Source: Acidimicrobiales bacterium (GTDB lineage: Bacteria; Actinomycetota; Acidimicrobiia; Acidimicrobiales; MedAcidi-G1). From it: a stretch of 51,742 bases of DNA. The notes beneath the pieces were generated by a model, which saw only the letters and a program-made list of their open reading frames with translations, ran no database searches and was not told where the DNA came from. Made by a program: the position numbers and the translations under genes. Shown piece by piece: positions 1 through 51,742 of this stretch. The DNA is taken from positions 1 through 51,742 of the forward strand of contig JAAZXY010000011.1 of NCBI GenBank assembly GCA_014239855.1. Reading direction: 5' to 3'. How positions within the stretch are numbered: the first letter of the stretch is position 1; each line of letters begins with the position of its first letter.

Positions 1-1
1 C

Positions 2-574
2 AGCGGGGGGGCCTTCCTCTCGGCGTACGAGGCCCTCACCCACTGGGCCTACGCCAGCGGGCTGGTGACCCGACCCGACTGGGCCAACCACCCGGTCGTG
101 GTTGTCCTCATGGCCACCCTGGGCGTGGTGTTCATCTCCACGGCCCACTTCTGGCTGAACCACCGGCTCATCCACATGGTCCCGCTGTACCGGCGGGTCC
201 ACGCCCTGCACCACCGCAACCCGAACCCGACGCCGTGGTCGGGCATCTCCATGCATCCCCTCGAGCACCTCGTCTACTTCTCGGGATTCCTGGTGTTCTG
301 GGTGCTCCCCGTTCATCCGCTGGTCGTCCTGATGTTCCTCATGTACGACGGTCCCGGCCCGTCGCCCAGCCATTCCGGCTTCGCCCGGGTGCGGATCGGC
401 CGGTTCGAGGTGCCGGCCGGCGACCTCTTCCACCAGTTGCACCACCGGTACTTCGAGGTCAACTACGGCAACACCCAGATGCCCATCGACCAGTGGACCG
501 GCACCTGGCACGACGGCACGAAGGCCGCCCACCAGCGCCTCAAGGGCCGCCGACGGGCCGATCAGCAGGGGTGA
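2..574 (+). CDS. Sterol desaturase / fatty acid hydroxylase family protein, 5'-truncated by window edge
   Basis: The frame is open from base 2 with no stop, so the N-terminus lies outside the window. An internal GTG at 65 is not a convincing start, because the same frame upstream reads as family-like membrane sequence. Histidine clusters typical of di-iron membrane hydroxylases are visible: HRLIH, HALHHR, HPLEH and HQLHHRYFEVNYGN near the C-terminus. Hydrophobic segments (VVVVLMATLGVVFIS and LVYFSGFLVFWVLPV) separate the His clusters as in the fatty acid hydroxylase superfamily. The likely reaction is O2-dependent hydroxylation or desaturation of a lipid, sterol or carotenoid at the membrane; the substrate cannot be told. 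The gene ends 42 bp before the next one. Confidence 0.85.
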   Translation, partial: SGGAFLSAYEALTHWAYASGLVTRPDWANHPVVVVLMATLGVVFISTAHFWLNHRLIHMVPLYRRVHALHHRNPNPTPWSGISMHPLEHLVYFSGFLVFWVLPVHPLVVLMFLMYDGPGPSPSHSGFARVRIGRFEVPAGDLFHQLHHRYFEVNYGNTQMPIDQWTGTWHDGTKAAHQRLKGRRRADQQG

Positions 575-616
575 CCCGGTGACGGTTCTCCCCGGAATCT
601 GCGCCACGCTCGGGCC

Positions 617-2899
617 ATGAACGAGCCCGCAGTTTCCCAGGCCGAACAGGTCATCTCCCGGAGTGCCAGCGACTCCACCCCGTGGTGGCCCGAGCCGGCC
701 CTCCCGACGGCGGGCACGCCCAACGTGGTGGTGGTGCTCCTCGACGACACCGGTTTCGCCCACCTGGGTTGCTACGGCGGCCTGGTGGACACCCCCAACT
801 ACGACCGACTGGCCGAGCGGGGCCTGCGTTACACCAACTTCCACACCACGGCGCTCTGCTCGCCCACCCGGGCCTGCCTGCTGACCGGTCGCAACCACCA
901 TTCGGTGGGCATGCGGGGCCTGTCCAACTTCGACACCGGCTTTCCCAACATGCGGGGCCGCATCGCCCGATCGGCCGGGACAATGGCCGAGATGCTCCGC
1001 GAGGAGGGCTTCGCCACGTGGGCCGTCGGCAAGTGGCATCTCACCCCGATGCGCGAGGCGTCGGCCGTCGGACCGTTCGGAGACTGGCCGCTGCAGCGGG
1101 GCTTTGACCGCTACTACGGGTTCATGCAGGGCGAAACCGACCAGTTCCACCCCGAGCTCTACGAGGACAACCGCCTCGTCGACCAGCCCCGCACGCCCGA
1201 GGAGGGCTACCACGTCACCTCCGACCTGGTGGACCACGCCGTGGACCTGATGCGTACCCAGCACTCGATGGTGCCCGAGCGGCCCTTCTTCCTGTATCTG
1301 GCCTTCGGGGCCACCCACGCACCCCATCAGGCGCCCGACGAGTACCTCGAGAAGTGGCGCGGCCGGTTCGACGAGGGCTGGGACGTGGCCCGGCAGCAGG
1401 TCTACGAACGCCAGCTGGCCATGGGCGTCATCCCGCCCGGCACCGACCTGGCCCCCCGTAACCCGGGTGTCGAGGCGTGGGACGACCTGTCGGCTGACGA
1501 GCAGGCCGTGGCCTGCCGCCTCCAGGAGGCCTTCGCCGCCATGCTGGACCACACCGATGCCCAGTTGGGTCGACTTCTCGATGAACTGGACGACCTGGGC
1601 ATCAGCGACGACACCGTGGTGGTGGCCCTCAGCGACAACGGGGCCTCCCAGGAGGGTCGGGCGTCCGGTGTGCTCGACTCGTTCCGTCACTTCAACGACT
1701 CGCCGCAGCCACTGGACGAGTCCATGGCCCGCCTCGACGACATCGGCACCCGGACCAGCAGCACCAACTACCCGTGGGGCTGGGCCCAGGTCGGGAACAC
1801 CCCCGGCAAGCGCTACAAGCAGAACACCCACTCGGGCGGCATCCGCGACCCGCTCATCATCTCGTGGCCCGCCGGCATCGACCCGTCGGCCGCCGGGCAG
1901 GTCAGAACCCAGTTCCACCACGTCATCGACCTGGCGCCCACCCTGTTGGACCTGGTCGGGGTGACGGCCCCCGACGAGATCGCCGGCGTGGCCCAGCAGC
2001 CCATCGAGGGCACCAGCCTCGCCTACACCTTCGAGCCGGCCGCCGACGACGCCTCCGCGGTACCGACCCGCAAGGAGCGCCAGTACTTCGAGATGTTCGG
2101 CCACCGGGCCATCTGGGCCGACGGATGGAAGGCCGTGGCGTTCCACCCGCCCGAGACCTCGCTGGATGACGACGTGTGGGAGCTGTACCACCTCGACGAG
2201 GACTTCTCCGAGTGCAACGACCTGTCCGCCGAGCAGCCCGAGCGACTGGCTGCCCTGATCGACATGTTCTGGGAGGAAGCCGACCGCTACCAGGTCCTGC
2301 CCATTGCCGACCGGGGTGGTTGGCAGTTCGCCGGGCACGCCACGGCCGGCACGCCTCGGAATCGGGACACCTTCGTCTACCTGCCGCCCACCCAGCGGGT
2401 CCCCATGGACTCGGCGCCGGCCCTCGGATCCAGGAACTGGACGATGAGGTTCGAGGTGGATCGCCCGTCGGGCGGCGAGAACGGGGCGCTGCTGGGCTTC
2501 GGCACGGTCAACAACGGCCTGATCGTCCACCTCGACGATGACGGACACCTCGTCTACGACCACAACGCCTACTCCACCCACACGGTCATCCGGTCCCCTG
2601 AACCGGTTCCCGCCGGTTCCCGCGTGTTGGAGGTCCACCAGGACCGGGTCAGGCAGGGTCCCGGGCGGGCCCGCCTGCTGGTCGACGGCCAGCAGGTGGC
2701 CGAGGGGATCATCCCGCTGGTGCCGGTCATGGTCTCGTCGGTCGGAATGGACATCGGCCGTAACCCCACCGGGGTCAGCGGGAGCTACCAGGCGCCCTTC
2801 GCTGGGGTCCTGACCCGGGTCGAGGTGGCCACCACCCGCTCGTTCCGTCCGGACGAGGAAGCGGCCATCGAACTCGCCGCCGCAGCGGAGATGCAGTGA
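617..2899 (+). CDS. Type I sulfatase (arylsulfatase family) with C-terminal jelly-roll-like domain
   Basis: This 760-aa protein should hydrolyse sulfate esters. The N-terminal alkaline-phosphatase-type fold shows metal-binding DD at 43-44 and the formylglycine signature C81-S-P-T-R85, followed by LTGR. HAPHQAP and ALSDNGAS are further catalytic-core landmarks. After the sulfatase core (about residues 35-560), residues 590-755 form an extra beta-rich region (NWTMRFEVDRPSGGENGALL onward) resembling the concanavalin/laminin-G-like domain attached to some arylsulfatases. No Sec signal peptide is evident. The M20 peptidase starts 7 bp after the stop, so they are probably co-transcribed. Activity needs Cys-to-formylglycine conversion, but no maturase is encoded in this window. 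The substrate is unknown. Confidence 0.95.
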   Translation: MNEPAVSQAEQVISRSASDSTPWWPEPALPTAGTPNVVVVLLDDTGFAHLGCYGGLVDTPNYDRLAERGLRYTNFHTTALCSPTRACLLTGRNHHSVGMRGLSNFDTGFPNMRGRIARSAGTMAEMLREEGFATWAVGKWHLTPMREASAVGPFGDWPLQRGFDRYYGFMQGETDQFHPELYEDNRLVDQPRTPEEGYHVTSDLVDHAVDLMRTQHSMVPERPFFLYLAFGATHAPHQAPDEYLEKWRGRFDEGWDVARQQVYERQLAMGVIPPGTDLAPRNPGVEAWDDLSADEQAVACRLQEAFAAMLDHTDAQLGRLLDELDDLGISDDTVVVALSDNGASQEGRASGVLDSFRHFNDSPQPLDESMARLDDIGTRTSSTNYPWGWAQVGNTPGKRYKQNTHSGGIRDPLIISWPAGIDPSAAGQVRTQFHHVIDLAPTLLDLVGVTAPDEIAGVAQQPIEGTSLAYTFEPAADDASAVPTRKERQYFEMFGHRAIWADGWKAVAFHPPETSLDDDVWELYHLDEDFSECNDLSAEQPERLAALIDMFWEEADRYQVLPIADRGGWQFAGHATAGTPRNRDTFVYLPPTQRVPMDSAPALGSRNWTMRFEVDRPSGGENGALLGFGTVNNGLIVHLDDDGHLVYDHNAYSTHTVIRSPEPVPAGSRVLEVHQDRVRQGPGRARLLVDGQQVAEGIIPLVPVMVSSVGMDIGRNPTGVSGSYQAPFAGVLTRVEVATTRSFRPDEEAAIELAAAAEMQ

Positions 2900-2906
2900 C
2901 CGTCTG

Positions 2907-4262
2907 ATGGCCGGAGCAGGAGACCTCACCAACCAGACCGTCGAGTTGTTGCAGGCGATGATCCGCAACGAGTGCGTGAACGACGGGACCCCCGAGTCGG
3001 GCCACGAGATCCGAAATGCCGACCTGCTGGCCACCTATCTGGAGGGAACGGGTCTCGACCTGCAGCGCTACGAGCCCACGCCGGGCCGGACGTCGCTCGT
3101 GGCCCGCATCGAGGGATCGGACCCCGATGCCCCGTCGCTGTGTCTGATGGGCCACACCGACGTGGTGCCGGTCAGCCCCGACGGCTGGTCCCGTGACCCG
3201 TTCGCCGGTGAGCTGGTGGACGGCGAGGTGTGGGGGAGGGGCGCCGTCGACATGCTCAACCTGACGGCCTCCCAGGCTGTCGTGTTCCGAACGCTGGCCG
3301 ACCGGGGTTTCCGTCCCCGTGGCGACCTCGTCTTCTTCGCGGTGGCCGACGAGGAGTCGGGCAGCGCCCACGGGGCCCGCTGGATGGCTGACAACGAGTG
3401 GGACGCCATTGCCGCGGACTACGTGCTCACCGAGAACGGTGGCCTCCACTCGGGTAGCGAGGCTGCCCCGGCCATTGGCGTGAACGTGGCCGAGAAGGGC
3501 GTGGCGTGGCGACGCCTGACCGTTCGGGGCACCCCGGGCCACGGATCGGCGCCGTACCGCTCTGACAACGCCCTCGTGAAGGCCGCCGCCGTGGTGCAAC
3601 GCCTGGCCGAGTATTCGCCTGACCCGCGATTCCATGAACTCTGGCGGGCCCAGGTGGAGGCCATGGGCCTCGACGGCGACGCCCGCGACCAGTTGCTCGA
3701 CGAGGACCGCATCGACGACTACCTGGCCGGCCTGCCCCGTCGACCGTCGGTGGACGGCATGGCCGGACACCTGCATGCCTGCACCCACACCACCTTCTCG
3801 CCCAACGTGGGCGTCGGCGGGGGCAAGACCAACACCATTCCCGATCGGGTCAGCCTCGACATCGACATCCGGACCATGCCCGGCGACACCACCGAGGAGG
3901 TGGCCACCCATCTCCGCGAGGCACTGGGTGACCTGGCCGACGAGGTGGAGGCCGAGGTGCTGATGGATGACGCGGCGTCGTCCAGTCGGATCGACACCCC
4001 GCTGTGGGACAGCCTCGAGCGGGCCATCACCAAGCCGTTCCCCACGGCCCGCCTCAACCCCCAGTTCATCGTGGGCTTCACCGACTCGCGGATCTACCGG
4101 GAAAAGGGATCGGTGTCCTACGGCGCCGGGCTGCTGAGCCCGTCGGTGGATGCCGGGGAGTTCAGCCGACGTTTCCACGGCCATGACGAACGCATCGATG
4201 TGGAGTCGCTCCGGTTGACCACCGACATGTATCTCGACGTGTGTGCGGATCTTCTCGGATGA
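2907..4262 (+). CDS. M20 family metallopeptidase (ArgE/DapE/CPG2-like)
   Basis: A 451-aa di-zinc amidohydrolase of the M20 clan. Metal ligands and catalytic residues are readable: H83 and D85 in GHTDVVP, bridging D115 in GRGAVDML, and E149/E150 in ADEESGS. A late FHGHDERI supplies the C-terminal His. The central dimerisation domain spans roughly 190-320. The family cleaves N-acyl amino acids, dipeptides or carbamoyl compounds in the cytoplasm; the sequence does not fix which. It follows the sulfatase by 7 bp and its stop overlaps the ATG of the thioesterase gene (ATGA), so these genes form an operon. Confidence 0.93.
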   Translation: MAGAGDLTNQTVELLQAMIRNECVNDGTPESGHEIRNADLLATYLEGTGLDLQRYEPTPGRTSLVARIEGSDPDAPSLCLMGHTDVVPVSPDGWSRDPFAGELVDGEVWGRGAVDMLNLTASQAVVFRTLADRGFRPRGDLVFFAVADEESGSAHGARWMADNEWDAIAADYVLTENGGLHSGSEAAPAIGVNVAEKGVAWRRLTVRGTPGHGSAPYRSDNALVKAAAVVQRLAEYSPDPRFHELWRAQVEAMGLDGDARDQLLDEDRIDDYLAGLPRRPSVDGMAGHLHACTHTTFSPNVGVGGGKTNTIPDRVSLDIDIRTMPGDTTEEVATHLREALGDLADEVEAEVLMDDAASSSRIDTPLWDSLERAITKPFPTARLNPQFIVGFTDSRIYREKGSVSYGAGLLSPSVDAGEFSRRFHGHDERIDVESLRLTTDMYLDVCADLLG

Positions 4263-5083
4263 GTGAGCCGGTGCAGTACGACTTCGACCGGGAGACCGCG
4301 CTGGAAGAACTGGGGGGTCATCGACATCAGGTCCAGTTGGCCAGCAACTGGAACATCGGCGACAACCCGAACGGTGGGTATCTGACGGCCATCGGACTGC
4401 AGGCCATTCGGCGCCTGGGAAACCATCCCGACCCGATCTCGGTCACCACCCACTACCTGCGCCCGGGTTCGAGCGGTCAGTCAGGGGAGGTTTCAGCGGA
4501 GTTGATCCGTTCGGGCCGGTCGGTGACCACCGGGCGGGCCTCGCTCGTTCAGGACGGCCGCTCCCGGATCGAGGTCATGGCGTCGATGGGCGACCTGTCG
4601 GGCGCATCGGGTCACGAATACGAGATCACCGTCCCGCCACCGGACATCCCGCCGCCTGAGGACTGTGTGGAGCGCGACGGCCTCGAGCAGGGGGTGGCGT
4701 TGTTCATCGCCAGCCGGATCGACCTGCGGGTGGATCCCGAACGTGCGAAAGCGGGCGCGTCGGACACCGCGGAGATGTTCGGTTGGATCCGCTTCGCGGA
4801 CGGCCGGGAGCCCGACACCCTCGGCCTGACCCTGTTCGCCGACGCCTTTGCTCCGTCGATCTTCACGCGGCTGGGTCGAGTGGGCTGGGTGCCCACCATC
4901 GAGCTGACGGTGCACATCCGTCGGCGACCGGCCCCCGGTTGGGTGCTGGGACGGTTCGTCACCGAGGACCTCCACGACGGACGCATGATCGAGGACGGGT
5001 GGCTCTGGGACTCCACCGGTTCGTTGGTGGCCCGATCCCGGCAACTGGCCATGCTCCTGCCCGACGCCGACACGAGTTCCTGA
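4259..5083 (+). CDS. Double hot-dog acyl-CoA thioesterase-like protein (TesB/4HBT_3 type)
   Basis: About 274 aa. I use the ATG at 4259, which overlaps the stop of the peptidase gene (ATGA), rather than the upstream in-frame ATG at 4241. The N-terminal half has the hot-dog pattern NWNIGDNPNGGYL followed by THYLRPG and a strand ending in GRASLVQDGRSRIEVMAS. The C-terminal half repeats the fold, with FAPSIFTRLG and IELTVHIRRRPAPGW. Family members hydrolyse acyl-CoA thioesters. A role in releasing CoA from a catabolic intermediate is inferred from the operon with a peptidase and an amidohydrolase. No specific substrate is assignable. Confidence 0.85.
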   Translation: MSEPVQYDFDRETALEELGGHRHQVQLASNWNIGDNPNGGYLTAIGLQAIRRLGNHPDPISVTTHYLRPGSSGQSGEVSAELIRSGRSVTTGRASLVQDGRSRIEVMASMGDLSGASGHEYEITVPPPDIPPPEDCVERDGLEQGVALFIASRIDLRVDPERAKAGASDTAEMFGWIRFADGREPDTLGLTLFADAFAPSIFTRLGRVGWVPTIELTVHIRRRPAPGWVLGRFVTEDLHDGRMIEDGWLWDSTGSLVARSRQLAMLLPDADTSS

Positions 5084-5104
5084 ACAATGGATGGGGAGGG
5101 ACCC

Positions 5105-6511
5105 ATGCATGACCTGGTGATCGCGGGGGGCCGTCTGGTCGATCCAGGCAACGAGGTGGACGGGACTCGACACCTCGGCATCGACGACGGAGTGGTCACC
5201 ACGGTGTCCGAGACGCCATTGACCGGTCGGGATGTCATCGATGCGACTGGGCGGGTGGTCTGCCCGGGGTTCATCGACCTGCACACCCACACACCGACCG
5301 ACCTGGGCACCTACCTGGCGGCCCGGTCGGGGATCACCACGGCCCTCGAGTTGGAAGCAGGGGCCTATCCGACCGGTGCCTACGCGGTGGACATGGTGGG
5401 CCGGTCGCCCATCCACTTCGGGTCATCAACGGGTCACTTCGCTGTACGGGCCAAGGTGGTCGACGGCGCCGATGAACCATGCATGATCCACTCGGGCCGG
5501 ACGTTCCGGGCCGGGAAGTCGTTCGTGATCCCGGGCTCCGGTGAGCAGTTGACCGAGATCGCCCGACGCCTCCACGAGGGTCTGGACGCCGGCGGGCTGG
5601 GGATCGGCCTGCTGCTGGACTACATGAGCCGGGCCATCGACGCCGATGAACTGCGGATGATCGGTGAGGTGGCCGCCGAGCGGTCTGCACCCATCTGGAC
5701 CCACGTTCGACGGGGGGCAGCCGGCGACCCGGCGGGCCTCGACGAGATGATCGACCTTTCGTTGGACACCGGGGCGCCCGTCCACATCTGCCACATCAAC
5801 GCAAGCGCCATGGGTGCGGTCGATGAGTGGATTCGTCGCATCGAGGTGGCCAACGCCGAGGGAGCGGATGTCACCTACGAGATGTTCGTACACACCGCGG
5901 GCTCCACCAACATCGGTGTGCACGCCTTCCGGAGCGACTGGCAGGAACGGTTCGCCATCACCTACGCCGACATCCAACTGGCCGCCACCGGTGAGAGGTT
6001 GACCGCCGAGACCTTCACCCGGATTCAGGAGCAGGAGGGCGGCGCCACGGTCATCCATCACTACATGAAGGAGGAGTGGATCCGGAGCGGCCTGGTGGCA
6101 ACCGACATGATCATCGCCACCGACGCCATGCCGTGCTTCGACCTGGAGACCAGGTCGGTGCCCAACGGGGCGGGCACCCACGCCCGGATCCTCGGTCGCT
6201 ACGTCCGCGACGAGGAGTTGATCGGCCTGTCCGAGGCGGTGGCCAAGATGGCGTTGTACCCGGCCCAGCGCCTCGAAGGGGTGGCGCCGCACTTCGCCCG
6301 CAAGGGGCGACTCGGCGTGGGTTGCGATGCCGACCTGGTGGTGTTCGACGCCTCGACCATCGAGGATCGGGCCACCTATCTGGAGCCCTACCTGGAGGCC
6401 GCAGGGGTGGACCACGTGGTGGTGGCCGGGACCCCGGTCATCCGTGGCGGTGACTTCCTGGACGCCCGCCCCGGCATCCGGCAGCTGGCATCGGGCCCCG
6501 TCTCAGCCTGA
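5105..6511 (+). CDS. Amidohydrolase family protein (N-acyl-D-amino-acid deacylase / dihydroorotase-like)
   Basis: About 468 aa from the ATG at 5105. This start places a GGGGAGGG purine-rich site 3-10 bases upstream, and residues MHDLVIAGG match the usual beta-sandwich N-terminus. An in-frame ATG at 5087 would add six residues. The TIM-barrel metal site begins with PGFIDLHTHTPTD, then THVRRG and ICHINASAMG supply later His ligands, and a conserved Asp lies in IIATDAMPC. The C-terminus returns to the sandwich domain (GCDADLVVFD). The family hydrolyses amides, ureides or N-acyl-D-amino acids. It is the last gene of the sulfatase-peptidase-thioesterase group and converges with the crotonase gene. 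Confidence 0.9.
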   Translation: MHDLVIAGGRLVDPGNEVDGTRHLGIDDGVVTTVSETPLTGRDVIDATGRVVCPGFIDLHTHTPTDLGTYLAARSGITTALELEAGAYPTGAYAVDMVGRSPIHFGSSTGHFAVRAKVVDGADEPCMIHSGRTFRAGKSFVIPGSGEQLTEIARRLHEGLDAGGLGIGLLLDYMSRAIDADELRMIGEVAAERSAPIWTHVRRGAAGDPAGLDEMIDLSLDTGAPVHICHINASAMGAVDEWIRRIEVANAEGADVTYEMFVHTAGSTNIGVHAFRSDWQERFAITYADIQLAATGERLTAETFTRIQEQEGGATVIHHYMKEEWIRSGLVATDMIIATDAMPCFDLETRSVPNGAGTHARILGRYVRDEELIGLSEAVAKMALYPAQRLEGVAPHFARKGRLGVGCDADLVVFDASTIEDRATYLEPYLEAAGVDHVVVAGTPVIRGGDFLDARPGIRQLASGPVSA

Positions 6512-6535
6512 GAGCCCGCCTTCGGGAACCTGCCT

Positions 6536-7315
6536 TCAGGTACCAGTCCATTCGGGGGAGCGCTTCTCGGAGAAGGCCTTCGGGCCCTCCTTGGCATCGT
6601 TGGAACCCCACACCGACTTCATGTACGGGCGCTGGGCTTCCCAGAGATCCTCCTCGGTGGCCCCCAGAGTTGCCCGCACGAGCGCCTTGGACGCCGCCAC
6701 GGCCAGTGGAGCGTTCCGGGCGATCCGCTCGGCCAACTCGATGGCCGCGTCGAGTGCCCCGCCCCGGGGGGTGACCGTCGAGACGAGTCCGGCCTCGGCG
6801 GCCTGTTCGGCGGTGATCGGGTCACCGGTGATGGCCATCTCCATGGCCCGGCTGTAACCCACGCGGCCGGGCAGGCGAAACAGGCCGGCTCCGGCAGCGA
6901 ACAGGCCGACCTTCACCTCGGGGAGACCCAGCTTGGCGCCTTCGGCCGCCACCAGGAGGTCACACGACAGCGCCAGTTCGAGGCCGCCGGCCATGGCGAA
7001 CCCCTCGATGGCACCGATGAGGGGTTTGTCCGCTCCGTTGCTGACGAACTCCAGCATCGGGCCGATGTCCTCGCCACGGGAGAACGCCTTGAGGTCCATG
7101 CCGGAACAGAACCCCTTCCCGGCGCCGGTCAGGACCCCGGCGGTCAGGCCCGGGTCGTTGTTGAGTTCCGTGACGGCGTTCCAGAGGCCGTGGGACAGGT
7201 CGCCGTTGATGGCGTTCATGGCCTCGGGACGGTTCAGGGTGATGACCATCACCCGGTCCCGCCGCTCGACCAGTACGGCTGGCTCGGTTGCCGCTGCTGA
7301 TGCTTCTTCACTCAT
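6536..7315 (-). CDS. Enoyl-CoA hydratase/isomerase (crotonase family)
   Basis: A 259-aa crotonase-fold protein. Oxyanion-hole segments GKGFCSGMDLKAF and IEGFAMAGGLELALSCDL are clear, and the N-terminal VMVITLNRPEAMNAIN is diagnostic. Crotonases bind acyl-CoA substrates and hydrate, isomerise or cleave them in the cytoplasm. The gene lies 63 bp downstream of an SDR gene and after a zinc alcohol dehydrogenase on the same strand. Together they could carry out successive hydration and oxidation steps of an acyl or alcohol substrate; this pathway reading is inference. Confidence 0.93.
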   Translation of the reverse strand: MSEEASAAATEPAVLVERRDRVMVITLNRPEAMNAINGDLSHGLWNAVTELNNDPGLTAGVLTGAGKGFCSGMDLKAFSRGEDIGPMLEFVSNGADKPLIGAIEGFAMAGGLELALSCDLLVAAEGAKLGLPEVKVGLFAAGAGLFRLPGRVGYSRAMEMAITGDPITAEQAAEAGLVSTVTPRGGALDAAIELAERIARNAPLAVAASKALVRATLGATEEDLWEAQRPYMKSVWGSNDAKEGPKAFSEKRSPEWTGT

Positions 7316-7336
7316 CGTGATGCTCCGCTTCTCCTT

Positions 7337-7394
7337 GGGGGGCCTGTTGCGTGGGGGGCCTGCTACTTGGGGGGCCTGCTACTTGGGGGGCATG
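7337..7394. repeat. Three tandem 16-bp repeats plus a partial fourth across an SDR stop codon
   Basis: Units begin at 7337 (GGGGGGCCTGTTGCGT), 7353 (GGGGGGCCTGCTACTT) and 7369 (identical to the second). A partial fourth, GGGGGGCATG, starts at 7385. The last full unit contains the SDR stop codon (CTA on the plus strand at 7379-7381), and CTACTT also occurs one unit earlier. The repeat fills most of the gap between the SDR and crotonase genes. It looks like replication slippage in a G-rich tract. It may affect termination or spacing, but no function is shown. Confidence 0.85.
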
Positions 7395-8155
7395 CGGATG
7401 CCACCGTCGACCCGGATGACCTCGGCGTTCATGTAGGGGTTGGTGATGAGTTCGATGACCATGAAGGCCAGCTCCTCACCGGAACCGAGGCGCTTGGGGA
7501 ACAGCACCGACTCGCCGAGGTGGGCCTTGAAGGCCTCGCTCTGCTCACCCTCGCCGTAGATCGGGGTGTCGATGAGCCCCGGGGCGATGGTGTTGACCCT
7601 CACGCCGACGGCCGACAGGTCCCGGGCGATGGGCAGCGTCATGCCGACGATGCCGCCCTTGGACGCCGAGTAGGCGGCCTGGCCGATCTGACCGTCGAAG
7701 GCGGCCACCGAGGCCATGTTCACAATGGCGCCCCGCTGCCCGTCGGCCAGCGGATCGGTCCTGGCCATGGCGCCGGCGGCCCGGCTCAACACGTTGAACG
7801 AGCCGATCAGGTTGACCCGGATCACGAACTCGAAGTGCTTGAGCTCCATGGGCTCGTTGTCGCGGTTGATGGTGCGGCCCGGGTGGCCGAGGCCCGCCGA
7901 GTTCACCAGCGCCCGCAGCGGACCCATCTCCGAGGCGGCAGCCACCGCGGTGTCGGCGTCCTCGACGCTGGTGACGTCGCACCTCACGAACAGGCCACCC
8001 AACTCTGAGGCCACGGCCTGGCCGCGCTCCTCGTTGAGGTCGGCAATGACCACTCGGCTGCCTGCGGCGGCCAGTTGGCGGGCACTGGCCTCGCCGATTC
8101 CGGACGCACCGCCGGTCACCAGAGATGAACTTCCGGTCAGGTCGATTCGGGACAT
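7379..8155 (-). CDS. SDR family NAD(P)-dependent oxidoreductase
   Basis: A 258-aa classical short-chain dehydrogenase. The nucleotide-binding TGGASGIGEASARQL is at residues 13-27, a cofactor Asp follows in VVIADLNEERG, and the catalytic YSASK lies in QAAYSASKGGIVGM. Its resemblance to 3-hydroxyacyl-CoA dehydrogenase type II is general only. AGGAG lies a few bases upstream of the ATG on the minus strand. It sits between a zinc alcohol dehydrogenase and a crotonase, consistent with acyl or alcohol oxidation. The stop codon lies inside a 16-bp tandem repeat. Confidence 0.93.
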   Translation of the reverse strand: MSRIDLTGSSSLVTGGASGIGEASARQLAAAGSRVVIADLNEERGQAVASELGGLFVRCDVTSVEDADTAVAAASEMGPLRALVNSAGLGHPGRTINRDNEPMELKHFEFVIRVNLIGSFNVLSRAAGAMARTDPLADGQRGAIVNMASVAAFDGQIGQAAYSASKGGIVGMTLPIARDLSAVGVRVNTIAPGLIDTPIYGEGEQSEAFKAHLGESVLFPKRLGSGEELAFMVIELITNPYMNAEVIRVDGGIRMPPK

Positions 8156-8197
8156 GGGGAACTCCTGGTTCTGGGATTGGTGAAGAGTCGAACTTGC

Positions 8198-9280
8198 TCA
8201 GCCGTTGGGCAGGAGCACGGTGCGCGCCTCGGCGCCCGCCTTGAGGGCGTCGAACGCCCCCTGCAGGCCATCGAGGCCGGCCGTGTGGGACACCAGCTCG
8301 TCGAGCTTGAAGCGGCCCTTGAGGTACATGTCGGCAATGAGGCGGAAGTCCCGCCGGGGCTTGCCGCCGCCGGCCCGGATGCCCATCAGGTTCTTGTTCT
8401 GGTGGAGGGCCTGGAACGGGTAGGTGACCGTCGCCGTCAGGTCGGGAACGCCCACCGCGCAGACGTTGCCGCCCGCTTTGGCCATGGAGATGGAGTCGGC
8501 CAGCAACTTGGTGCTACCCACCACCTCGAAGGCGTGGTCCACGCCGCCGCCGCTGAGCTGTTGCACGGCGGCCACCGAGTCGAAGTCGTCGCCGTCCACG
8601 AGGATGAAATCGGTGGCCCCGAAGTCAGTGGCCATGCGCTCCTTGGATGCAACCCGGTCCACGGCGATGATCTGGGAGGCACCGCTGAGGTGGGCGGCCT
8701 GGATCACGTTGAGGCCCACGCCACCCGCTCCGATGACCACGCAGGTATCGCCGATGCCGATCTTGGCCCGGTTGAAGACGGCGCCCGCTCCGGTCATCAC
8801 CCCGCAGCCGATGAGGGCCGCCGATGCCAGCGGTACCTCGGGGGGAATGGGGACGGCCTGGTTCTCGTGCACGATGGTCTCCTGGGCGAAGGCCCCCAGG
8901 TTGGCGAATCCCCAGAGGGCCTGGTCGCCCTCGGTGTGGGTGTGGCGCAGGCCGCCGAAGCCGCAGTTGCCGGGGTCGCCGCCCTCACACGTCGGACAGT
9001 GACCGCAGTTTCCGAAGGTGGACAGCACCACGTGGTCGCCCACTGCGCAGTAGGTGACGGCCGAACCTATCTCGGCCACCACGCCGGCCGCCTCGTGGCC
9101 GGGTACCAACGGAGTGGGCATGTAGTACTTGCCGTGGACGCAGCTCAGGTCGCTGCCGCACACGCCGGCGGCCATGATCTCGACCCGCACCTGGCGGGGT
9201 CCGAGGGCTGCTGCGTGTTCCAGATTGTCGGACAGGCGGACGTGCTCTTCGCCGTCGCCTTCCTGGATGAGTCCCTGCAT
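8198..9280 (-). CDS. Zinc-dependent alcohol dehydrogenase (MDR superfamily)
   Basis: A 360-aa medium-chain dehydrogenase. Catalytic zinc ligands appear in GVCGSDLSCVHG and the GHEAAG motif. The structural-zinc lobe has four Cys in CGHCPTCEGGDPGNC. The Rossmann motif is GAGGVGLNVIQAA. The likely reaction is NAD-dependent oxidation of an alcohol or reduction of an aldehyde. It heads the trio ADH-SDR-crotonase transcribed leftward, with 42 bp to the SDR. The upstream hydrolase gene ends 100 bp away, so a separate promoter is possible. Confidence 0.93.
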   Translation of the reverse strand: MQGLIQEGDGEEHVRLSDNLEHAAALGPRQVRVEIMAAGVCGSDLSCVHGKYYMPTPLVPGHEAAGVVAEIGSAVTYCAVGDHVVLSTFGNCGHCPTCEGGDPGNCGFGGLRHTHTEGDQALWGFANLGAFAQETIVHENQAVPIPPEVPLASAALIGCGVMTGAGAVFNRAKIGIGDTCVVIGAGGVGLNVIQAAHLSGASQIIAVDRVASKERMATDFGATDFILVDGDDFDSVAAVQQLSGGGVDHAFEVVGSTKLLADSISMAKAGGNVCAVGVPDLTATVTYPFQALHQNKNLMGIRAGGGKPRRDFRLIADMYLKGRFKLDELVSHTAGLDGLQGAFDALKAGAEARTVLLPNG

Positions 9281-9380
9281 GGTGTGCGCTCCGTTCGGGC
9301 CCGATTTCGGTCGGGGACATCTTCCCGCCCAGCCGGCCGGAGGGCCAACGCGTGGTCTGTGACGTCCGGCGCCCGGCGGC

Positions 9381-10142
9381 TCAGGCGTCGAGCGAGGCCC
9401 AGAACCCGGTCAGGAGGTCTGCGGCCTCGGCGGGGCGTTCGCACATCCACCAGTGGCCGGCACCGTCCAGCGGGGCGTGACGTGCGCCGAGATGGTCGGC
9501 CATCTCTGTGGCCCGTCCGGGTGGCCCCACGTAGGGGTCCTCCGACGGGTCGAGGGCCAGGCCCGGGGGGAGGGTCAGGGCAGCCAGTTCCCGGCCCAGG
9601 TCGGCCATGGCCGGCTGGGCGCCCGAGCGGTAGAGGGGGAGGATGCACCGGGCGATGCCGTCGATCGAGTCGGCCACGTCACCTGCGGCGGCCTCTCCCA
9701 TCCCGACGGCCGTCATCATGGCGATCTGCTCGTCACGTGTCCCGGCCTGCATGCCGGCCACGATCTTCTCGCCGACCTCGGGGGTCTGCCACAACTGGGC
9801 CGTGTCGTGCCATGCGTAGTCGGGGTGGAGGAGACCCAGACAGTCGCACGCCCACGACCGCACGAGGTCGGGACGGACCGACAGCAGGCCGAACACGTGC
9901 CCGGCACCCCAGTCGTGACCCACGATGTCCACCGGACCGTCGAGGGCCAGCGCTTCCACCGCGGAGATGAGCCAGTCGCGGTAGTCCTCCCGTGTGGCGC
10001 CCCATCCGTCCGGTACAGGCGCACCGAAGCCGGGTGGTGACAGCAGGATGATCCCGTCGATGCCGCGATCGGCCAACTCGCCGACCAGGTCGGCCCAGAT
10101 GGCGTCGGTCTCGGGATTGCCGTGCACGAAGACGAGGCTCAT
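9381..10142 (-). CDS. Alpha/beta hydrolase with Asp nucleophile (haloalkane dehalogenase / epoxide hydrolase type)
   Basis: A 253-aa alpha/beta hydrolase. The oxyanion segment reads HGNPETDAIW near the N-terminus. The nucleophile elbow is VGHDWGAGH, so the nucleophile is Asp rather than Ser. The C-terminal catalytic His is in DGAGHWWMCERP. An Asp nucleophile is known from epoxide hydrolases and haloalkane dehalogenases. The HGNP plus HDW combination includes the Asn and Trp positions that bind halide in dehalogenases, but the order of cap residues is not enough to choose between them. It lies 5 bp downstream of a sulfatase gene and is almost certainly co-transcribed with it. Confidence 0.88.
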   Translation of the reverse strand: MSLVFVHGNPETDAIWADLVGELADRGIDGIILLSPPGFGAPVPDGWGATREDYRDWLISAVEALALDGPVDIVGHDWGAGHVFGLLSVRPDLVRSWACDCLGLLHPDYAWHDTAQLWQTPEVGEKIVAGMQAGTRDEQIAMMTAVGMGEAAAGDVADSIDGIARCILPLYRSGAQPAMADLGRELAALTLPPGLALDPSEDPYVGPPGRATEMADHLGARHAPLDGAGHWWMCERPAEAADLLTGFWASLDA

Positions 10143-10147
10143 GGGGC

Positions 10148-11596
10148 TCAGCCTCTCTCGGGAAGGTCGTATTCCGCCATGTAGTACGGGGCGTCCTCGT
10201 CGAAAACGGTGAGGGTCACCGGATCCGACACCCGCCCGACCGGCCGCACGCCGGTACCCGCCGTGTCGGACGCGTCGTCACCGAGTTCGACTCGGGCTCC
10301 CTCGATGATGGCCAGCAGTTCGGCCACCACCTCGGGGTGGTCGTCGACCAGGTCGTCTCGCTCACCGATGTCGGCATCCAGGTCGTACAGGCGCACCCGT
10401 TCGACGTTCCACTTGCGGACGTGGAGCTTCCAGCGCCCCAGCCGCACCGCCTCGATGTTGCCGCCCAGCATGTAGAAGAACGGTCGCTCTTCGGGCCCGT
10501 CGCCGCCGTTCAGCAGCGGGCCGAGGTTCCGGCCGTCCAACGTGCGGTCGTCGGGAACGTCGACGCCGCACCAGCCGGCGATGGTCGGGTAGAGATCCAT
10601 GGCGTTGGACACGTCGTCCACCACCTGGCCGGCGGGAACCCGTCCGGGCCATCGGACAATGCACGGCACCCGCTGGCCGCCCTCCCACGTGGTGCCCTTG
10701 GACGCCCGGAGGGGTCCGTTGCTGCCCCCTCCCTCCCGGGTGAGCGCCCCGTTGTCGCTGGTGAACACCACGACGGTGTCCTCGTCGAGGCCGAGGTCGC
10801 GCAGCTCGCGCAACAGCACGTCGGTCGACCAGTCGATGCACCGCACGGCCGCCCCGTACCGACCGTTGCGGGACTCGCGCACGAATCGGGTCTGCACGTA
10901 GATGGGCAGATGCACGTACAGGTGGGCCAGGTACAGGAAGAAGGGCTGATCCCGGTTCTCCCGCAGGAACTGCACGGCGTCGGTCACGTACCGCTCGGTG
11001 AGGGCCGCCTGGTCGGGCTGCTCGGCCACCACCTGCTCATCGAGCATGAGCGGGAGCGGAGGCCGCCCCACGAGCATCGGGGCGTCATCGGGGACCGGCG
11101 TGCCGAGGGCTGCCATGACCTTCTGGTAGGGCCGGCCTTCCTCGGGGAAGGCCTGGCGACCCATGTCGTTGCTGTACGGCAGGCCGAACCAGCCGTCGAA
11201 GCCGTGTCGGGTGGGGAGGAAATCGGGTTGGTCGCCGCAGTGCCACTTACCGATGATCCGGGTGGCGTACCCGTCGTCCTGCAACAGACGGGCAATGGTG
11301 ATCTCGTCGGGATGCAGCCCCTGAGCCTGTCCCGGAAACAGCACGGGCGCGTTGTCGATGCTGCGACCGCCGAACCCGACCCGCAGCGGGTAGCTGCCGG
11401 TCAACATGGCGGCCCGTGACGGTGAGCAGACCGGCGAGGCCATGTAGAAGTCGGTGAACCGTGCTCCCTCGTCGGCCATGCGGTCCAGCGCCGGGGTGTC
11501 GTGCTGGGTCGACCCGTAGCACGACAGGTCGCCATAGCCCAGGTCGTCGCAGTTGATCAGGATGACGTTTGGTCGCCGGGTCACGGTGCTGCCCAC
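10148..11596 (-). CDS. Type I sulfatase
   Basis: A 482-aa sulfatase. Metal-binding DD at 17-18 sits in NVILINCDDLGYGD, the formylglycine site is C57-S-P-S-R61 followed by AAMLTG, and FTSDNGA and a GKWHCG motif complete the active-site landmarks. It lacks the extra C-terminal domain of the sulfatase at 617-2899. No signal peptide is visible, so cytoplasmic action or a non-classical route is possible. It pairs with the alpha/beta hydrolase 5 bp downstream. Arylsulfatase-type chemistry is expected, but the substrate is unknown. A maturase must be elsewhere in the genome. Confidence 0.94.
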   Translation of the reverse strand: MGSTVTRRPNVILINCDDLGYGDLSCYGSTQHDTPALDRMADEGARFTDFYMASPVCSPSRAAMLTGSYPLRVGFGGRSIDNAPVLFPGQAQGLHPDEITIARLLQDDGYATRIIGKWHCGDQPDFLPTRHGFDGWFGLPYSNDMGRQAFPEEGRPYQKVMAALGTPVPDDAPMLVGRPPLPLMLDEQVVAEQPDQAALTERYVTDAVQFLRENRDQPFFLYLAHLYVHLPIYVQTRFVRESRNGRYGAAVRCIDWSTDVLLRELRDLGLDEDTVVVFTSDNGALTREGGGSNGPLRASKGTTWEGGQRVPCIVRWPGRVPAGQVVDDVSNAMDLYPTIAGWCGVDVPDDRTLDGRNLGPLLNGGDGPEERPFFYMLGGNIEAVRLGRWKLHVRKWNVERVRLYDLDADIGERDDLVDDHPEVVAELLAIIEGARVELGDDASDTAGTGVRPVGRVSDPVTLTVFDEDAPYYMAEYDLPERG

Positions 11597-11670
11597 GTGC
11601 CGATCATCGTTGTCGGGACGACCGGCTGCCGAATCGGAGGTCCGTGCCGTCCCACCGCTACGGTCGCCGC

Positions 11671-12183
11671 ATGAGCGACAACGAGGGTGCGAACGAGGGG
11701 TCCAGCCAGCGGGTGACGATGGAGTGGGAGACGCCGTCCCATGACGAGATCATCGAGATCTCCAAGGGGCACGTGGCCGGTCTGGAGATGACCGACGACG
11801 ATGCCGTGTGGTGCGTGGCCGGGATGCATCACGTGCTGCTGCACACCATTGGTCGGAAGTCGGGCAACGAGCACAAGGTGGCCCTTCCGTTCTGGCGGGA
11901 CGCCAATGGCCACCGCATCGTGGTCGGATCGTTCGCCGGGGCCACGAAGGATCCGTCGTGGGTGTTGAACCTGCGCGACGGGGACGCCAACCCGCGGGTG
12001 AAGGTCCGGGTCCAGAACGGGATGTTCTGGTCCGAACAGCAGGTCCTGGACGCCGGGGACGAACGTGACGCCCTGTGGGCGGCCATGCTCGAGGATCGTG
12101 CGTGGTACGCCGACTACCAGGCCAAGACCGAGCGCATCATCCCGTTGGTGCGCCTCGCCGAGACCGAAGCCATCACCGACTGA
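11671..12183 (+). CDS. Deazaflavin (F420)-dependent nitroreductase/oxidoreductase family protein
   Basis: About 170 aa from the ATG at 11671; an open frame extends upstream but overlaps the divergent sulfatase start. The core HTIGRKSGNEHKVALPFW, then VVGSFAGATKDPSWVLNL and PRVKVRVQ, matches the split-barrel Ddn-like family of actinobacteria, which binds F420H2 through the G-R-K-S-G segment. Family members reduce quinones, nitro compounds or enones. It is transcribed divergently from the sulfatase and converges with a TauD gene. The deazaflavin family supports an actinobacterial host. Confidence 0.85.
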   Translation: MSDNEGANEGSSQRVTMEWETPSHDEIIEISKGHVAGLEMTDDDAVWCVAGMHHVLLHTIGRKSGNEHKVALPFWRDANGHRIVVGSFAGATKDPSWVLNLRDGDANPRVKVRVQNGMFWSEQQVLDAGDERDALWAAMLEDRAWYADYQAKTERIIPLVRLAETEAITD

Positions 12184-12225
12184 CCGCCGGCCGGCTGGCA
12201 GCGTCGGCCATTCAGAAACGGGTAC

Positions 12226-13128
12226 TCAGGCCAGACGGCCGATGGACACCCGGATGGGGGACTCGTCGGGCTCGATGCCCCCGGGGTCGAAGAACGGACG
12301 GGTGCCCTGCACGGTGACCCGATGTCCCGATCGCTCGTGGGGCCAGTAGTCCCAGATGGCGAAGTGCTGGACCCGACGGTTGTCCCACAACAGCACGTCG
12401 TGGGGCTCCCAGCGGTGTCGGATCTGGAACTCCGGCCGGGTGCAGTGCTCGTGGAGGTCGGCCAGGAGCGTGTCGCTCTCGGAACGCTCCATGCCGGTAA
12501 TGGCCACCGTGAACGACGGGTTCACGAAGAGGCTGCGCCGACCGGTCTCGGGGTGGGTCCGAACCACCGGATGGATGGCCGACGGAGTGTCTACGGCGAC
12601 TTCATCGGCACCCCGGTCGGCGTAACGCCCCGGATACACGTGCGCTGAGGCGTGCACCGCCGACAGGGTGCACAGGCGTTCCCTGGTGGCGGGCGGCAGG
12701 GTGGCGTAGGCGGCCTCCATGTCGGCGAACAGGGTGTCGCCGCCCCCACCGTCGGGCAGGAGCTGCACCTGGAGCATGGTGGCCGACGGCGGTTCCTCAT
12801 CACAGGAGACGTCCGAATGCCAGCCGTTGCCGTTGGAGATGGGGGAGTCCCGGTGGGTCCGGATGACGAACACCGCCGCGTTCTCGTGTTCGGCCGGGGC
12901 CGCCGGGTGGGCGTGGAGTGGCCCGAGCCGACGGGCGAACTCGACCTGTGCCTCTGCTGTCAGCGCCGTCTGGCCGCGGAAGGCCAGCACGCCGTGCTCC
13001 AGCCACGACCGGTGGATCCTCTCGAACGTCCGGTCGTCGATGCCGTCGGCCAGGTCGACGCCGTGGACCTCGGCGCCGAACACCGGTGAGATGGGCGCGA
13101 TCTGCACTGCAGCGGACTGGTCGTTCAT
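12226..13128 (-). CDS. TauD/TfdA family 2-oxoglutarate-dependent dioxygenase
   Basis: A 300-aa Fe(II)/2-oxoglutarate dioxygenase. The facial triad is readable: H-x-D in WHSDVSCDEEPPSATM and the distal His in DNRRVQHFAIWDYWP. The 2-oxoglutarate-binding Arg lies in the C-terminal region. Family members oxidise taurine, alkylsulfates, 2,4-D or small methylated and carboxylated compounds; which one cannot be told. It follows the SMP-30-like gene by 21 bp on the minus strand, so the lactonase and dioxygenase likely act on related metabolites. This is one of three TauD genes in the window. Confidence 0.92.
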   Translation of the reverse strand: MNDQSAAVQIAPISPVFGAEVHGVDLADGIDDRTFERIHRSWLEHGVLAFRGQTALTAEAQVEFARRLGPLHAHPAAPAEHENAAVFVIRTHRDSPISNGNGWHSDVSCDEEPPSATMLQVQLLPDGGGGDTLFADMEAAYATLPPATRERLCTLSAVHASAHVYPGRYADRGADEVAVDTPSAIHPVVRTHPETGRRSLFVNPSFTVAITGMERSESDTLLADLHEHCTRPEFQIRHRWEPHDVLLWDNRRVQHFAIWDYWPHERSGHRVTVQGTRPFFDPGGIEPDESPIRVSIGRLA

Positions 13129-13149
13129 GGTTCCGTTCCCGCGGTGGGT

Positions 13150-14055
13150 TCAGGGCCGTCCGGCGGCCGGGTGTTCGACCCGCACGGTCCAGATGGCGCC
13201 ACCGGCCACGCCGACGGTGTCGGTGGCCCGTGACCCGGGAGCGGTCACGCAGAACAGGGTGCGGCCATCCTCTCCACCCAGCATGCAGGCATAGGCCGTC
13301 TGAGGTCGTCGGTAGTCCGGCATGGCGATCCGGTCGGTCACCTCGCCGCCCTCGACCACCCGGACGACGCCGCCACCGCCGGCATCGGCGATCCAGATGC
13401 CACCCGCGGCGTCCAGACAGCAGCCGTCGGGACGGATGCCCGGCGTCTCGGCCCACACCCGGCGCCCGCCGAGCGTTCCCGCAGCCTCCCCGTCGGTGCT
13501 GATGTCGAAGGCGGTCATCCTGGAGGCGAACGTCTCGCCCACGATGAGGGTCGACCCGTCGGGGGTGATGACCGCCCCGTTGGGAAACCCGAGGTCGGCC
13601 GGGCCGGCGGTCACCGATCCGTCGGCCGCCACGATGGCCAACGTGGCCGACACCGGGTTGGATCTGTCGCCCTCGATGTCGAATCCGAAGTTGCCGACGT
13701 AGGCCGTGCCATCGGCGGCCACCACCATGTCGTTGCAGTGCCAGGTGGCGATGGGGGACAGGTCGGCATGCACGGTGATCTCGGGCTTCGGCGACGGGGA
13801 GCCGGAATCCTGGGAATGAGCGACCCGCCAGACCTGTCGGGCCAGCATGGCCACCATCAGCAGGTCGCCGTCCGGTAGCCAACCCAGCCCGGAGGGACGC
13901 TCGTCGCCCGTCTCGACCATGACCTCGCGGGTGCCGTCGGTTGACACGGCGTAGATCCGGTGCTGATGGAAGTCGCTGTACCAGAGCCGGCCGTCGTGCC
14001 AGCGAGGGCCTTCACCGAAGTCCAGGCCGTCAACCAGCAGGGTGGGTTCGGTCAT
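13150..14055 (-). CDS. SMP-30/gluconolactonase/LRE family protein
   Basis: A 301-aa six-bladed beta-propeller hydrolase. The N-terminal DFGEGPRWHDGRLWYSD carries the conserved metal-binding Glu, WHCNDMVVAADGTAYVGN carries the Asn, and GGIWIADAGGGG carries an Asp, as in SMP-30 lactonases. The family opens sugar or other lactones using a divalent cation. It is the first gene of a two-gene unit with the TauD dioxygenase and is divergent from the MFS gene at 14144 across an 88-bp gap, where a promoter for each should lie. Confidence 0.9.
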   Translation of the reverse strand: MTEPTLLVDGLDFGEGPRWHDGRLWYSDFHQHRIYAVSTDGTREVMVETGDERPSGLGWLPDGDLLMVAMLARQVWRVAHSQDSGSPSPKPEITVHADLSPIATWHCNDMVVAADGTAYVGNFGFDIEGDRSNPVSATLAIVAADGSVTAGPADLGFPNGAVITPDGSTLIVGETFASRMTAFDISTDGEAAGTLGGRRVWAETPGIRPDGCCLDAAGGIWIADAGGGGVVRVVEGGEVTDRIAMPDYRRPQTAYACMLGGEDGRTLFCVTAPGSRATDTVGVAGGAIWTVRVEHPAAGRP

Positions 14056-14143
14056 GGGGGCCTCTGGTGCTTCGGGGAGTGGTCACCGGGAACCTACGCC
14101 GAGCGCCGATCGGGCGGGAACCCGGCCCTAGCCTCCTGCATCC

Positions 14144-15349
14144 ATGGGGTTCCGCTCGCTCTCGCCGTACATCTGGCCCATCTACGGGCCGTGGATGGCG
14201 GCCAGCCTCGGCATGAGCATCCTGCTGGTCGCCCTGCCCATCGTCCTGGTGGGCGACGGTCACGGCTACACGGTGGCCGCCCTGGTGGCCGGAGCCGGGG
14301 GAGCGGGCGCCGCACTGGCCGCCCTTCCCGTGGGGTGGTCCACGGACCGCTGGGGTCCGGCCCGGGTGGGCGCGGGTTCGCTGACCGCCATGATCGCCGC
14401 TTCGCTCCTGATGGCCGCCGTTGCCCGGCCGGTGATGCTCGGGATCGGCCACCTGGTGTTCGGTGGTGGTTCGCTCGGGGTGATGCTGTCGCGTCAGTCC
14501 GACCTGACCCGCCGGATCCCGATCACCCTCCGTGGGCGGGCCATGTCGCTCATGGGCGGGACGATGCGGTTCTCGGTCCTGATGGGCACGGCGGCCGGAG
14601 GGCTGCTGGTCGACCTGGCCGGCGCCCGTTGGACCTTCCTGGTGGCCGGAATGGGTGCGGCCGTCGGCCTCCCAGCCGTGCTTCCGGGCGTCCGGAACCC
14701 CGACTGGGAGGTCGCCCCGGTCGGGGTGAGGGGCCCCCGCATGGCGCGGGTGATCCGAACCAACCGGAGGCACCTCCTGCAGGCCGGGCTCTTCGGCATG
14801 TCGTCGATGACCGCCCGGGAGGGTCGCATGGTGCTCCTGCCCCTGGTCGGGGTGGCCCTGGAGTTGCGGCCGGCCACCATTGGTGTGCTGGTGGCTTCGG
14901 GCTACGCGGCGGACCTGCTGTTGTTCCCGGTCTCGGGGGCGATCATGGATCGGGTAGGACGCCTGGCGGCCATGGTGCCCGCTTATGGCCTCCTGGCCGT
15001 CGGCCTGCTGAGCCTGATGGCTGCCGATTCGGCCACTGGTGTCCTCCTGGCCGGACTGGTCATGGGCCTCGGTAACGGCCTGAGCTCGGGTTCGCTGTTC
15101 ACCCTGAGCAGCGATCTGGCCCCCGAGGAGGGGACGGCCTCGTTCCTGTCGGCGGTTTCCATGCTGACCGACATCGGTCGGGTGGTCGGCCCGCTGCTCG
15201 TCGGGCTGGCTGCCGGCCGTTGGGGTCTGGACGCCGCCGCGGCGGCTCTGGCTGTGGCCATGGTATTGGGTCTCCTGTGGCTGGTCTTCATGGTGGGCGA
15301 GACGGGTGAGCGGGACGGGCGCCCGGTCATGAGAGGATCGGTCCGATGA
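14144..15349 (+). CDS. MFS transporter
   Basis: A 401-aa membrane protein with about 12 hydrophobic segments. The first helix region is WPIYGPWMAASLGMSILLVALP. The loop after helix 2 reads GWSTDRWGPARVG, the MFS A-motif equivalent (G-x-x-x-D-R-x-G), and a second GAIMDRVGRLA occurs after the mid-protein loop. The protein should move a small solute across the cytoplasmic membrane. Its stop overlaps the ATG of an FAD monooxygenase gene (ATGA), suggesting it imports or exports that enzyme's substrate or product. Confidence 0.92.
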   Translation: MGFRSLSPYIWPIYGPWMAASLGMSILLVALPIVLVGDGHGYTVAALVAGAGGAGAALAALPVGWSTDRWGPARVGAGSLTAMIAASLLMAAVARPVMLGIGHLVFGGGSLGVMLSRQSDLTRRIPITLRGRAMSLMGGTMRFSVLMGTAAGGLLVDLAGARWTFLVAGMGAAVGLPAVLPGVRNPDWEVAPVGVRGPRMARVIRTNRRHLLQAGLFGMSSMTAREGRMVLLPLVGVALELRPATIGVLVASGYAADLLLFPVSGAIMDRVGRLAAMVPAYGLLAVGLLSLMAADSATGVLLAGLVMGLGNGLSSGSLFTLSSDLAPEEGTASFLSAVSMLTDIGRVVGPLLVGLAAGRWGLDAAAAALAVAMVLGLLWLVFMVGETGERDGRPVMRGSVR

Positions 15350-16629
15350 GTAGCGGACACGGGCGGGTCCTCCTGGCGGGAGGCGGGATCGGCGGTCTGA
15401 CCACCGCGCTCTGCCTGCATCGTGCGGGCCTGGACGTGACGGTGTTCGAGGCGGTCGCCGAACCCCGGGAACTGGGCGTGGGCATCAACCTGTTGCCGCA
15501 TTCTGTCAGGGTGCTCGACGACCTTGGTCTGGCTGATGATCTCGCCGAGGTGGGGGTGGCCACCTCCGAACTGCGGTTCTGTTCCGACGACGGGGTGCTG
15601 ATCTGGTCTGAACCACGTGGGTTGGCAGCCGGGAACCCGTGGCCCCAGATCTCCGTCCACCGGGGACGCCTCCAGATGATGCTGCTGGATGCCGTCCGAT
15701 CCGAGTTGGGCGCCGACCGGGTGCTGACGGGCCATCGGATCGAATCGTTCAGTCAGGACGGCGAATCCAGTGGCCATCAGGTCGAGGCCCGATTCGTGGA
15801 CCGGTCGGGCGCCGAGGTGGCCGTCGAGCGGGGGAGCGTCCTGGTGGGATGCGACGGCCTCCACTCGGTGGTTCGGCGTCATCTGGTGGGCGACGAGGGT
15901 CCGCCGCACCACTCGGGGCTCGTGCTGTGGCGCGGTGCGGTCGAGATGGCGCCCTACCTCGACGGCCGCACCATGTTCATGGCCGGGCACGACAACCAGA
16001 AGGCCGTCGTCTATCCGATCCGGGGACCCCGGGAACCGGGCGGGACGGTGCTCACCAACTGGGTGGCGGAACGGCCGGTGGCCATCGGCGGCGACAGGGC
16101 CGACGCCGACTGGAACGCCCCGGTGGACCCGGGTGACATCGCTCCGTGGTTCGCCGACTGGGACTTCGGCTGGATAAACGTGGGCGAGGTGATCGCGGCC
16201 ACCGACGTGGCGTACGAGTTCCCGATGGTCGACCGCCATCCGTTGGAACGTTGGACCGACGGACGGGTCACCCTGCTGGGTGACGCCGCGCATCCGATGC
16301 GTCCCAACGGCAGCAACGGGGCCAGCCAGGCCATCCTGGACGGCGAGGCACTGGCCCGGTCGTTGTCGGCGTCCGACGACCCTTCGGCTGCCCTGCTCGC
16401 CTATGAGCAGGAGCGGCGCGACCCCACCAGCCGCCTCGTCCTGGCCAACCGGCAGGCCGGACCCGAGCGGGTCATGCAGTGGGTGGCCGACCGCTGCGAC
16501 GGGGCCTGTGGCCCGGCCACCGGAGGGCGTCACGTCTGCGTCACGACCGATGTCCTGGAGCGGGAGGCGAACGCCTACAAGGAACTGGCAGGATTCGACT
16601 TGGCTACCCTCCGGAACCTGGCCGACTGA
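15346..16629 (+). CDS. FAD-dependent monooxygenase (group A aromatic hydroxylase type)
   Basis: A 427-aa flavoprotein. The FAD dinucleotide motif is LLAGGGIGGLTTALCLHRAG at residues 9-28, the DG motif is VGCDGLHSVVRRHL, and the second FAD motif is LLGDAAHPMRPNGSNGASQ. This arrangement is diagnostic of salicylate-hydroxylase/PhzS-like single-component monooxygenases that use NAD(P)H and O2. It is translationally coupled to the MFS gene (ATGA overlap), and a YCII protein follows 20 bp later. An aromatic or heterocyclic substrate is likely but not proven. Confidence 0.93.
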   Translation: MSSGHGRVLLAGGGIGGLTTALCLHRAGLDVTVFEAVAEPRELGVGINLLPHSVRVLDDLGLADDLAEVGVATSELRFCSDDGVLIWSEPRGLAAGNPWPQISVHRGRLQMMLLDAVRSELGADRVLTGHRIESFSQDGESSGHQVEARFVDRSGAEVAVERGSVLVGCDGLHSVVRRHLVGDEGPPHHSGLVLWRGAVEMAPYLDGRTMFMAGHDNQKAVVYPIRGPREPGGTVLTNWVAERPVAIGGDRADADWNAPVDPGDIAPWFADWDFGWINVGEVIAATDVAYEFPMVDRHPLERWTDGRVTLLGDAAHPMRPNGSNGASQAILDGEALARSLSASDDPSAALLAYEQERRDPTSRLVLANRQAGPERVMQWVADRCDGACGPATGGRHVCVTTDVLEREANAYKELAGFDLATLRNLAD

Positions 16630-16649
16630 CCGCAGAAACGGGACCCCTG

Positions 16650-16922
16650 ATGCACTTTGTCATCCAAGCTTTCGACCGAGCTGATGCGGGCGACCTCCGG
16701 GTGCGGACCCGTCCCCGCCATCTCGACTATCTGGCCGACTTCGAGGTGATCTTCGGAGGGCCGCTGCTCGCCGATGACGGTGTGATGTGTGGCTCGCTGA
16801 TCGTCGTGCAGGTGGAGGACCGGCCGGCCGCCGAGGCGTTGGCCGCCGGTGATCCCTACGCGAAGGCCGGGTTGTTCGAGCGGGTGACCATCACCGCCAT
16901 GAAGCCCGCCATCGGCGTCTGA
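16650..16922 (+). CDS. YCII-related small protein
   Basis: A 90-aa single-domain protein starting at ATG 16650. The sequence MHFVIQAFDRADAGDLRVR then RPRHLDYL and VEDRPAAEALAAGDPYAKAG fits the YCII ferredoxin-like alpha/beta family, including a conserved His (HLDYL) and the D-P-Y turn. YCII proteins are dehalogenase-like or of unassigned enzymatic role. It closes the MFS-monooxygenase operon and converges on the alpha/beta hydrolase with only 16 bp between stops. Confidence 0.85.
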   Translation: MHFVIQAFDRADAGDLRVRTRPRHLDYLADFEVIFGGPLLADDGVMCGSLIVVQVEDRPAAEALAAGDPYAKAGLFERVTITAMKPAIGV

Positions 16923-16938
16923 CGGGCCCTCGCCGGGG

Positions 16939-17730
16939 TCAGTCGAGCCTGGCCAGGAACTCCAGCAGGGCCGGGTTGACCAACTCGGGCTTCTCGAGGT
17001 TGGCGCTGTGTCCGGCCCCCGGCACCACCACGAACGTCGATGGTCCGCCCAGGCCGTCTGACAACGCCCGGCCCTCGTCGAGGCCGATCGCCGCGTCGAC
17101 GTCGCCGTGGAACGAGATGCTGGGGCACGTGATCTCACCGATGCGGTCGGTGAGATCCTCGCGCTCGAACAGGCACTCCTTGGCGGCCATCCACTGGGCC
17201 AATGGCTTGGCCGTCCACTTGCCCCGCCAGTAACGGGCATCGTCGAAGTCGGGTCCGAAGAGGGCCATCTGGAGGGCATCGCCCATCTCGCCGCTCAGGC
17301 CCAGGGCCAGCGCCCCGTCGAACAGGGCCTGGAAGCCGGCCCGGCCCTCCTCGGAGAAGACGCCGGCCTCGGTGTCGACCAGCACCAGGGCCCGCACCCG
17401 CTCGGGGGCGGTCAGGGCGGCCCGCAGTGACAGGAATCCGCCCTGGGACATGCCGGCCAGGACGGCCTGCTCGATCCCCAGGTGATCCATGAGGCCCAGC
17501 ACGTCGTTGGCGAGATCCCAGTAGTCGAACGGTTCGGTGAACGTGGTCTGGCCCCAGCCGCGCTCGTCGTGGGCGATGACCCGCCATCCGGCCTCGACCA
17601 GCGGGGCGATCTGGTGCTCCCACATCTCGTGGCCCATGGTGAAGCCGTGGCTCAGGACGATGGCCGGCGAGTCCGGATCGCCGCTGTCCTGGTAGTGGAT
17701 GTTCTGGCCGTTGACCGCGGCGAATGGCAT
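16939..17730 (-). CDS. Alpha/beta fold hydrolase, Ser nucleophile
   Basis: A 263-aa hydrolase. The oxyanion region is SHGFTMGHEMW, the nucleophile elbow is AGMSQGGFLSLRAAL (Ser), an acid is probable in ITCPSISFHGDVDAAIG, and the His is in PGAGHSANLEKPELVN. It belongs to the broad family of enol-lactonases, C-C bond hydrolases and esterases. Convergence with the FAD monooxygenase operon makes a ring-opening or ester-cleaving role attractive, but this is context only. It is divergent from the Old Yellow Enzyme gene at 17835. Confidence 0.9.
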   Translation of the reverse strand: MPFAAVNGQNIHYQDSGDPDSPAIVLSHGFTMGHEMWEHQIAPLVEAGWRVIAHDERGWGQTTFTEPFDYWDLANDVLGLMDHLGIEQAVLAGMSQGGFLSLRAALTAPERVRALVLVDTEAGVFSEEGRAGFQALFDGALALGLSGEMGDALQMALFGPDFDDARYWRGKWTAKPLAQWMAAKECLFEREDLTDRIGEITCPSISFHGDVDAAIGLDEGRALSDGLGGPSTFVVVPGAGHSANLEKPELVNPALLEFLARLD

Positions 17731-17834
17731 GGATGCTCCCGTCTAGTGGACGACCGACCGTAGCCAACGGTCAGGTCGCCGTGCGGATCGGGTTTGGACC
17801 GGGTTCGACTGAGATGGCGCCGTAGATTCGACGG

Positions 17835-18914
17835 ATGGACGCACTCCTGTCACCTGGACGATTCGGCGACATCGAGGTGCCCAACCGGGTCGTCATGGCG
17901 CCCATGACCCGGTCGCGGGCCACCGTCGCCGGCGACGCCACCGAGCTCATGGCCGCCCACTACGGCGCCCGGGCCACCGCCGGACTGATCGTCACCGAGG
18001 GGATCGCCCCCAGCGAGGTGGGCAAGGGCTACTGCCGCACCCCGGTGCTCGACGGTCCCCAACGCCTCGACGGATGGCGGAGGGTCACCGACGCCGTCCA
18101 CGCCGGCGGTGGCCGGATCGTGGCCCAGGCCATGCACTGCGGCCGGGTGGCCCATGCGGCCAACAAGGCGCCCGGTGTCGAGACGGTGGCCCCGTCGGCC
18201 ATCCGGGCCGAGGGGGACATGTACACCGACGCCGAGGGAATGCAGCCCTTCGACGATCCGCGTGCGTTGACCACCGACGAGGTCCGGTCGGTGGTCGACG
18301 AGTACCGCCGCTTCGCCGCTCTGGCCATGGACGCCGGCTTCGACGGGGTGGAGGTTCACGGCACCAGCGGCTACCTGCCGGCCCAGTTCCTGTGCACGGG
18401 AACCAACCTTCGGACCGACACCTACGGAGGCACCGTCGAGGGCCGGATCCGGTTCCCGGTGGAGGTCCTCGAGGCGGTGGCCGGCGAGATCGGGGCCGGA
18501 CGGACCGGGCTGCGGATCTGTCCCGGCAACCCGTTCAACGATCTGGTCGACGAACGTCCCGGGGACGTCGAGGAGACCTTCCGGGCCCTGCTCACGGCCA
18601 TCCGACCCCTCGGGCTGGCCTGGCTGCACGTCATCCGGCGGCACGAGGGGACGCCCGGCCTGGTGCTGGACAATCTGGCCATGGCCCGCGAACTCCACGA
18701 CGGGATGCTCATCGCCAACGACTCCTACGACGGGTCGTCGGCCGATGCGGCGATCGCCGCGGGGGAGTGCGGCGCCGTGTCGTTCGCCCGCCACTTCCTG
18801 GCCAACCCGGACCTGGTGGACCGTTTCGGGGCCGGCACCGCGCTGGAGCGTTTCGATGCCCGGACCCTCTACACGCCCGGCCCGGAGGGCTACACGGTGA
18901 ACCTCGCCCGGTAA
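17835..18914 (+). CDS. Old Yellow Enzyme family NADH:flavin oxidoreductase
   Basis: A 359-aa FMN TIM-barrel ene-reductase. N-terminal VPNRVVMAPMTRSRA and internal YGGTVEGRIRFPVEVLEAV are diagnostic. The substrate-binding pair is H175-x-x-S178 followed by Y180 in EVHGTSGYLPAQFL. In characterised relatives the second position is Asn or His, so Ser is unusual. The enzyme should reduce activated C=C bonds of enones or nitro compounds using NAD(P)H. It is followed 49 bp later by a MarR gene on the same strand, with a putative operator in between. Confidence 0.92.
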   Translation: MDALLSPGRFGDIEVPNRVVMAPMTRSRATVAGDATELMAAHYGARATAGLIVTEGIAPSEVGKGYCRTPVLDGPQRLDGWRRVTDAVHAGGGRIVAQAMHCGRVAHAANKAPGVETVAPSAIRAEGDMYTDAEGMQPFDDPRALTTDEVRSVVDEYRRFAALAMDAGFDGVEVHGTSGYLPAQFLCTGTNLRTDTYGGTVEGRIRFPVEVLEAVAGEIGAGRTGLRICPGNPFNDLVDERPGDVEETFRALLTAIRPLGLAWLHVIRRHEGTPGLVLDNLAMARELHDGMLIANDSYDGSSADAAIAAGECGAVSFARHFLANPDLVDRFGAGTALERFDARTLYTPGPEGYTVNLAR

Positions 18915-18927
18915 CCACCGGAGAAAC

Positions 18928-18956
18928 CTTGCCACCAAGATAAATGAGCCCTAGGG
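18928..18956 (+). promoter_or_regulatory. Candidate promoter/operator in front of the marR gene
   Basis: The 49-bp gap before the MarR gene contains CTTGCCACCAAG (18928-18939), whose CTTG and CAAG arms are inverted. An AT-rich GATAAAT follows and could serve as a -10 element. The palindrome CCCTAGGG lies at 18949-18956. Autoregulated MarR genes usually carry an inverted-repeat operator over the promoter, which suits this placement. No repeat of the motif was found elsewhere in the window, so this is a candidate only. Confidence 0.35.
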
Positions 18957-18963
18957 TGGGGGT

Positions 18964-19482
18964 ATGGATGCAGCGACCCTCGGCCTTCTCCTGACCCGCC
19001 TGGGACGTCTCAACGAGCAGTTCCTGGCCGAGCACCACCGCCGCCACGACACCACGCCCGCCGAGGCGGCCGTCCTGATGATGCTGGCCAACACCCCCGA
19101 CGAGGCGGTCAGCCCGACGGTCATCGCCGACTGGATCGTCCAGACCTCCGGCGGACTCACCGCCACCCTCCGGCGCCTCGAGGACCGGGGCTGGATCGAG
19201 CGCCGACCCGACCCCGATGACGGTCGCGGACGCCTGGTCGCCCTCACCGCCGACGGGCGGGCCAGCCACGACGAGGTGTTCGCCGACCTGATCGACCGCT
19301 ACCGCCTGGTGTTCACCGACGTCGACACCGATGCCGGCCTGGACGCCGTCCGTGACCTCATGCGCGGCTTCGAACGCCTCACCGGCGCCACGTCCAGCGC
19401 CTGGTGGTCGCATCGCGACGGTGCGGCCACCACTTCCGCCCTCGACCCTGATCTGGCCACGACCCCCGGGAGATCCCGATGA
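18964..19482 (+). CDS. MarR family transcriptional regulator
   Basis: A 172-aa winged-helix regulator. The sequence TTPAEAAVLMMLANTPDEAV, then SPTVIADWIVQTSGGLTATL (recognition helix region) and RRLEDRGWIERRPDPDDGRG (wing), follows the MarR layout exactly. The stop overlaps the ATG of a TauD dioxygenase gene (ATGA), which in turn overlaps a 524-aa unknown gene. It most likely controls this three-gene operon in response to a ligand related to the dioxygenase substrate. Confidence 0.93.
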   Translation: MDAATLGLLLTRLGRLNEQFLAEHHRRHDTTPAEAAVLMMLANTPDEAVSPTVIADWIVQTSGGLTATLRRLEDRGWIERRPDPDDGRGRLVALTADGRASHDEVFADLIDRYRLVFTDVDTDAGLDAVRDLMRGFERLTGATSSAWWSHRDGAATTSALDPDLATTPGRSR

Positions 19483-20315
19483 CCCTGACCGACCATTCCG
19501 TCCTGAACCTCCGACCCGTCTCCGGCCGTATCGGCGTCGAGGTGCTCGACCCCGACCTCGACCTCCTGGTGGGTGACGACGCCGCCCGGGCCGATCTCCA
19601 CCGGGCACTCCTTGACCACCACGTGGTCGTCCTGCGGGGCCTCCACCCCACGCCGGAGCAGCACATCGCCCTGGCCTCGGCGTTCGGTGAACCGATCATC
19701 CCCGAGGACCACCTTCCCAAGCATCCCGACCATCCGCTGGTCTGCCGGTTCGACAGCGGCGTGGGCTACAAGGCCGACAAGTGGCACACCGACGGCACGT
19801 TCCGTGACGTCGTCCCCAGCGTGGCCGTCCTGACCATGCGGACCTCGCCGGCCGCCGGTGGCGACACCGTGTGGGCCAACTGCTGTGCGGCCTACGAGGA
19901 CCTCTCCAACGGCATGAAGCGCCTCCTCGACGGGCGCAAGGCCCTCCACGACCAGGGCCCGGACGCCAAGGCCGTGCATCCGGTGGTGGTGGCCCACCCC
20001 GACACCGGACGGCCCATCCTGTTCGTCAACGACATCTTCGCCCGGGGGATCATGAACCTGCCCCCCGAGGAGAGCAACGCCATCCTGCCGTTCCTGGTCC
20101 GCCACGTGAGTCGACCCGAGTTCACCTTCCGGCATTCGTGGGCCGAGGGTGACGTCGTCGTGTGGGACAACCGCAGCACCCAGCACTACGCCCTCTTCGA
20201 CTTCGAGGGCCAGCGGGTCGTCGAACGGGTGCACGTGGCCGGCGGCCCCATGGAGGCCCACCGGATCGACCCCGACACGTCCACCGCTGAGACGGCGACG
20301 GACGGCCCCTGGTGA
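19479..20315 (+). CDS. TauD/TfdA family 2-oxoglutarate-dependent dioxygenase
   Basis: A 278-aa protein. The iron-binding H-x-D is in KWHTDGTFRDVVPSVAVL and the distal His in WDNRSTQHYALFDFEGQR; an Arg follows for 2-oxoglutarate. The family couples 2-oxoglutarate decarboxylation to hydroxylation, typically of sulfonates, sulfate esters or phenoxyacids. Overlaps of 4 bp on both sides (MarR upstream, unknown downstream, the latter as GTGA) make translational coupling very likely. The substrate is unknown. Confidence 0.93.
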   Translation: MTLTDHSVLNLRPVSGRIGVEVLDPDLDLLVGDDAARADLHRALLDHHVVVLRGLHPTPEQHIALASAFGEPIIPEDHLPKHPDHPLVCRFDSGVGYKADKWHTDGTFRDVVPSVAVLTMRTSPAAGGDTVWANCCAAYEDLSNGMKRLLDGRKALHDQGPDAKAVHPVVVAHPDTGRPILFVNDIFARGIMNLPPEESNAILPFLVRHVSRPEFTFRHSWAEGDVVVWDNRSTQHYALFDFEGQRVVERVHVAGGPMEAHRIDPDTSTAETATDGPW

Positions 20316-21886
20316 GCGTCGGCTACCACAACCCGTTTCTGGCCGACAGCGAGAACCCGATCGCCCACGGGCGGTGCGACCAGCAGGACTGCACCGAGCT
20401 GGAAGGGGGCCTGCCGTCCGGAGGTTCCGCTGGCCAACTGCTCCACGAGACGGGCCGCCAGTTCACGTGGCTGGGACCCGGTCACTTCGGTGGACTGTTC
20501 TCGGGCCTGTACCCCGACGGGAGGCGAACCATCTGGAGCAACGGACGCGAATGCATCGCCAAGCTCGACCACGACACCCTGGAGGTCCTGGCCCGGTTCG
20601 ACCTCTCCCACGAACGTCCCGACGAGCCGACCAGCAGCAAGGCCGACTGGGAAGCCGGTGTGGCCGGCCTCGATGACCTGGAGGGCGACGAGGCGGTGAT
20701 GCACGCCGCCGACCTGGCAGCCCGCTTCATGACCGGTCTGGACGGCGTCTACGCCCTGCTGGACCACGAGCACACCCTGTTCCTGGGGCGCAAGACGGGG
20801 GCGGTGGCCTACGCCGAGGTGGACCCCACCGACCGGCACTCGGCCATTGTCGAGAAGGCCCGCTGGGAGAAGCCCCCGGAGGTCGAGGGCTTCTTCGTGG
20901 GGGTCAACATGACGCCCGACGGCCGCCTCGTGCTGTCCACCGACCACGGATGGCTGGTCAGCCTGGCCCGGGACTTCTCCGACTACGTGGCCGTCCAGAT
21001 TCCCGGCGCGGCCGAGGACGCGGCGGAGCACTGCGCCCGCATGGAGGCTGAGCGGGGCAACACCGGCTACGGCTGGGTCCGGACCAGCCTCTGCTGCGAC
21101 GACGCCGGCGGCGTCTACATCAGTTCGGTCGACCACTCCCACAAGGCCATCTGGACGGGTGACCGTTTCTCGTTCGACGAGGCCGACGGGGCGTGGAGCG
21201 CCGAGTACCGCAACGGCACCGGCCGGGGATCGGGCACCACGCCGTCGCTCATGGGCTTCGGTCCCGACGAGGACCGCTTCCTGGTCATCGGCGACGGTGA
21301 TGACGTCGTCAACATCACGCTGCTGTGGCGCGACGAGATTCCCGACGACTGGGAGCAGCTGCCCGGTGCCCCCTCGCGGCGCATCGCCGGCCTGGGGCCG
21401 GCCCACATGGGCGACCCGACCCGGACCGAGATCCAGACCGAGCAGTCGATCACCGTGGCCGGCTACGGCGCCATGACGGTCAACAACGAGCCCGGCACCC
21501 GTCCCGACTGGCTGCCGGCCCGGGGCGCCCGCCTTCTGTGCTTCTTCCTCGGCCACCAGGAGCGGTTCACGCCGTTCGGGATGCACAAGTACCGGTGGAA
21601 CCCGGACACCCGGGAGTTCCGGGAGGACTGGGTCACCACCGAGGTGAGCTCGCCCAACTCGGTGCCCTACGTCAGCCAGGGATCCGACACCGTCTACACG
21701 TGCGGGACCCGCGGCGGGAAGTGGACCGTCGAGGCCGTGAACTGGTCGACCGGCGAGTCCCGTGGCCACTGGGTGCTCGGCGATTCCCGGTTCAACACCC
21801 TCGGCGGGGGCGTGCACCTCGACGGTGAGGGTCGGGTCATCTTCGGCAACATCTTCGGCAAGACCCGGATCCTGGATACCCCCTGA
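20312..21886 (+). CDS. Conserved hypothetical protein, 524 aa, propeller-like repeats
   Basis: Not recognised. The GTG start overlaps the TauD stop (GTGA). The sequence has several short beta-rich units reminiscent of a six- or seven-bladed propeller: PDGRRTIWSNGRECIAKLD, PDGRLVLSTDHGWLVSLARD, DDAGGVYISSVDHSHKAIW, DEDRFLVIGDGDDVVNITLL and DGEGRVIFGNIFGK. There is no signal peptide and no transmembrane segment. Two Cys occur as SLCCDD. The gene is clearly real: its long frame follows codon usage and it is coupled to the dioxygenase. A function in binding or converting the TauD substrate is speculative. Confidence 0.85.
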   Translation: MSVGYHNPFLADSENPIAHGRCDQQDCTELEGGLPSGGSAGQLLHETGRQFTWLGPGHFGGLFSGLYPDGRRTIWSNGRECIAKLDHDTLEVLARFDLSHERPDEPTSSKADWEAGVAGLDDLEGDEAVMHAADLAARFMTGLDGVYALLDHEHTLFLGRKTGAVAYAEVDPTDRHSAIVEKARWEKPPEVEGFFVGVNMTPDGRLVLSTDHGWLVSLARDFSDYVAVQIPGAAEDAAEHCARMEAERGNTGYGWVRTSLCCDDAGGVYISSVDHSHKAIWTGDRFSFDEADGAWSAEYRNGTGRGSGTTPSLMGFGPDEDRFLVIGDGDDVVNITLLWRDEIPDDWEQLPGAPSRRIAGLGPAHMGDPTRTEIQTEQSITVAGYGAMTVNNEPGTRPDWLPARGARLLCFFLGHQERFTPFGMHKYRWNPDTREFREDWVTTEVSSPNSVPYVSQGSDTVYTCGTRGGKWTVEAVNWSTGESRGHWVLGDSRFNTLGGGVHLDGEGRVIFGNIFGKTRILDTP

Positions 21887-21889
21887 ACC

Positions 21890-21910
21890 GACTCCCGGGA
21901 TTCCCGGGTC
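21890..21910 (+). terminator. Possible hairpin after the MarR-TauD operon
   Basis: Just past the stop at 21886, CCCGGG at 21894-21899 and CCCGGG at 21903-21908 can pair across a three-base loop, flanked by GAC and GTC. No T-tract follows, as is common in high-GC actinobacteria. It could be a weak intrinsic terminator or chance. Confidence 0.3.
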
Positions 21911-21951
21911 AGCGGACCGCGTTCGGTGGCCGGAGCGGCTACAACGGGGGC

Positions 21952-23520
21952 ATGGCAGGAATCCCCGATACCCGCCGCGACCGGCGAGGCGAGGCGCTGG
22001 ACGTACTCGACGGCGGCACGTTCGACGCCATTGTCGTGGGTGGCGGCATCAACGGCGCCGTCTCGGCGCTCGCCCTGTCGGCCCACGGGCTGCGCGTCGC
22101 CCTCGTGGAGCGGAACGACTTCGCCTCGGGCACCAGCCAGGAGTCGTCGTGCATGGTGTGGGGCGGCTTCAAGTACCTCGAGAGCCGCGACCTGAAGCTG
22201 GTGGCCGGGCTGTGCGACTCGCGCAACCGTCTGGCCCGGGCCTTCCCGACCCGGCTGGCCGAGACCCGGTTCCTGGCCGCCATGGACCGGGGGGCGCCCT
22301 TTCCGCCGTGGTTCGCCGCCCTCGGTGCCGTGGCCTACTGGGGCCTCGGTCGACTGGCCACCCAGCCGCCCCGTCATCGTTCGTCGGCCACCATCGAACG
22401 CTTGGAGCCGTCGGTCGACACGTCGCTGGTGCGTGGCGGCATCGAGTACTCCGACTACCTGCTGGTCGACAACGACGCCCGCTTCGTGTCCGAGATGGCC
22501 ATCGGGTCGACCCGTCACGGAGCCGCCATTGCCAACCGGGTCGAGGTGGTGGGCGCCGAACCGGGCGTCGACGGCTGGCGACTCTCGCTGGTCGACCGCG
22601 TGTCGGGCCGGGCGCTGGAGGCTTCGGCGCCGCTGGTTGTGAACGCTGCCGGTCCGAACGTGCCGGTGGTGGGCGATCTGGTCGGGGCGACCACCGACCA
22701 CCGGCTGGTGTTCTCCAAGGGCATCCACCTCGTGGTGCCCCGCATCACCGACTCGGGTCGGATCCTGGCCTTCTTCGACGACGACGAGCGGTTGTTCTAC
22801 GTGCTGCCCATGGGGGAGCGGTCGGTCATCGGCACCACCGACACGCCGGTGGATGACCCGGAGGTGGCGGTCACCGCCGAGGATCGGGCCTTCGTGCTGG
22901 AACAGATCAACGCCCGCATCGACCGGGTGACGCCCCTGAGCGAAGCCGACGTGATCGCCGAACGGTGCGGGGTGCGGGCCCTCGTGGTGCCCCCCGGCGG
23001 CTCGGGTGAGGGCCGCGACTGGACCGAACTGTCTCGTGAACATGCCGTGGAGGTGGATCGCACGCTCGGCGTGGTGTCAGTCCTGGGCGGCAAGTTGTCG
23101 GACTGCCTCAACGTGGGCGAGGAGGTCGTCGAGGCGGCAGCGGCCTGCGGGCTGGTCGGCAGAAGGCCGGTGCGGCGCTGGTACGGCGAACCGGGGCGCA
23201 CGGCCCGACGGCGTTACGACGAGCGGTCCGCCGCACTGGCCCTGGATCCGGTGGTGGCTGCCCACCTGTGGCGCCGCCAGGGCATGCGGGCCTTCCCGGC
23301 GCTCGACCTGATGGACGCCGACCGGTCCATGGGTGAACCGATGGGGGGCCTGGTGCCCATGACCGAAGCCGAGGTGCGGGTCATGGCCGACCACGAATGG
23401 ATCGTCGAAGCCGACGACTTCCTGCGGCGGCGGACCATGCTCGCCCAGGTCGAACGCGCCGAGGATCTGGCCGCCGACCCATCGGTGACACGGGCCATGG
23501 AGCTCCTCGGCCTGTCCTGA
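21952..23520 (+). CDS. GlpD-like FAD-dependent glycerol-3-phosphate dehydrogenase family protein
   Basis: A 522-aa flavoprotein. The N-terminal FDAIVVGGGINGAVSALAL, followed by VALVERNDFASGTSQ, is the FAD-binding start of the DAO/GlpD family. MGERSVIGTTDTPVDDPE and GKLSDCLNVGEEVVEAA match the C-terminal GlpD pattern. The segment after the Thr-Ser reads ESSCMVWGGFKYLESR, where classical GlpD has a Lys-Leu-(Ile/Val)-His before GG. This is therefore a divergent member, and its substrate may not be glycerol 3-phosphate. It lies 65 bp after the unknown 524-aa gene and 152 bp before the tandem paralogue array. Confidence 0.8.
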   Translation: MAGIPDTRRDRRGEALDVLDGGTFDAIVVGGGINGAVSALALSAHGLRVALVERNDFASGTSQESSCMVWGGFKYLESRDLKLVAGLCDSRNRLARAFPTRLAETRFLAAMDRGAPFPPWFAALGAVAYWGLGRLATQPPRHRSSATIERLEPSVDTSLVRGGIEYSDYLLVDNDARFVSEMAIGSTRHGAAIANRVEVVGAEPGVDGWRLSLVDRVSGRALEASAPLVVNAAGPNVPVVGDLVGATTDHRLVFSKGIHLVVPRITDSGRILAFFDDDERLFYVLPMGERSVIGTTDTPVDDPEVAVTAEDRAFVLEQINARIDRVTPLSEADVIAERCGVRALVVPPGGSGEGRDWTELSREHAVEVDRTLGVVSVLGGKLSDCLNVGEEVVEAAAACGLVGRRPVRRWYGEPGRTARRRYDERSAALALDPVVAAHLWRRQGMRAFPALDLMDADRSMGEPMGGLVPMTEAEVRVMADHEWIVEADDFLRRRTMLAQVERAEDLAADPSVTRAMELLGLS

Positions 23521-23537
23521 CCGGCCGCTCGGCCGAC

Positions 23538-23598
23538 GTTGGCATTTCCTTGGGACATCACCCCCACCCTTGACCCCCCCCTATCTCAATGAGATGGT
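23538..23598 (+). promoter_or_regulatory. Shared upstream element/promoter of paralogue 1
   Basis: GTTGGCATTTCCTTGGGA begins at 23538, then TTGACC at 23570-23575, a C run and GATGGT at 23593-23598 (17-bp spacer). The same blocks with identical spacing occur upstream of paralogue 5 at 26386-26446. The TTGACC/GATGGT pair could be a -35/-10 promoter, and the 18-bp upstream block an activator site. Conservation against otherwise diverged flanks supports function or a recent block duplication. Confidence 0.55.
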
Positions 23599-23672
23599 GG
23601 ATCATCCGCACCGATTGGCGGGGCGGAAAGACAGGCGGATCCCTGGCGGATCCGGCGGAAGGGCGGGTCCGG

Positions 23673-24308
23673 ATGAAGCTCTGGAATCGTTTGATGGTCA
23701 TCGGTACCTCGGGGGGCGGGGCGGCGGCCGCAGTGCCGGCCATGGTGGGTGCCGTCGAGCACTTCAATGCGAACACCGACTACGACTTCGCGCTCTGGCA
23801 GGGCCTCCTCGGCGGACCGGTGGGGTCGTGTGCCGTGTCCACACGGTTCGAGTCCTACGGCGAGTACACGGCCGCCATGCAGGAGATGAACGCACGTCCG
23901 GAAACCCTGGCCGCGGTCGGCTCGGTCACCGAGGCCCTGGCCGGTGGGCCGGAGGACAGCGTCTGGAACATCATCCATGCGGCGGGTGACACATCCGAGG
24001 TGCCGAACACGGTGGCCAACGTCATCAATCGCTTCGACATGGAGCAGATGCCCGCGGCGGTGGCCCAGGCCATCGACTTCGCCGACTTCACCCACGACCT
24101 GACCGGCACCCCGGCGACGGTGTGCACCAGCATCTGGGGGACGGGACCCACGGTGCGGATCATCTGGGGCTACTCGTCGGTCAGCGACTTCGAGCAGCAG
24201 ACCGAGTCGGCCATGGCCTCGCCCGCCTTCGCCGAGAAGGTGGCCGCCAACGCTGGTGGACCACGTCCGACCGAGAGCCAGACCGGCGTGGCCACGCGCA
24301 TCGCCTGA
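23673..24308 (+). CDS. Tandem paralogue family copy 1 (unknown ~210-aa protein)
   Basis: Function not recognised. The ATG at 23673 is chosen because its MKLWNR aligns with MYLWNR in the sister genes, and GAAGGGCGGG precedes it. The 211-aa protein splits into two similar halves. The first has AVEHFNANTDYDFALWQGLL, then a glycine loop, then FESYGEYTAAMQEM, ending VWNIIHAAGD. The second repeats with ATVCTSIWGTGPTVRI, then WGYSSVSDFEQQ, ending VATRIA. The beta-alpha-beta pattern suggests fused ferredoxin-like (dimeric alpha/beta barrel) domains; this is inference. It is first of five paralogues. FALWQGLLG-x-PVG is shared specifically with copy 5. No signal peptide. Confidence 0.85.
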   Translation: MKLWNRLMVIGTSGGGAAAAVPAMVGAVEHFNANTDYDFALWQGLLGGPVGSCAVSTRFESYGEYTAAMQEMNARPETLAAVGSVTEALAGGPEDSVWNIIHAAGDTSEVPNTVANVINRFDMEQMPAAVAQAIDFADFTHDLTGTPATVCTSIWGTGPTVRIIWGYSSVSDFEQQTESAMASPAFAEKVAANAGGPRPTESQTGVATRIA

Positions 24309-24337
24309 CCGACAGAACCACCGAAAGGAAGCAGCAC

Positions 24338-24967
24338 ATGTACCTGTGGAATCGACTGATGGAGCCGAACCCGGCGAGGTTCGCCGACGCGGGGCCGGCC
24401 ATGGCCGACGCCGTCAACCACGTCAACGAGGTGTCCGCCTACCAGTTCAACCTGTGGGCCGTGGTCCTGGGTCGGGCGGGCTTCGGCGTTTCGGCCCTCT
24501 GCCCCGACTTCGGCCCCTTCTCCGATGAGATGGCGGCCCGGGGCATGGAGGACGACGTCTTCCGGGACAAGGTGAATGCCGTGGGAGCGTGTATGCACGG
24601 CGTTCCCGAGGACTCGCTCTGGCAGGTCGTCCACTCGGTGGGCGACTGGCCCGGCCCGCCGGCGGTGATCGCCAACGCCATCTGGCGTCCGATCCAGGGC
24701 AGCAACCTGCTCGACAACGTTGCGTGGGCCATGGAGATGACCAGTTACGTCGGTGAGGCGTTCGGGGCGCGGAGCGTGGTGTGCACCGGCGGACCGGGAA
24801 CCGCCCTGTCGGTCCGTGTCTACAACGGGTACGACTCGGTGGCCGACTGGCAGGAGCGAACCGCCGCGGTAGCAGCGGACGCCGGATGGCAGGACCGGAT
24901 GCAGGCCGTGACGGCAATCGCCGACGGCTCGACGCTTGACACCGGCCTGATCCGACGAATCGTCTGA
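24338..24967 (+). CDS. Tandem paralogue family copy 2 (unknown ~209-aa protein)
   Basis: Function not recognised. Start ATG at 24338 with AAAGGAAG 7 bases upstream; an upstream open frame would run into copy 1. Family landmarks: MYLWNR at the start, AVNHVNEVSAYQFNLWAVVL, CPDFGPFSDEMAARGMED, then GVPEDSLWQVVHSVGD closing the first half, YNGYDSVADWQERT in the second half, and LIRRIV at the end. Copies 2 and 3 share the DFG-x-FSDEMA-x-RGMED block, so they are mutually close. It lies 29 bp after copy 1, so the two are co-transcribed. Confidence 0.85.
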   Translation: MYLWNRLMEPNPARFADAGPAMADAVNHVNEVSAYQFNLWAVVLGRAGFGVSALCPDFGPFSDEMAARGMEDDVFRDKVNAVGACMHGVPEDSLWQVVHSVGDWPGPPAVIANAIWRPIQGSNLLDNVAWAMEMTSYVGEAFGARSVVCTGGPGTALSVRVYNGYDSVADWQERTAAVAADAGWQDRMQAVTAIADGSTLDTGLIRRIV

Positions 24968-25000
24968 TCAACAGCACCAACCAGAGAAGGGAAACCAGAC

Positions 25001-25633
25001 ATTTACCTGTGGAACCGAGAGATGTTCCTGTCTCCATCGCACCTCAACGAAGGGGTCGCTGGGCTGGTGGATGCGGTGACGCACGTGAACAGCGTGTCGG
25101 ACTACGAGTTCCGGGTGTGGGCGACGGTCCTCGGTACTTTCGGACGGGTGGGTGTCGGCTCGACCTGTGAGGACTTCGGAGCCTTCAGCGACGAGATGGC
25201 CACCCGGGGCATGGAGGACGAGGTCTTCCGTGCGAAGGTCGACGCGGTCGGGCAGTCAATGGCCGGCAATCCCGAGGATTCGGTCTGGAACATCCTCCAC
25301 ACCACCGGTGACGCCTACGAGGTCCAGCCGGTGATCGCCATCATCGACAACCGACTGGAGGTCGACCAGATGCCCGGGGCGGTGATGGGCAGCATCGACA
25401 TGGCCGACTACCTCAACGGCCTGACCGGTACCGCCGTCACGGTCGCCGTCAGCCAGTGGGGGACCGGTCCGTCGGTCCGGATGATGTTCGGCTACGACTC
25501 GGTGGGCCAGGTGCAGGAGCGCACCGCGGTGGCCACGGCCGACCCCGGCTTCATGGAGCGCGCCAAGGCCTTCCAGAACGACGTCGGTCGATCCATCGAG
25601 AGCCGGTCCTCGGTTCTCCGACGTATCGCCTGA
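25001..25633 (+). CDS. Tandem paralogue family copy 3, apparent ATT start
   Basis: Function not recognised. Homology to the sister genes begins at codon ATT (25001): ATT-TAC-CTG-TGG-AAC-CGA corresponds to ATG-TAC-CTG-TGG-AAC-CGA in copies 2 and 4. A purine-rich AGAGAAGGGA lies 8-17 bases upstream. Either ATT initiates (known but rare) or translation starts at the ATG at 25022, dropping seven conserved residues. The rest is intact at about 210 aa: HVNSVSDYEFRVW, CEDFGAFSDEMATRGMED, NPEDSVWNILHTTGD, SQWGTGPSVRMMFGYDSV, VLRRIA. The spacing from copy 2 is 33 bp. Confidence 0.78.
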   Translation: MYLWNREMFLSPSHLNEGVAGLVDAVTHVNSVSDYEFRVWATVLGTFGRVGVGSTCEDFGAFSDEMATRGMEDEVFRAKVDAVGQSMAGNPEDSVWNILHTTGDAYEVQPVIAIIDNRLEVDQMPGAVMGSIDMADYLNGLTGTAVTVAVSQWGTGPSVRMMFGYDSVGQVQERTAVATADPGFMERAKAFQNDVGRSIESRSSVLRRIA

Positions 25634-25634
25634 C

Positions 25635-25663
25635 CAACAGTCCCTGGAAAATCAACAGTCCCT
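25635..25663 (+). repeat. Short direct repeat between paralogues 3 and 4
   Basis: CAACAGTCCCT occurs at 25635-25645 and again at 25653-25663, just after the copy 3 stop and before the ribosome-binding site of copy 4 (AGAGAAGGAG). It is probably a small duplication within the spacer. A related CAACAG also opens the spacer between copies 2 and 3. Confidence 0.6.
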
Positions 25664-25680
25664 AGAGAAGGAGAGAAGAG

Positions 25681-26307
25681 ATGTACCTGTGGAACCGACA
25701 GTTCATGTTCAGCCCGGAAAGGTTCTTCGAGGGCATTGAGGCGCTTTCGGCTGCGATCGCCTACGCCAACACGAACTCCGATTACGACTTCGATATCTGG
25801 ATGCCAGCGGGTGTTGGCACGCTCGGCGCCGCGGGCGTCTCGTCACGGGTGGCCGAGTTCGCACCGTTTGCCGACGATATGGCTGCACGGGCAGCAGACC
25901 CCGAGTTCCAGGCGCTGGGCAGGGCCATCGGGCCGTGTCTGGCCCAGAACCCGGAGGACGTCCTGAACCGGATCGTTCACGTGGCGGGCGAGCGGGGCGA
26001 CGTGCCGGCAGTGAGCGCCTTGATCGGATGGCAGGCCCACCCGGCCGACCTCAAGAAGTCCATTGGATTTGCCGTGGAGATGGCCGAGCACCAGCACGGT
26101 GTGCATGGCCAGACGGTGGTCGTCGGGAGCAGTATGTGGGGGACCCCCAACGGCGTCATGATGGTCGCCAATTACGACTCGGTGGCCGAGTTCGAAGAGG
26201 CCAGCAATGCCATCCAGGCTGAGGGGTCCTTCCTGGACCGCATGGAGGCCGGAGCGATCGGTCGGGCCGAGACCATCCAGAGTTGGGTGATGCGTCGGGT
26301 CACCTGA
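25681..26307 (+). CDS. Tandem paralogue family copy 4 (unknown 208-aa protein)
   Basis: Function not recognised. ATG at 25681 is preceded by AGAAGGAGAGAAG, the strongest ribosome-binding site of the array. The sequence keeps the family frame: MYLWNRQFMFSPERFF, AYANTNSDYDFDIWMPAGV, then NPEDVLNRIVHVAGE closing half one, and SSMWGTPNGVMMVANYDSVAEFEEA with WVMRRVT closing half two. The C-rich loop seen in copies 2 and 3 is replaced by SSRVAEFAPFADDMAARAAD. The spacing to copy 3 is 47 bp, while 188 bp separate it from copy 5. Confidence 0.85.
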   Translation: MYLWNRQFMFSPERFFEGIEALSAAIAYANTNSDYDFDIWMPAGVGTLGAAGVSSRVAEFAPFADDMAARAADPEFQALGRAIGPCLAQNPEDVLNRIVHVAGERGDVPAVSALIGWQAHPADLKKSIGFAVEMAEHQHGVHGQTVVVGSSMWGTPNGVMMVANYDSVAEFEEASNAIQAEGSFLDRMEAGAIGRAETIQSWVMRRVT

Positions 26308-26385
26308 TCGGGACCCGTTGACGAACGCCGGATCGGCTGTCCCGAGGGGGACGGCGGGTCCGGCGTCCGTCGCGTCCGAGGGCGG

Positions 26386-26446
26386 GTTGGCAATTGCCTG
26401 GGAGAGCGGCCCGTCGCTTGACCCCCCCCATGACCCCTGGGACGGT
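26386..26446 (+). promoter_or_regulatory. Shared upstream element/promoter of paralogue 5
   Basis: GTTGGCAATTGCCTGGGA starts at 26386, TTGACC is at 26418-26423, and GACGGT is at 26441-26446 after a 17-bp spacer. The order and spacing are the same as at 23538-23598 upstream of copy 1 (32 bases from the block start to TTGACC in both). It probably drives copy 5 as a second transcription unit. GAAGGGCGGG before the GTG start is also shared with copy 1. Confidence 0.55.
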
Positions 26447-26495
26447 GGAATGCTCGCCGGAATGGCCGGCGACGGGACTGAAGGGCGGGACCCCC

Positions 26496-27125
26496 GTGTA
26501 CCTCTACAACCGACAGCTGACCATCAAGCCGGACTCCTTGCGGGCCGGAAGTGCCGCACTGGTCGATGCGGTCAGCCATCTGAACGCCAACTAGTCCAAC
26601 CAGTTCGCCCTCTGGCAGGGCCTCCTGGGTGCCCCGGTGGGCACGTTCGGCGCCTCGTGCCGGATCGACTCCTACGGCGACTTCACCGATGAGGTGGCCC
26701 GGCTCTACGCCGAGGACGAGGCCTACGTCGACAAGGTGGAGACCATGGGCACCCACATGGACGGCAGCGCCACCGATTCCCTGTGGAACATCGTCCACGC
26801 GGTCGGCGAACAGGGCGAGGTGCCCAACGTCTGCTCGGTGGTCCGGTTCAAGGTCATCCCGGCGGAGCTGAAGGCCGGCATGGCCATGGCCGTCGAGATG
26901 GTCGACTTCTTCCACTCGATCCACGGCGCCCCGATGACCGCTTCGATGAGCATGTGGGGCGAGGCCAGCGCCATCGGGATCATCGGCGGCTACGACTCGG
27001 TGCAGGCGTTCGAGGAAGGCTCCCGGGCCGTCCAGGCCGAGGGGTCGTTCTTCGACCGTCTGGAGGCCAACGCGATGGGCATCCCCGGCTCCAACATGCA
27101 CGGCGTCATGCGCCGCATCGTCTGA
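26496..27125 (+). pseudogene. Tandem paralogue family copy 5, interrupted by in-frame TAG
   Basis: Homology starts at GTG 26496 (VYLYNRQLTIKP, matching MYLWNR) and runs to 27125. Codon 33 (26592-26594) is TAG: AVSHLNAN, stop, then SNQFALWQGLLGAPVG, where copy 1 reads NANTDYDFALWQGLLGGPVG. A single C-to-A change from TCG (Ser, as in copy 4) would create it. The remaining 177 codons have no other stop and keep all family landmarks (DSLWNIVHAVGE, GGYDSVQAFEEG, VMRRIV). This suggests a recent nonsense mutation, an assembly error, or re-initiation downstream, for example at GTG 26637 or later. Classed as probably broken. Confidence 0.7.
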
Positions 27126-27180
27126 CGAACTGCTCCGGCAGAGGGTCGACCACCGCCCGCCGCTGGGGGAGACTGCCTCG

Positions 27181-27675
27181 ATGCAGCTCTTCCAGCGACG
27201 GCGGTGGATCCACCCGGACCGGGTGGCCGGTGGGCACGACGCGTTCGTGGCCCAGTTGTCGTGGATCGACGCCCATACCGGCCTGTCCATGGCCGGGTGG
27301 CGGCGGGTGGACGCGGACGGCGAACCGGGGGCCATCCTGGCCACCACCACCTACGGCGACCACGCGTGGTTCCTGGCCGAGGTGGCCCGGCTTCAGACGC
27401 TCGCCGACTACCCGCCGGTCAACAACGCCACGGCGGCCCTGACCGTCGGCGAGGACCTCTTCGAACGCTGGGACGCCCCAGAGGGGATCGGGCACGACTG
27501 GGTGCTCGGCGACCCCTCATTCCGTCAGGCGACAGGATCTACGCCTTCGCCATCCGGTCAACGAGCGTGGAGCAACGCGGAGGGGGCTGACGGGCTTCTC
27601 ACCTGGTTTCCGCAACACGACCAACCCGTCGGCGGCGGTGGCCACCGGCTCGAGGAGTGGGCCCGGATCCACTGA
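27181..27675 (+). CDS. Hypothetical protein, possible half-length relative of the paralogue family
   Basis: 164 aa. ATG at 27181 follows GGGGGAG about 8 bases upstream. The start MQLFQRRRWIHPDR resembles the M-x-L-x-x-R...P-x-R start of the paralogues, and AFVAQLSWIDAHTGLSMAGW followed by a glycine turn and TTTYGDHAWFLAEVARL parallels their first half. There is no counterpart of the second half. After about residue 105 the tail is low-complexity (GSTPSPSGQRAWSN) and looks degraded or unrelated. Homology is by eye and weak. It lies 55 bp after copy 5. Confidence 0.55.
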   Translation: MQLFQRRRWIHPDRVAGGHDAFVAQLSWIDAHTGLSMAGWRRVDADGEPGAILATTTYGDHAWFLAEVARLQTLADYPPVNNATAALTVGEDLFERWDAPEGIGHDWVLGDPSFRQATGSTPSPSGQRAWSNAEGADGLLTWFPQHDQPVGGGGHRLEEWARIH

Positions 27676-27702
27676 GTCGGGGCTCGGGAAGTCGGCTGTC
27701 CC

Positions 27703-29055
27703 TCAGCCGGACCCGTCGGTGGGCCACGTCCAGTGGCTGGGGTGACGCTCGTCGACCTCGCAGTCGTGTTCGTCACGATGGTGGTGCCATTCGGCCAACG
27801 GGTGCAGCACCCACTTGCCCACCGAGTGGGCGATCTCGCCCGAACGGGCCAGCACCGGCTGGAACGTGGACTGCCGCTCGATGGGCACCGCCTGGCGGAC
27901 CCGGGTCCGGTAGGCGAGGTAGAGGGCCAGTACGCCCAGGCAGGACGCCAGCGACCAGAAGTAGGCCGACGGGCCGAACGCCTCCACGGTGATGCCGATG
28001 CTCATCGGTGCCGCCATGGCCCCGAAACTGGATGCCAGCACCAGAGTGGACGCGGCGGCCACCCGCTTCTCGGGCGGCACCCAGTCGTTGGCCAGGGCCA
28101 CGAACTGTCCGTACAGCGGGAACACGAAGGCCCCGAACGCCATGTTGACGATGATCAGGACGATGCTGGTGGCCGGCGTGATGGCCCCGACCACGGCCAG
28201 TCCACACGAGATGGACGTCACGATCAGGATGATGGCCCGGCGGGGGTAGCGGTCCGACAGGGTGCCCAGGGGCATCTGCAGCAGCACCGCACCGACCACC
28301 GCGGCCGACGTGAACAGGGTGATCCGCCCGGCACCCATGCCCGACTGGGTGCCGAAGACCGCGGCCATCGAGGTGGCCGCCGACTGGACGTACGAACACA
28401 GGACGATCCCCACCACGGCCGACGGGATGGTCCGGTACAGCTCCCGGAGCGGCATCTTGTCGTCGCTGGGTACCGGGGCAGCCGTCGACGCCGACAGGGT
28501 CACGGGCACCACGGCCAACGAGATCAGCACCGATGAGAGCACGAACAGTTCGAAGCCGTCGGCCGACCCCACGTTCAGCAGCATCTGGCCGACGGCCGTC
28601 CCGCCCATCATGATCATCATGTAGGCGCCGAGGATGCTGCCCCGGGTCTCGTTGGTGGCCCGGTCGTTCAACCAGCTCTCGAGGATCACGAACACGCCGG
28701 CGTTGCACACGCCGCTGATGAAGTAGACGGCCGACCAACTCGGCGTGGTGACCAGCACAGCGTTGACCAGTACGGCGGTGGACGAGACCGAGGCCAGCGC
28801 GGCGAACACCCGGATGTGACCCACCGACGAGAGGGCGACGGGAATCAGCTTGGCGCCGAAGAGGTAGCCGGCGAAGTGGACGGCCATGACCACACCCAGT
28901 GCGCCGGCACCGATGCCCTCCGATTCGCCACGGATGGGCAGCAGGATCCGCTGGAGGCCGTTGCCGACCTGCAGGAAGGCAAAGGCCAGGAACAGCGCCC
29001 AGACGCCCAGCAGCGACGAGATGGTCGACGTCCGGGCGGCGGTGGGGGCGTTCAA
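27703..29055 (-). CDS. MFS transporter
   Basis: A 450-aa protein with about 12 transmembrane segments, including WALFLAFAFLQVGNGLQRIL and VVGAVLLQMPLGTLSDRYPRRAIIL, which contains the conserved G-x-L-S-D-R-x-x-R-R loop. The C-terminal 50 residues are hydrophilic and His-rich (EWHHHRDEHDCEVDE). The start overlaps the stop of the 4HBT thioesterase gene (ATGA), so the two are coupled. The location next to sarcosine oxidase genes suggests uptake of a methylated amine or related acid, but MFS sequence alone does not reveal the substrate. Confidence 0.92.
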   Translation of the reverse strand: MNAPTAARTSTISSLLGVWALFLAFAFLQVGNGLQRILLPIRGESEGIGAGALGVVMAVHFAGYLFGAKLIPVALSSVGHIRVFAALASVSSTAVLVNAVLVTTPSWSAVYFISGVCNAGVFVILESWLNDRATNETRGSILGAYMMIMMGGTAVGQMLLNVGSADGFELFVLSSVLISLAVVPVTLSASTAAPVPSDDKMPLRELYRTIPSAVVGIVLCSYVQSAATSMAAVFGTQSGMGAGRITLFTSAAVVGAVLLQMPLGTLSDRYPRRAIILIVTSISCGLAVVGAITPATSIVLIIVNMAFGAFVFPLYGQFVALANDWVPPEKRVAAASTLVLASSFGAMAAPMSIGITVEAFGPSAYFWSLASCLGVLALYLAYRTRVRQAVPIERQSTFQPVLARSGEIAHSVGKWVLHPLAEWHHHRDEHDCEVDERHPSHWTWPTDGSG

Positions 29056-29552
29056 CGAAGCGTCCTCACACCCTTCCCGACATGGTCGGGGGACGGAACT
29101 CCGGCATGGGCCGCCGCGGCGGCCAGGGCGGCCGAAGCCACCGGTTCGACCATGGGCGCCACACCCGGACCGTCAGGGCCCTGGGCGACGTGGAGCATCA
29201 TGCACTCCTGAGTGGCCACCGGTTCAGCCCGCTCTTCGCTTGAGGGGTCGTCGGCGAACAGATAGTGGTGCACATGGAGACGCTTGGCGTCGGCCCCCAG
29301 TACCAGCGAATCGGTGTGGATCTCGACACCCTGCTTGACCTCGCGCAGATACCGGATACGGGTCTCCACGGTGTAGAAGCTGCCGTGAGCGGCCAGGTAG
29401 TCGGGACCGAACCCGAGGGCGATCAGGACCTCGTCGGTGGCCTGGCCGAACGCCACGCCGTAACAGCCCTCGGTGAGGTGGCCGTTGTAGTCGATCCACT
29501 CGGCGGGCACGACGGTGCGCCACACCCGGAGGGGTTCGGTTGCTGTCTCCAT
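29052..29552 (-). CDS. 4HBT-type acyl-CoA thioesterase, betainyl-CoA thioesterase-like
   Basis: A 166-aa single hot-dog domain. WIDYNGHLTEGCYGVAFGQA carries the D-Y-N-G-H motif of 4-hydroxybenzoyl-CoA thioesterase relatives. This variant with Tyr-Asn-Gly-His-(Leu/Met)-Thr-Glu also occurs in thioesterases of carnitine degradation (from memory of that family). TRIRYLREVKQGVEIHTDS continues the fold. GGGAGG stands six bases before the ATG. If it releases betaine from betainyl-CoA, it would feed the Rieske/sarcosine oxidase genes upstream; that link is inference. Confidence 0.85.
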   Translation of the reverse strand: METATEPLRVWRTVVPAEWIDYNGHLTEGCYGVAFGQATDEVLIALGFGPDYLAAHGSFYTVETRIRYLREVKQGVEIHTDSLVLGADAKRLHVHHYLFADDPSSEERAEPVATQECMMLHVAQGPDGPGVAPMVEPVASAALAAAAAHAGVPSPDHVGKGVRTLR

Positions 29553-29700
29553 TGGAGACCTCCCACCTAGATCAGATTCAGGGATTCCGTCTGGGACTCG
29601 TCCGGCACTGGCGCGAACGCGCGCAATCTAGGACCGTCCGAGGATCAGACGCAATCACCCTCCGTGGTCAGAAGGCACAGGTGGGCGTCAGGGTCCGGAA

Positions 29701-31146
29701 TCAGCCCAGCGGGCCCGGCGGCAGCGTGGCCGGGTCGGTGATGGCCAGCGCACCGATATCTGGCGCCGGAGCGGTCCCGAACACCTCCTCGGCGACCCGG
29801 ACATGCTGAAGCAGCGCACGGTCCCGGTTCCACCGGCCCACCAGTTGCAGTCCGATGGGTAGACCGCTCTCGGTGAACCCGGCGGGTAACGAGACAGCGG
29901 GCGCCCCGGTGCTGGTGATCCGACAACAGGACCGCATCCAGTCCTTGTAGTGGGGCAGGGTCATGCCTTCGATCTCGGACACCGATGCCCATCCGATCGG
30001 GAAGGGCGGGACCTGACTGACCGGGGCCACCATCAGATCGAATCCGGGACTCCCGGCCGCTCCGGTCAGGAAGTCGTCCCATCGGGTCTTGGCGGCCATC
30101 TCGGACATCTGGGCCGCCTCGATCTCGTCATCGCTGAGCCCTTTTCCGAGTCGGAGTTCGTACTGGACGTCTTCCTTGATCCGCTCGTCGCCCAGGAGGT
30201 GTCCCCACGCGTTCCAGTAGGAGAGGGCCCGTAGGCGCTCAAACGACAGTTCGGAGATCTGGAGATCCGGTTCGGCCTCGATGATCTGCCAACCGGCATC
30301 GGCCAGAGCGGTGACCGCTGCATCCACGACCCGGGCCACCTCGCGGTCCACCGGCAACCCGCTGAGGGTTCGTGAGTAGGCCACTCGCGGCGCGGCCGGG
30401 ACGTCAGGTCTCGATGAAGAGCCGGTGAGGGCATCGTTGTAGAGGGCCAGGTCGGTAACGGTTCGAGCCATGGGGCCGGTGGTGGGCATCTGGACTGCCC
30501 CGCCACTCCATCGCAGCAACTCACCGTCAAGGTTCCAGTTGCTGGCCTCCACCGGGTTTCGTCCGGTGGATGGCCGGAAGCCGACCACCCCACAGAAGGA
30601 GGCCGGATTCCGCAAGGAACCACCGAGATCCGACCCGTCGGCCAGAGACAACGATCCACAGGCCAGGGCTGCGGCGGCTCCACCGCTGGAACCTCCGGGG
30701 GTTCGCGTCGGGTCCCACGGGTTTCGGGTCGTGCCCATCACGGCGTTGTAGGTCTGGGACCCTGATCCGAACTCCGGCGTGTTGGTCTTGCCCACCGGAA
30801 CCATCCCGAGGCCCTTGACGGTCGCCACGAGGGAGTCGTCCTCGTCGGGGACGTTCTGGGCATAGGCGAGGCTGCCGTAGGTGGTGCGGACCCCGGCGGT
30901 GGGCATCAGGTCCTTGAACGCCGTGACCAGTCCCCGCAGCGGGGCGCCCTCAAGCAGCGTCGGATCGTCGTCGAGTCGGCCGGCCAGGTCCTCTGCTGTG
31001 TCCCAGTGGACGGTGGGAATGGCGTTGACGACCGGCTCGGTCATCTCGGCCCGGGTGCGGCAGTCGGCCAGCAACTCCCGGCAGGACGCCTGGCCAGCGT
31101 CCAGCAGGGCCTTCTGTTCGGTGGCGGTGAGCGCGGCGAGATCCAT
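29701..31146 (-). CDS. Amidase (amidase signature family)
   Basis: A 481-aa amidase. The signature GGSSGGAAAALACGSLSLAD, followed by GSDLGGSLRNPASFCGVVGF, holds the Ser-cis-Ser-Lys triad elements (Lys in TFVAF-like AFKDLMPTAGV near residue 95). Family members hydrolyse amides to carboxylate plus ammonia. It lies 47 bp after soxG on the same strand and 148 bp before the thioesterase gene, so it may be the last gene of the sarcosine oxidase transcript. The substrate is not predictable. Confidence 0.92.
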   Translation of the reverse strand: MDLAALTATEQKALLDAGQASCRELLADCRTRAEMTEPVVNAIPTVHWDTAEDLAGRLDDDPTLLEGAPLRGLVTAFKDLMPTAGVRTTYGSLAYAQNVPDEDDSLVATVKGLGMVPVGKTNTPEFGSGSQTYNAVMGTTRNPWDPTRTPGGSSGGAAAALACGSLSLADGSDLGGSLRNPASFCGVVGFRPSTGRNPVEASNWNLDGELLRWSGGAVQMPTTGPMARTVTDLALYNDALTGSSSRPDVPAAPRVAYSRTLSGLPVDREVARVVDAAVTALADAGWQIIEAEPDLQISELSFERLRALSYWNAWGHLLGDERIKEDVQYELRLGKGLSDDEIEAAQMSEMAAKTRWDDFLTGAAGSPGFDLMVAPVSQVPPFPIGWASVSEIEGMTLPHYKDWMRSCCRITSTGAPAVSLPAGFTESGLPIGLQLVGRWNRDRALLQHVRVAEEVFGTAPAPDIGALAITDPATLPPGPLG

Positions 31147-31193
31147 CGCCGACGGACCCTAGGGCACGCCGACAATGGATCCGCCACTGATGA

Positions 31194-31775
31194 CTAGTGG
31201 GGGTGCAGCTCCCACCCAGCGGGGATCGACAGCCCGAACTCGGTGCAGGCGTCGGCCACGGCGATGAACAGGAACTTCCCGAATGACCGTTCGCAACTGA
31301 TCAGGAACGACGTCTGACCGCCCTGGTCGTCGCGCACCCAGTCGCAGCCCACGGCGCCCAGCGAGCCGCTGAACACGGCGCCGTTCGGCGTGAGCTCGTC
31401 GGACAGGTCCAGGTTGCAGATCTTGGACAACGCCGAGGTGGCGTTCGCCCCGCTGATCCGCAACATGGCCCGTCCGTGGGTGATGTCGATGACCGTCACG
31501 AAGCCCTCGGTGGGCACGGTCGCCGAGATGGCGCCGGAGCGACCGGGGTCCCCGTAGATCGTCCACTCGTCGGGTCGGGTACCGCACACCAGGTCGCCGT
31601 CGGCGTTCCGTCTGCTGCGCCCGTAGGACACGCCCAGGGCGGCCGCGGCAGCCGTGGCGGCGCCGGCCCGGACCTGGATCTTTGTGGTGGCGTAGGCATC
31701 GGCCAGCGTCACGCCCCCGTCAGGGGAGGTGAGCGGACCGACGTCCACGGGACTGTGCATGGTGGTCTCAGACAC
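31194..31775 (-). CDS. soxG: Sarcosine oxidase gamma subunit
   Basis: A 193-aa protein. The sequence VTVIDITHGRAMLRISGANA, then LSKICNLDLSDELTPNGAVF and DWVRDDQGGQTSFLISCERS, matches SoxG, a small relative of the aminomethyltransferase domain that stabilises the heterotetramer. It overlaps the soxA stop by 8 bp and completes a soxB-D-A-G order that is classical for the tetrahydrofolate-using enzyme. It acts in the cytoplasm as part of the complex that demethylates sarcosine to glycine. Confidence 0.9.
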   Translation of the reverse strand: MSETTMHSPVDVGPLTSPDGGVTLADAYATTKIQVRAGAATAAAAALGVSYGRSRRNADGDLVCGTRPDEWTIYGDPGRSGAISATVPTEGFVTVIDITHGRAMLRISGANATSALSKICNLDLSDELTPNGAVFSGSLGAVGCDWVRDDQGGQTSFLISCERSFGKFLFIAVADACTEFGLSIPAGWELHPH

Positions 31776-34620
31776 GCTGGCGTGCTCCTTCGTGATCGAA
31801 GTGGGCGTGGTGCTCCTGCACCAACGCCTTGATGCGTCGACCGTCGGCCATCAGCACCGTGATCTCGGTCCCGGCGGCCGACAGCGAGGGATCGACCTGC
31901 CCGAGGCAGATCGACCGGCCCAGCGTCGGCGACATCCGACTCGAGGTGATGCGACCCAGGATCGTGTTCTGGTCGCCGTCCACGATCTGGGCGGCCTCCT
32001 CGGGAACGATCGAGCCGTCCACGGTCTGGATGCCCACCAGGATCGGCAGGTCGTCCCGTCCGTAGGCGTGCTTCAACTCGGGCAGGCCCAGGGTGTCGGG
32101 CTTGTCGAGCTTCACCAGGCCACCGAGGCCGGCCGTCGGGGCCTTGGACAGCCCGTCGGTGTCCTGACCCACGATGTAGTGGCCCTTCTCCAGACGCAGG
32201 ATCCGCTGGGCCTCGACGCCGAACGGCGCACACCCCAGGTCGACTCCGGTCTCCAGCAGGGTCTCCCACACGTGGAGGGCGTGCCCGGACGGCACGTGGA
32301 CCTCATAGGAGAGCTCCCCGGTGAAGCCGATCCGCCAGATGATGCAGTCCGACACGCCGGCCACCTTGCCGGTCCGCACGCTGAAGTACGGGAAGGCATC
32401 GGCGCTCAGGTCGACGCCCTCGGTGAGGCGCTCCAGCAGCGTCCGGCTGTTGGGGCCGGCCACGTTGATGCTGGTCAGCCCACCGGTGACGGCCGTGACG
32501 TGCACGTCCCACTCCGGATGGGCGGTCTGCAGCCAGTCCTCGAGCATCTCCCAGATGGCTCCGGCACCTGACGACGTGGTCGTCATGAGCCAGTGGTCCT
32601 CGCCCAGACGACCGGTCACGCCGTCGTCGGAGACGACACCGTCCTCGGCCACCATGGCGCCGTAGCGCACCCGACCCACGTCGAGCTTCTGCCACTTGTT
32701 GACGTACACCAGCTCCAGGAGCTTGGGCACGTCGGCACCACGGAGGTCCAACTTGCCCAGCGGCGTCACGTCGATCAGGCCGACGTTGGCCCGGACGTTG
32801 GCCGCTTCGGCCATGGCGTCGCCGTACTGGTCGGGACGTACCCACTGGCCGGCCAGGAGCGGCGTCGACCCGTGGGCCTCGTGCCAGTCCTGCAGGGCCG
32901 AGCGACGCACCGGCTCGAGGATCCGCCCGGCAAGGGCGCCCAGCGAGATCGGCGAGTACGGCGGGCGCCACACGGTGGTCCCGATGTCGGCCATCTCGAC
33001 CCCGTTGGCCTCGGCCAGCACCGAGGCGGCGTTGACCGTCTCGAGCTTGCCCTGGGACGGGCCCATGGTCACGGTGGTGTACCGCTTCATGAGCTCGATG
33101 GAGTCGAAACCCTCCTTGGAGGCCTGGACGAGATCCTTGGACGAGACGTCCTCGGAGAAGTCGACCATGCCGTGCGTGGTGCTCCGGTAGCACTCCGGAT
33201 GCGGGTTCCGAGCCAGGGGAGTGCGGCTGTCGGCCACCTCTTCCGGCTTGGCCCAGGTCGGAGCGCCAGAGCGTGCCGTCTGACTGACCCGGTCGTGACG
33301 GCGTCGCAGCGAACGGTTGGCCGCCAACTCGCCGGTGGCCCGACCATGGGCCTCCAGTTCTGCCGTCGAACCGTCGCCGGCGATGCCACCGGTGGCCAGG
33401 ATGTTGCTGGGCAACGAGTTGGAGAAGTACCTCGCCGCGACCGGGTCGTAGACCGGTCTGTCGCCACCCATGTTCAGCAGTGACGTCGGAGCGGTCCAGC
33501 CGGTGGCGGTTACGACTGTGTCGGCGCTCAGCATCCGTCCGTCATTCACCTGCACCTTCGACACCCGACCCCGGCCCTCGACAGCCACGATGCTCTCGCC
33601 CTTGCGGGCGTCCAGCACGGCCACGATCTCCACGCCGGCCCGCTCCAGGTCGGCAACGGCTCCGTCACCCTCCTCGTTGGCCGTCATGACAACGGCCTTG
33701 GTGCCGGGCTTCACGCTGAACAGGTTGATGAGTCGTCGGGCGGCACCGGCGAGGATGACCCCGGGGGTGTCGTTGCCGGCGAACACGTAGGGACGCTCGA
33801 TGAGGCCGGCGGCCACCACCATCACGCCGGCTCGCGCCTTCACGAGACGCTCGGGGGCAGTGGCGTGGCTCCGCTGATTCACGGCGATCCAGTTGTGGTC
33901 GTAACGACCGGTGACCGTCGAGTCGACCAGCACCTCGATGTTGGCGTGCGCCTCACAGGCGGCGGCCAACTCGGCGGCCTTCGCCCGCTGGGCATCGTCT
34001 CCCCAACGGAGGTGACCACCCAACTCGGTGTAGTGCTCGACGAGCAGGACCGAGGCGCCAGCGTCGGCTGCGGCCAGTGCCGCACCCATGCCGGCCGGAC
34101 CGCCGCCGGCCACCAGTACGTCCGGGTGGACGTACCGCTTGTCGTAGGCCCCGTGAGTGCTGGTCTCCCAGTGGATCTCGCCACCCGGGGCGAACTTCCG
34201 CAGGATCTTCTGGTAGAGCGGCCACAGGAACTGCGGTCGCATGAACGTCTTGTAGTAGAAGCCCGATGACAGGAAGCGGCCCACCAACTGGTTGGACGCC
34301 GCCAGGTCGAACTTCAGGCTCGGCCACACGTTCTGCGTGGAGACCACCATCCCGGCCTGCAGCTTGCGGCTGCCTGCCCGGACGTTGGGCTCGTCACCGA
34401 CCTGCAGAAACAGGTTCGGATCCCAGTGGTCGGCGGTCAGGATGCCCCGCCTCCGGTGGTACTTCATGGAGCGGCCGAACACGTCGACGCCGTTGGCGGC
34501 GATGGCCGAGGCAATGGTGTCGCCCTCGTAGCCGGTCATCTGCTTGCCGTTCCAGGTGAACGACAGGCTGGTGGACCGGTCGATCACCTCTCCGGGCTGT
34601 GCGGGAAGTCGATTCGTCAT
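31768..34620 (-). CDS. soxA: Sarcosine oxidase alpha subunit
   Basis: A 950-aa multidomain subunit, full length for the family. An N-terminal ferredoxin-like segment (SLSFTWNGKQMTGYEGDTIA) is followed by a NAD-binding Rossmann motif VLVAGGGPAGMGAALAAADA at about 168-187. The second half is a GCV_T-like folate domain (WVRPDQYGDAMAEAANVRAN, IDVTPLGKLDLRG, GLTSINVAGPNSRTLLERL). The enzyme oxidises sarcosine to glycine, passing the methyl as 5,10-methylene-THF or formaldehyde, with H2O2. It overlaps soxD by 4 bp and soxG by 8 bp. Confidence 0.96.
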   Translation of the reverse strand: MTNRLPAQPGEVIDRSTSLSFTWNGKQMTGYEGDTIASAIAANGVDVFGRSMKYHRRRGILTADHWDPNLFLQVGDEPNVRAGSRKLQAGMVVSTQNVWPSLKFDLAASNQLVGRFLSSGFYYKTFMRPQFLWPLYQKILRKFAPGGEIHWETSTHGAYDKRYVHPDVLVAGGGPAGMGAALAAADAGASVLLVEHYTELGGHLRWGDDAQRAKAAELAAACEAHANIEVLVDSTVTGRYDHNWIAVNQRSHATAPERLVKARAGVMVVAAGLIERPYVFAGNDTPGVILAGAARRLINLFSVKPGTKAVVMTANEEGDGAVADLERAGVEIVAVLDARKGESIVAVEGRGRVSKVQVNDGRMLSADTVVTATGWTAPTSLLNMGGDRPVYDPVAARYFSNSLPSNILATGGIAGDGSTAELEAHGRATGELAANRSLRRRHDRVSQTARSGAPTWAKPEEVADSRTPLARNPHPECYRSTTHGMVDFSEDVSSKDLVQASKEGFDSIELMKRYTTVTMGPSQGKLETVNAASVLAEANGVEMADIGTTVWRPPYSPISLGALAGRILEPVRRSALQDWHEAHGSTPLLAGQWVRPDQYGDAMAEAANVRANVGLIDVTPLGKLDLRGADVPKLLELVYVNKWQKLDVGRVRYGAMVAEDGVVSDDGVTGRLGEDHWLMTTTSSGAGAIWEMLEDWLQTAHPEWDVHVTAVTGGLTSINVAGPNSRTLLERLTEGVDLSADAFPYFSVRTGKVAGVSDCIIWRIGFTGELSYEVHVPSGHALHVWETLLETGVDLGCAPFGVEAQRILRLEKGHYIVGQDTDGLSKAPTAGLGGLVKLDKPDTLGLPELKHAYGRDDLPILVGIQTVDGSIVPEEAAQIVDGDQNTILGRITSSRMSPTLGRSICLGQVDPSLSAAGTEITVLMADGRRIKALVQEHHAHFDHEGARQRV

Positions 34621-34865
34621 GACGCCTCCTGACCACGGATCTCATTGGTGGCCGTGTTGCGCTCGATGGTGAAGTACCGGCGGCAACCGCCCCGGCAGTA
34701 CCAGGTCTCGGTGACCCAGCCGGCCGGATTGGGCCGCATGTACAGGTACTCACGCCACTCGCTCAACGAGCAGGTGGCGGGATCGGGGCGGGAGATGACC
34801 TCTCCGGCCGGTCGGAGGTCGCCGGAGTTCCGGGGACCACAGTTGGGACAGGGAACAATGATCAT
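34617..34865 (-). CDS. soxD: Sarcosine oxidase delta subunit
   Basis: 82 aa, normal length. It starts MIIVPCPNCGPRN with Cys at 6 and 9, and ends with ETWYCRGGCRRYFTIERNT, Cys at 57 and 61. In the better-known subunits the third zinc ligand is a His four residues before the last Cys. Here that position is Cys57, giving a four-Cys site. The protein is a structural zinc subunit of the heterotetramer. It shares one base with the soxB stop and overlaps soxA by ATGA. Confidence 0.93.
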   Translation of the reverse strand: MIIVPCPNCGPRNSGDLRPAGEVISRPDPATCSLSEWREYLYMRPNPAGWVTETWYCRGGCRRYFTIERNTATNEIRGQEAS

Positions 34866-36154
34866 CAGTGACCCACCGCCGCAGCGCCCTTTTCACCGAC
34901 GAGGTCTCCCTCGGTGAAGCGCTCGATTCCGAAGGAGGCGATCAGGTCCGCATTGCGGCCGGTGGCGATCGTCTCCGCCATGGTTTCGCCAGCCACCGGG
35001 CCGGCCTTGAATCCGTAGGTACCCCAGCCGACGTCGACCAGGTAGCCCTCGACGGGCGTGTTGCCCATCACGGGGGAGTAGTCCGGGGTCATGTCACACA
35101 GCCCCGACCACTGGCGCAGCAGGCGCATCTTGGAGATGCCCGGCATGAGCTCCAGCACGTGCCCGGCCAGCTCCTCGGTGAACTCGAGGGTGCCGTTGAC
35201 CCGGTAGGTACCCACCGGGTCGACCGATGCGCCGAACACGAGCTCGCCACGGTCGGTCTGACTGACGTAGACGTGCAGTGAACCCGACACCACCACGGTG
35301 GGCAGGAACACCTTGCACGGTTCGGTGACCGCGGCCTGCAACGGGTGGGTGGTGATGGGCAGCGGTACGCCGGCCATGTTGGAGATGAGCGATGCCCAGC
35401 CAGCCGTGCAGTTGACGACGATGGGGGCACTGATGTCGCCCCGGCTGGTCTTGACGCCGGTGACCTTGCCGCCGGCGCCCTTGCCGCCCGGACCCGATCC
35501 GCCCTCGACCACGATGTCGAGAACCTCGGTCTCCTGGAGGATGTGGATGTCGTGCACGTCGGCGCCCCGGGCGTAGCCCCAGACCACTGCATCGTGGCGG
35601 ACGATCCCACCCGGGGGGTGGTGCAACGCACCAAGGATCGGATAGCGGGTGTCCTGGGAGATGTCCAGGCTGGGGGCCTGCTTCTTGACCTCCTGAGCGT
35701 CGATGACGCTGGAATCGATGCCCTGGAGCTTGTTCACCTCGGCCCGCCAGTGCATGGTCCGCAGCGCCGAGTCGGTGTGGGCCAGCGTGAGGTGGCCCCG
35801 CTTGGAGAACATGACGTTCAGGTTCAGGTCTGTGGACATCGTGTTGTACAGGTCGAGCGACCGGTCGTAGAAGGCCACGCCTTCCGGCGTCAGGTAGTTG
35901 GACCGGACAATGGCCGTGTTGCGGCCCGAGCCGCCGCCACCGATGTAGCCCTTGTCGACCACGGCGACGTTGGTGATGCCGTGGTTCTCCGCCAGGTAGT
36001 AGGCGGTGGCCAGGCCGTGGAGGCCGCCACCGATGATGACCACGTCGTACGACGATCGCATCTCCGGTCGGCGCCACATCCGTGGCCAGTCACCTCGAGT
36101 CAGGCCGTGCTTTACCAGCGCGCCTGCCGAGTACTTCGGGGGTCGCTTCCCCAT
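34865..36154 (-). CDS. soxB: Sarcosine oxidase beta subunit
   Basis: About 429 aa from the ATG at 36154, giving MGKRPPKYSAGALVKHGLTR, which resembles the usual SoxB start. AAGAAGGGAAG sits upstream. An in-frame ATG at 36190 would overlap the Rieske gene. The FAD motif VVIIGGGLHGLATAYYLAE and VVDKGYIGGGGSGRNTAIVR are characteristic. WSGLCDMTPDYSPVMGNTPV and GWGTYGFKAGPVAGE complete the DAO fold. The subunit carries the FAD and FMN that oxidise sarcosine. It is the first sox gene, 19 bp after the Rieske oxygenase gene. Confidence 0.95.
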   Translation of the reverse strand: MGKRPPKYSAGALVKHGLTRGDWPRMWRRPEMRSSYDVVIIGGGLHGLATAYYLAENHGITNVAVVDKGYIGGGGSGRNTAIVRSNYLTPEGVAFYDRSLDLYNTMSTDLNLNVMFSKRGHLTLAHTDSALRTMHWRAEVNKLQGIDSSVIDAQEVKKQAPSLDISQDTRYPILGALHHPPGGIVRHDAVVWGYARGADVHDIHILQETEVLDIVVEGGSGPGGKGAGGKVTGVKTSRGDISAPIVVNCTAGWASLISNMAGVPLPITTHPLQAAVTEPCKVFLPTVVVSGSLHVYVSQTDRGELVFGASVDPVGTYRVNGTLEFTEELAGHVLELMPGISKMRLLRQWSGLCDMTPDYSPVMGNTPVEGYLVDVGWGTYGFKAGPVAGETMAETIATGRNADLIASFGIERFTEGDLVGEKGAAAVGH

Positions 36155-36173
36155 GGGCAGTCTTCCCTTCTTC

Positions 36174-37430
36174 CTAGACGTCGACCCCACGCCACGGCAG
36201 CGGGTTGACCCCGGTGCCGTAGAGCGGCTGGTCGTCGGATTCGTCGCCGTCGGGAATCCGTGTGGACCCCGTGAACCGGTCAGCGAGCATGTTGTGGAAC
36301 CGGTGGAGGGGCTCCTCGAAGCGTGGGGAGAGGCGGCCCGGCGTGTAGCCGCCGGAGCTCAGGCCCTTCTGGCCGCGCTGGACGATCTCGATGTCCTCAC
36401 CGTTGACGTCCAGCCAGAAGTCCCGCGTGGTGGCGAAGTCGGCATCAGCCACGTGGGGATTGGACGGCGGGAGGAGCCAGGTGCCCGTTTCACGGGTCAC
36501 GCCCGGGGCAATGGGCTCGAGGCGCATCACGAACACGTGGTTGGGCAGCAGGCTGAGCAGGACGTTGGGGAACAGGGCGATGAACCGGCCGCTGGCCAGG
36601 TCGGAGTGGCCGAGGCCCTCGGCGGGCGGCATGGCCGCCCAGTCACCACGTTCGTCGTTGGACATCGGGGTGGTGGTCTGGCCGCAGTACATGCCGGCGC
36701 CCTGATAGCGGTAGTGGTCCTGGACCCGCGAGACCTTGGACAGTTCGGGATGAACCCAGGGCAGGTGGTAGTACTCCTGGAAGTTCTCACTGATGAGCTT
36801 CCAGTTCGATCCGATCTCGAACGTCTCGGTGAGGTGACTTCGCCAGTCGGCCAGTCGATAGCCGGCCAGACGGGCGTCGAGGTCGCCGAACCATTCGCTC
36901 ACCGGCGGGGTTTCGTCGGACAGGCAGATGACCAGGAAGCACTGCCAGGTGTCGACCCGGACGGGATGCAACCCGTAGTCGGTGGGATCGAAGCCGTCCA
37001 CGCCAGCCTCGGCGAACTTCGGGGTGGCCACCAGGGTGCCGTCGCGGTCGTATCCCCAGCGGTGGTACGGGCAGCGGATGGTGCTCCCCAGCGTGCAGTC
37101 GTCCTCCAGGAGTTGGGTGCCGCGGTGTCGGCAGGCGTTCAGGAAGCCCCGGAGTTGGCCGTCGGCGTTGCGGGTCAGGATGACCGATCGACCGGCGACG
37201 GTTCGCACGATGGCACTACCGGGGGCGTCCAACTCGTCATGGAGACCGACGCACACCCAGGAGGTGGCGAAGACCCGCTCCTGCTCCTGGGCGAAGAAGG
37301 CATCGTCGACGTAGCAGTCGGCGGGGAGCGCGTGGGCCTCGTGGACGGGACGTCGGGTCCCGACCCAGGCTTCCTCGGTGGTCCAACGGGACTCCGGGAC
37401 GGCGTGAAGGATTTCGGTCGAAGTGGTCAT
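36174..37430 (-). CDS. Rieske non-heme iron oxygenase, glycine-betaine/stachydrine-demethylase-like alpha subunit
   Basis: A 418-aa oxygenase. The Rieske cluster ligands are C100-x-H102 (NACRHRGTQ) and C120-x-x-H123 (CPYHRWGYD). The mononuclear iron motif appears in NWKLISENFQEYYHLPWVHPE. Relatives demethylate quaternary amines such as glycine betaine or stachydrine with O2 and an electron-transfer partner. Co-transcription with soxBDAG, 19 bp downstream, supports a methylated-amine substrate. No reductase gene is visible nearby. It is divergent from a LysR gene across 103 bp. Confidence 0.9.
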   Translation of the reverse strand: MTTSTEILHAVPESRWTTEEAWVGTRRPVHEAHALPADCYVDDAFFAQEQERVFATSWVCVGLHDELDAPGSAIVRTVAGRSVILTRNADGQLRGFLNACRHRGTQLLEDDCTLGSTIRCPYHRWGYDRDGTLVATPKFAEAGVDGFDPTDYGLHPVRVDTWQCFLVICLSDETPPVSEWFGDLDARLAGYRLADWRSHLTETFEIGSNWKLISENFQEYYHLPWVHPELSKVSRVQDHYRYQGAGMYCGQTTTPMSNDERGDWAAMPPAEGLGHSDLASGRFIALFPNVLLSLLPNHVFVMRLEPIAPGVTRETGTWLLPPSNPHVADADFATTRDFWLDVNGEDIEIVQRGQKGLSSGGYTPGRLSPRFEEPLHRFHNMLADRFTGSTRIPDGDESDDQPLYGTGVNPLPWRGVDV

Positions 37431-37513
37431 GCGGGGAATGCCATCGCGATCGTGACCGTGGGCACACGGGGACGGCGTCGAAAAGGTACGCCCGGTTTCA
37501 CTCTGTGTAAAGG

Positions 37514-37527
37514 ATGAGTAATCTCAT
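37514..37527. promoter_or_regulatory. Palindrome in the LysR/Rieske divergent gap, candidate LysR operator
   Basis: ATGAG-TAAT-CTCAT is a perfect inverted repeat of 5-bp arms with a 4-bp centre, lying 6 bp before the LysR start codon. It sits in an unusually AT-rich patch. LysR regulators typically bind an interrupted dyad in the gap between their own gene and the divergent target, so this could serve autoregulation or control of the Rieske-sox operon. The position is closer to the start codon than usual. Confidence 0.45.
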
Positions 37528-37533
37528 GGGACC

Positions 37534-38484
37534 ATGAATCAAATCAATACCACGGTGACGGGGAGCCAGATCGCCTCCGGTCCCGCCTCCGGTGACCTCC
37601 CGTCCATCCAGGGACTCAACACCTTCGCCATCGTGGCCCGCCACGAGAGTTTCTCCAGTGCCGCCGACGAACTGGAGGTCGGCCAGTCGGCGATCAGCCA
37701 CGCCATACGGCAGTTGGAACGCTGGTTCGGCTGTGCCCTGTTCGAGCGGGACCACCGGGGGATACGTCTGACCGCGGAGGGCCGGATCCTGGCTGACGGC
37801 GTGGGAGCCGGTCTGGCCCGCGTCCACCAGGCGGTGCGAGACGTCCAACACCTCCACGACCACCTCACCGAGGTGGTGGCCATCTCGGTCTCCACGGCCA
37901 CGGCCAGCAACTGGCTGATTCCCCGTCTGGCTCGCTTCAAGGCCGATCACCCGGAGATCGACGTTCGCTGCGTCACCACCGATTCGGATCGCAACTTCGA
38001 CACCGGATCCGTCGACCTGTTCATTCCGGTGGGTCGGGCCCGATGGCCGGGGTGCCAACGGTGGGCGCTGACCGCCGAGACCGTCTATCCGGTGTGCAGC
38101 CCGGACCACGTGGCATCGGTCGGACCGGCACCGTGGACGCTCGACCAGTTGATGGGGGCCGAGCTCCTCACGCTCCAGGAACGCCACCGATCGAGGATGC
38201 GCTGGTCCGAATGGTTCGGCGCCCTCGGGGCCGGTGCTCCCGAGGGCGCCGGCCAGGGGATCACCAACGACTACTCGGTGCTCCTGCACGCCGCCATGGA
38301 GGGACAGGGGGTGGCCCTGGGGTGGCATCACCTGGTGGCTGACCTGGTTGCCCAGGGACGGCTGGTGCGGCCGGTGGTCGAGTCGGTGACCACCGACGAG
38401 CCACTCTGGCTGAACGCTCCGCCGGGACGGTCGCTCGATTCGGCCACCGAGCTGCTGCGCGACTGGTTGCTCGCTCATGCCTGA
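37534..38484 (+). CDS. LysR family transcriptional regulator
   Basis: A 316-aa regulator. The N-terminal helix-turn-helix reads FAIVARHESFSSAADELEVG followed by QSAISHAIRQLERWFGCALF and RDHRGIRLTAEG, as in the GcvA-like LysR branch. A substrate-binding domain follows (VAISVSTATASNWLIPRLAR). About 30 extra residues precede the HTH. It is divergent from the Rieske-soxBDAG operon and is the probable activator of that operon, sensing a methylated amine; this is inferred from position. Confidence 0.94.
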   Translation: MNQINTTVTGSQIASGPASGDLPSIQGLNTFAIVARHESFSSAADELEVGQSAISHAIRQLERWFGCALFERDHRGIRLTAEGRILADGVGAGLARVHQAVRDVQHLHDHLTEVVAISVSTATASNWLIPRLARFKADHPEIDVRCVTTDSDRNFDTGSVDLFIPVGRARWPGCQRWALTAETVYPVCSPDHVASVGPAPWTLDQLMGAELLTLQERHRSRMRWSEWFGALGAGAPEGAGQGITNDYSVLLHAAMEGQGVALGWHHLVADLVAQGRLVRPVVESVTTDEPLWLNAPPGRSLDSATELLRDWLLAHA

Positions 38485-38552
38485 GAGAGGGGCTTGAACG
38501 AGGGGTCTGAGCAGGTGACTTGAGCAGGGCCACCCGTGGTGACCGGACCTAG

Positions 38553-38592
38553 GGTGAGTCCATGACAGGACTGGTGAGTCCATGACAGGACT
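38553..38592 (+). repeat. Perfect 20-bp tandem duplication spanning the upp start codon
   Basis: The unit GGTGAGTCCATGACAGGACT occurs at 38553-38572 and again at 38573-38592. Each contains an ATG (38562 and 38582). The first ATG opens a seven-codon frame that ends in TGA at 38583-38585, overlapping the real upp ATG as ATGA. The second unit carries the true start. It probably arose by slippage and may create translational coupling. Confidence 0.9.
38562..38585 (+). other. Seven-codon leader ORF overlapping the upp start
   Basis: ATG at 38562 encodes M-T-G-L-V-S-P and stops at TGA 38583-38585, overlapping the upp ATG at 38582 by ATGA. It exists only because the start region was duplicated. Ribosomes starting at the first copy would terminate exactly at the upp start, so it could either boost or dampen upp translation. 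No evidence of expression is available from sequence. Confidence 0.45.
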
Positions 38593-39205
38593 GAACGTCG
38601 TCGACCATCCGCTGGTGGCGCACAAGTTGACCCAGATGCGTCGGGTCGAAACGCCGAGCAGCCAGTTTCGACTGCTCCTGACCGAGATCAGCCTTCTCCT
38701 GGCCTACGAGGTGACCCGCGACCTGCCCCTGCGCGATGTGAGGATCACCACGCCGCTGACCGAATCCGACCAGCCTGAACTGGTCGACGATCCGGTGGTC
38801 GTGTCCATTCTTCGGGCCGGCAACGGATTGCTGGACGGCGTGCTTCAGGTCATCCCGTCAGCCCGGGTCGGTCACGTCGGGCTCTATCGGGACCACGACA
38901 CGCTCGAGGCCATCGAGTACTACTGCAAGTTTCCGCCGATGGAGGGCCGCACGGTCATCGTGGTCGACCCCATGCTGGCCACCGGCAACTCGGCGGCCGC
39001 CGCCCTGGACCGGGTGAAGGCCAACGGACCGGCGTCGATCCGCTTCCTGTGCCTGCTGGCCGCACCGGAGGGCATCGAGGCCCTGCGTGCTGCGCATCCT
39101 GACGTGGCCATCTGGACCGCCTCGGTCGATGAGTGCCTGAACGAGGTGGGCTACATCGTCCCCGGACTGGGTGACGCCGGTGACCGGATCTTCGGCACGA
39201 CCTGA
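38582..39205 (+). CDS. upp: Uracil phosphoribosyltransferase
   Basis: A 207-aa enzyme that makes UMP from uracil and PRPP in pyrimidine salvage. The PRPP-binding loop [20 protein letters not shown] and the uracil-binding C-terminus [17 protein letters not shown] are diagnostic, and [16 protein letters not shown] matches the conserved dimer segment. The length is standard. The true start is in the second copy of a 20-bp duplication. It is followed closely by a secreted-type polysaccharide deacetylase gene, which is functionally unrelated. Confidence 0.96.
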
Positions 39206-39212
39206 GTTGCCG

Positions 39213-40310
39213 GTGGCTCCCGGGCGGCGGGCGCATCTTGCTGGCCTGCGTGGTGGCCAGTGCGGTGGCCAGCGCAGTGGCCGTCGAGGCACGTCGATTC
39301 TGGCCATCACGGTCCTCGGGCTACTGGCTGCCCTGGCCAGCGCCCTGACCAGCGCCCCGGCCCGCGCCGCGGAGGGCGGACCGGCCGACTCTCCGGTTCC
39401 CGAACTGTTGGGGCGCGACCCCGGGGTCGTGTACCTGACCTTTGACGACGGCCCCGACCAGCTCTTCACGCCGATCCTCCTGGACCTGCTGGATGCCCAC
39501 GGGGCCCGTGCCACCTTCTTTCTGCTGGGTCGGAACCTCGCGGCCCGCTGGGGGAGCGACGAGGTCCAGGACCTGCTCAACCGGGGGCACGCGGTGGGCA
39601 ACCACTCGACCCACCATCGGATGCTCACCGAGCAGCACCCGTGGAGCATGGCCGCCGACCTCGAGGAGGCATCGGTTCTCCTGGAGGACCTGACCGGATA
39701 CCGGCCGCCGTGCTGGCGCGCCCCGTACGGCGACCGCAACGCTGAGGTCGACCTCGTGTCCGAAGCGCTGGGAATGACGCACGTGGGCTGGACGGCCGAT
39801 CCCCAGGAGTGGCGCGACCCGTGGGTGCCGGTGGTCATCGACTACCTGACCCGTGAGCGTCATGACGGCTCGGTCGTCCTGTTGCACGATCGCAAGTGGC
39901 TGTCGCTGCACATCGTGGACGACCTGTTGCCGGCCTTCCACGAGGAGGGCTGGCGGTTCGACGCCCTGCCGACCTGTAGTGCGCCGGGTGCGCGCGCTGA
40001 GCGCATGGGGACCAGGGGGATCGACGACACCCCGGTGGGTCGGGTGGAGGGCGTGACGGTGGTCGACGGCGGACTGGAGATCACCGGTTGGGCGTACGAC
40101 GCCGACGCCCCCGACGGTGGTCTGGAGATCGTCGTGAATGCCGGGACCGGGGACCTGGAGACGTTGGCCCGGACAGGAGCCGATCACGATTTCACCGTCC
40201 GTCTGGACGGCACGCCGACCGATCCGATCTGCGTGTGGGCGGTCGATGCCGGTCGCCGACAGGACGCCGCTCTGGGCTGTCATCGTCCGGCGATCCCGCC
40301 CGTCGGGTGA
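39213..40310 (+). CDS. Polysaccharide deacetylase (NodB-homology) with signal-like N-terminus
   Basis: About 365 aa if started at GTG 39213, just past the upp stop. TTG 39207 or GTG 39171 (overlapping upp) are alternatives, and no clear ribosome site decides. A basic region then LAITVLGLLAALASALTSAP-ARA looks like a Sec signal or anchor. NodB motifs are complete: LTFDDGPDQ, GNHSTHH (metal His pair), WRAPYGDRN and SVVLLHD. The C-terminal 90 residues form a separate beta-rich segment. It probably removes acetyl groups from a cell-wall or surface polysaccharide outside the membrane. Confidence 0.85.
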   Translation: MAPGRRAHLAGLRGGQCGGQRSGRRGTSILAITVLGLLAALASALTSAPARAAEGGPADSPVPELLGRDPGVVYLTFDDGPDQLFTPILLDLLDAHGARATFFLLGRNLAARWGSDEVQDLLNRGHAVGNHSTHHRMLTEQHPWSMAADLEEASVLLEDLTGYRPPCWRAPYGDRNAEVDLVSEALGMTHVGWTADPQEWRDPWVPVVIDYLTRERHDGSVVLLHDRKWLSLHIVDDLLPAFHEEGWRFDALPTCSAPGARAERMGTRGIDDTPVGRVEGVTVVDGGLEITGWAYDADAPDGGLEIVVNAGTGDLETLARTGADHDFTVRLDGTPTDPICVWAVDAGRRQDAALGCHRPAIPPVG

Positions 40311-40332
40311 TACCGCCCGTACCCTCCGTGCG

Positions 40333-41010
40333 GTGACACGGCAGTTTCCCGATGGACCACCGGCCGACGAGGCCGCGGCGCTCCTGACCGTCCAGCACCG
40401 GGTGGCCCGGGCCATGAGCCTGGTGACCCGACTCGAGATCGGGCCGCCACCCGAGATGCCGTCCGGTCCGGTCATCCACGCCGCCAACCACCGGAGCCTG
40501 GCCGACCTGCTTCTGGCGGCCAACACGTTCAGCCGTTGGAACTGGCCCATCCGACCCCTGGTGGCCGCCGCCTATTTCGATCGACCGGGTATCGGTGGGC
40601 TGCTGGAGCGACTTCGATGCATCCCCGTCAGCGGCGCCGAGGCACTGGACCTGGCCGTCGATGTCCTTGCCGAGGGGTGGTCGGTGGCCATCATGCCGGA
40701 GGGTCGGATCGTGCCCGAGGCCGAGTGGGGGCCGACGGGAGTGGGGCGGGCCCGCTCGGGAATCGGCCGTCTGGCGTTGGACACCGGGCTCCCGGTGGTG
40801 GCCATCGGAGCCAGCGGGACCGAACGTTTCTGGCCCCGTGGGCGGTCGGTGCCGCGTTTCAGGCCGGGGCGGCGCTTCCCTCTGGCGGTGAGCAGCGAGG
40901 TGGTGGGTGTGATCTCCGACCAACCGCCTCGGGACGCCACCGACCACATCATGGAGGCCATCGCCCGCCAAGTGGCCGTGTCGGACCGACTCACCGGCCG
41001 CACCGCCTGA
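40333..41010 (+). CDS. PlsC-like 1-acyl-glycerol-3-phosphate acyltransferase family protein
   Basis: About 225 aa from GTG 40333, 22 bp after the deacetylase stop; a longer open frame upstream overlaps that gene. The acyltransferase box NHRSLADLLLAANTF holds H-x4-D, RCIPVSGAEALDL follows, and IMPEGRIVPEAE holds the P-E-G-R motif. The protein transfers an acyl group from acyl-CoA or acyl-ACP to a hydroxyl, usually lysophosphatidic acid, at the membrane. It may modify the lipid or glycolipid linked to the neighbouring deacetylase; this is speculative. Confidence 0.85.
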   Translation: MTRQFPDGPPADEAAALLTVQHRVARAMSLVTRLEIGPPPEMPSGPVIHAANHRSLADLLLAANTFSRWNWPIRPLVAAAYFDRPGIGGLLERLRCIPVSGAEALDLAVDVLAEGWSVAIMPEGRIVPEAEWGPTGVGRARSGIGRLALDTGLPVVAIGASGTERFWPRGRSVPRFRPGRRFPLAVSSEVVGVISDQPPRDATDHIMEAIARQVAVSDRLTGRTA

Positions 41011-41017
41011 GTTGGGT

Positions 41018-41812
41018 TCAGCCGTGCCCGTGACCGTGGTCGTCCACCAGGAACAGGTCGTGGGCGTGGTCGTGGTGGGCGTGGTTTCCCAGCACCCGTT
41101 CGCCGTAGGCCTCACGTAGGACCTCGGGGACGAGCACCGTCTCCGGAGGACCGGAGGCGATGAGCCGACCGTCCAGCACCAGGACGGTGTCGCAGTGCCG
41201 GGCTTCGTCGAGGTGGTGGGTGGACAACACCACGGATCGTCCAGCGGCCGTCTCCTGCTCGATGACGGCCAGGATCCGTTCCTGGCTCACCAGATCGAGG
41301 CCGGTGATCGGCTCGTCGAGCAGCAGGAGGTCCGCCTCACGGGCCAGCGCCTGAGCGACCAGCACCCGCTGGCGCTGTCCGAACGAGAGGGCCCCCAGCG
41401 GCGTGTCGTGAAGGTCGGCCACCTCGAGGCGTTCGGCCACCGTCGCCACCACGGCGTGATCTTCCGGGCGGAGGCGACGGGGAAGCATGGTGGAACGGAA
41501 GCGACCCATTCGGATCACCTCTCTGGTGGTGAGGGGCATCCATCCGCCCACGTGCCGTTGGGTCACGATGGCCACCGATGCCCGGGAGCCGTTCCTGCGG
41601 TGGATCGTGCCGCTGGTCGGTGAACGGAGCCCGGCCAGCACCTCCAGGAGGGTGGTCTTTCCCGACCCGTTGGGTCCGACCAGAGCGATCGACGTGCCGG
41701 GGTGTATCTCCACGCTCACGTCATCCAGGGCCCGATTTCCGCCGCGGACGACGGTCACGCCCTCCAGCGAGAGGTGGGGTACCGGCGTGTACGTGGGGGA
41801 GTGGTCGACCAT
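41018..41812 (-). CDS. ABC transporter ATP-binding protein, metal-type, with His-rich C-terminus
   Basis: About 264 aa from ATG 41812 (MVDHS...). Upstream in-frame ATGs at 41824 and 41851 run into a Zur-like box. Walker A is GPNGSGKT at 46-53, the signature is LSFGQRQRV, and Walker B is LLLLDEP, followed by an H-loop STHHLDEARH. The last 23 residues carry eight His (NHAHHDHAHD, then DDHGHGHG), a metal-binding tail. Manganese/zinc/nickel import is suggested. No permease or binding-protein gene is adjacent, so partners are encoded elsewhere. Confidence 0.9.
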   Translation of the reverse strand: MVDHSPTYTPVPHLSLEGVTVVRGGNRALDDVSVEIHPGTSIALVGPNGSGKTTLLEVLAGLRSPTSGTIHRRNGSRASVAIVTQRHVGGWMPLTTREVIRMGRFRSTMLPRRLRPEDHAVVATVAERLEVADLHDTPLGALSFGQRQRVLVAQALAREADLLLLDEPITGLDLVSQERILAVIEQETAAGRSVVLSTHHLDEARHCDTVLVLDGRLIASGPPETVLVPEVLREAYGERVLGNHAHHDHAHDLFLVDDHGHGHG

Positions 41813-41814
41813 CT

Positions 41815-41829
41815 TGAGAATCATTCTCG
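41815..41829. promoter_or_regulatory. Zur/Fur-like operator at the ABC ATPase start
   Basis: TGAGAATCATTCTCG contains the perfect 13-bp palindrome GAGAAT-C-ATTCTC (41816-41828). Read on the minus strand it is CGAGAATGATTCTCA, close to the actinobacterial Zur-type TGAnAATGATTnTCA pattern (from general knowledge of Zur/Fur boxes). It lies 2 bp upstream of the chosen ATPase start and 60 bp before the divergent TauD gene. It suggests metal-dependent repression of the ATPase and perhaps of TauD. Confidence 0.6.
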
Positions 41830-41889
41830 CTTGAGCGGGCCCCGGCGCCAACCCGAGGAACAGAACCCGGACGATCTAGTCTCCCGACC

Positions 41890-42864
41890 ATGACGGTGAC
41901 CGATCCCGAACGCGAGGTCCTGGCCACCTACGACGGGGGCCGGGAACTCAAAGGCGAGCGGCGTTGGGCTCCGGGCGGACACACTCTGATCGGACCGACC
42001 GGTCACCTTGCCGCGGAGCGACAGGCCCTGCTGGAAATGACCTGGACGCACTTCGACGCGGAGATGCTGGGAACGACGGTGGGTGCGGTGCTCCATGGCA
42101 TCGACCTGTCGCGGGATCTGCCCGATGCCGTGATCGACGAGGTCCAGCGTGCGCTGGATGCCTACAAGGTCGTGTTCTTCCGCGAGCAGCACCTGACCGC
42201 CGACCAGCACCTGGCCTTCGCCCGGCGGTTCGGCGAGTTGGAGGTCCACCCGTTCATCCCCTCCAATGACGTCCAGCCCGAGTTGGTGCGTCTGGCCAAG
42301 GGGAACGAGTCCGGCGGCTACGAGAACAACTGGCATCACGACGTCACGTGGCGTGCCCAGCCGTCGAGGTCGACCATCCTCCGGTGCGTCGAGGCGCCAC
42401 CGGTCGGCGGTGACACCTTGTTCGCCGACATGTGCGCCGCCCACGACGGCCTTCCCGAGGAGATGCGGGCGGAGATCGCCGGACGGGCGGCGGTGCACTC
42501 CTTTGAACGGGCCTTCGGCGGAAAGGTTCCTGAGGATCGCCGGGACGAGATACGGGCGCTCTATCCGGAGGTGGAACATCCGATCGTGTGCACCCACGAC
42601 CGCACGGGACGTCGCCACCTCTATGTGAACCGGGTCTTCGTCGAGCGTCTGGCCGACCGTGACCGGGACGAGAGCATCGACCTCATCGACCGCCTGTGCC
42701 GTCTGGCCGACTATCCGGAGTACCAGTGCCGCTTCCGCTGGGAGCCGGGTTCGATCGCCTTCTGGGACAACCGGGCCGTCCAGCACTACGCCAGCAGCGA
42801 CTACTGGCCCGATGTGCGGATCATGGAACGGGCCAGCATCCGGGGCAGCCGACCCGTCGCCTGA
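41890..42864 (+). CDS. TauD/TfdA family 2-oxoglutarate-dependent dioxygenase
   Basis: A 324-aa dioxygenase. The iron-binding H-x-D is in NWHHDVTWRAQPSRSTIL, the distal His in WDNRAVQHYASSDYWP, and an Arg follows in RIMERASIRGSRP. It is longer than the other two in the window by an N-terminal extension of about 55 residues. It has the strongest TauD-like look (taurine or alkylsulfate type), but the substrate is not determinable. Its promoter region shares the 77-bp gap with the Zur-like box of the divergent ABC ATPase. Confidence 0.92.
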   Translation: MTVTDPEREVLATYDGGRELKGERRWAPGGHTLIGPTGHLAAERQALLEMTWTHFDAEMLGTTVGAVLHGIDLSRDLPDAVIDEVQRALDAYKVVFFREQHLTADQHLAFARRFGELEVHPFIPSNDVQPELVRLAKGNESGGYENNWHHDVTWRAQPSRSTILRCVEAPPVGGDTLFADMCAAHDGLPEEMRAEIAGRAAVHSFERAFGGKVPEDRRDEIRALYPEVEHPIVCTHDRTGRRHLYVNRVFVERLADRDRDESIDLIDRLCRLADYPEYQCRFRWEPGSIAFWDNRAVQHYASSDYWPDVRIMERASIRGSRPVA

Positions 42865-42870
42865 AGTCGG

Positions 42871-43356
42871 CTACCAGAGGCCGGTGGCCATCCCCCCGGC
42901 GAGCGTGGCGCCCAGTTCGGTGGCGGCCGCCAGATCCTCATCGGTGACGTCGCCGGCCACCACCAGGGGTGGCACGACCGGCCGCCACTCCAGCCCGGTG
43001 GCCAGGGGAACGACGGCATCCACCGCTGCAGTTCCACCGCCACCGGCCTTGACGAGCAGCCCGTACGGCCGGCCTTTCGTGTGTTCAAGGCACGGGTAGT
43101 AGGTGCGGTCGAAGAAGTCCTTGAGTGCCCCGGACATGTACCCGAAGTTCTCCGGGGTGGCCAGCAGGTAACCGTCGGCGGCCAGCACGTCGTCCACGTC
43201 GGCGTCCAACGCGGAACGGACCACCACGTCGACGGCCGTGCCGGCGATCTCGGCAATGGCCGGGTCCCGGGCACCGGTGACCGCGGCATCGACCAGCGAC
43301 CGGGTGCCGCCCGACGCGGAGTGCATCACGACCAGAAGCCGGGTCGGCTCGCTCAC
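42871..43356 (-). CDS. Flavodoxin / NADPH-dependent FMN reductase-like protein
   Basis: About 161 aa from GTG 43356, 4 bp past the menB stop; an open frame further upstream is not used because it overlaps menB. LLVVMHSASGGTRSLVDAAV forms the FMN phosphate loop, and YLLATPENFGYMSGALKDFF is the typical loop before the flavin ring. These proteins carry FMN and reduce quinones or transfer electrons. Co-transcription with menB raises the possibility of a quinone-related role (inference). It converges with the TauD gene with 6 bp between stops. Confidence 0.85.
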   Translation of the reverse strand: MSEPTRLLVVMHSASGGTRSLVDAAVTGARDPAIAEIAGTAVDVVVRSALDADVDDVLAADGYLLATPENFGYMSGALKDFFDRTYYPCLEHTKGRPYGLLVKAGGGGTAAVDAVVPLATGLEWRPVVPPLVVAGDVTDEDLAAATELGATLAGGMATGLW

Positions 43357-43360
43357 CGGA

Positions 43361-44284
<924 letters not shown>

Positions 44285-44344
44285 GGCCCGGGAGCATACG
44301 GCCCGGTGCGGAGTGGGTCGGAATCGGTCCCTACGCTCTCCTGT

Positions 44345-44812
44345 GTGGATGCACGGCGGGAAATCGTGATCGACGCTCCGGTGGCCGACGTGTGGGCCGT
44401 GGTGTCAGCGGCGGAGCGGCAGGCCGAGTGGTTCCCGGGCATGGTCTCGTCGGCCGTGTCGGAGACCGATGGGGTGCTGGTCCGGACCATCGTCACGGCG
44501 GCCGGCGGCTTCCTGCTCGAGGAGATCCTCTCCGTCGACCATGAACGGCACTGCTTCGAATACCGGATCACCGGGCCGTTCCACCTTGATCACCACGTGG
44601 GCCGGATCACCGTGTCTGACGAATCGGGAGGGAGCCGGGTGCTCTACGAACAGGAACTCGAGCCCAAGGCCCTCACCTACGTCCTCGACGGGGCCATGGG
44701 CGACGCCCTCGAAGGGCTCCGGGACCTGGTGGTGGACGGTCGGACCTCACGATCGTGGGTACCGCCGGATCCGGCGGATGTCGAGACCGACTCCGCCGGT
44801 GGGAGCAGCTGA
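44345..44812 (+). CDS. SRPBCC (START/Bet v 1-like) family protein
   Basis: About 155 aa from GTG 44345; the long open frame upstream overlaps menB. REIVIDAPVADVWAVVSAAE, AEWFPGMVSSAVSE and LLEEILSVDHERHCFEYRIT are the start, loop and strand pattern of polyketide-cyclase/START-like proteins, which form a hydrophobic ligand cavity. The stop overlaps the ATG of a sulfatase gene (ATGA). The ligand is unknown. Confidence 0.85.
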   Translation: MDARREIVIDAPVADVWAVVSAAERQAEWFPGMVSSAVSETDGVLVRTIVTAAGGFLLEEILSVDHERHCFEYRITGPFHLDHHVGRITVSDESGGSRVLYEQELEPKALTYVLDGAMGDALEGLRDLVVDGRTSRSWVPPDPADVETDSAGGSS

Positions 44813-46362
44813 TGGCCACCCGCATCCTCTTCGTAACCACCGATCAGCAACGGTTCGACTCGCTGGGCTGCAACGGCGGTGGGATCGCCCGGACCCCGGT
44901 CATCGACGGTCTGGCGGCCGACGGGGTCCGCTACGAACGGGCCCACCCGCAGAACGTGGTGTGCATGCCGTCGAGGGCCACCATGCTCACCGGTCAGCAC
45001 GTCCGCAATCACGGCGTCTGGATGAACGGTGTGCCGCTGCCTGCCGATGCTCCGACGGTGGCCGGCCTGCTGCACGACGCCGGTTGGCGGACCGGCCTGT
45101 TCGGGAAGGCGCACTTCGAGCCGTTCCTGGACCCCTTCCTGCGTTTCCCCCAGAACCGCATGGGCGTGTCGGGCACCACCGATGACGACGGTCGGCCCTA
45201 CCGGGGGTTCGATCGCATGGAGTTCGCCGGTCACGGGTCGGCCGGACTGTTCCATTTCGGAGGGTGGCTGCGTGAGAACCATCCGGAGCACCTCGGGTCC
45301 TTCTATCCGGCGCTGGACGCCACCCTGGACGTCAACTCGGCGGGTGGCGGCGACACCGGGGCACCGCAGGTCCACCGCAACGAGGCGCCGCCCGAGGCGT
45401 ACCACACCGGTTGGGTGGCCGACCGGGCCATGGGCTGGCTGGACGGCCTGTCCGACGACGACGACTGGTTCTGCTGGTTGAGTTTTCCCGACCCCCACCA
45501 TCCGTGGGATCCGCCGGCTTCGGAACTGCACCGGGTGCCGTGGCGCGACCTCGACCTGCCGGCCGGTTACCCGGTGGACCGCGAGGAGCGGGAGGTCGCC
45601 CTGGACGCCAAGGGGGCGCACTGGCGTCGGTGGTACGACGGCGACCTGATGTCGAACTTCGAGGCGCCGGCCCAGTGGGTTCCGGCCACCCTCACCCCTG
45701 ACCAGGTCCGCGAGGTCGATGCCATGACCCACATCGAGAACGAGCTCATCGACGAGTCCCTGGGGCGGCTCCTGGCAGCGGTGGCGGCCCGTGGGTGGGA
45801 TGACGACCTCCACGTGGTCTTCACCACCGACCATGGCGAGTTCCAGGGCGACCACGGCCTGCTCTTCAAGGGTCCGTTCCATGTGGACTCGCTGATGCGT
45901 CTGCCGCTGGTGTGGCGGCCTGCGCCATCGTCGGGGGTGGCGCCGTCGGTGGTGTCCGATCCGGTGGGTCTGGTCGACCTGGCGCCGACGTTCTGTCAGA
46001 TCGCCGGGCTGGACGTGCCGGAGTGGATGGACGGTACGCCACTGCCCGCATCTACTGATGAGGCCGTGGATCGCCACCGGCCGGCGGTCCTCACGGAATG
46101 GGACAGCGTGCATCCGTCGGGTGCGGAGGTGCACCTGCAGACGGTGACCCTCGACGGCATGGTCTGCACCCGTTACGAGCCGGGAACCTGCCATGAGGGG
46201 ACCGAAGGTGAACTCTGGGACCTGGCCGACGACCCGCTGCAACGGATCAACCTCTGGGACGATCCGGCACGGCGTTCGCTGCGTGACGATCTGGTGGCCG
46301 AGCTGGATGCCCTCCTGCCCGATCGCCCCGACGTACTTCTGCGCGCCGAGTCGCCCGTCTGA
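44812..46362 (+). CDS. Type I sulfatase
   Basis: A 516-aa sulfatase starting at the ATG that overlaps the SRPBCC stop. The start is TRILFVTTDQQRFDSLGCNG with Asp-Gln metal positions at 11-12. The formylglycine site is C51-M-P-S-R55 followed by ATMLTG, and FTTDHGEFQGDHGLLFKG is the conserved second metal region. The layout resembles choline-sulfatase/heparan-type sulfatases more than the other two in this window. No signal peptide is visible. No maturase is in the window. The substrate is unknown. Confidence 0.94.
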   Translation: MATRILFVTTDQQRFDSLGCNGGGIARTPVIDGLAADGVRYERAHPQNVVCMPSRATMLTGQHVRNHGVWMNGVPLPADAPTVAGLLHDAGWRTGLFGKAHFEPFLDPFLRFPQNRMGVSGTTDDDGRPYRGFDRMEFAGHGSAGLFHFGGWLRENHPEHLGSFYPALDATLDVNSAGGGDTGAPQVHRNEAPPEAYHTGWVADRAMGWLDGLSDDDDWFCWLSFPDPHHPWDPPASELHRVPWRDLDLPAGYPVDREEREVALDAKGAHWRRWYDGDLMSNFEAPAQWVPATLTPDQVREVDAMTHIENELIDESLGRLLAAVAARGWDDDLHVVFTTDHGEFQGDHGLLFKGPFHVDSLMRLPLVWRPAPSSGVAPSVVSDPVGLVDLAPTFCQIAGLDVPEWMDGTPLPASTDEAVDRHRPAVLTEWDSVHPSGAEVHLQTVTLDGMVCTRYEPGTCHEGTEGELWDLADDPLQRINLWDDPARRSLRDDLVAELDALLPDRPDVLLRAESPV

Positions 46363-46393
46363 CGCTGTCACACCCCATCGTCATGATGGGTCC

Positions 46394-47779
46394 ATGGAAT
46401 CGACGGCCACCTCCACGACCAGCGGGACGACGGCCCGGGCGTTGGTGCAGTCGGTCGAGGCCGTTCTGTCGGGTCTGGATGTCGACCATCTGACCACCGT
46501 CGACCGTACGGACCTCCTCCGGTCGCTCACCGTGGTCGAGGGGATGGTCGCGGCAACTCGGAGCCGGGTGCTCTCCAGCTCGCCCGGTGCTTCTGGTACC
46601 GGGGTCCGACGATCCGCTGAGTTGGTCCACGAGACGGGGATGTCAGGATTCGAGGCGTCCCGTGCGGTGCGGCTGGCCGACACATTGCTCGCCGTTCCGG
46701 CTGCTGCCGATGCCCTGGCCGAGGGACGGATCACCACGGGGCACGCGTCGGTCCTGGCCGGGGGCGTGTCGTGGCTGAACCGGTCGGCCGCCGCCGTCGA
46801 CGGGTCCCTGATGGAGGCGGCGTGCCACCAGTCCGTGGACGAGTTCAAGGCCACGGTGGCCCGATGGGAACTGGTCGAGAACGGTGACGCCGACGGCCGT
46901 CTCCTCGCCGCTCGCCAGCACCGCAACCGAACCCTGTCGTGGTTCACCCGCGACGACGGGATGATCCGGCTCCAGGGCGACTTCGCTCCCGAGGTCGGAG
47001 CCGTGGTGACCGGCGCAGTGCATGCGCTCTCCGAGCACCTCTGGCGAACCGAGGACGGTCGGTCGGCCGACCCGGGGATGGATCCTGCCGGTCCAGCCCC
47101 GAGCTCCGTTGGACAGGCCGCCGCTGCGGGACGCCGGTCGATGGGGCAGCGCAACGCCGATGCCCTCGCCGAACTGATTCGTCGAGCCGGATCGCCCGGC
47201 ACCAGCGACGACGGGTCACACGGTCCGGATTTCCCAGCGGCAGGTCGGCCCCTGGTCGACCTCCTGGTCAGCGTGGACCTCGCCCGTCTGGAGTCACCAG
47301 TGCCGGGCCGTGCCGACGGGGCGATGGCCGCCGCTGACGAAGAACCTGGCCGGTGTACCACCGCCGACGGGGTGGCCCTGCCGCCCGCGGCGGTTCGGCG
47401 CCTGGCCTGTGACGCCGGCATCATCCCGGTGGTCATGGGGGCTCAAGGTGCCGTTCTGGACATCGGACGTCGCAACCGAAACATCCCCACGGCCATTCGC
47501 AAAGCTCTTGTCGTTCGCGACGGCGGCTGCGCCTTCCCGGGATGTGGCAGGCCCGACTCCTGGTGCGATGCCCACCACATCCACCATTGGGCCGACGGTG
47601 GCCCCACCAGTCTCGACAATCTCGTGCTGCTCTGCTCGACCCACCATCACGTCATCCACGACGAGAACTGGACCATCGAATGGGCCCTACCCGTGGACCA
47701 ACGAACCGTCGGGAGTGGCGGCGGGGGATGGGCATTCAGGGCACCGGGCAGTCAGGCCCGTCCCGCCGGTGGGCCCTGA
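46394..47779 (+). CDS. DUF222 domain HNH endonuclease
   Basis: About 461 aa from ATG 46394. The N-terminal DUF222 region covers about 20-330. The C-terminal HNH domain reads RDGGCAFPGCGRPDSWCDAH, then HIHHWADGGPTSLDNLVLLC and STHHHVIHDENW, with CxxC zinc ligands and His metal residues intact. Such proteins are numerous in actinobacteria, where some are linked to mobile elements, but most have no known role. Its 3' end overlaps the convergent methyltransferase gene by 28 bp. Confidence 0.93.
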   Translation: MESTATSTTSGTTARALVQSVEAVLSGLDVDHLTTVDRTDLLRSLTVVEGMVAATRSRVLSSSPGASGTGVRRSAELVHETGMSGFEASRAVRLADTLLAVPAAADALAEGRITTGHASVLAGGVSWLNRSAAAVDGSLMEAACHQSVDEFKATVARWELVENGDADGRLLAARQHRNRTLSWFTRDDGMIRLQGDFAPEVGAVVTGAVHALSEHLWRTEDGRSADPGMDPAGPAPSSVGQAAAAGRRSMGQRNADALAELIRRAGSPGTSDDGSHGPDFPAAGRPLVDLLVSVDLARLESPVPGRADGAMAAADEEPGRCTTADGVALPPAAVRRLACDAGIIPVVMGAQGAVLDIGRRNRNIPTAIRKALVVRDGGCAFPGCGRPDSWCDAHHIHHWADGGPTSLDNLVLLCSTHHHVIHDENWTIEWALPVDQRTVGSGGGGWAFRAPGSQARPAGGP

Positions 47780-48525
47780 GTCGGGGCCTGTGCTTGAGCC
47801 AGACAGGCGGAGACGACCTCCGCTGAGCAGCCAACGATGTTCAACGCCCCGGGCCCCATGGCCACGAGGTCGGCATGGGTCGCCCCCATGATCCCCGATA
47901 CAGCTGCCTCCACCCATTGGTCATCGCTCGCGACCATGTTCCCGTCAGGCATGTTCTCGTCCGGCGTGTTCCCCTCGGCCATGTCCGCTGGTCCGGTCCG
48001 ATCACCGAAGCCGGTGATCACCGCCATGCCGGTCGGCTCGACGTCCAACGTGGTCACGGTCAGGTCGGGTCGGTGGCGCTTCAGAAGGACCACCGCTTTC
48101 CAGACGTCACCGCTCCAGACGGTCGTGGTCCGCTCCCGGGTCGACGTCTCGGCACTGATGGGAACCACGTCGTGGAGCAGCACCACGGTCCCCGGATGGG
48201 CGTGACGCTCGATGGCCAGAACGTCGGCCAGGGCGACCTCGAAATGGTGCAGGCCGTCCACGAACGCCAGATCGACCATTCCGCCCAACAGACCCTCGAC
48301 GTCGTGGGACTCGAAGAAGTCCTCGGAGGTGGTGGGCACCACCGTCCAGTTCGGATGATCCAGGTCGGTCACCCGTGGCTCGGGGTCCACCCCGATGATC
48401 CTCGTCTCCGGTCCCACGAGGCCGAGTGAATGGCCCTCGTTGACCCCGATCTCCAGGTAGCGGGTCGGTCGCAGTCTCCGATGGACGTCGGCCAGCAGGT
48501 GAAAGTACGTCGGATACGCGCTCAC
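47752..48525 (-). CDS. Class I SAM-dependent methyltransferase
   Basis: A 257-aa protein. RYLEIGVNEGHSLGLVGPET is the SAM-binding glycine loop, IIGVDPEPRVTD holds the acidic residue, and DLAFVDGLHHFEVALADV matches motif III of FkbM-/TylF-like enzymes. An unusual insertion, DMAEGNTPDENMPDGNM, repeats a short acidic Asn/Met unit. The gene lies downstream of the TylF-like methyltransferase gene across 40 bp. The 3' end overlaps HNH by 28 bp. The methylated substrate is unknown. Confidence 0.83.
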   Translation of the reverse strand: MSAYPTYFHLLADVHRRLRPTRYLEIGVNEGHSLGLVGPETRIIGVDPEPRVTDLDHPNWTVVPTTSEDFFESHDVEGLLGGMVDLAFVDGLHHFEVALADVLAIERHAHPGTVVLLHDVVPISAETSTRERTTTVWSGDVWKAVVLLKRHRPDLTVTTLDVEPTGMAVITGFGDRTGPADMAEGNTPDENMPDGNMVASDDQWVEAAVSGIMGATHADLVAMGPGALNIVGCSAEVVSACLAQAQAPTQGPPAGRA

Positions 48526-48565
48526 TGGCGCCTCGTCCGGCCATCGTTCATCGTGACCTCGCTCA

Positions 48566-49336
48566 TCAACTCCGCCTCCACCAGACGCCCGTCCAGTCGA
48601 TCGGCACGACCTCGTCGGTGATGTCGTGCCGTGAGCGGTAGTCCTCGACGGCTCGACGACAGGGCTCGAACGCCCCGTAGTCGTCCACGATCAGAATCCC
48701 GCCCACCGAGAGCTTGGGGTACAGGTTCTCCAACGCCTCCCACGTGGACTGGTAGAGGTCGCCGTCCAGTCGCAACAGGGCCAGTTGCTCGATGGGCGCC
48801 GAGGGCAGCGTGTCGGCGAACCAGCCCTCCAGGAACCGGACCTGGTCGTCCAGGAGGCCGTAGCGGTCGAACGACGCCTCCACCTCGGGTCGTGACACGG
48901 CCAGCGTCTCCACTCCGGACAGATCCACGCCCTCATCGGCCGGCCATGTCTCGGCGTCGGGCGGGGGTAGCCCCCGGAACGAGTCGGCCACCCACACGGA
49001 TCGGTCCTCGTCGCCCCACGCGGCCAGAGCTCCCCGCATCAGCACCGTGGCGCCGCCGCGCCACACGCCGGTCTCCATGAGGTCGCCGGGTACGCCGTCG
49101 TCGAGAACGGTGGTCAGGCTGTCCACGAGGTTGTCCAGTCGGCGGCGACCGATCATGGTCTCGGCGGTGGCTGGCCAGTCGCGGCCTTCGGCGCGGACGC
49201 CCGCTTCGACGTCGGGTTCCATCTCCGGGAACAGGTCCCGACACAGGCATCCGGCCAGAAGGTCCAGGTAGCGCCGACGAAGACCCGCCTCAGGCATGTT
49301 TCTCAGATACGGGCCCAAGTCGCGCTTCTCAGTCAA
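48566..49336 (-). CDS. TylF/MycF family O-methyltransferase
   Basis: A 256-aa enzyme. DGVPGDLMETGVWRGGATVL, VWVADSFRGLPPPDA and LRLDGDLYQSTWEALENLY then GGILIVDDYGAFEPCRRAVE are the characteristic TylF segments (SAM site, metal-binding Asp residues, catalytic region). Family members methylate sugar hydroxyls in macrolides and cell-surface glycans. The start overlaps the CaiB-fusion stop by 8 bp. With the neighbouring methyltransferase it may modify a surface polysaccharide; this is inferred. Confidence 0.9.
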   Translation of the reverse strand: MTEKRDLGPYLRNMPEAGLRRRYLDLLAGCLCRDLFPEMEPDVEAGVRAEGRDWPATAETMIGRRRLDNLVDSLTTVLDDGVPGDLMETGVWRGGATVLMRGALAAWGDEDRSVWVADSFRGLPPPDAETWPADEGVDLSGVETLAVSRPEVEASFDRYGLLDDQVRFLEGWFADTLPSAPIEQLALLRLDGDLYQSTWEALENLYPKLSVGGILIVDDYGAFEPCRRAVEDYRSRHDITDEVVPIDWTGVWWRRS

Positions 49337-51713
49337 GGGCCTCGAGGGCGCCGGATTCGATCAGGGCGCCCACCCGGTCCGGGTCCATGCCCAGATCCTC
49401 GGTGCAGAATCGTCGACTGTGCTCGCCGATGAACGGCGCCTGGGAGATCACCGGTGGTCCCATGCCCGACCCGGTGAAGCACGGGCCGGCCATCACGATG
49501 GACCCGAGACCCTGTTGGTCCACCTGGGCCAGGAAACCCCGTTCGGCGAGGTGCGGGTCCTCCATCTGGTCAATGCAGAACGTCACCTTCCCGGCCGGCA
49601 CCCCCTCGGCCTGGCATCGACCCTGCACCTCGGTCCGGTCCAACGTGGCGGTCCACTCGGCCAGCCGGGCTTCCACCGCCTCCCGGTCGGCCATGCGGCC
49701 CGCGGTGGTGGCCAGTGCGGCATCCCGCGCCCACTCAGGGTCACCCATGGCCCGGCGGAGGCCCTCCCAGTCGTCGTCATCGCGCACGCACACCACGGCC
49801 CAACGCTGCTCGCCTGCACACGGGAAGGTGCCCCATGGCGCACCGTGGGGAGAGGAGTTGCCCCGCGGCCGCACGCTGCCCGGGTCGAGTGCCTCGGCCA
49901 GCAACTCGTCGGCCAACGTGGCCATGAGCGCCTCGACCTGGGCCACCTCGACGTGGGCGCCGGTGGCTCCACGGTCCCGGCCGATCACCGCGGCCAACGC
50001 ACCGAGGGCTCCCAGCCGGCCGGCCAGGTGGTCCGGATGGATGGCGTTACTCCCCGGCGGGCCGTCTCCGTCGTCGAACGCCCAGAGCCAACTCAGGCCG
50101 CCGGTCGTCTGGATGGTCGGTCCGTAACCGGTCCATTCGGCCTGTGGCCCCCGTGACCCCATCAACTGGCTGGACATCATCACGGCATCGGGGTTCATCC
50201 GGTGAACGTCGTCCCAGCCCATCCCCAGGGACGCCATGGTTCCCGTGGAGTTGTTCTCCACCACCACGTCAGCCCAGCCCACCAGGCGGTCCACGACCTC
50301 ACGGGCGTCGGGATGTTTCAGGTCGAGGCCCAGGCAACGCTTGGTGCGGCTCGACGAGGCGAAGGGCCCGCTCATCTCGCCACCCATGATGATGCGGATG
50401 AAGTCCGGGTAGGCGTGGCTCTCGATCTTGACCACGTCGGCGCCGTACTCGGCCAGCATCCGGCCGCATTCCACCCCGACGCCGCCATGGCCGAAATCGG
50501 CCACCCGGAGGCCCCGCAACGGCAGGTCGGCCGCCGGGCCGAGGGGAGATGCCATGGCGAATCGGGGTCCGTCAAAGGCGGCCTCGTGTTCACCGGGCTC
50601 GGGTGCCCGGTGGCGGTGACCGATCCGCACGCCGTCGATCTCCATGGGCCCGGAAACGACCTTCGCATCAACTCCCGGGGAGACTTCGGCGGTGGTGAAG
50701 GTGCCACGGGCCGCAAAGTGCTCGTCGGCCAGGAGGTCGGCCGGCGACAGCAGGGGAGTGGCCACCACGCCGCGTCGTTGAGCCTCACGACAGCCCTCGA
50801 TCATGGGCAGGTCGGCCCAGTGCTCGGCGAACAGCGGATTGATGACGTCGGTGTTCCTGAGGCGGTTGACGTAGTCGGCCCAGTAGTCGTCAGCGAAGGC
50901 TTCGGGCGAGCCCATCCACTCCCACAGGGCACGCCACTGGCCGGGCGCCATGACCACGCACCGGACCTTTCCGTCGGCGCAGTCGAACGTGGGGTACATC
51001 GGGCTGTCGCCGGATCGCACCTTTGGCGGGGTCGACCCCCGTCGGATGGTGTCGCTCGTGCTGGCCAGGCCCCAGGTGTTCATCTGGGCCACCGCCTCAA
51101 GCGCCGAAACGTCGAGGTGTTGTCCCCCCGCACCACGGCCTCGATGGACGAGGGCGACGAGAACCGCGTAGGCGCCGAGGATTCCCACGGTGTCGCTGGC
51201 GATCGACCCGGGCAGGAGCAGCGGCGGCTTGTCCGGCACCCCACTGAGGGCCTGCCATCCCGAGAGGGCGAACACCACGTCGTCGGTGAACGCCAGGTCC
51301 CGGTCAGGGCCGGTCTGGCCGAAACCGGTGAGCGAGGCCACGATGAGGTCGGGATTGGCGCCCAGGAGCACGTCCGGACCGAGGCCCAGATCGTCCAACG
51401 TCCCCGGGGCCCACGATTCGACGACCACGTCGGCCTCGGCCACCAGCGCGAGGAAGGCCTCCCGGTCGGCTTCGGTGGTCGGATCCTGCAGGTCCAGAAC
51501 GGTCGACCGCTTGTTGGCGTTCCGGACCGCGAAGTGGAGCGAGGACCCGTCGGGGCCGAACGGCTCTCGCCGTCGGGACGCCACACCGGCCGACGGCTCG
51601 ATTCTCAGGACGTCGGCACCGAAGTCGGCCAGCAGGCGACCACAGAGGTCGCCCAGGCCGTCAGTGAGGTCCAGTACCCGCAGGTCGGCGAGTGGACGGT
51701 CGGTGGGACTCAT
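49329..51713 (-). CDS. CaiB/BaiF CoA-transferase, tandem two-domain fusion
   Basis: A 794-aa fusion of two family III CoA-transferase domains. Domain 1 (about 1-380) starts LADLRVLDLTDGLGDLCGRL, and domain 2 (about 395-790) starts LPLRGLRVADFGHGGVGVEC. Each has the K-R-S/K-R-C substrate loop and a catalytic-position Asp: D174 in GSIASDTVG and D561 in NAIHPDHLAG. The family transfers CoA between carboxylic acids, normally as interlocked dimers of single-domain chains, so the fusion may be a built-in dimer. It heads a leftward unit with the TylF gene, overlapping by 8 bp. Confidence 0.9.
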   Translation of the reverse strand: MSPTDRPLADLRVLDLTDGLGDLCGRLLADFGADVLRIEPSAGVASRRREPFGPDGSSLHFAVRNANKRSTVLDLQDPTTEADREAFLALVAEADVVVESWAPGTLDDLGLGPDVLLGANPDLIVASLTGFGQTGPDRDLAFTDDVVFALSGWQALSGVPDKPPLLLPGSIASDTVGILGAYAVLVALVHRGRGAGGQHLDVSALEAVAQMNTWGLASTSDTIRRGSTPPKVRSGDSPMYPTFDCADGKVRCVVMAPGQWRALWEWMGSPEAFADDYWADYVNRLRNTDVINPLFAEHWADLPMIEGCREAQRRGVVATPLLSPADLLADEHFAARGTFTTAEVSPGVDAKVVSGPMEIDGVRIGHRHRAPEPGEHEAAFDGPRFAMASPLGPAADLPLRGLRVADFGHGGVGVECGRMLAEYGADVVKIESHAYPDFIRIIMGGEMSGPFASSSRTKRCLGLDLKHPDAREVVDRLVGWADVVVENNSTGTMASLGMGWDDVHRMNPDAVMMSSQLMGSRGPQAEWTGYGPTIQTTGGLSWLWAFDDGDGPPGSNAIHPDHLAGRLGALGALAAVIGRDRGATGAHVEVAQVEALMATLADELLAEALDPGSVRPRGNSSPHGAPWGTFPCAGEQRWAVVCVRDDDDWEGLRRAMGDPEWARDAALATTAGRMADREAVEARLAEWTATLDRTEVQGRCQAEGVPAGKVTFCIDQMEDPHLAERGFLAQVDQQGLGSIVMAGPCFTGSGMGPPVISQAPFIGEHSRRFCTEDLGMDPDRVGALIESGALEALD

Positions 51714-51742
51714 CCGCGATGGTTTACCACCTGCCCCCGATC

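Follow-up and report, generated by a model that had tools for sequence, protein, structure and literature searches.

A tandem array of old paralogues of a predicted two-half alpha+beta barrel family at a conserved locus of an Acidimicrobiales bacterium

How did five related genes come to stand in tandem at one locus of an Acidimicrobiales bacterium, and what might their products do? In the 51,742-nt stretch of DNA that we analysed (hereafter, the window), the five paralogues are present on the forward strand at positions 23673–27125. A search of the same genome, a 2.35-Mb, 83%-complete MAG, with copy 2 as the query (E<=1) matched exactly five places – copy 2 itself (4.9e-143), copy 3 (1.0e-45), copy 5 (5.8e-30), copy 4 (6.6e-29) and copy 1 (8.8e-23) – and no family member beyond the array. 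This confirms the five tandem copies of one family described in an earlier, sequence-only reading of this DNA; the similarity among them is far beyond chance as judged by alignment, with pairwise identities of about 29–43%. The resemblance of copy 2 to copy 3 noted in that reading is borne out (43% identity), while that of copy 1 to copy 5 is confined to the N half (42%, versus 37% to copy 3); along its entire length, copy 1 is closer to copy 3 (41% versus 38%). Similarly, the supposedly shared ED-S-x-W motif is kept in copies 1–3, but is EDVLN in copy 4 and TDSLW in copy 5.

Copy 1 (211 aa, 23673–24308) is followed after 29 bp by copy 2 (209 aa, 24338–24967; own SD-like sequence AAAGGAAG), after a further 33 bp by copy 3 (210 codons, 25001–25633), which has an ATT start behind the SD-like GAGAAGGG and its first ATG at 25022, and after 47 bp by copy 4 (208 aa, 25681–26307). 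A 188-bp spacer (26308–26495), homologous to the 184-bp spacer of two genes in the related genome G005, leads to copy 5 (26496–27125), which has a GTG start, an in-frame TAG at 26592–26594 and intact relatives in G002, G016 and G003. With an ATT start in copy 3 and a TAG in copy 5, the array does show the heterogeneous decay that had been noticed earlier. On the left, the array is bounded by a gene for an FAD-dependent oxidoreductase (DAO and DAO_C in Pfam; 21952–23520, forward strand), and on the right, past 27181, by a gene for an MFS transporter (Pfam; 27703–29055, reverse strand), both syntenic in relatives. A sixth, diverged relative of 164 aa (27181–27675, forward strand), overlooked in the sequence-only reading, matches the N half of the family over its first 92 aligned residues (hhalign E 1.1e-6, probability 91%); all 17 genomes of the genus have it (G013 a partial one), and the 31 others of the taxonomic family lack it.

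No window copy scores above a curated cut-off in Pfam or NCBIfam, and to that extent the family is indeed unrecognised; fold and weak sequence signals nevertheless assign it to the DABB/NIPSNAP-like superfamily. The AlphaFold2 model of copy 2 (mean pLDDT 88.4, pTM 0.82) consists of two fused, ferredoxin-like beta-alpha-beta-beta-alpha-beta halves and, for this one predicted model, has the features of a two-domain dimeric alpha+beta barrel protein. The best Foldseek match of the model is 2pgc (full-length TM about 0.7), and its other fold matches include 5f9p (anthrone-oxidase-like), 3mcs (a monooxygenase), SOR and HemQ. At the sequence level, NIPSNAP (PF07978) is the commonest Pfam match of the family (14 of 37 rows at E<=0.1, best 2.6e-6). 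Copies 1, 3 and 4 score 20.4, 14.7 and 15.2 bits against it, below the gathering cut-off of 22.3, and neither copy 2 nor the C part of copy 5 has a NIPSNAP match at E<=1 in Pfam. The C half of a 37-row profile matches the solved Agrobacterium structures 2ap6 and 1vqs (E about 8e-4); a 22-sequence profile gave no match to solved structures at E<=1. The proteins do not belong to a known anti-phage defence or phage family, as judged by PADLOC (0 of 7 proteins matched at E<=0.1) and PHROGs (a single match among 6 proteins, E 0.027, with no stretch passing on its own), and a plasmid search with copy 2 gave no match.

Many family genes are preceded by a promoter-like site, TTGACC-N17-GACGGT, and a covarying leader hairpin. 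A pattern scan located the site upstream of copy 5 (26418–26446) and, as TTGACC-N17-GATGGT, upstream of copies 1–4 (23570–23598), both on the forward strand; these are the only 2 occurrences in the 103,484 nt of both window strands, for a pattern that was fitted to these sites afterwards. The hairpin or palindrome of seven pairs (26454–26472, forward strand) covaries across relatives. Searching 48 genomes with a leader model yielded 18 matches, 15 of them strong and all 15 before family genes, although 14 of those 15 had served to build the model and only that of G016 is new. Because its filters were stricter and no more than 117 candidates were scored in each genome, this search may have missed weak leaders elsewhere. 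A role of the leader as a regulon mark is unsupported, as the 3 matches that do not precede family genes are at E 0.002–0.007. Rfam gave two sub-threshold matches, which were taken as chance.

Comparison of the same locus across the genus showed that its flanks are conserved – the FAD oxidoreductase gene on the left, the relative at 27181 and the MFS transporter gene on the right – and that the slot between them varies. Among the 17 readable loci, five hold no family gene, ten hold one, one holds two and the window holds five; the slots of sister species carry 0–2 copies from different subfamilies. A pattern scan of contigs returned only three loci, those of G014, G008 and G009. The locus itself is conserved in relatives, although two genes in tandem occur in just one further genome of the genus, and none has more.

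We show that traces of deleted genes remain in the empty slots, four of which have clear signs and the fifth weak ones. DNA-level matches were found for G001, G004, G006 and G007; the slot of G001 keeps promoter and spacer with no coding relic, and that of G011 has just a short protein-level trace and no DNA-level match. In a protein-level test of 16 stretches, each compared with 100 shuffles, the number of shuffles scoring at least as well was 0 for G004 and for the upstream stretch of G003-C24, 0 also for the spacer between genes a and b of G005 (where it is hard to interpret), 1 for G006, 1 for G011, 2 for G001 (a weak alignment), 4 and 9 for the downstream stretches of G009 and G010, 35 for G007 and 23–97 for the other seven. 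Furthermore, the window and G005 appear to share an array backbone, with leader and spacer blocks in the same order: the first G005 leader resembles that of copy 1 (76%), and the next block (440–938 of G005) resembles the C half of copy 4 together with the spacer behind it (2452–2958 of the window slot; 71%).

Family genes also seem to move. Members of one subfamily occur in two genera as a unit of about 0.7 kb at unrelated locations, as we show by comparing G014 and G028: the copies are 91% identical in DNA, with no other match in the compared sequence about 1.5 kb upstream and about 0.35 kb downstream. Their dS is 0.26, versus 1.14 for a 524-aa gene of both genomes, and a family gene of G004 and G003-C24 has a dS of 0.49 versus 1.3–1.6 for the flanking genes. 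For copies outside the slot, homology starts 40–84 bp upstream of the gene and stops just past it. These values would fit a slot in which cassettes land as they move horizontally, this species having gathered five diverged ones and others holding whichever arrived. We consider this account possible though distinctly less than probable: the ordered blocks common to the window and G005, the traces inside empty slots and the hybrid-looking genes in array order (see below) fit loss from an array better, and no recombinase was seen among the Pfam-annotated genes beside the slot, the repeats sought being exact matches between copies. Since family genes move horizontally, accretion would nonetheless contribute.

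Some of the single genes resemble hybrids in which the N half of an upstream copy is fused to the C half of a downstream one. The gene of G014 is 68% identical to copy 3 in its N half and only 35% in its C half, which is 42–44% identical to copies 4 and 5; that of G010 is 63% identical to copy 2 in its N half versus 32% in its C half, where it is closer to copy 3 (46%) and copy 1 (44%). In both, block identities change near the half boundary. The trees of the N and C halves conflict (AU 2.7e-5 and 4.4e-5), while individual hybrids have modest support: 61 for the pairing of copy 2 with G010 in the N tree, 89 for copy 3 with G010 in the C tree and 52–63 around the G014 group. Could unequal rates or altered selection in one half produce such a conflict with no recombination? 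Copies 1 and 2 are among the very long branches of the family tree, and one of two odd/even control tests gave a rejection too (p 0.0016), yet the half split yields a conflict of 196.6 lnL as compared to 15.8–111.2 for 20 random splits, and identity switches near the half boundary in both genes, which makes this explanation improbable.

The five copies are shown by their divergence to be old paralogues, probably retained rather than newly made. Copy 4 groups with slot genes of G015 and G005a (support 100/100) and copy 5 with slot genes of other species (99/98); for copies 1–3, no clade with orthologues from other slots is supported. The family is under purifying selection as estimated from substitution rates (dN/dS about 0.05–0.23 in six pairs). 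The 'local expansion' proposed in the sequence-only reading is unsupported because the copies are synonymously saturated and belong to old subfamilies, copies 4 and 5 group with genes of other species, and relatives' slots show deletions and relics. Recent local tandem duplication, which the tight spacing within copies 1–4 might suggest, is rejected as next to impossible given the low identity, a longest exact match between copies of 19 bp and the clades that copies 4 and 5 share with other species.

The reading that we favour, with some confidence, is that the promoter-leader-ORF cassettes form an old array in which copies are lost, hybrids arise by recombination and cassettes are exchanged horizontally, and that this species kept five. 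An ancestor would have held a multi-gene array like that of the window, encoding two-half alpha+beta barrel proteins at a fixed place between the FAD oxidoreductase gene and the small diverged relative; recombination between copies would remove genes and create hybrids, cassettes would spread horizontally as well, and this species would have retained the largest number of copies. The ancestral array is a reconstruction because this genome alone, among 48 of the taxonomic family, has more than two full members.

As for function, we tentatively suggest from fold and gene neighbourhood that each protein could be a binding or oxygenase-type barrel (NIPSNAP/ABM-like) for a small metabolite, probably an oxidised or reactive one, of the TauD/FAD/OYE oxidoreductase genes nearby. 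If the halves differ, the pockets would differ with them, and in this way copy content would tune substrate range. The predicted model of the 524-aa neighbour (pLDDT 30) was set aside. More speculatively still, the locus may be a cassette system with no evident recombinase, in which short promoter-hairpin-ORF units of one barrel family, tandem at one locus, are exchanged among species and genera and recombine where the two half-barrels meet, making new pocket combinations from old halves. The genus offers a compact natural record of two-half barrel diversification, with a complete array, partial ones, hybrid-looking genes and scars, and it also presents a unit that can be exchanged, carries a promoter-like site and hairpin leader of its own and has no evident recombinase. 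If ligand choice depends on the halves, the hybrids provide natural test pairs for substrate change in fused alpha+beta barrels.

In the literature searched, no text combined 'NIPSNAP' with 'Acidimicrobi' and nothing on the array was found. The array proteins share with the NIPSNAP/dimeric alpha+beta barrel superfamily the two fused halves, but match NIPSNAP below cut-off; to our knowledge, NIPSNAP proteins are not characteristically encoded in tandem arrays. The solved structure 2pgc, of a marine metagenome protein, is similar in fold but only 9% identical, is absent from sequence-level matches at E<=10 and has a title that gives no function. ABM/anthrone-oxidase-like proteins (5f9p; PMC6689052) have the fold class in common with the array proteins but no sequence match; an excerpt of PMC6689052 reports a non-catalytic role of an ABM protein in pathway fidelity. 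Polyketide genes were absent from the 30 window proteins scanned against Pfam. As in SAR202, where old diverged paralogues of marine bacteria are, in an extract of PMC10444878, proposed to widen substrate range, the copies here are old and diverged, but SAR202 genomes carry tens of copies and the array is one locus. Finally, with conserved flanks and alternative contents (0–5 genes of several subfamilies at 17 readable loci), the slot resembles the replacement flexible genomic islands of aquatic prokaryotes, whose flanks are fixed, whose content varies between relatives and for which homologous recombination is invoked, as outlined in part of PMC4033161; whereas those islands are described there as clusters for exposed structures, the content here is a single protein family in 0.1–3.7 kb, whose genes appear to become hybrids.

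Five genes stand in tandem at 23673–27125 of contig G000:C22, which makes up the entire window and comes from a 2.35-Mb MAG with a completeness of 83%: copy 1 (23673–24308), copy 2 (24338–24967), copy 3 (25001–25633, start codon ATT), copy 4 (25681–26307) and copy 5 (26496–27125, start codon GTG, with a TAG at 26592–26594). The sequence-only reading had taken them for members of one family, and a search of their own genome with copy 2 agrees: at E<=1 it finds five places only, the other four copies scoring E 1e-45 to 9e-23. The local expansion proposed in the same reading did not hold, since, as judged by sequence comparison, the copies are old paralogues, which rules out recent local expansion. 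The adjacent gene at 27181–27675 is a diverged sixth relative: by hhalign (E 1.1e-6), its first 92 aligned residues match the family's N half.

While the family, described at first as unrecognised, is indeed unassigned in the libraries searched, its fold is known. Matches to NIPSNAP (PF07978) stay under the Pfam cut-off of 22.3 bits (copies 1, 3 and 4: 20.4, 14.7 and 15.2 bits, respectively), and 14 of 37 rows of a wider set match it at E<=0.1. The AlphaFold2 model of copy 2, built from eight sequences (pLDDT 88.4, pTM 0.82), consists of two successive beta-alpha-beta-beta-alpha-beta halves; its top solved structure in Foldseek is 2pgc, a marine metagenome protein (TM 0.7), with 5f9p (anthrone-oxidase-like), 3mcs, sulfur oxygenase reductases and HemQ-type proteins among the further best. 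Residues R6, N30, W40, G48, S52, D92, G154 and R207 are conserved across the family and shared by most members of a set of 22 distant relatives; H99 is conserved in 22 of 23 family rows versus 12 of the 22 relatives. Within the GTDB family, 17 of 48 genomes match at E<=1e-3, G027 weakly (73.9 bits). Full members score above 250 bits and the next best among 397 genomes of the order reaches 93.9, which sets the family apart. Distant relatives are scattered (45/397 genomes at E<=1e-5, seven of them inside the GTDB family; at most seven candidates were scored per genome in this search, so copies may be missed). The five copies are a genuine family inside a known fold; it is the behaviour of the locus that is unusual, and its evolutionary record is striking.

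The copies occupy a conserved slot between an FAD oxidoreductase gene (21952–23520) and the 27181 gene. The flanking FAD gene, MFS gene (27703–29055, minus strand) and gene for a 524-aa protein (20312–21886) retain ~70–90% amino-acid identity across the genus. The 27181 gene is found in 17/17 genus genomes (~53–66% identical) and in 0/31 other genomes of the GTDB family. The slot itself holds five family genes in the window, two in G005, one in ten loci and none in G001, G004, G006, G007 and G011 (5 of 17 readable loci, representing 16 genomes, with G003 counted twice for its two contigs). The G013 assembly is broken within the slot (L136 on G013:C78, L137 on G013:C45) and was left out. MAG G003 (contamination listed as 1%) carries two locus versions (L074, G003:C24; L075, G003:C74), which points to a mixed bin or to duplication of the region. 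Loci L065, L075, L078, L079 and L135 carry an additional ~1.1–1.5 kb between the 524-aa and FAD genes (65 bp in the window), and the G009 FAD gene (L068:3210–4743) matched as two adjoining pieces in different frames, reflecting a frameshift or a sequencing error. Matches to the 524-aa protein occur in 33 of the 48 GTDB-family genomes, and no Pfam or NCBIfam model matches it at E<=1.

The family tree is discordant with the flank tree. The G015 slot is of copy-4 type and that of its sister G006 is empty; copy-5 types sit in G002, G016 and G003-C74, and a further subfamily is represented in G012, in G003-C24 and by the second G005 gene. Close slot genes evolve at a pace resembling that of the FAD gene (dN 0.020 vs 0.029 for G014–G008; 0.017 vs 0.008 for G003-C74/G002) and are under purifying selection (dN/dS 0.05–0.23, six pairs); we therefore take the large between-species differences to reflect replacement or loss rather than fast point mutation.

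The empty slots bear traces of loss. The G001 slot matches that of G008 over its first 69 bp (83%, including the promoter-like site described below) and final 44 bp (84%); the gene that would lie between is absent and no coding relic is left. Two stretches of the G006 slot, of 70 bp (83%) and 123 bp (80%, including the gene's 3' end), match G003-C24; G004 keeps an internal 72-bp piece (81% to G010), a weaker second piece and also the downstream spacer; in G007, a 30-bp 3' piece survives (90% to G005). In G011, no DNA match was found at E<=0.01, and a short protein-level trace was equalled by 1 of 100 shuffles. A copy-4-type scrap ending SIQSWVMRRIT-stop lies upstream of the present G003-C24 gene, and G005 keeps the order of the window: a first leader 76% identical to that of copy 1, then a copy-4 type with the same spacer (71%).

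The trees of the two protein halves conflict. In 23 rows minus three near-duplicates, the N-half and C-half trees reject each other (AU 2.7e-5 and 4.4e-5), and the summed conflict of 196.6 lnL is larger than that of any of 20 random splits of the columns (15.8 to 111.2). The latter is the better guide, because an odd/even control was accepted in one direction (p 0.23) and rejected in the other (p 0.0016). Support for single placements in the half trees is modest. By block identity, the G014, G008 and G009 genes have copy-3-like N halves (62–69%) and C halves nearer copies 4/5 (37–44%, vs 33–35% to copy 3); the G010 gene pairs a copy-2-like N half (63%) with a C half whose closest matches are copy 3 (46%) and copy 1 (44%). 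Both patterns fit an upstream N half joined to a downstream C half, as expected when unequal recombination causes a deletion in an array with the gene order of the window. We infer such an ancestral array, reshaped by unequal recombination.

The genes also have a cassette structure. Over both strands of the window (103,484 nt), a TTGACC-N17-GACGGT-type site, a pattern fitted post hoc, is present at two positions, upstream of copies 1 and 5; copies 2–4, 29–47 bp behind their neighbours, would be read from the copy 1 site. All 14 occurrences in 25 related loci (592,558 nt, both strands) are accounted for by ten slot genes (once each), two non-slot genes and two empty slots; the site is absent from the G012 and G015 genes, from four non-slot genes and from three empty slots. 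Downstream lies a 7-pair palindrome with 91.8% of cells paired (best slid control 60.2%) and five of seven pairs changed on both sides. Its covariation score is 0.455 vs 0.276 in shuffles, which leave relatedness in place (0/500 as high); the count of further pair types is unremarkable (97/500), and single-sequence folding energies of the leader are ordinary in 2/3. A leader covariance model gave 15 strong matches in 48 genomes, all upstream of family genes, 14 being training rows. In genus g6 (L069, L070, L072), a single family gene with a TTGACA site and covarying leader hairpin sits in a different genomic place. G014 and G028, which belong to different genera, share one subfamily at 91% DNA identity over 682 bp (dS 0.26 vs 1.14 for the 524-aa gene), and the flanking DNA that was compared does not match; the G014 contig may be mis-binned, and the two neighbourhoods differ either way.

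By Pfam, neighbouring genes encode a TauD-type dioxygenase, an OYE-type reductase, a MarR regulator and the FAD oxidoreductase. On the minus strand, 29052–37430 holds thioesterase-like, amidase, sarcosine-oxidase-alpha-like, DAO-type oxidase and Rieske oxygenase genes and one for a 193-aa protein with no Pfam match, a run we take to be for methylamine/betaine catabolism. The family proteins might bind or oxidise small reactive metabolites tied to the neighbouring oxidoreductase genes. The dimeric alpha+beta barrel superfamily is known to include proteins with two ferredoxin-like halves fused, as here (PMC4835899); by analogy with one ABM protein, for which PMC6689052 reports non-catalytic steering, these barrel proteins may instead have such a role.
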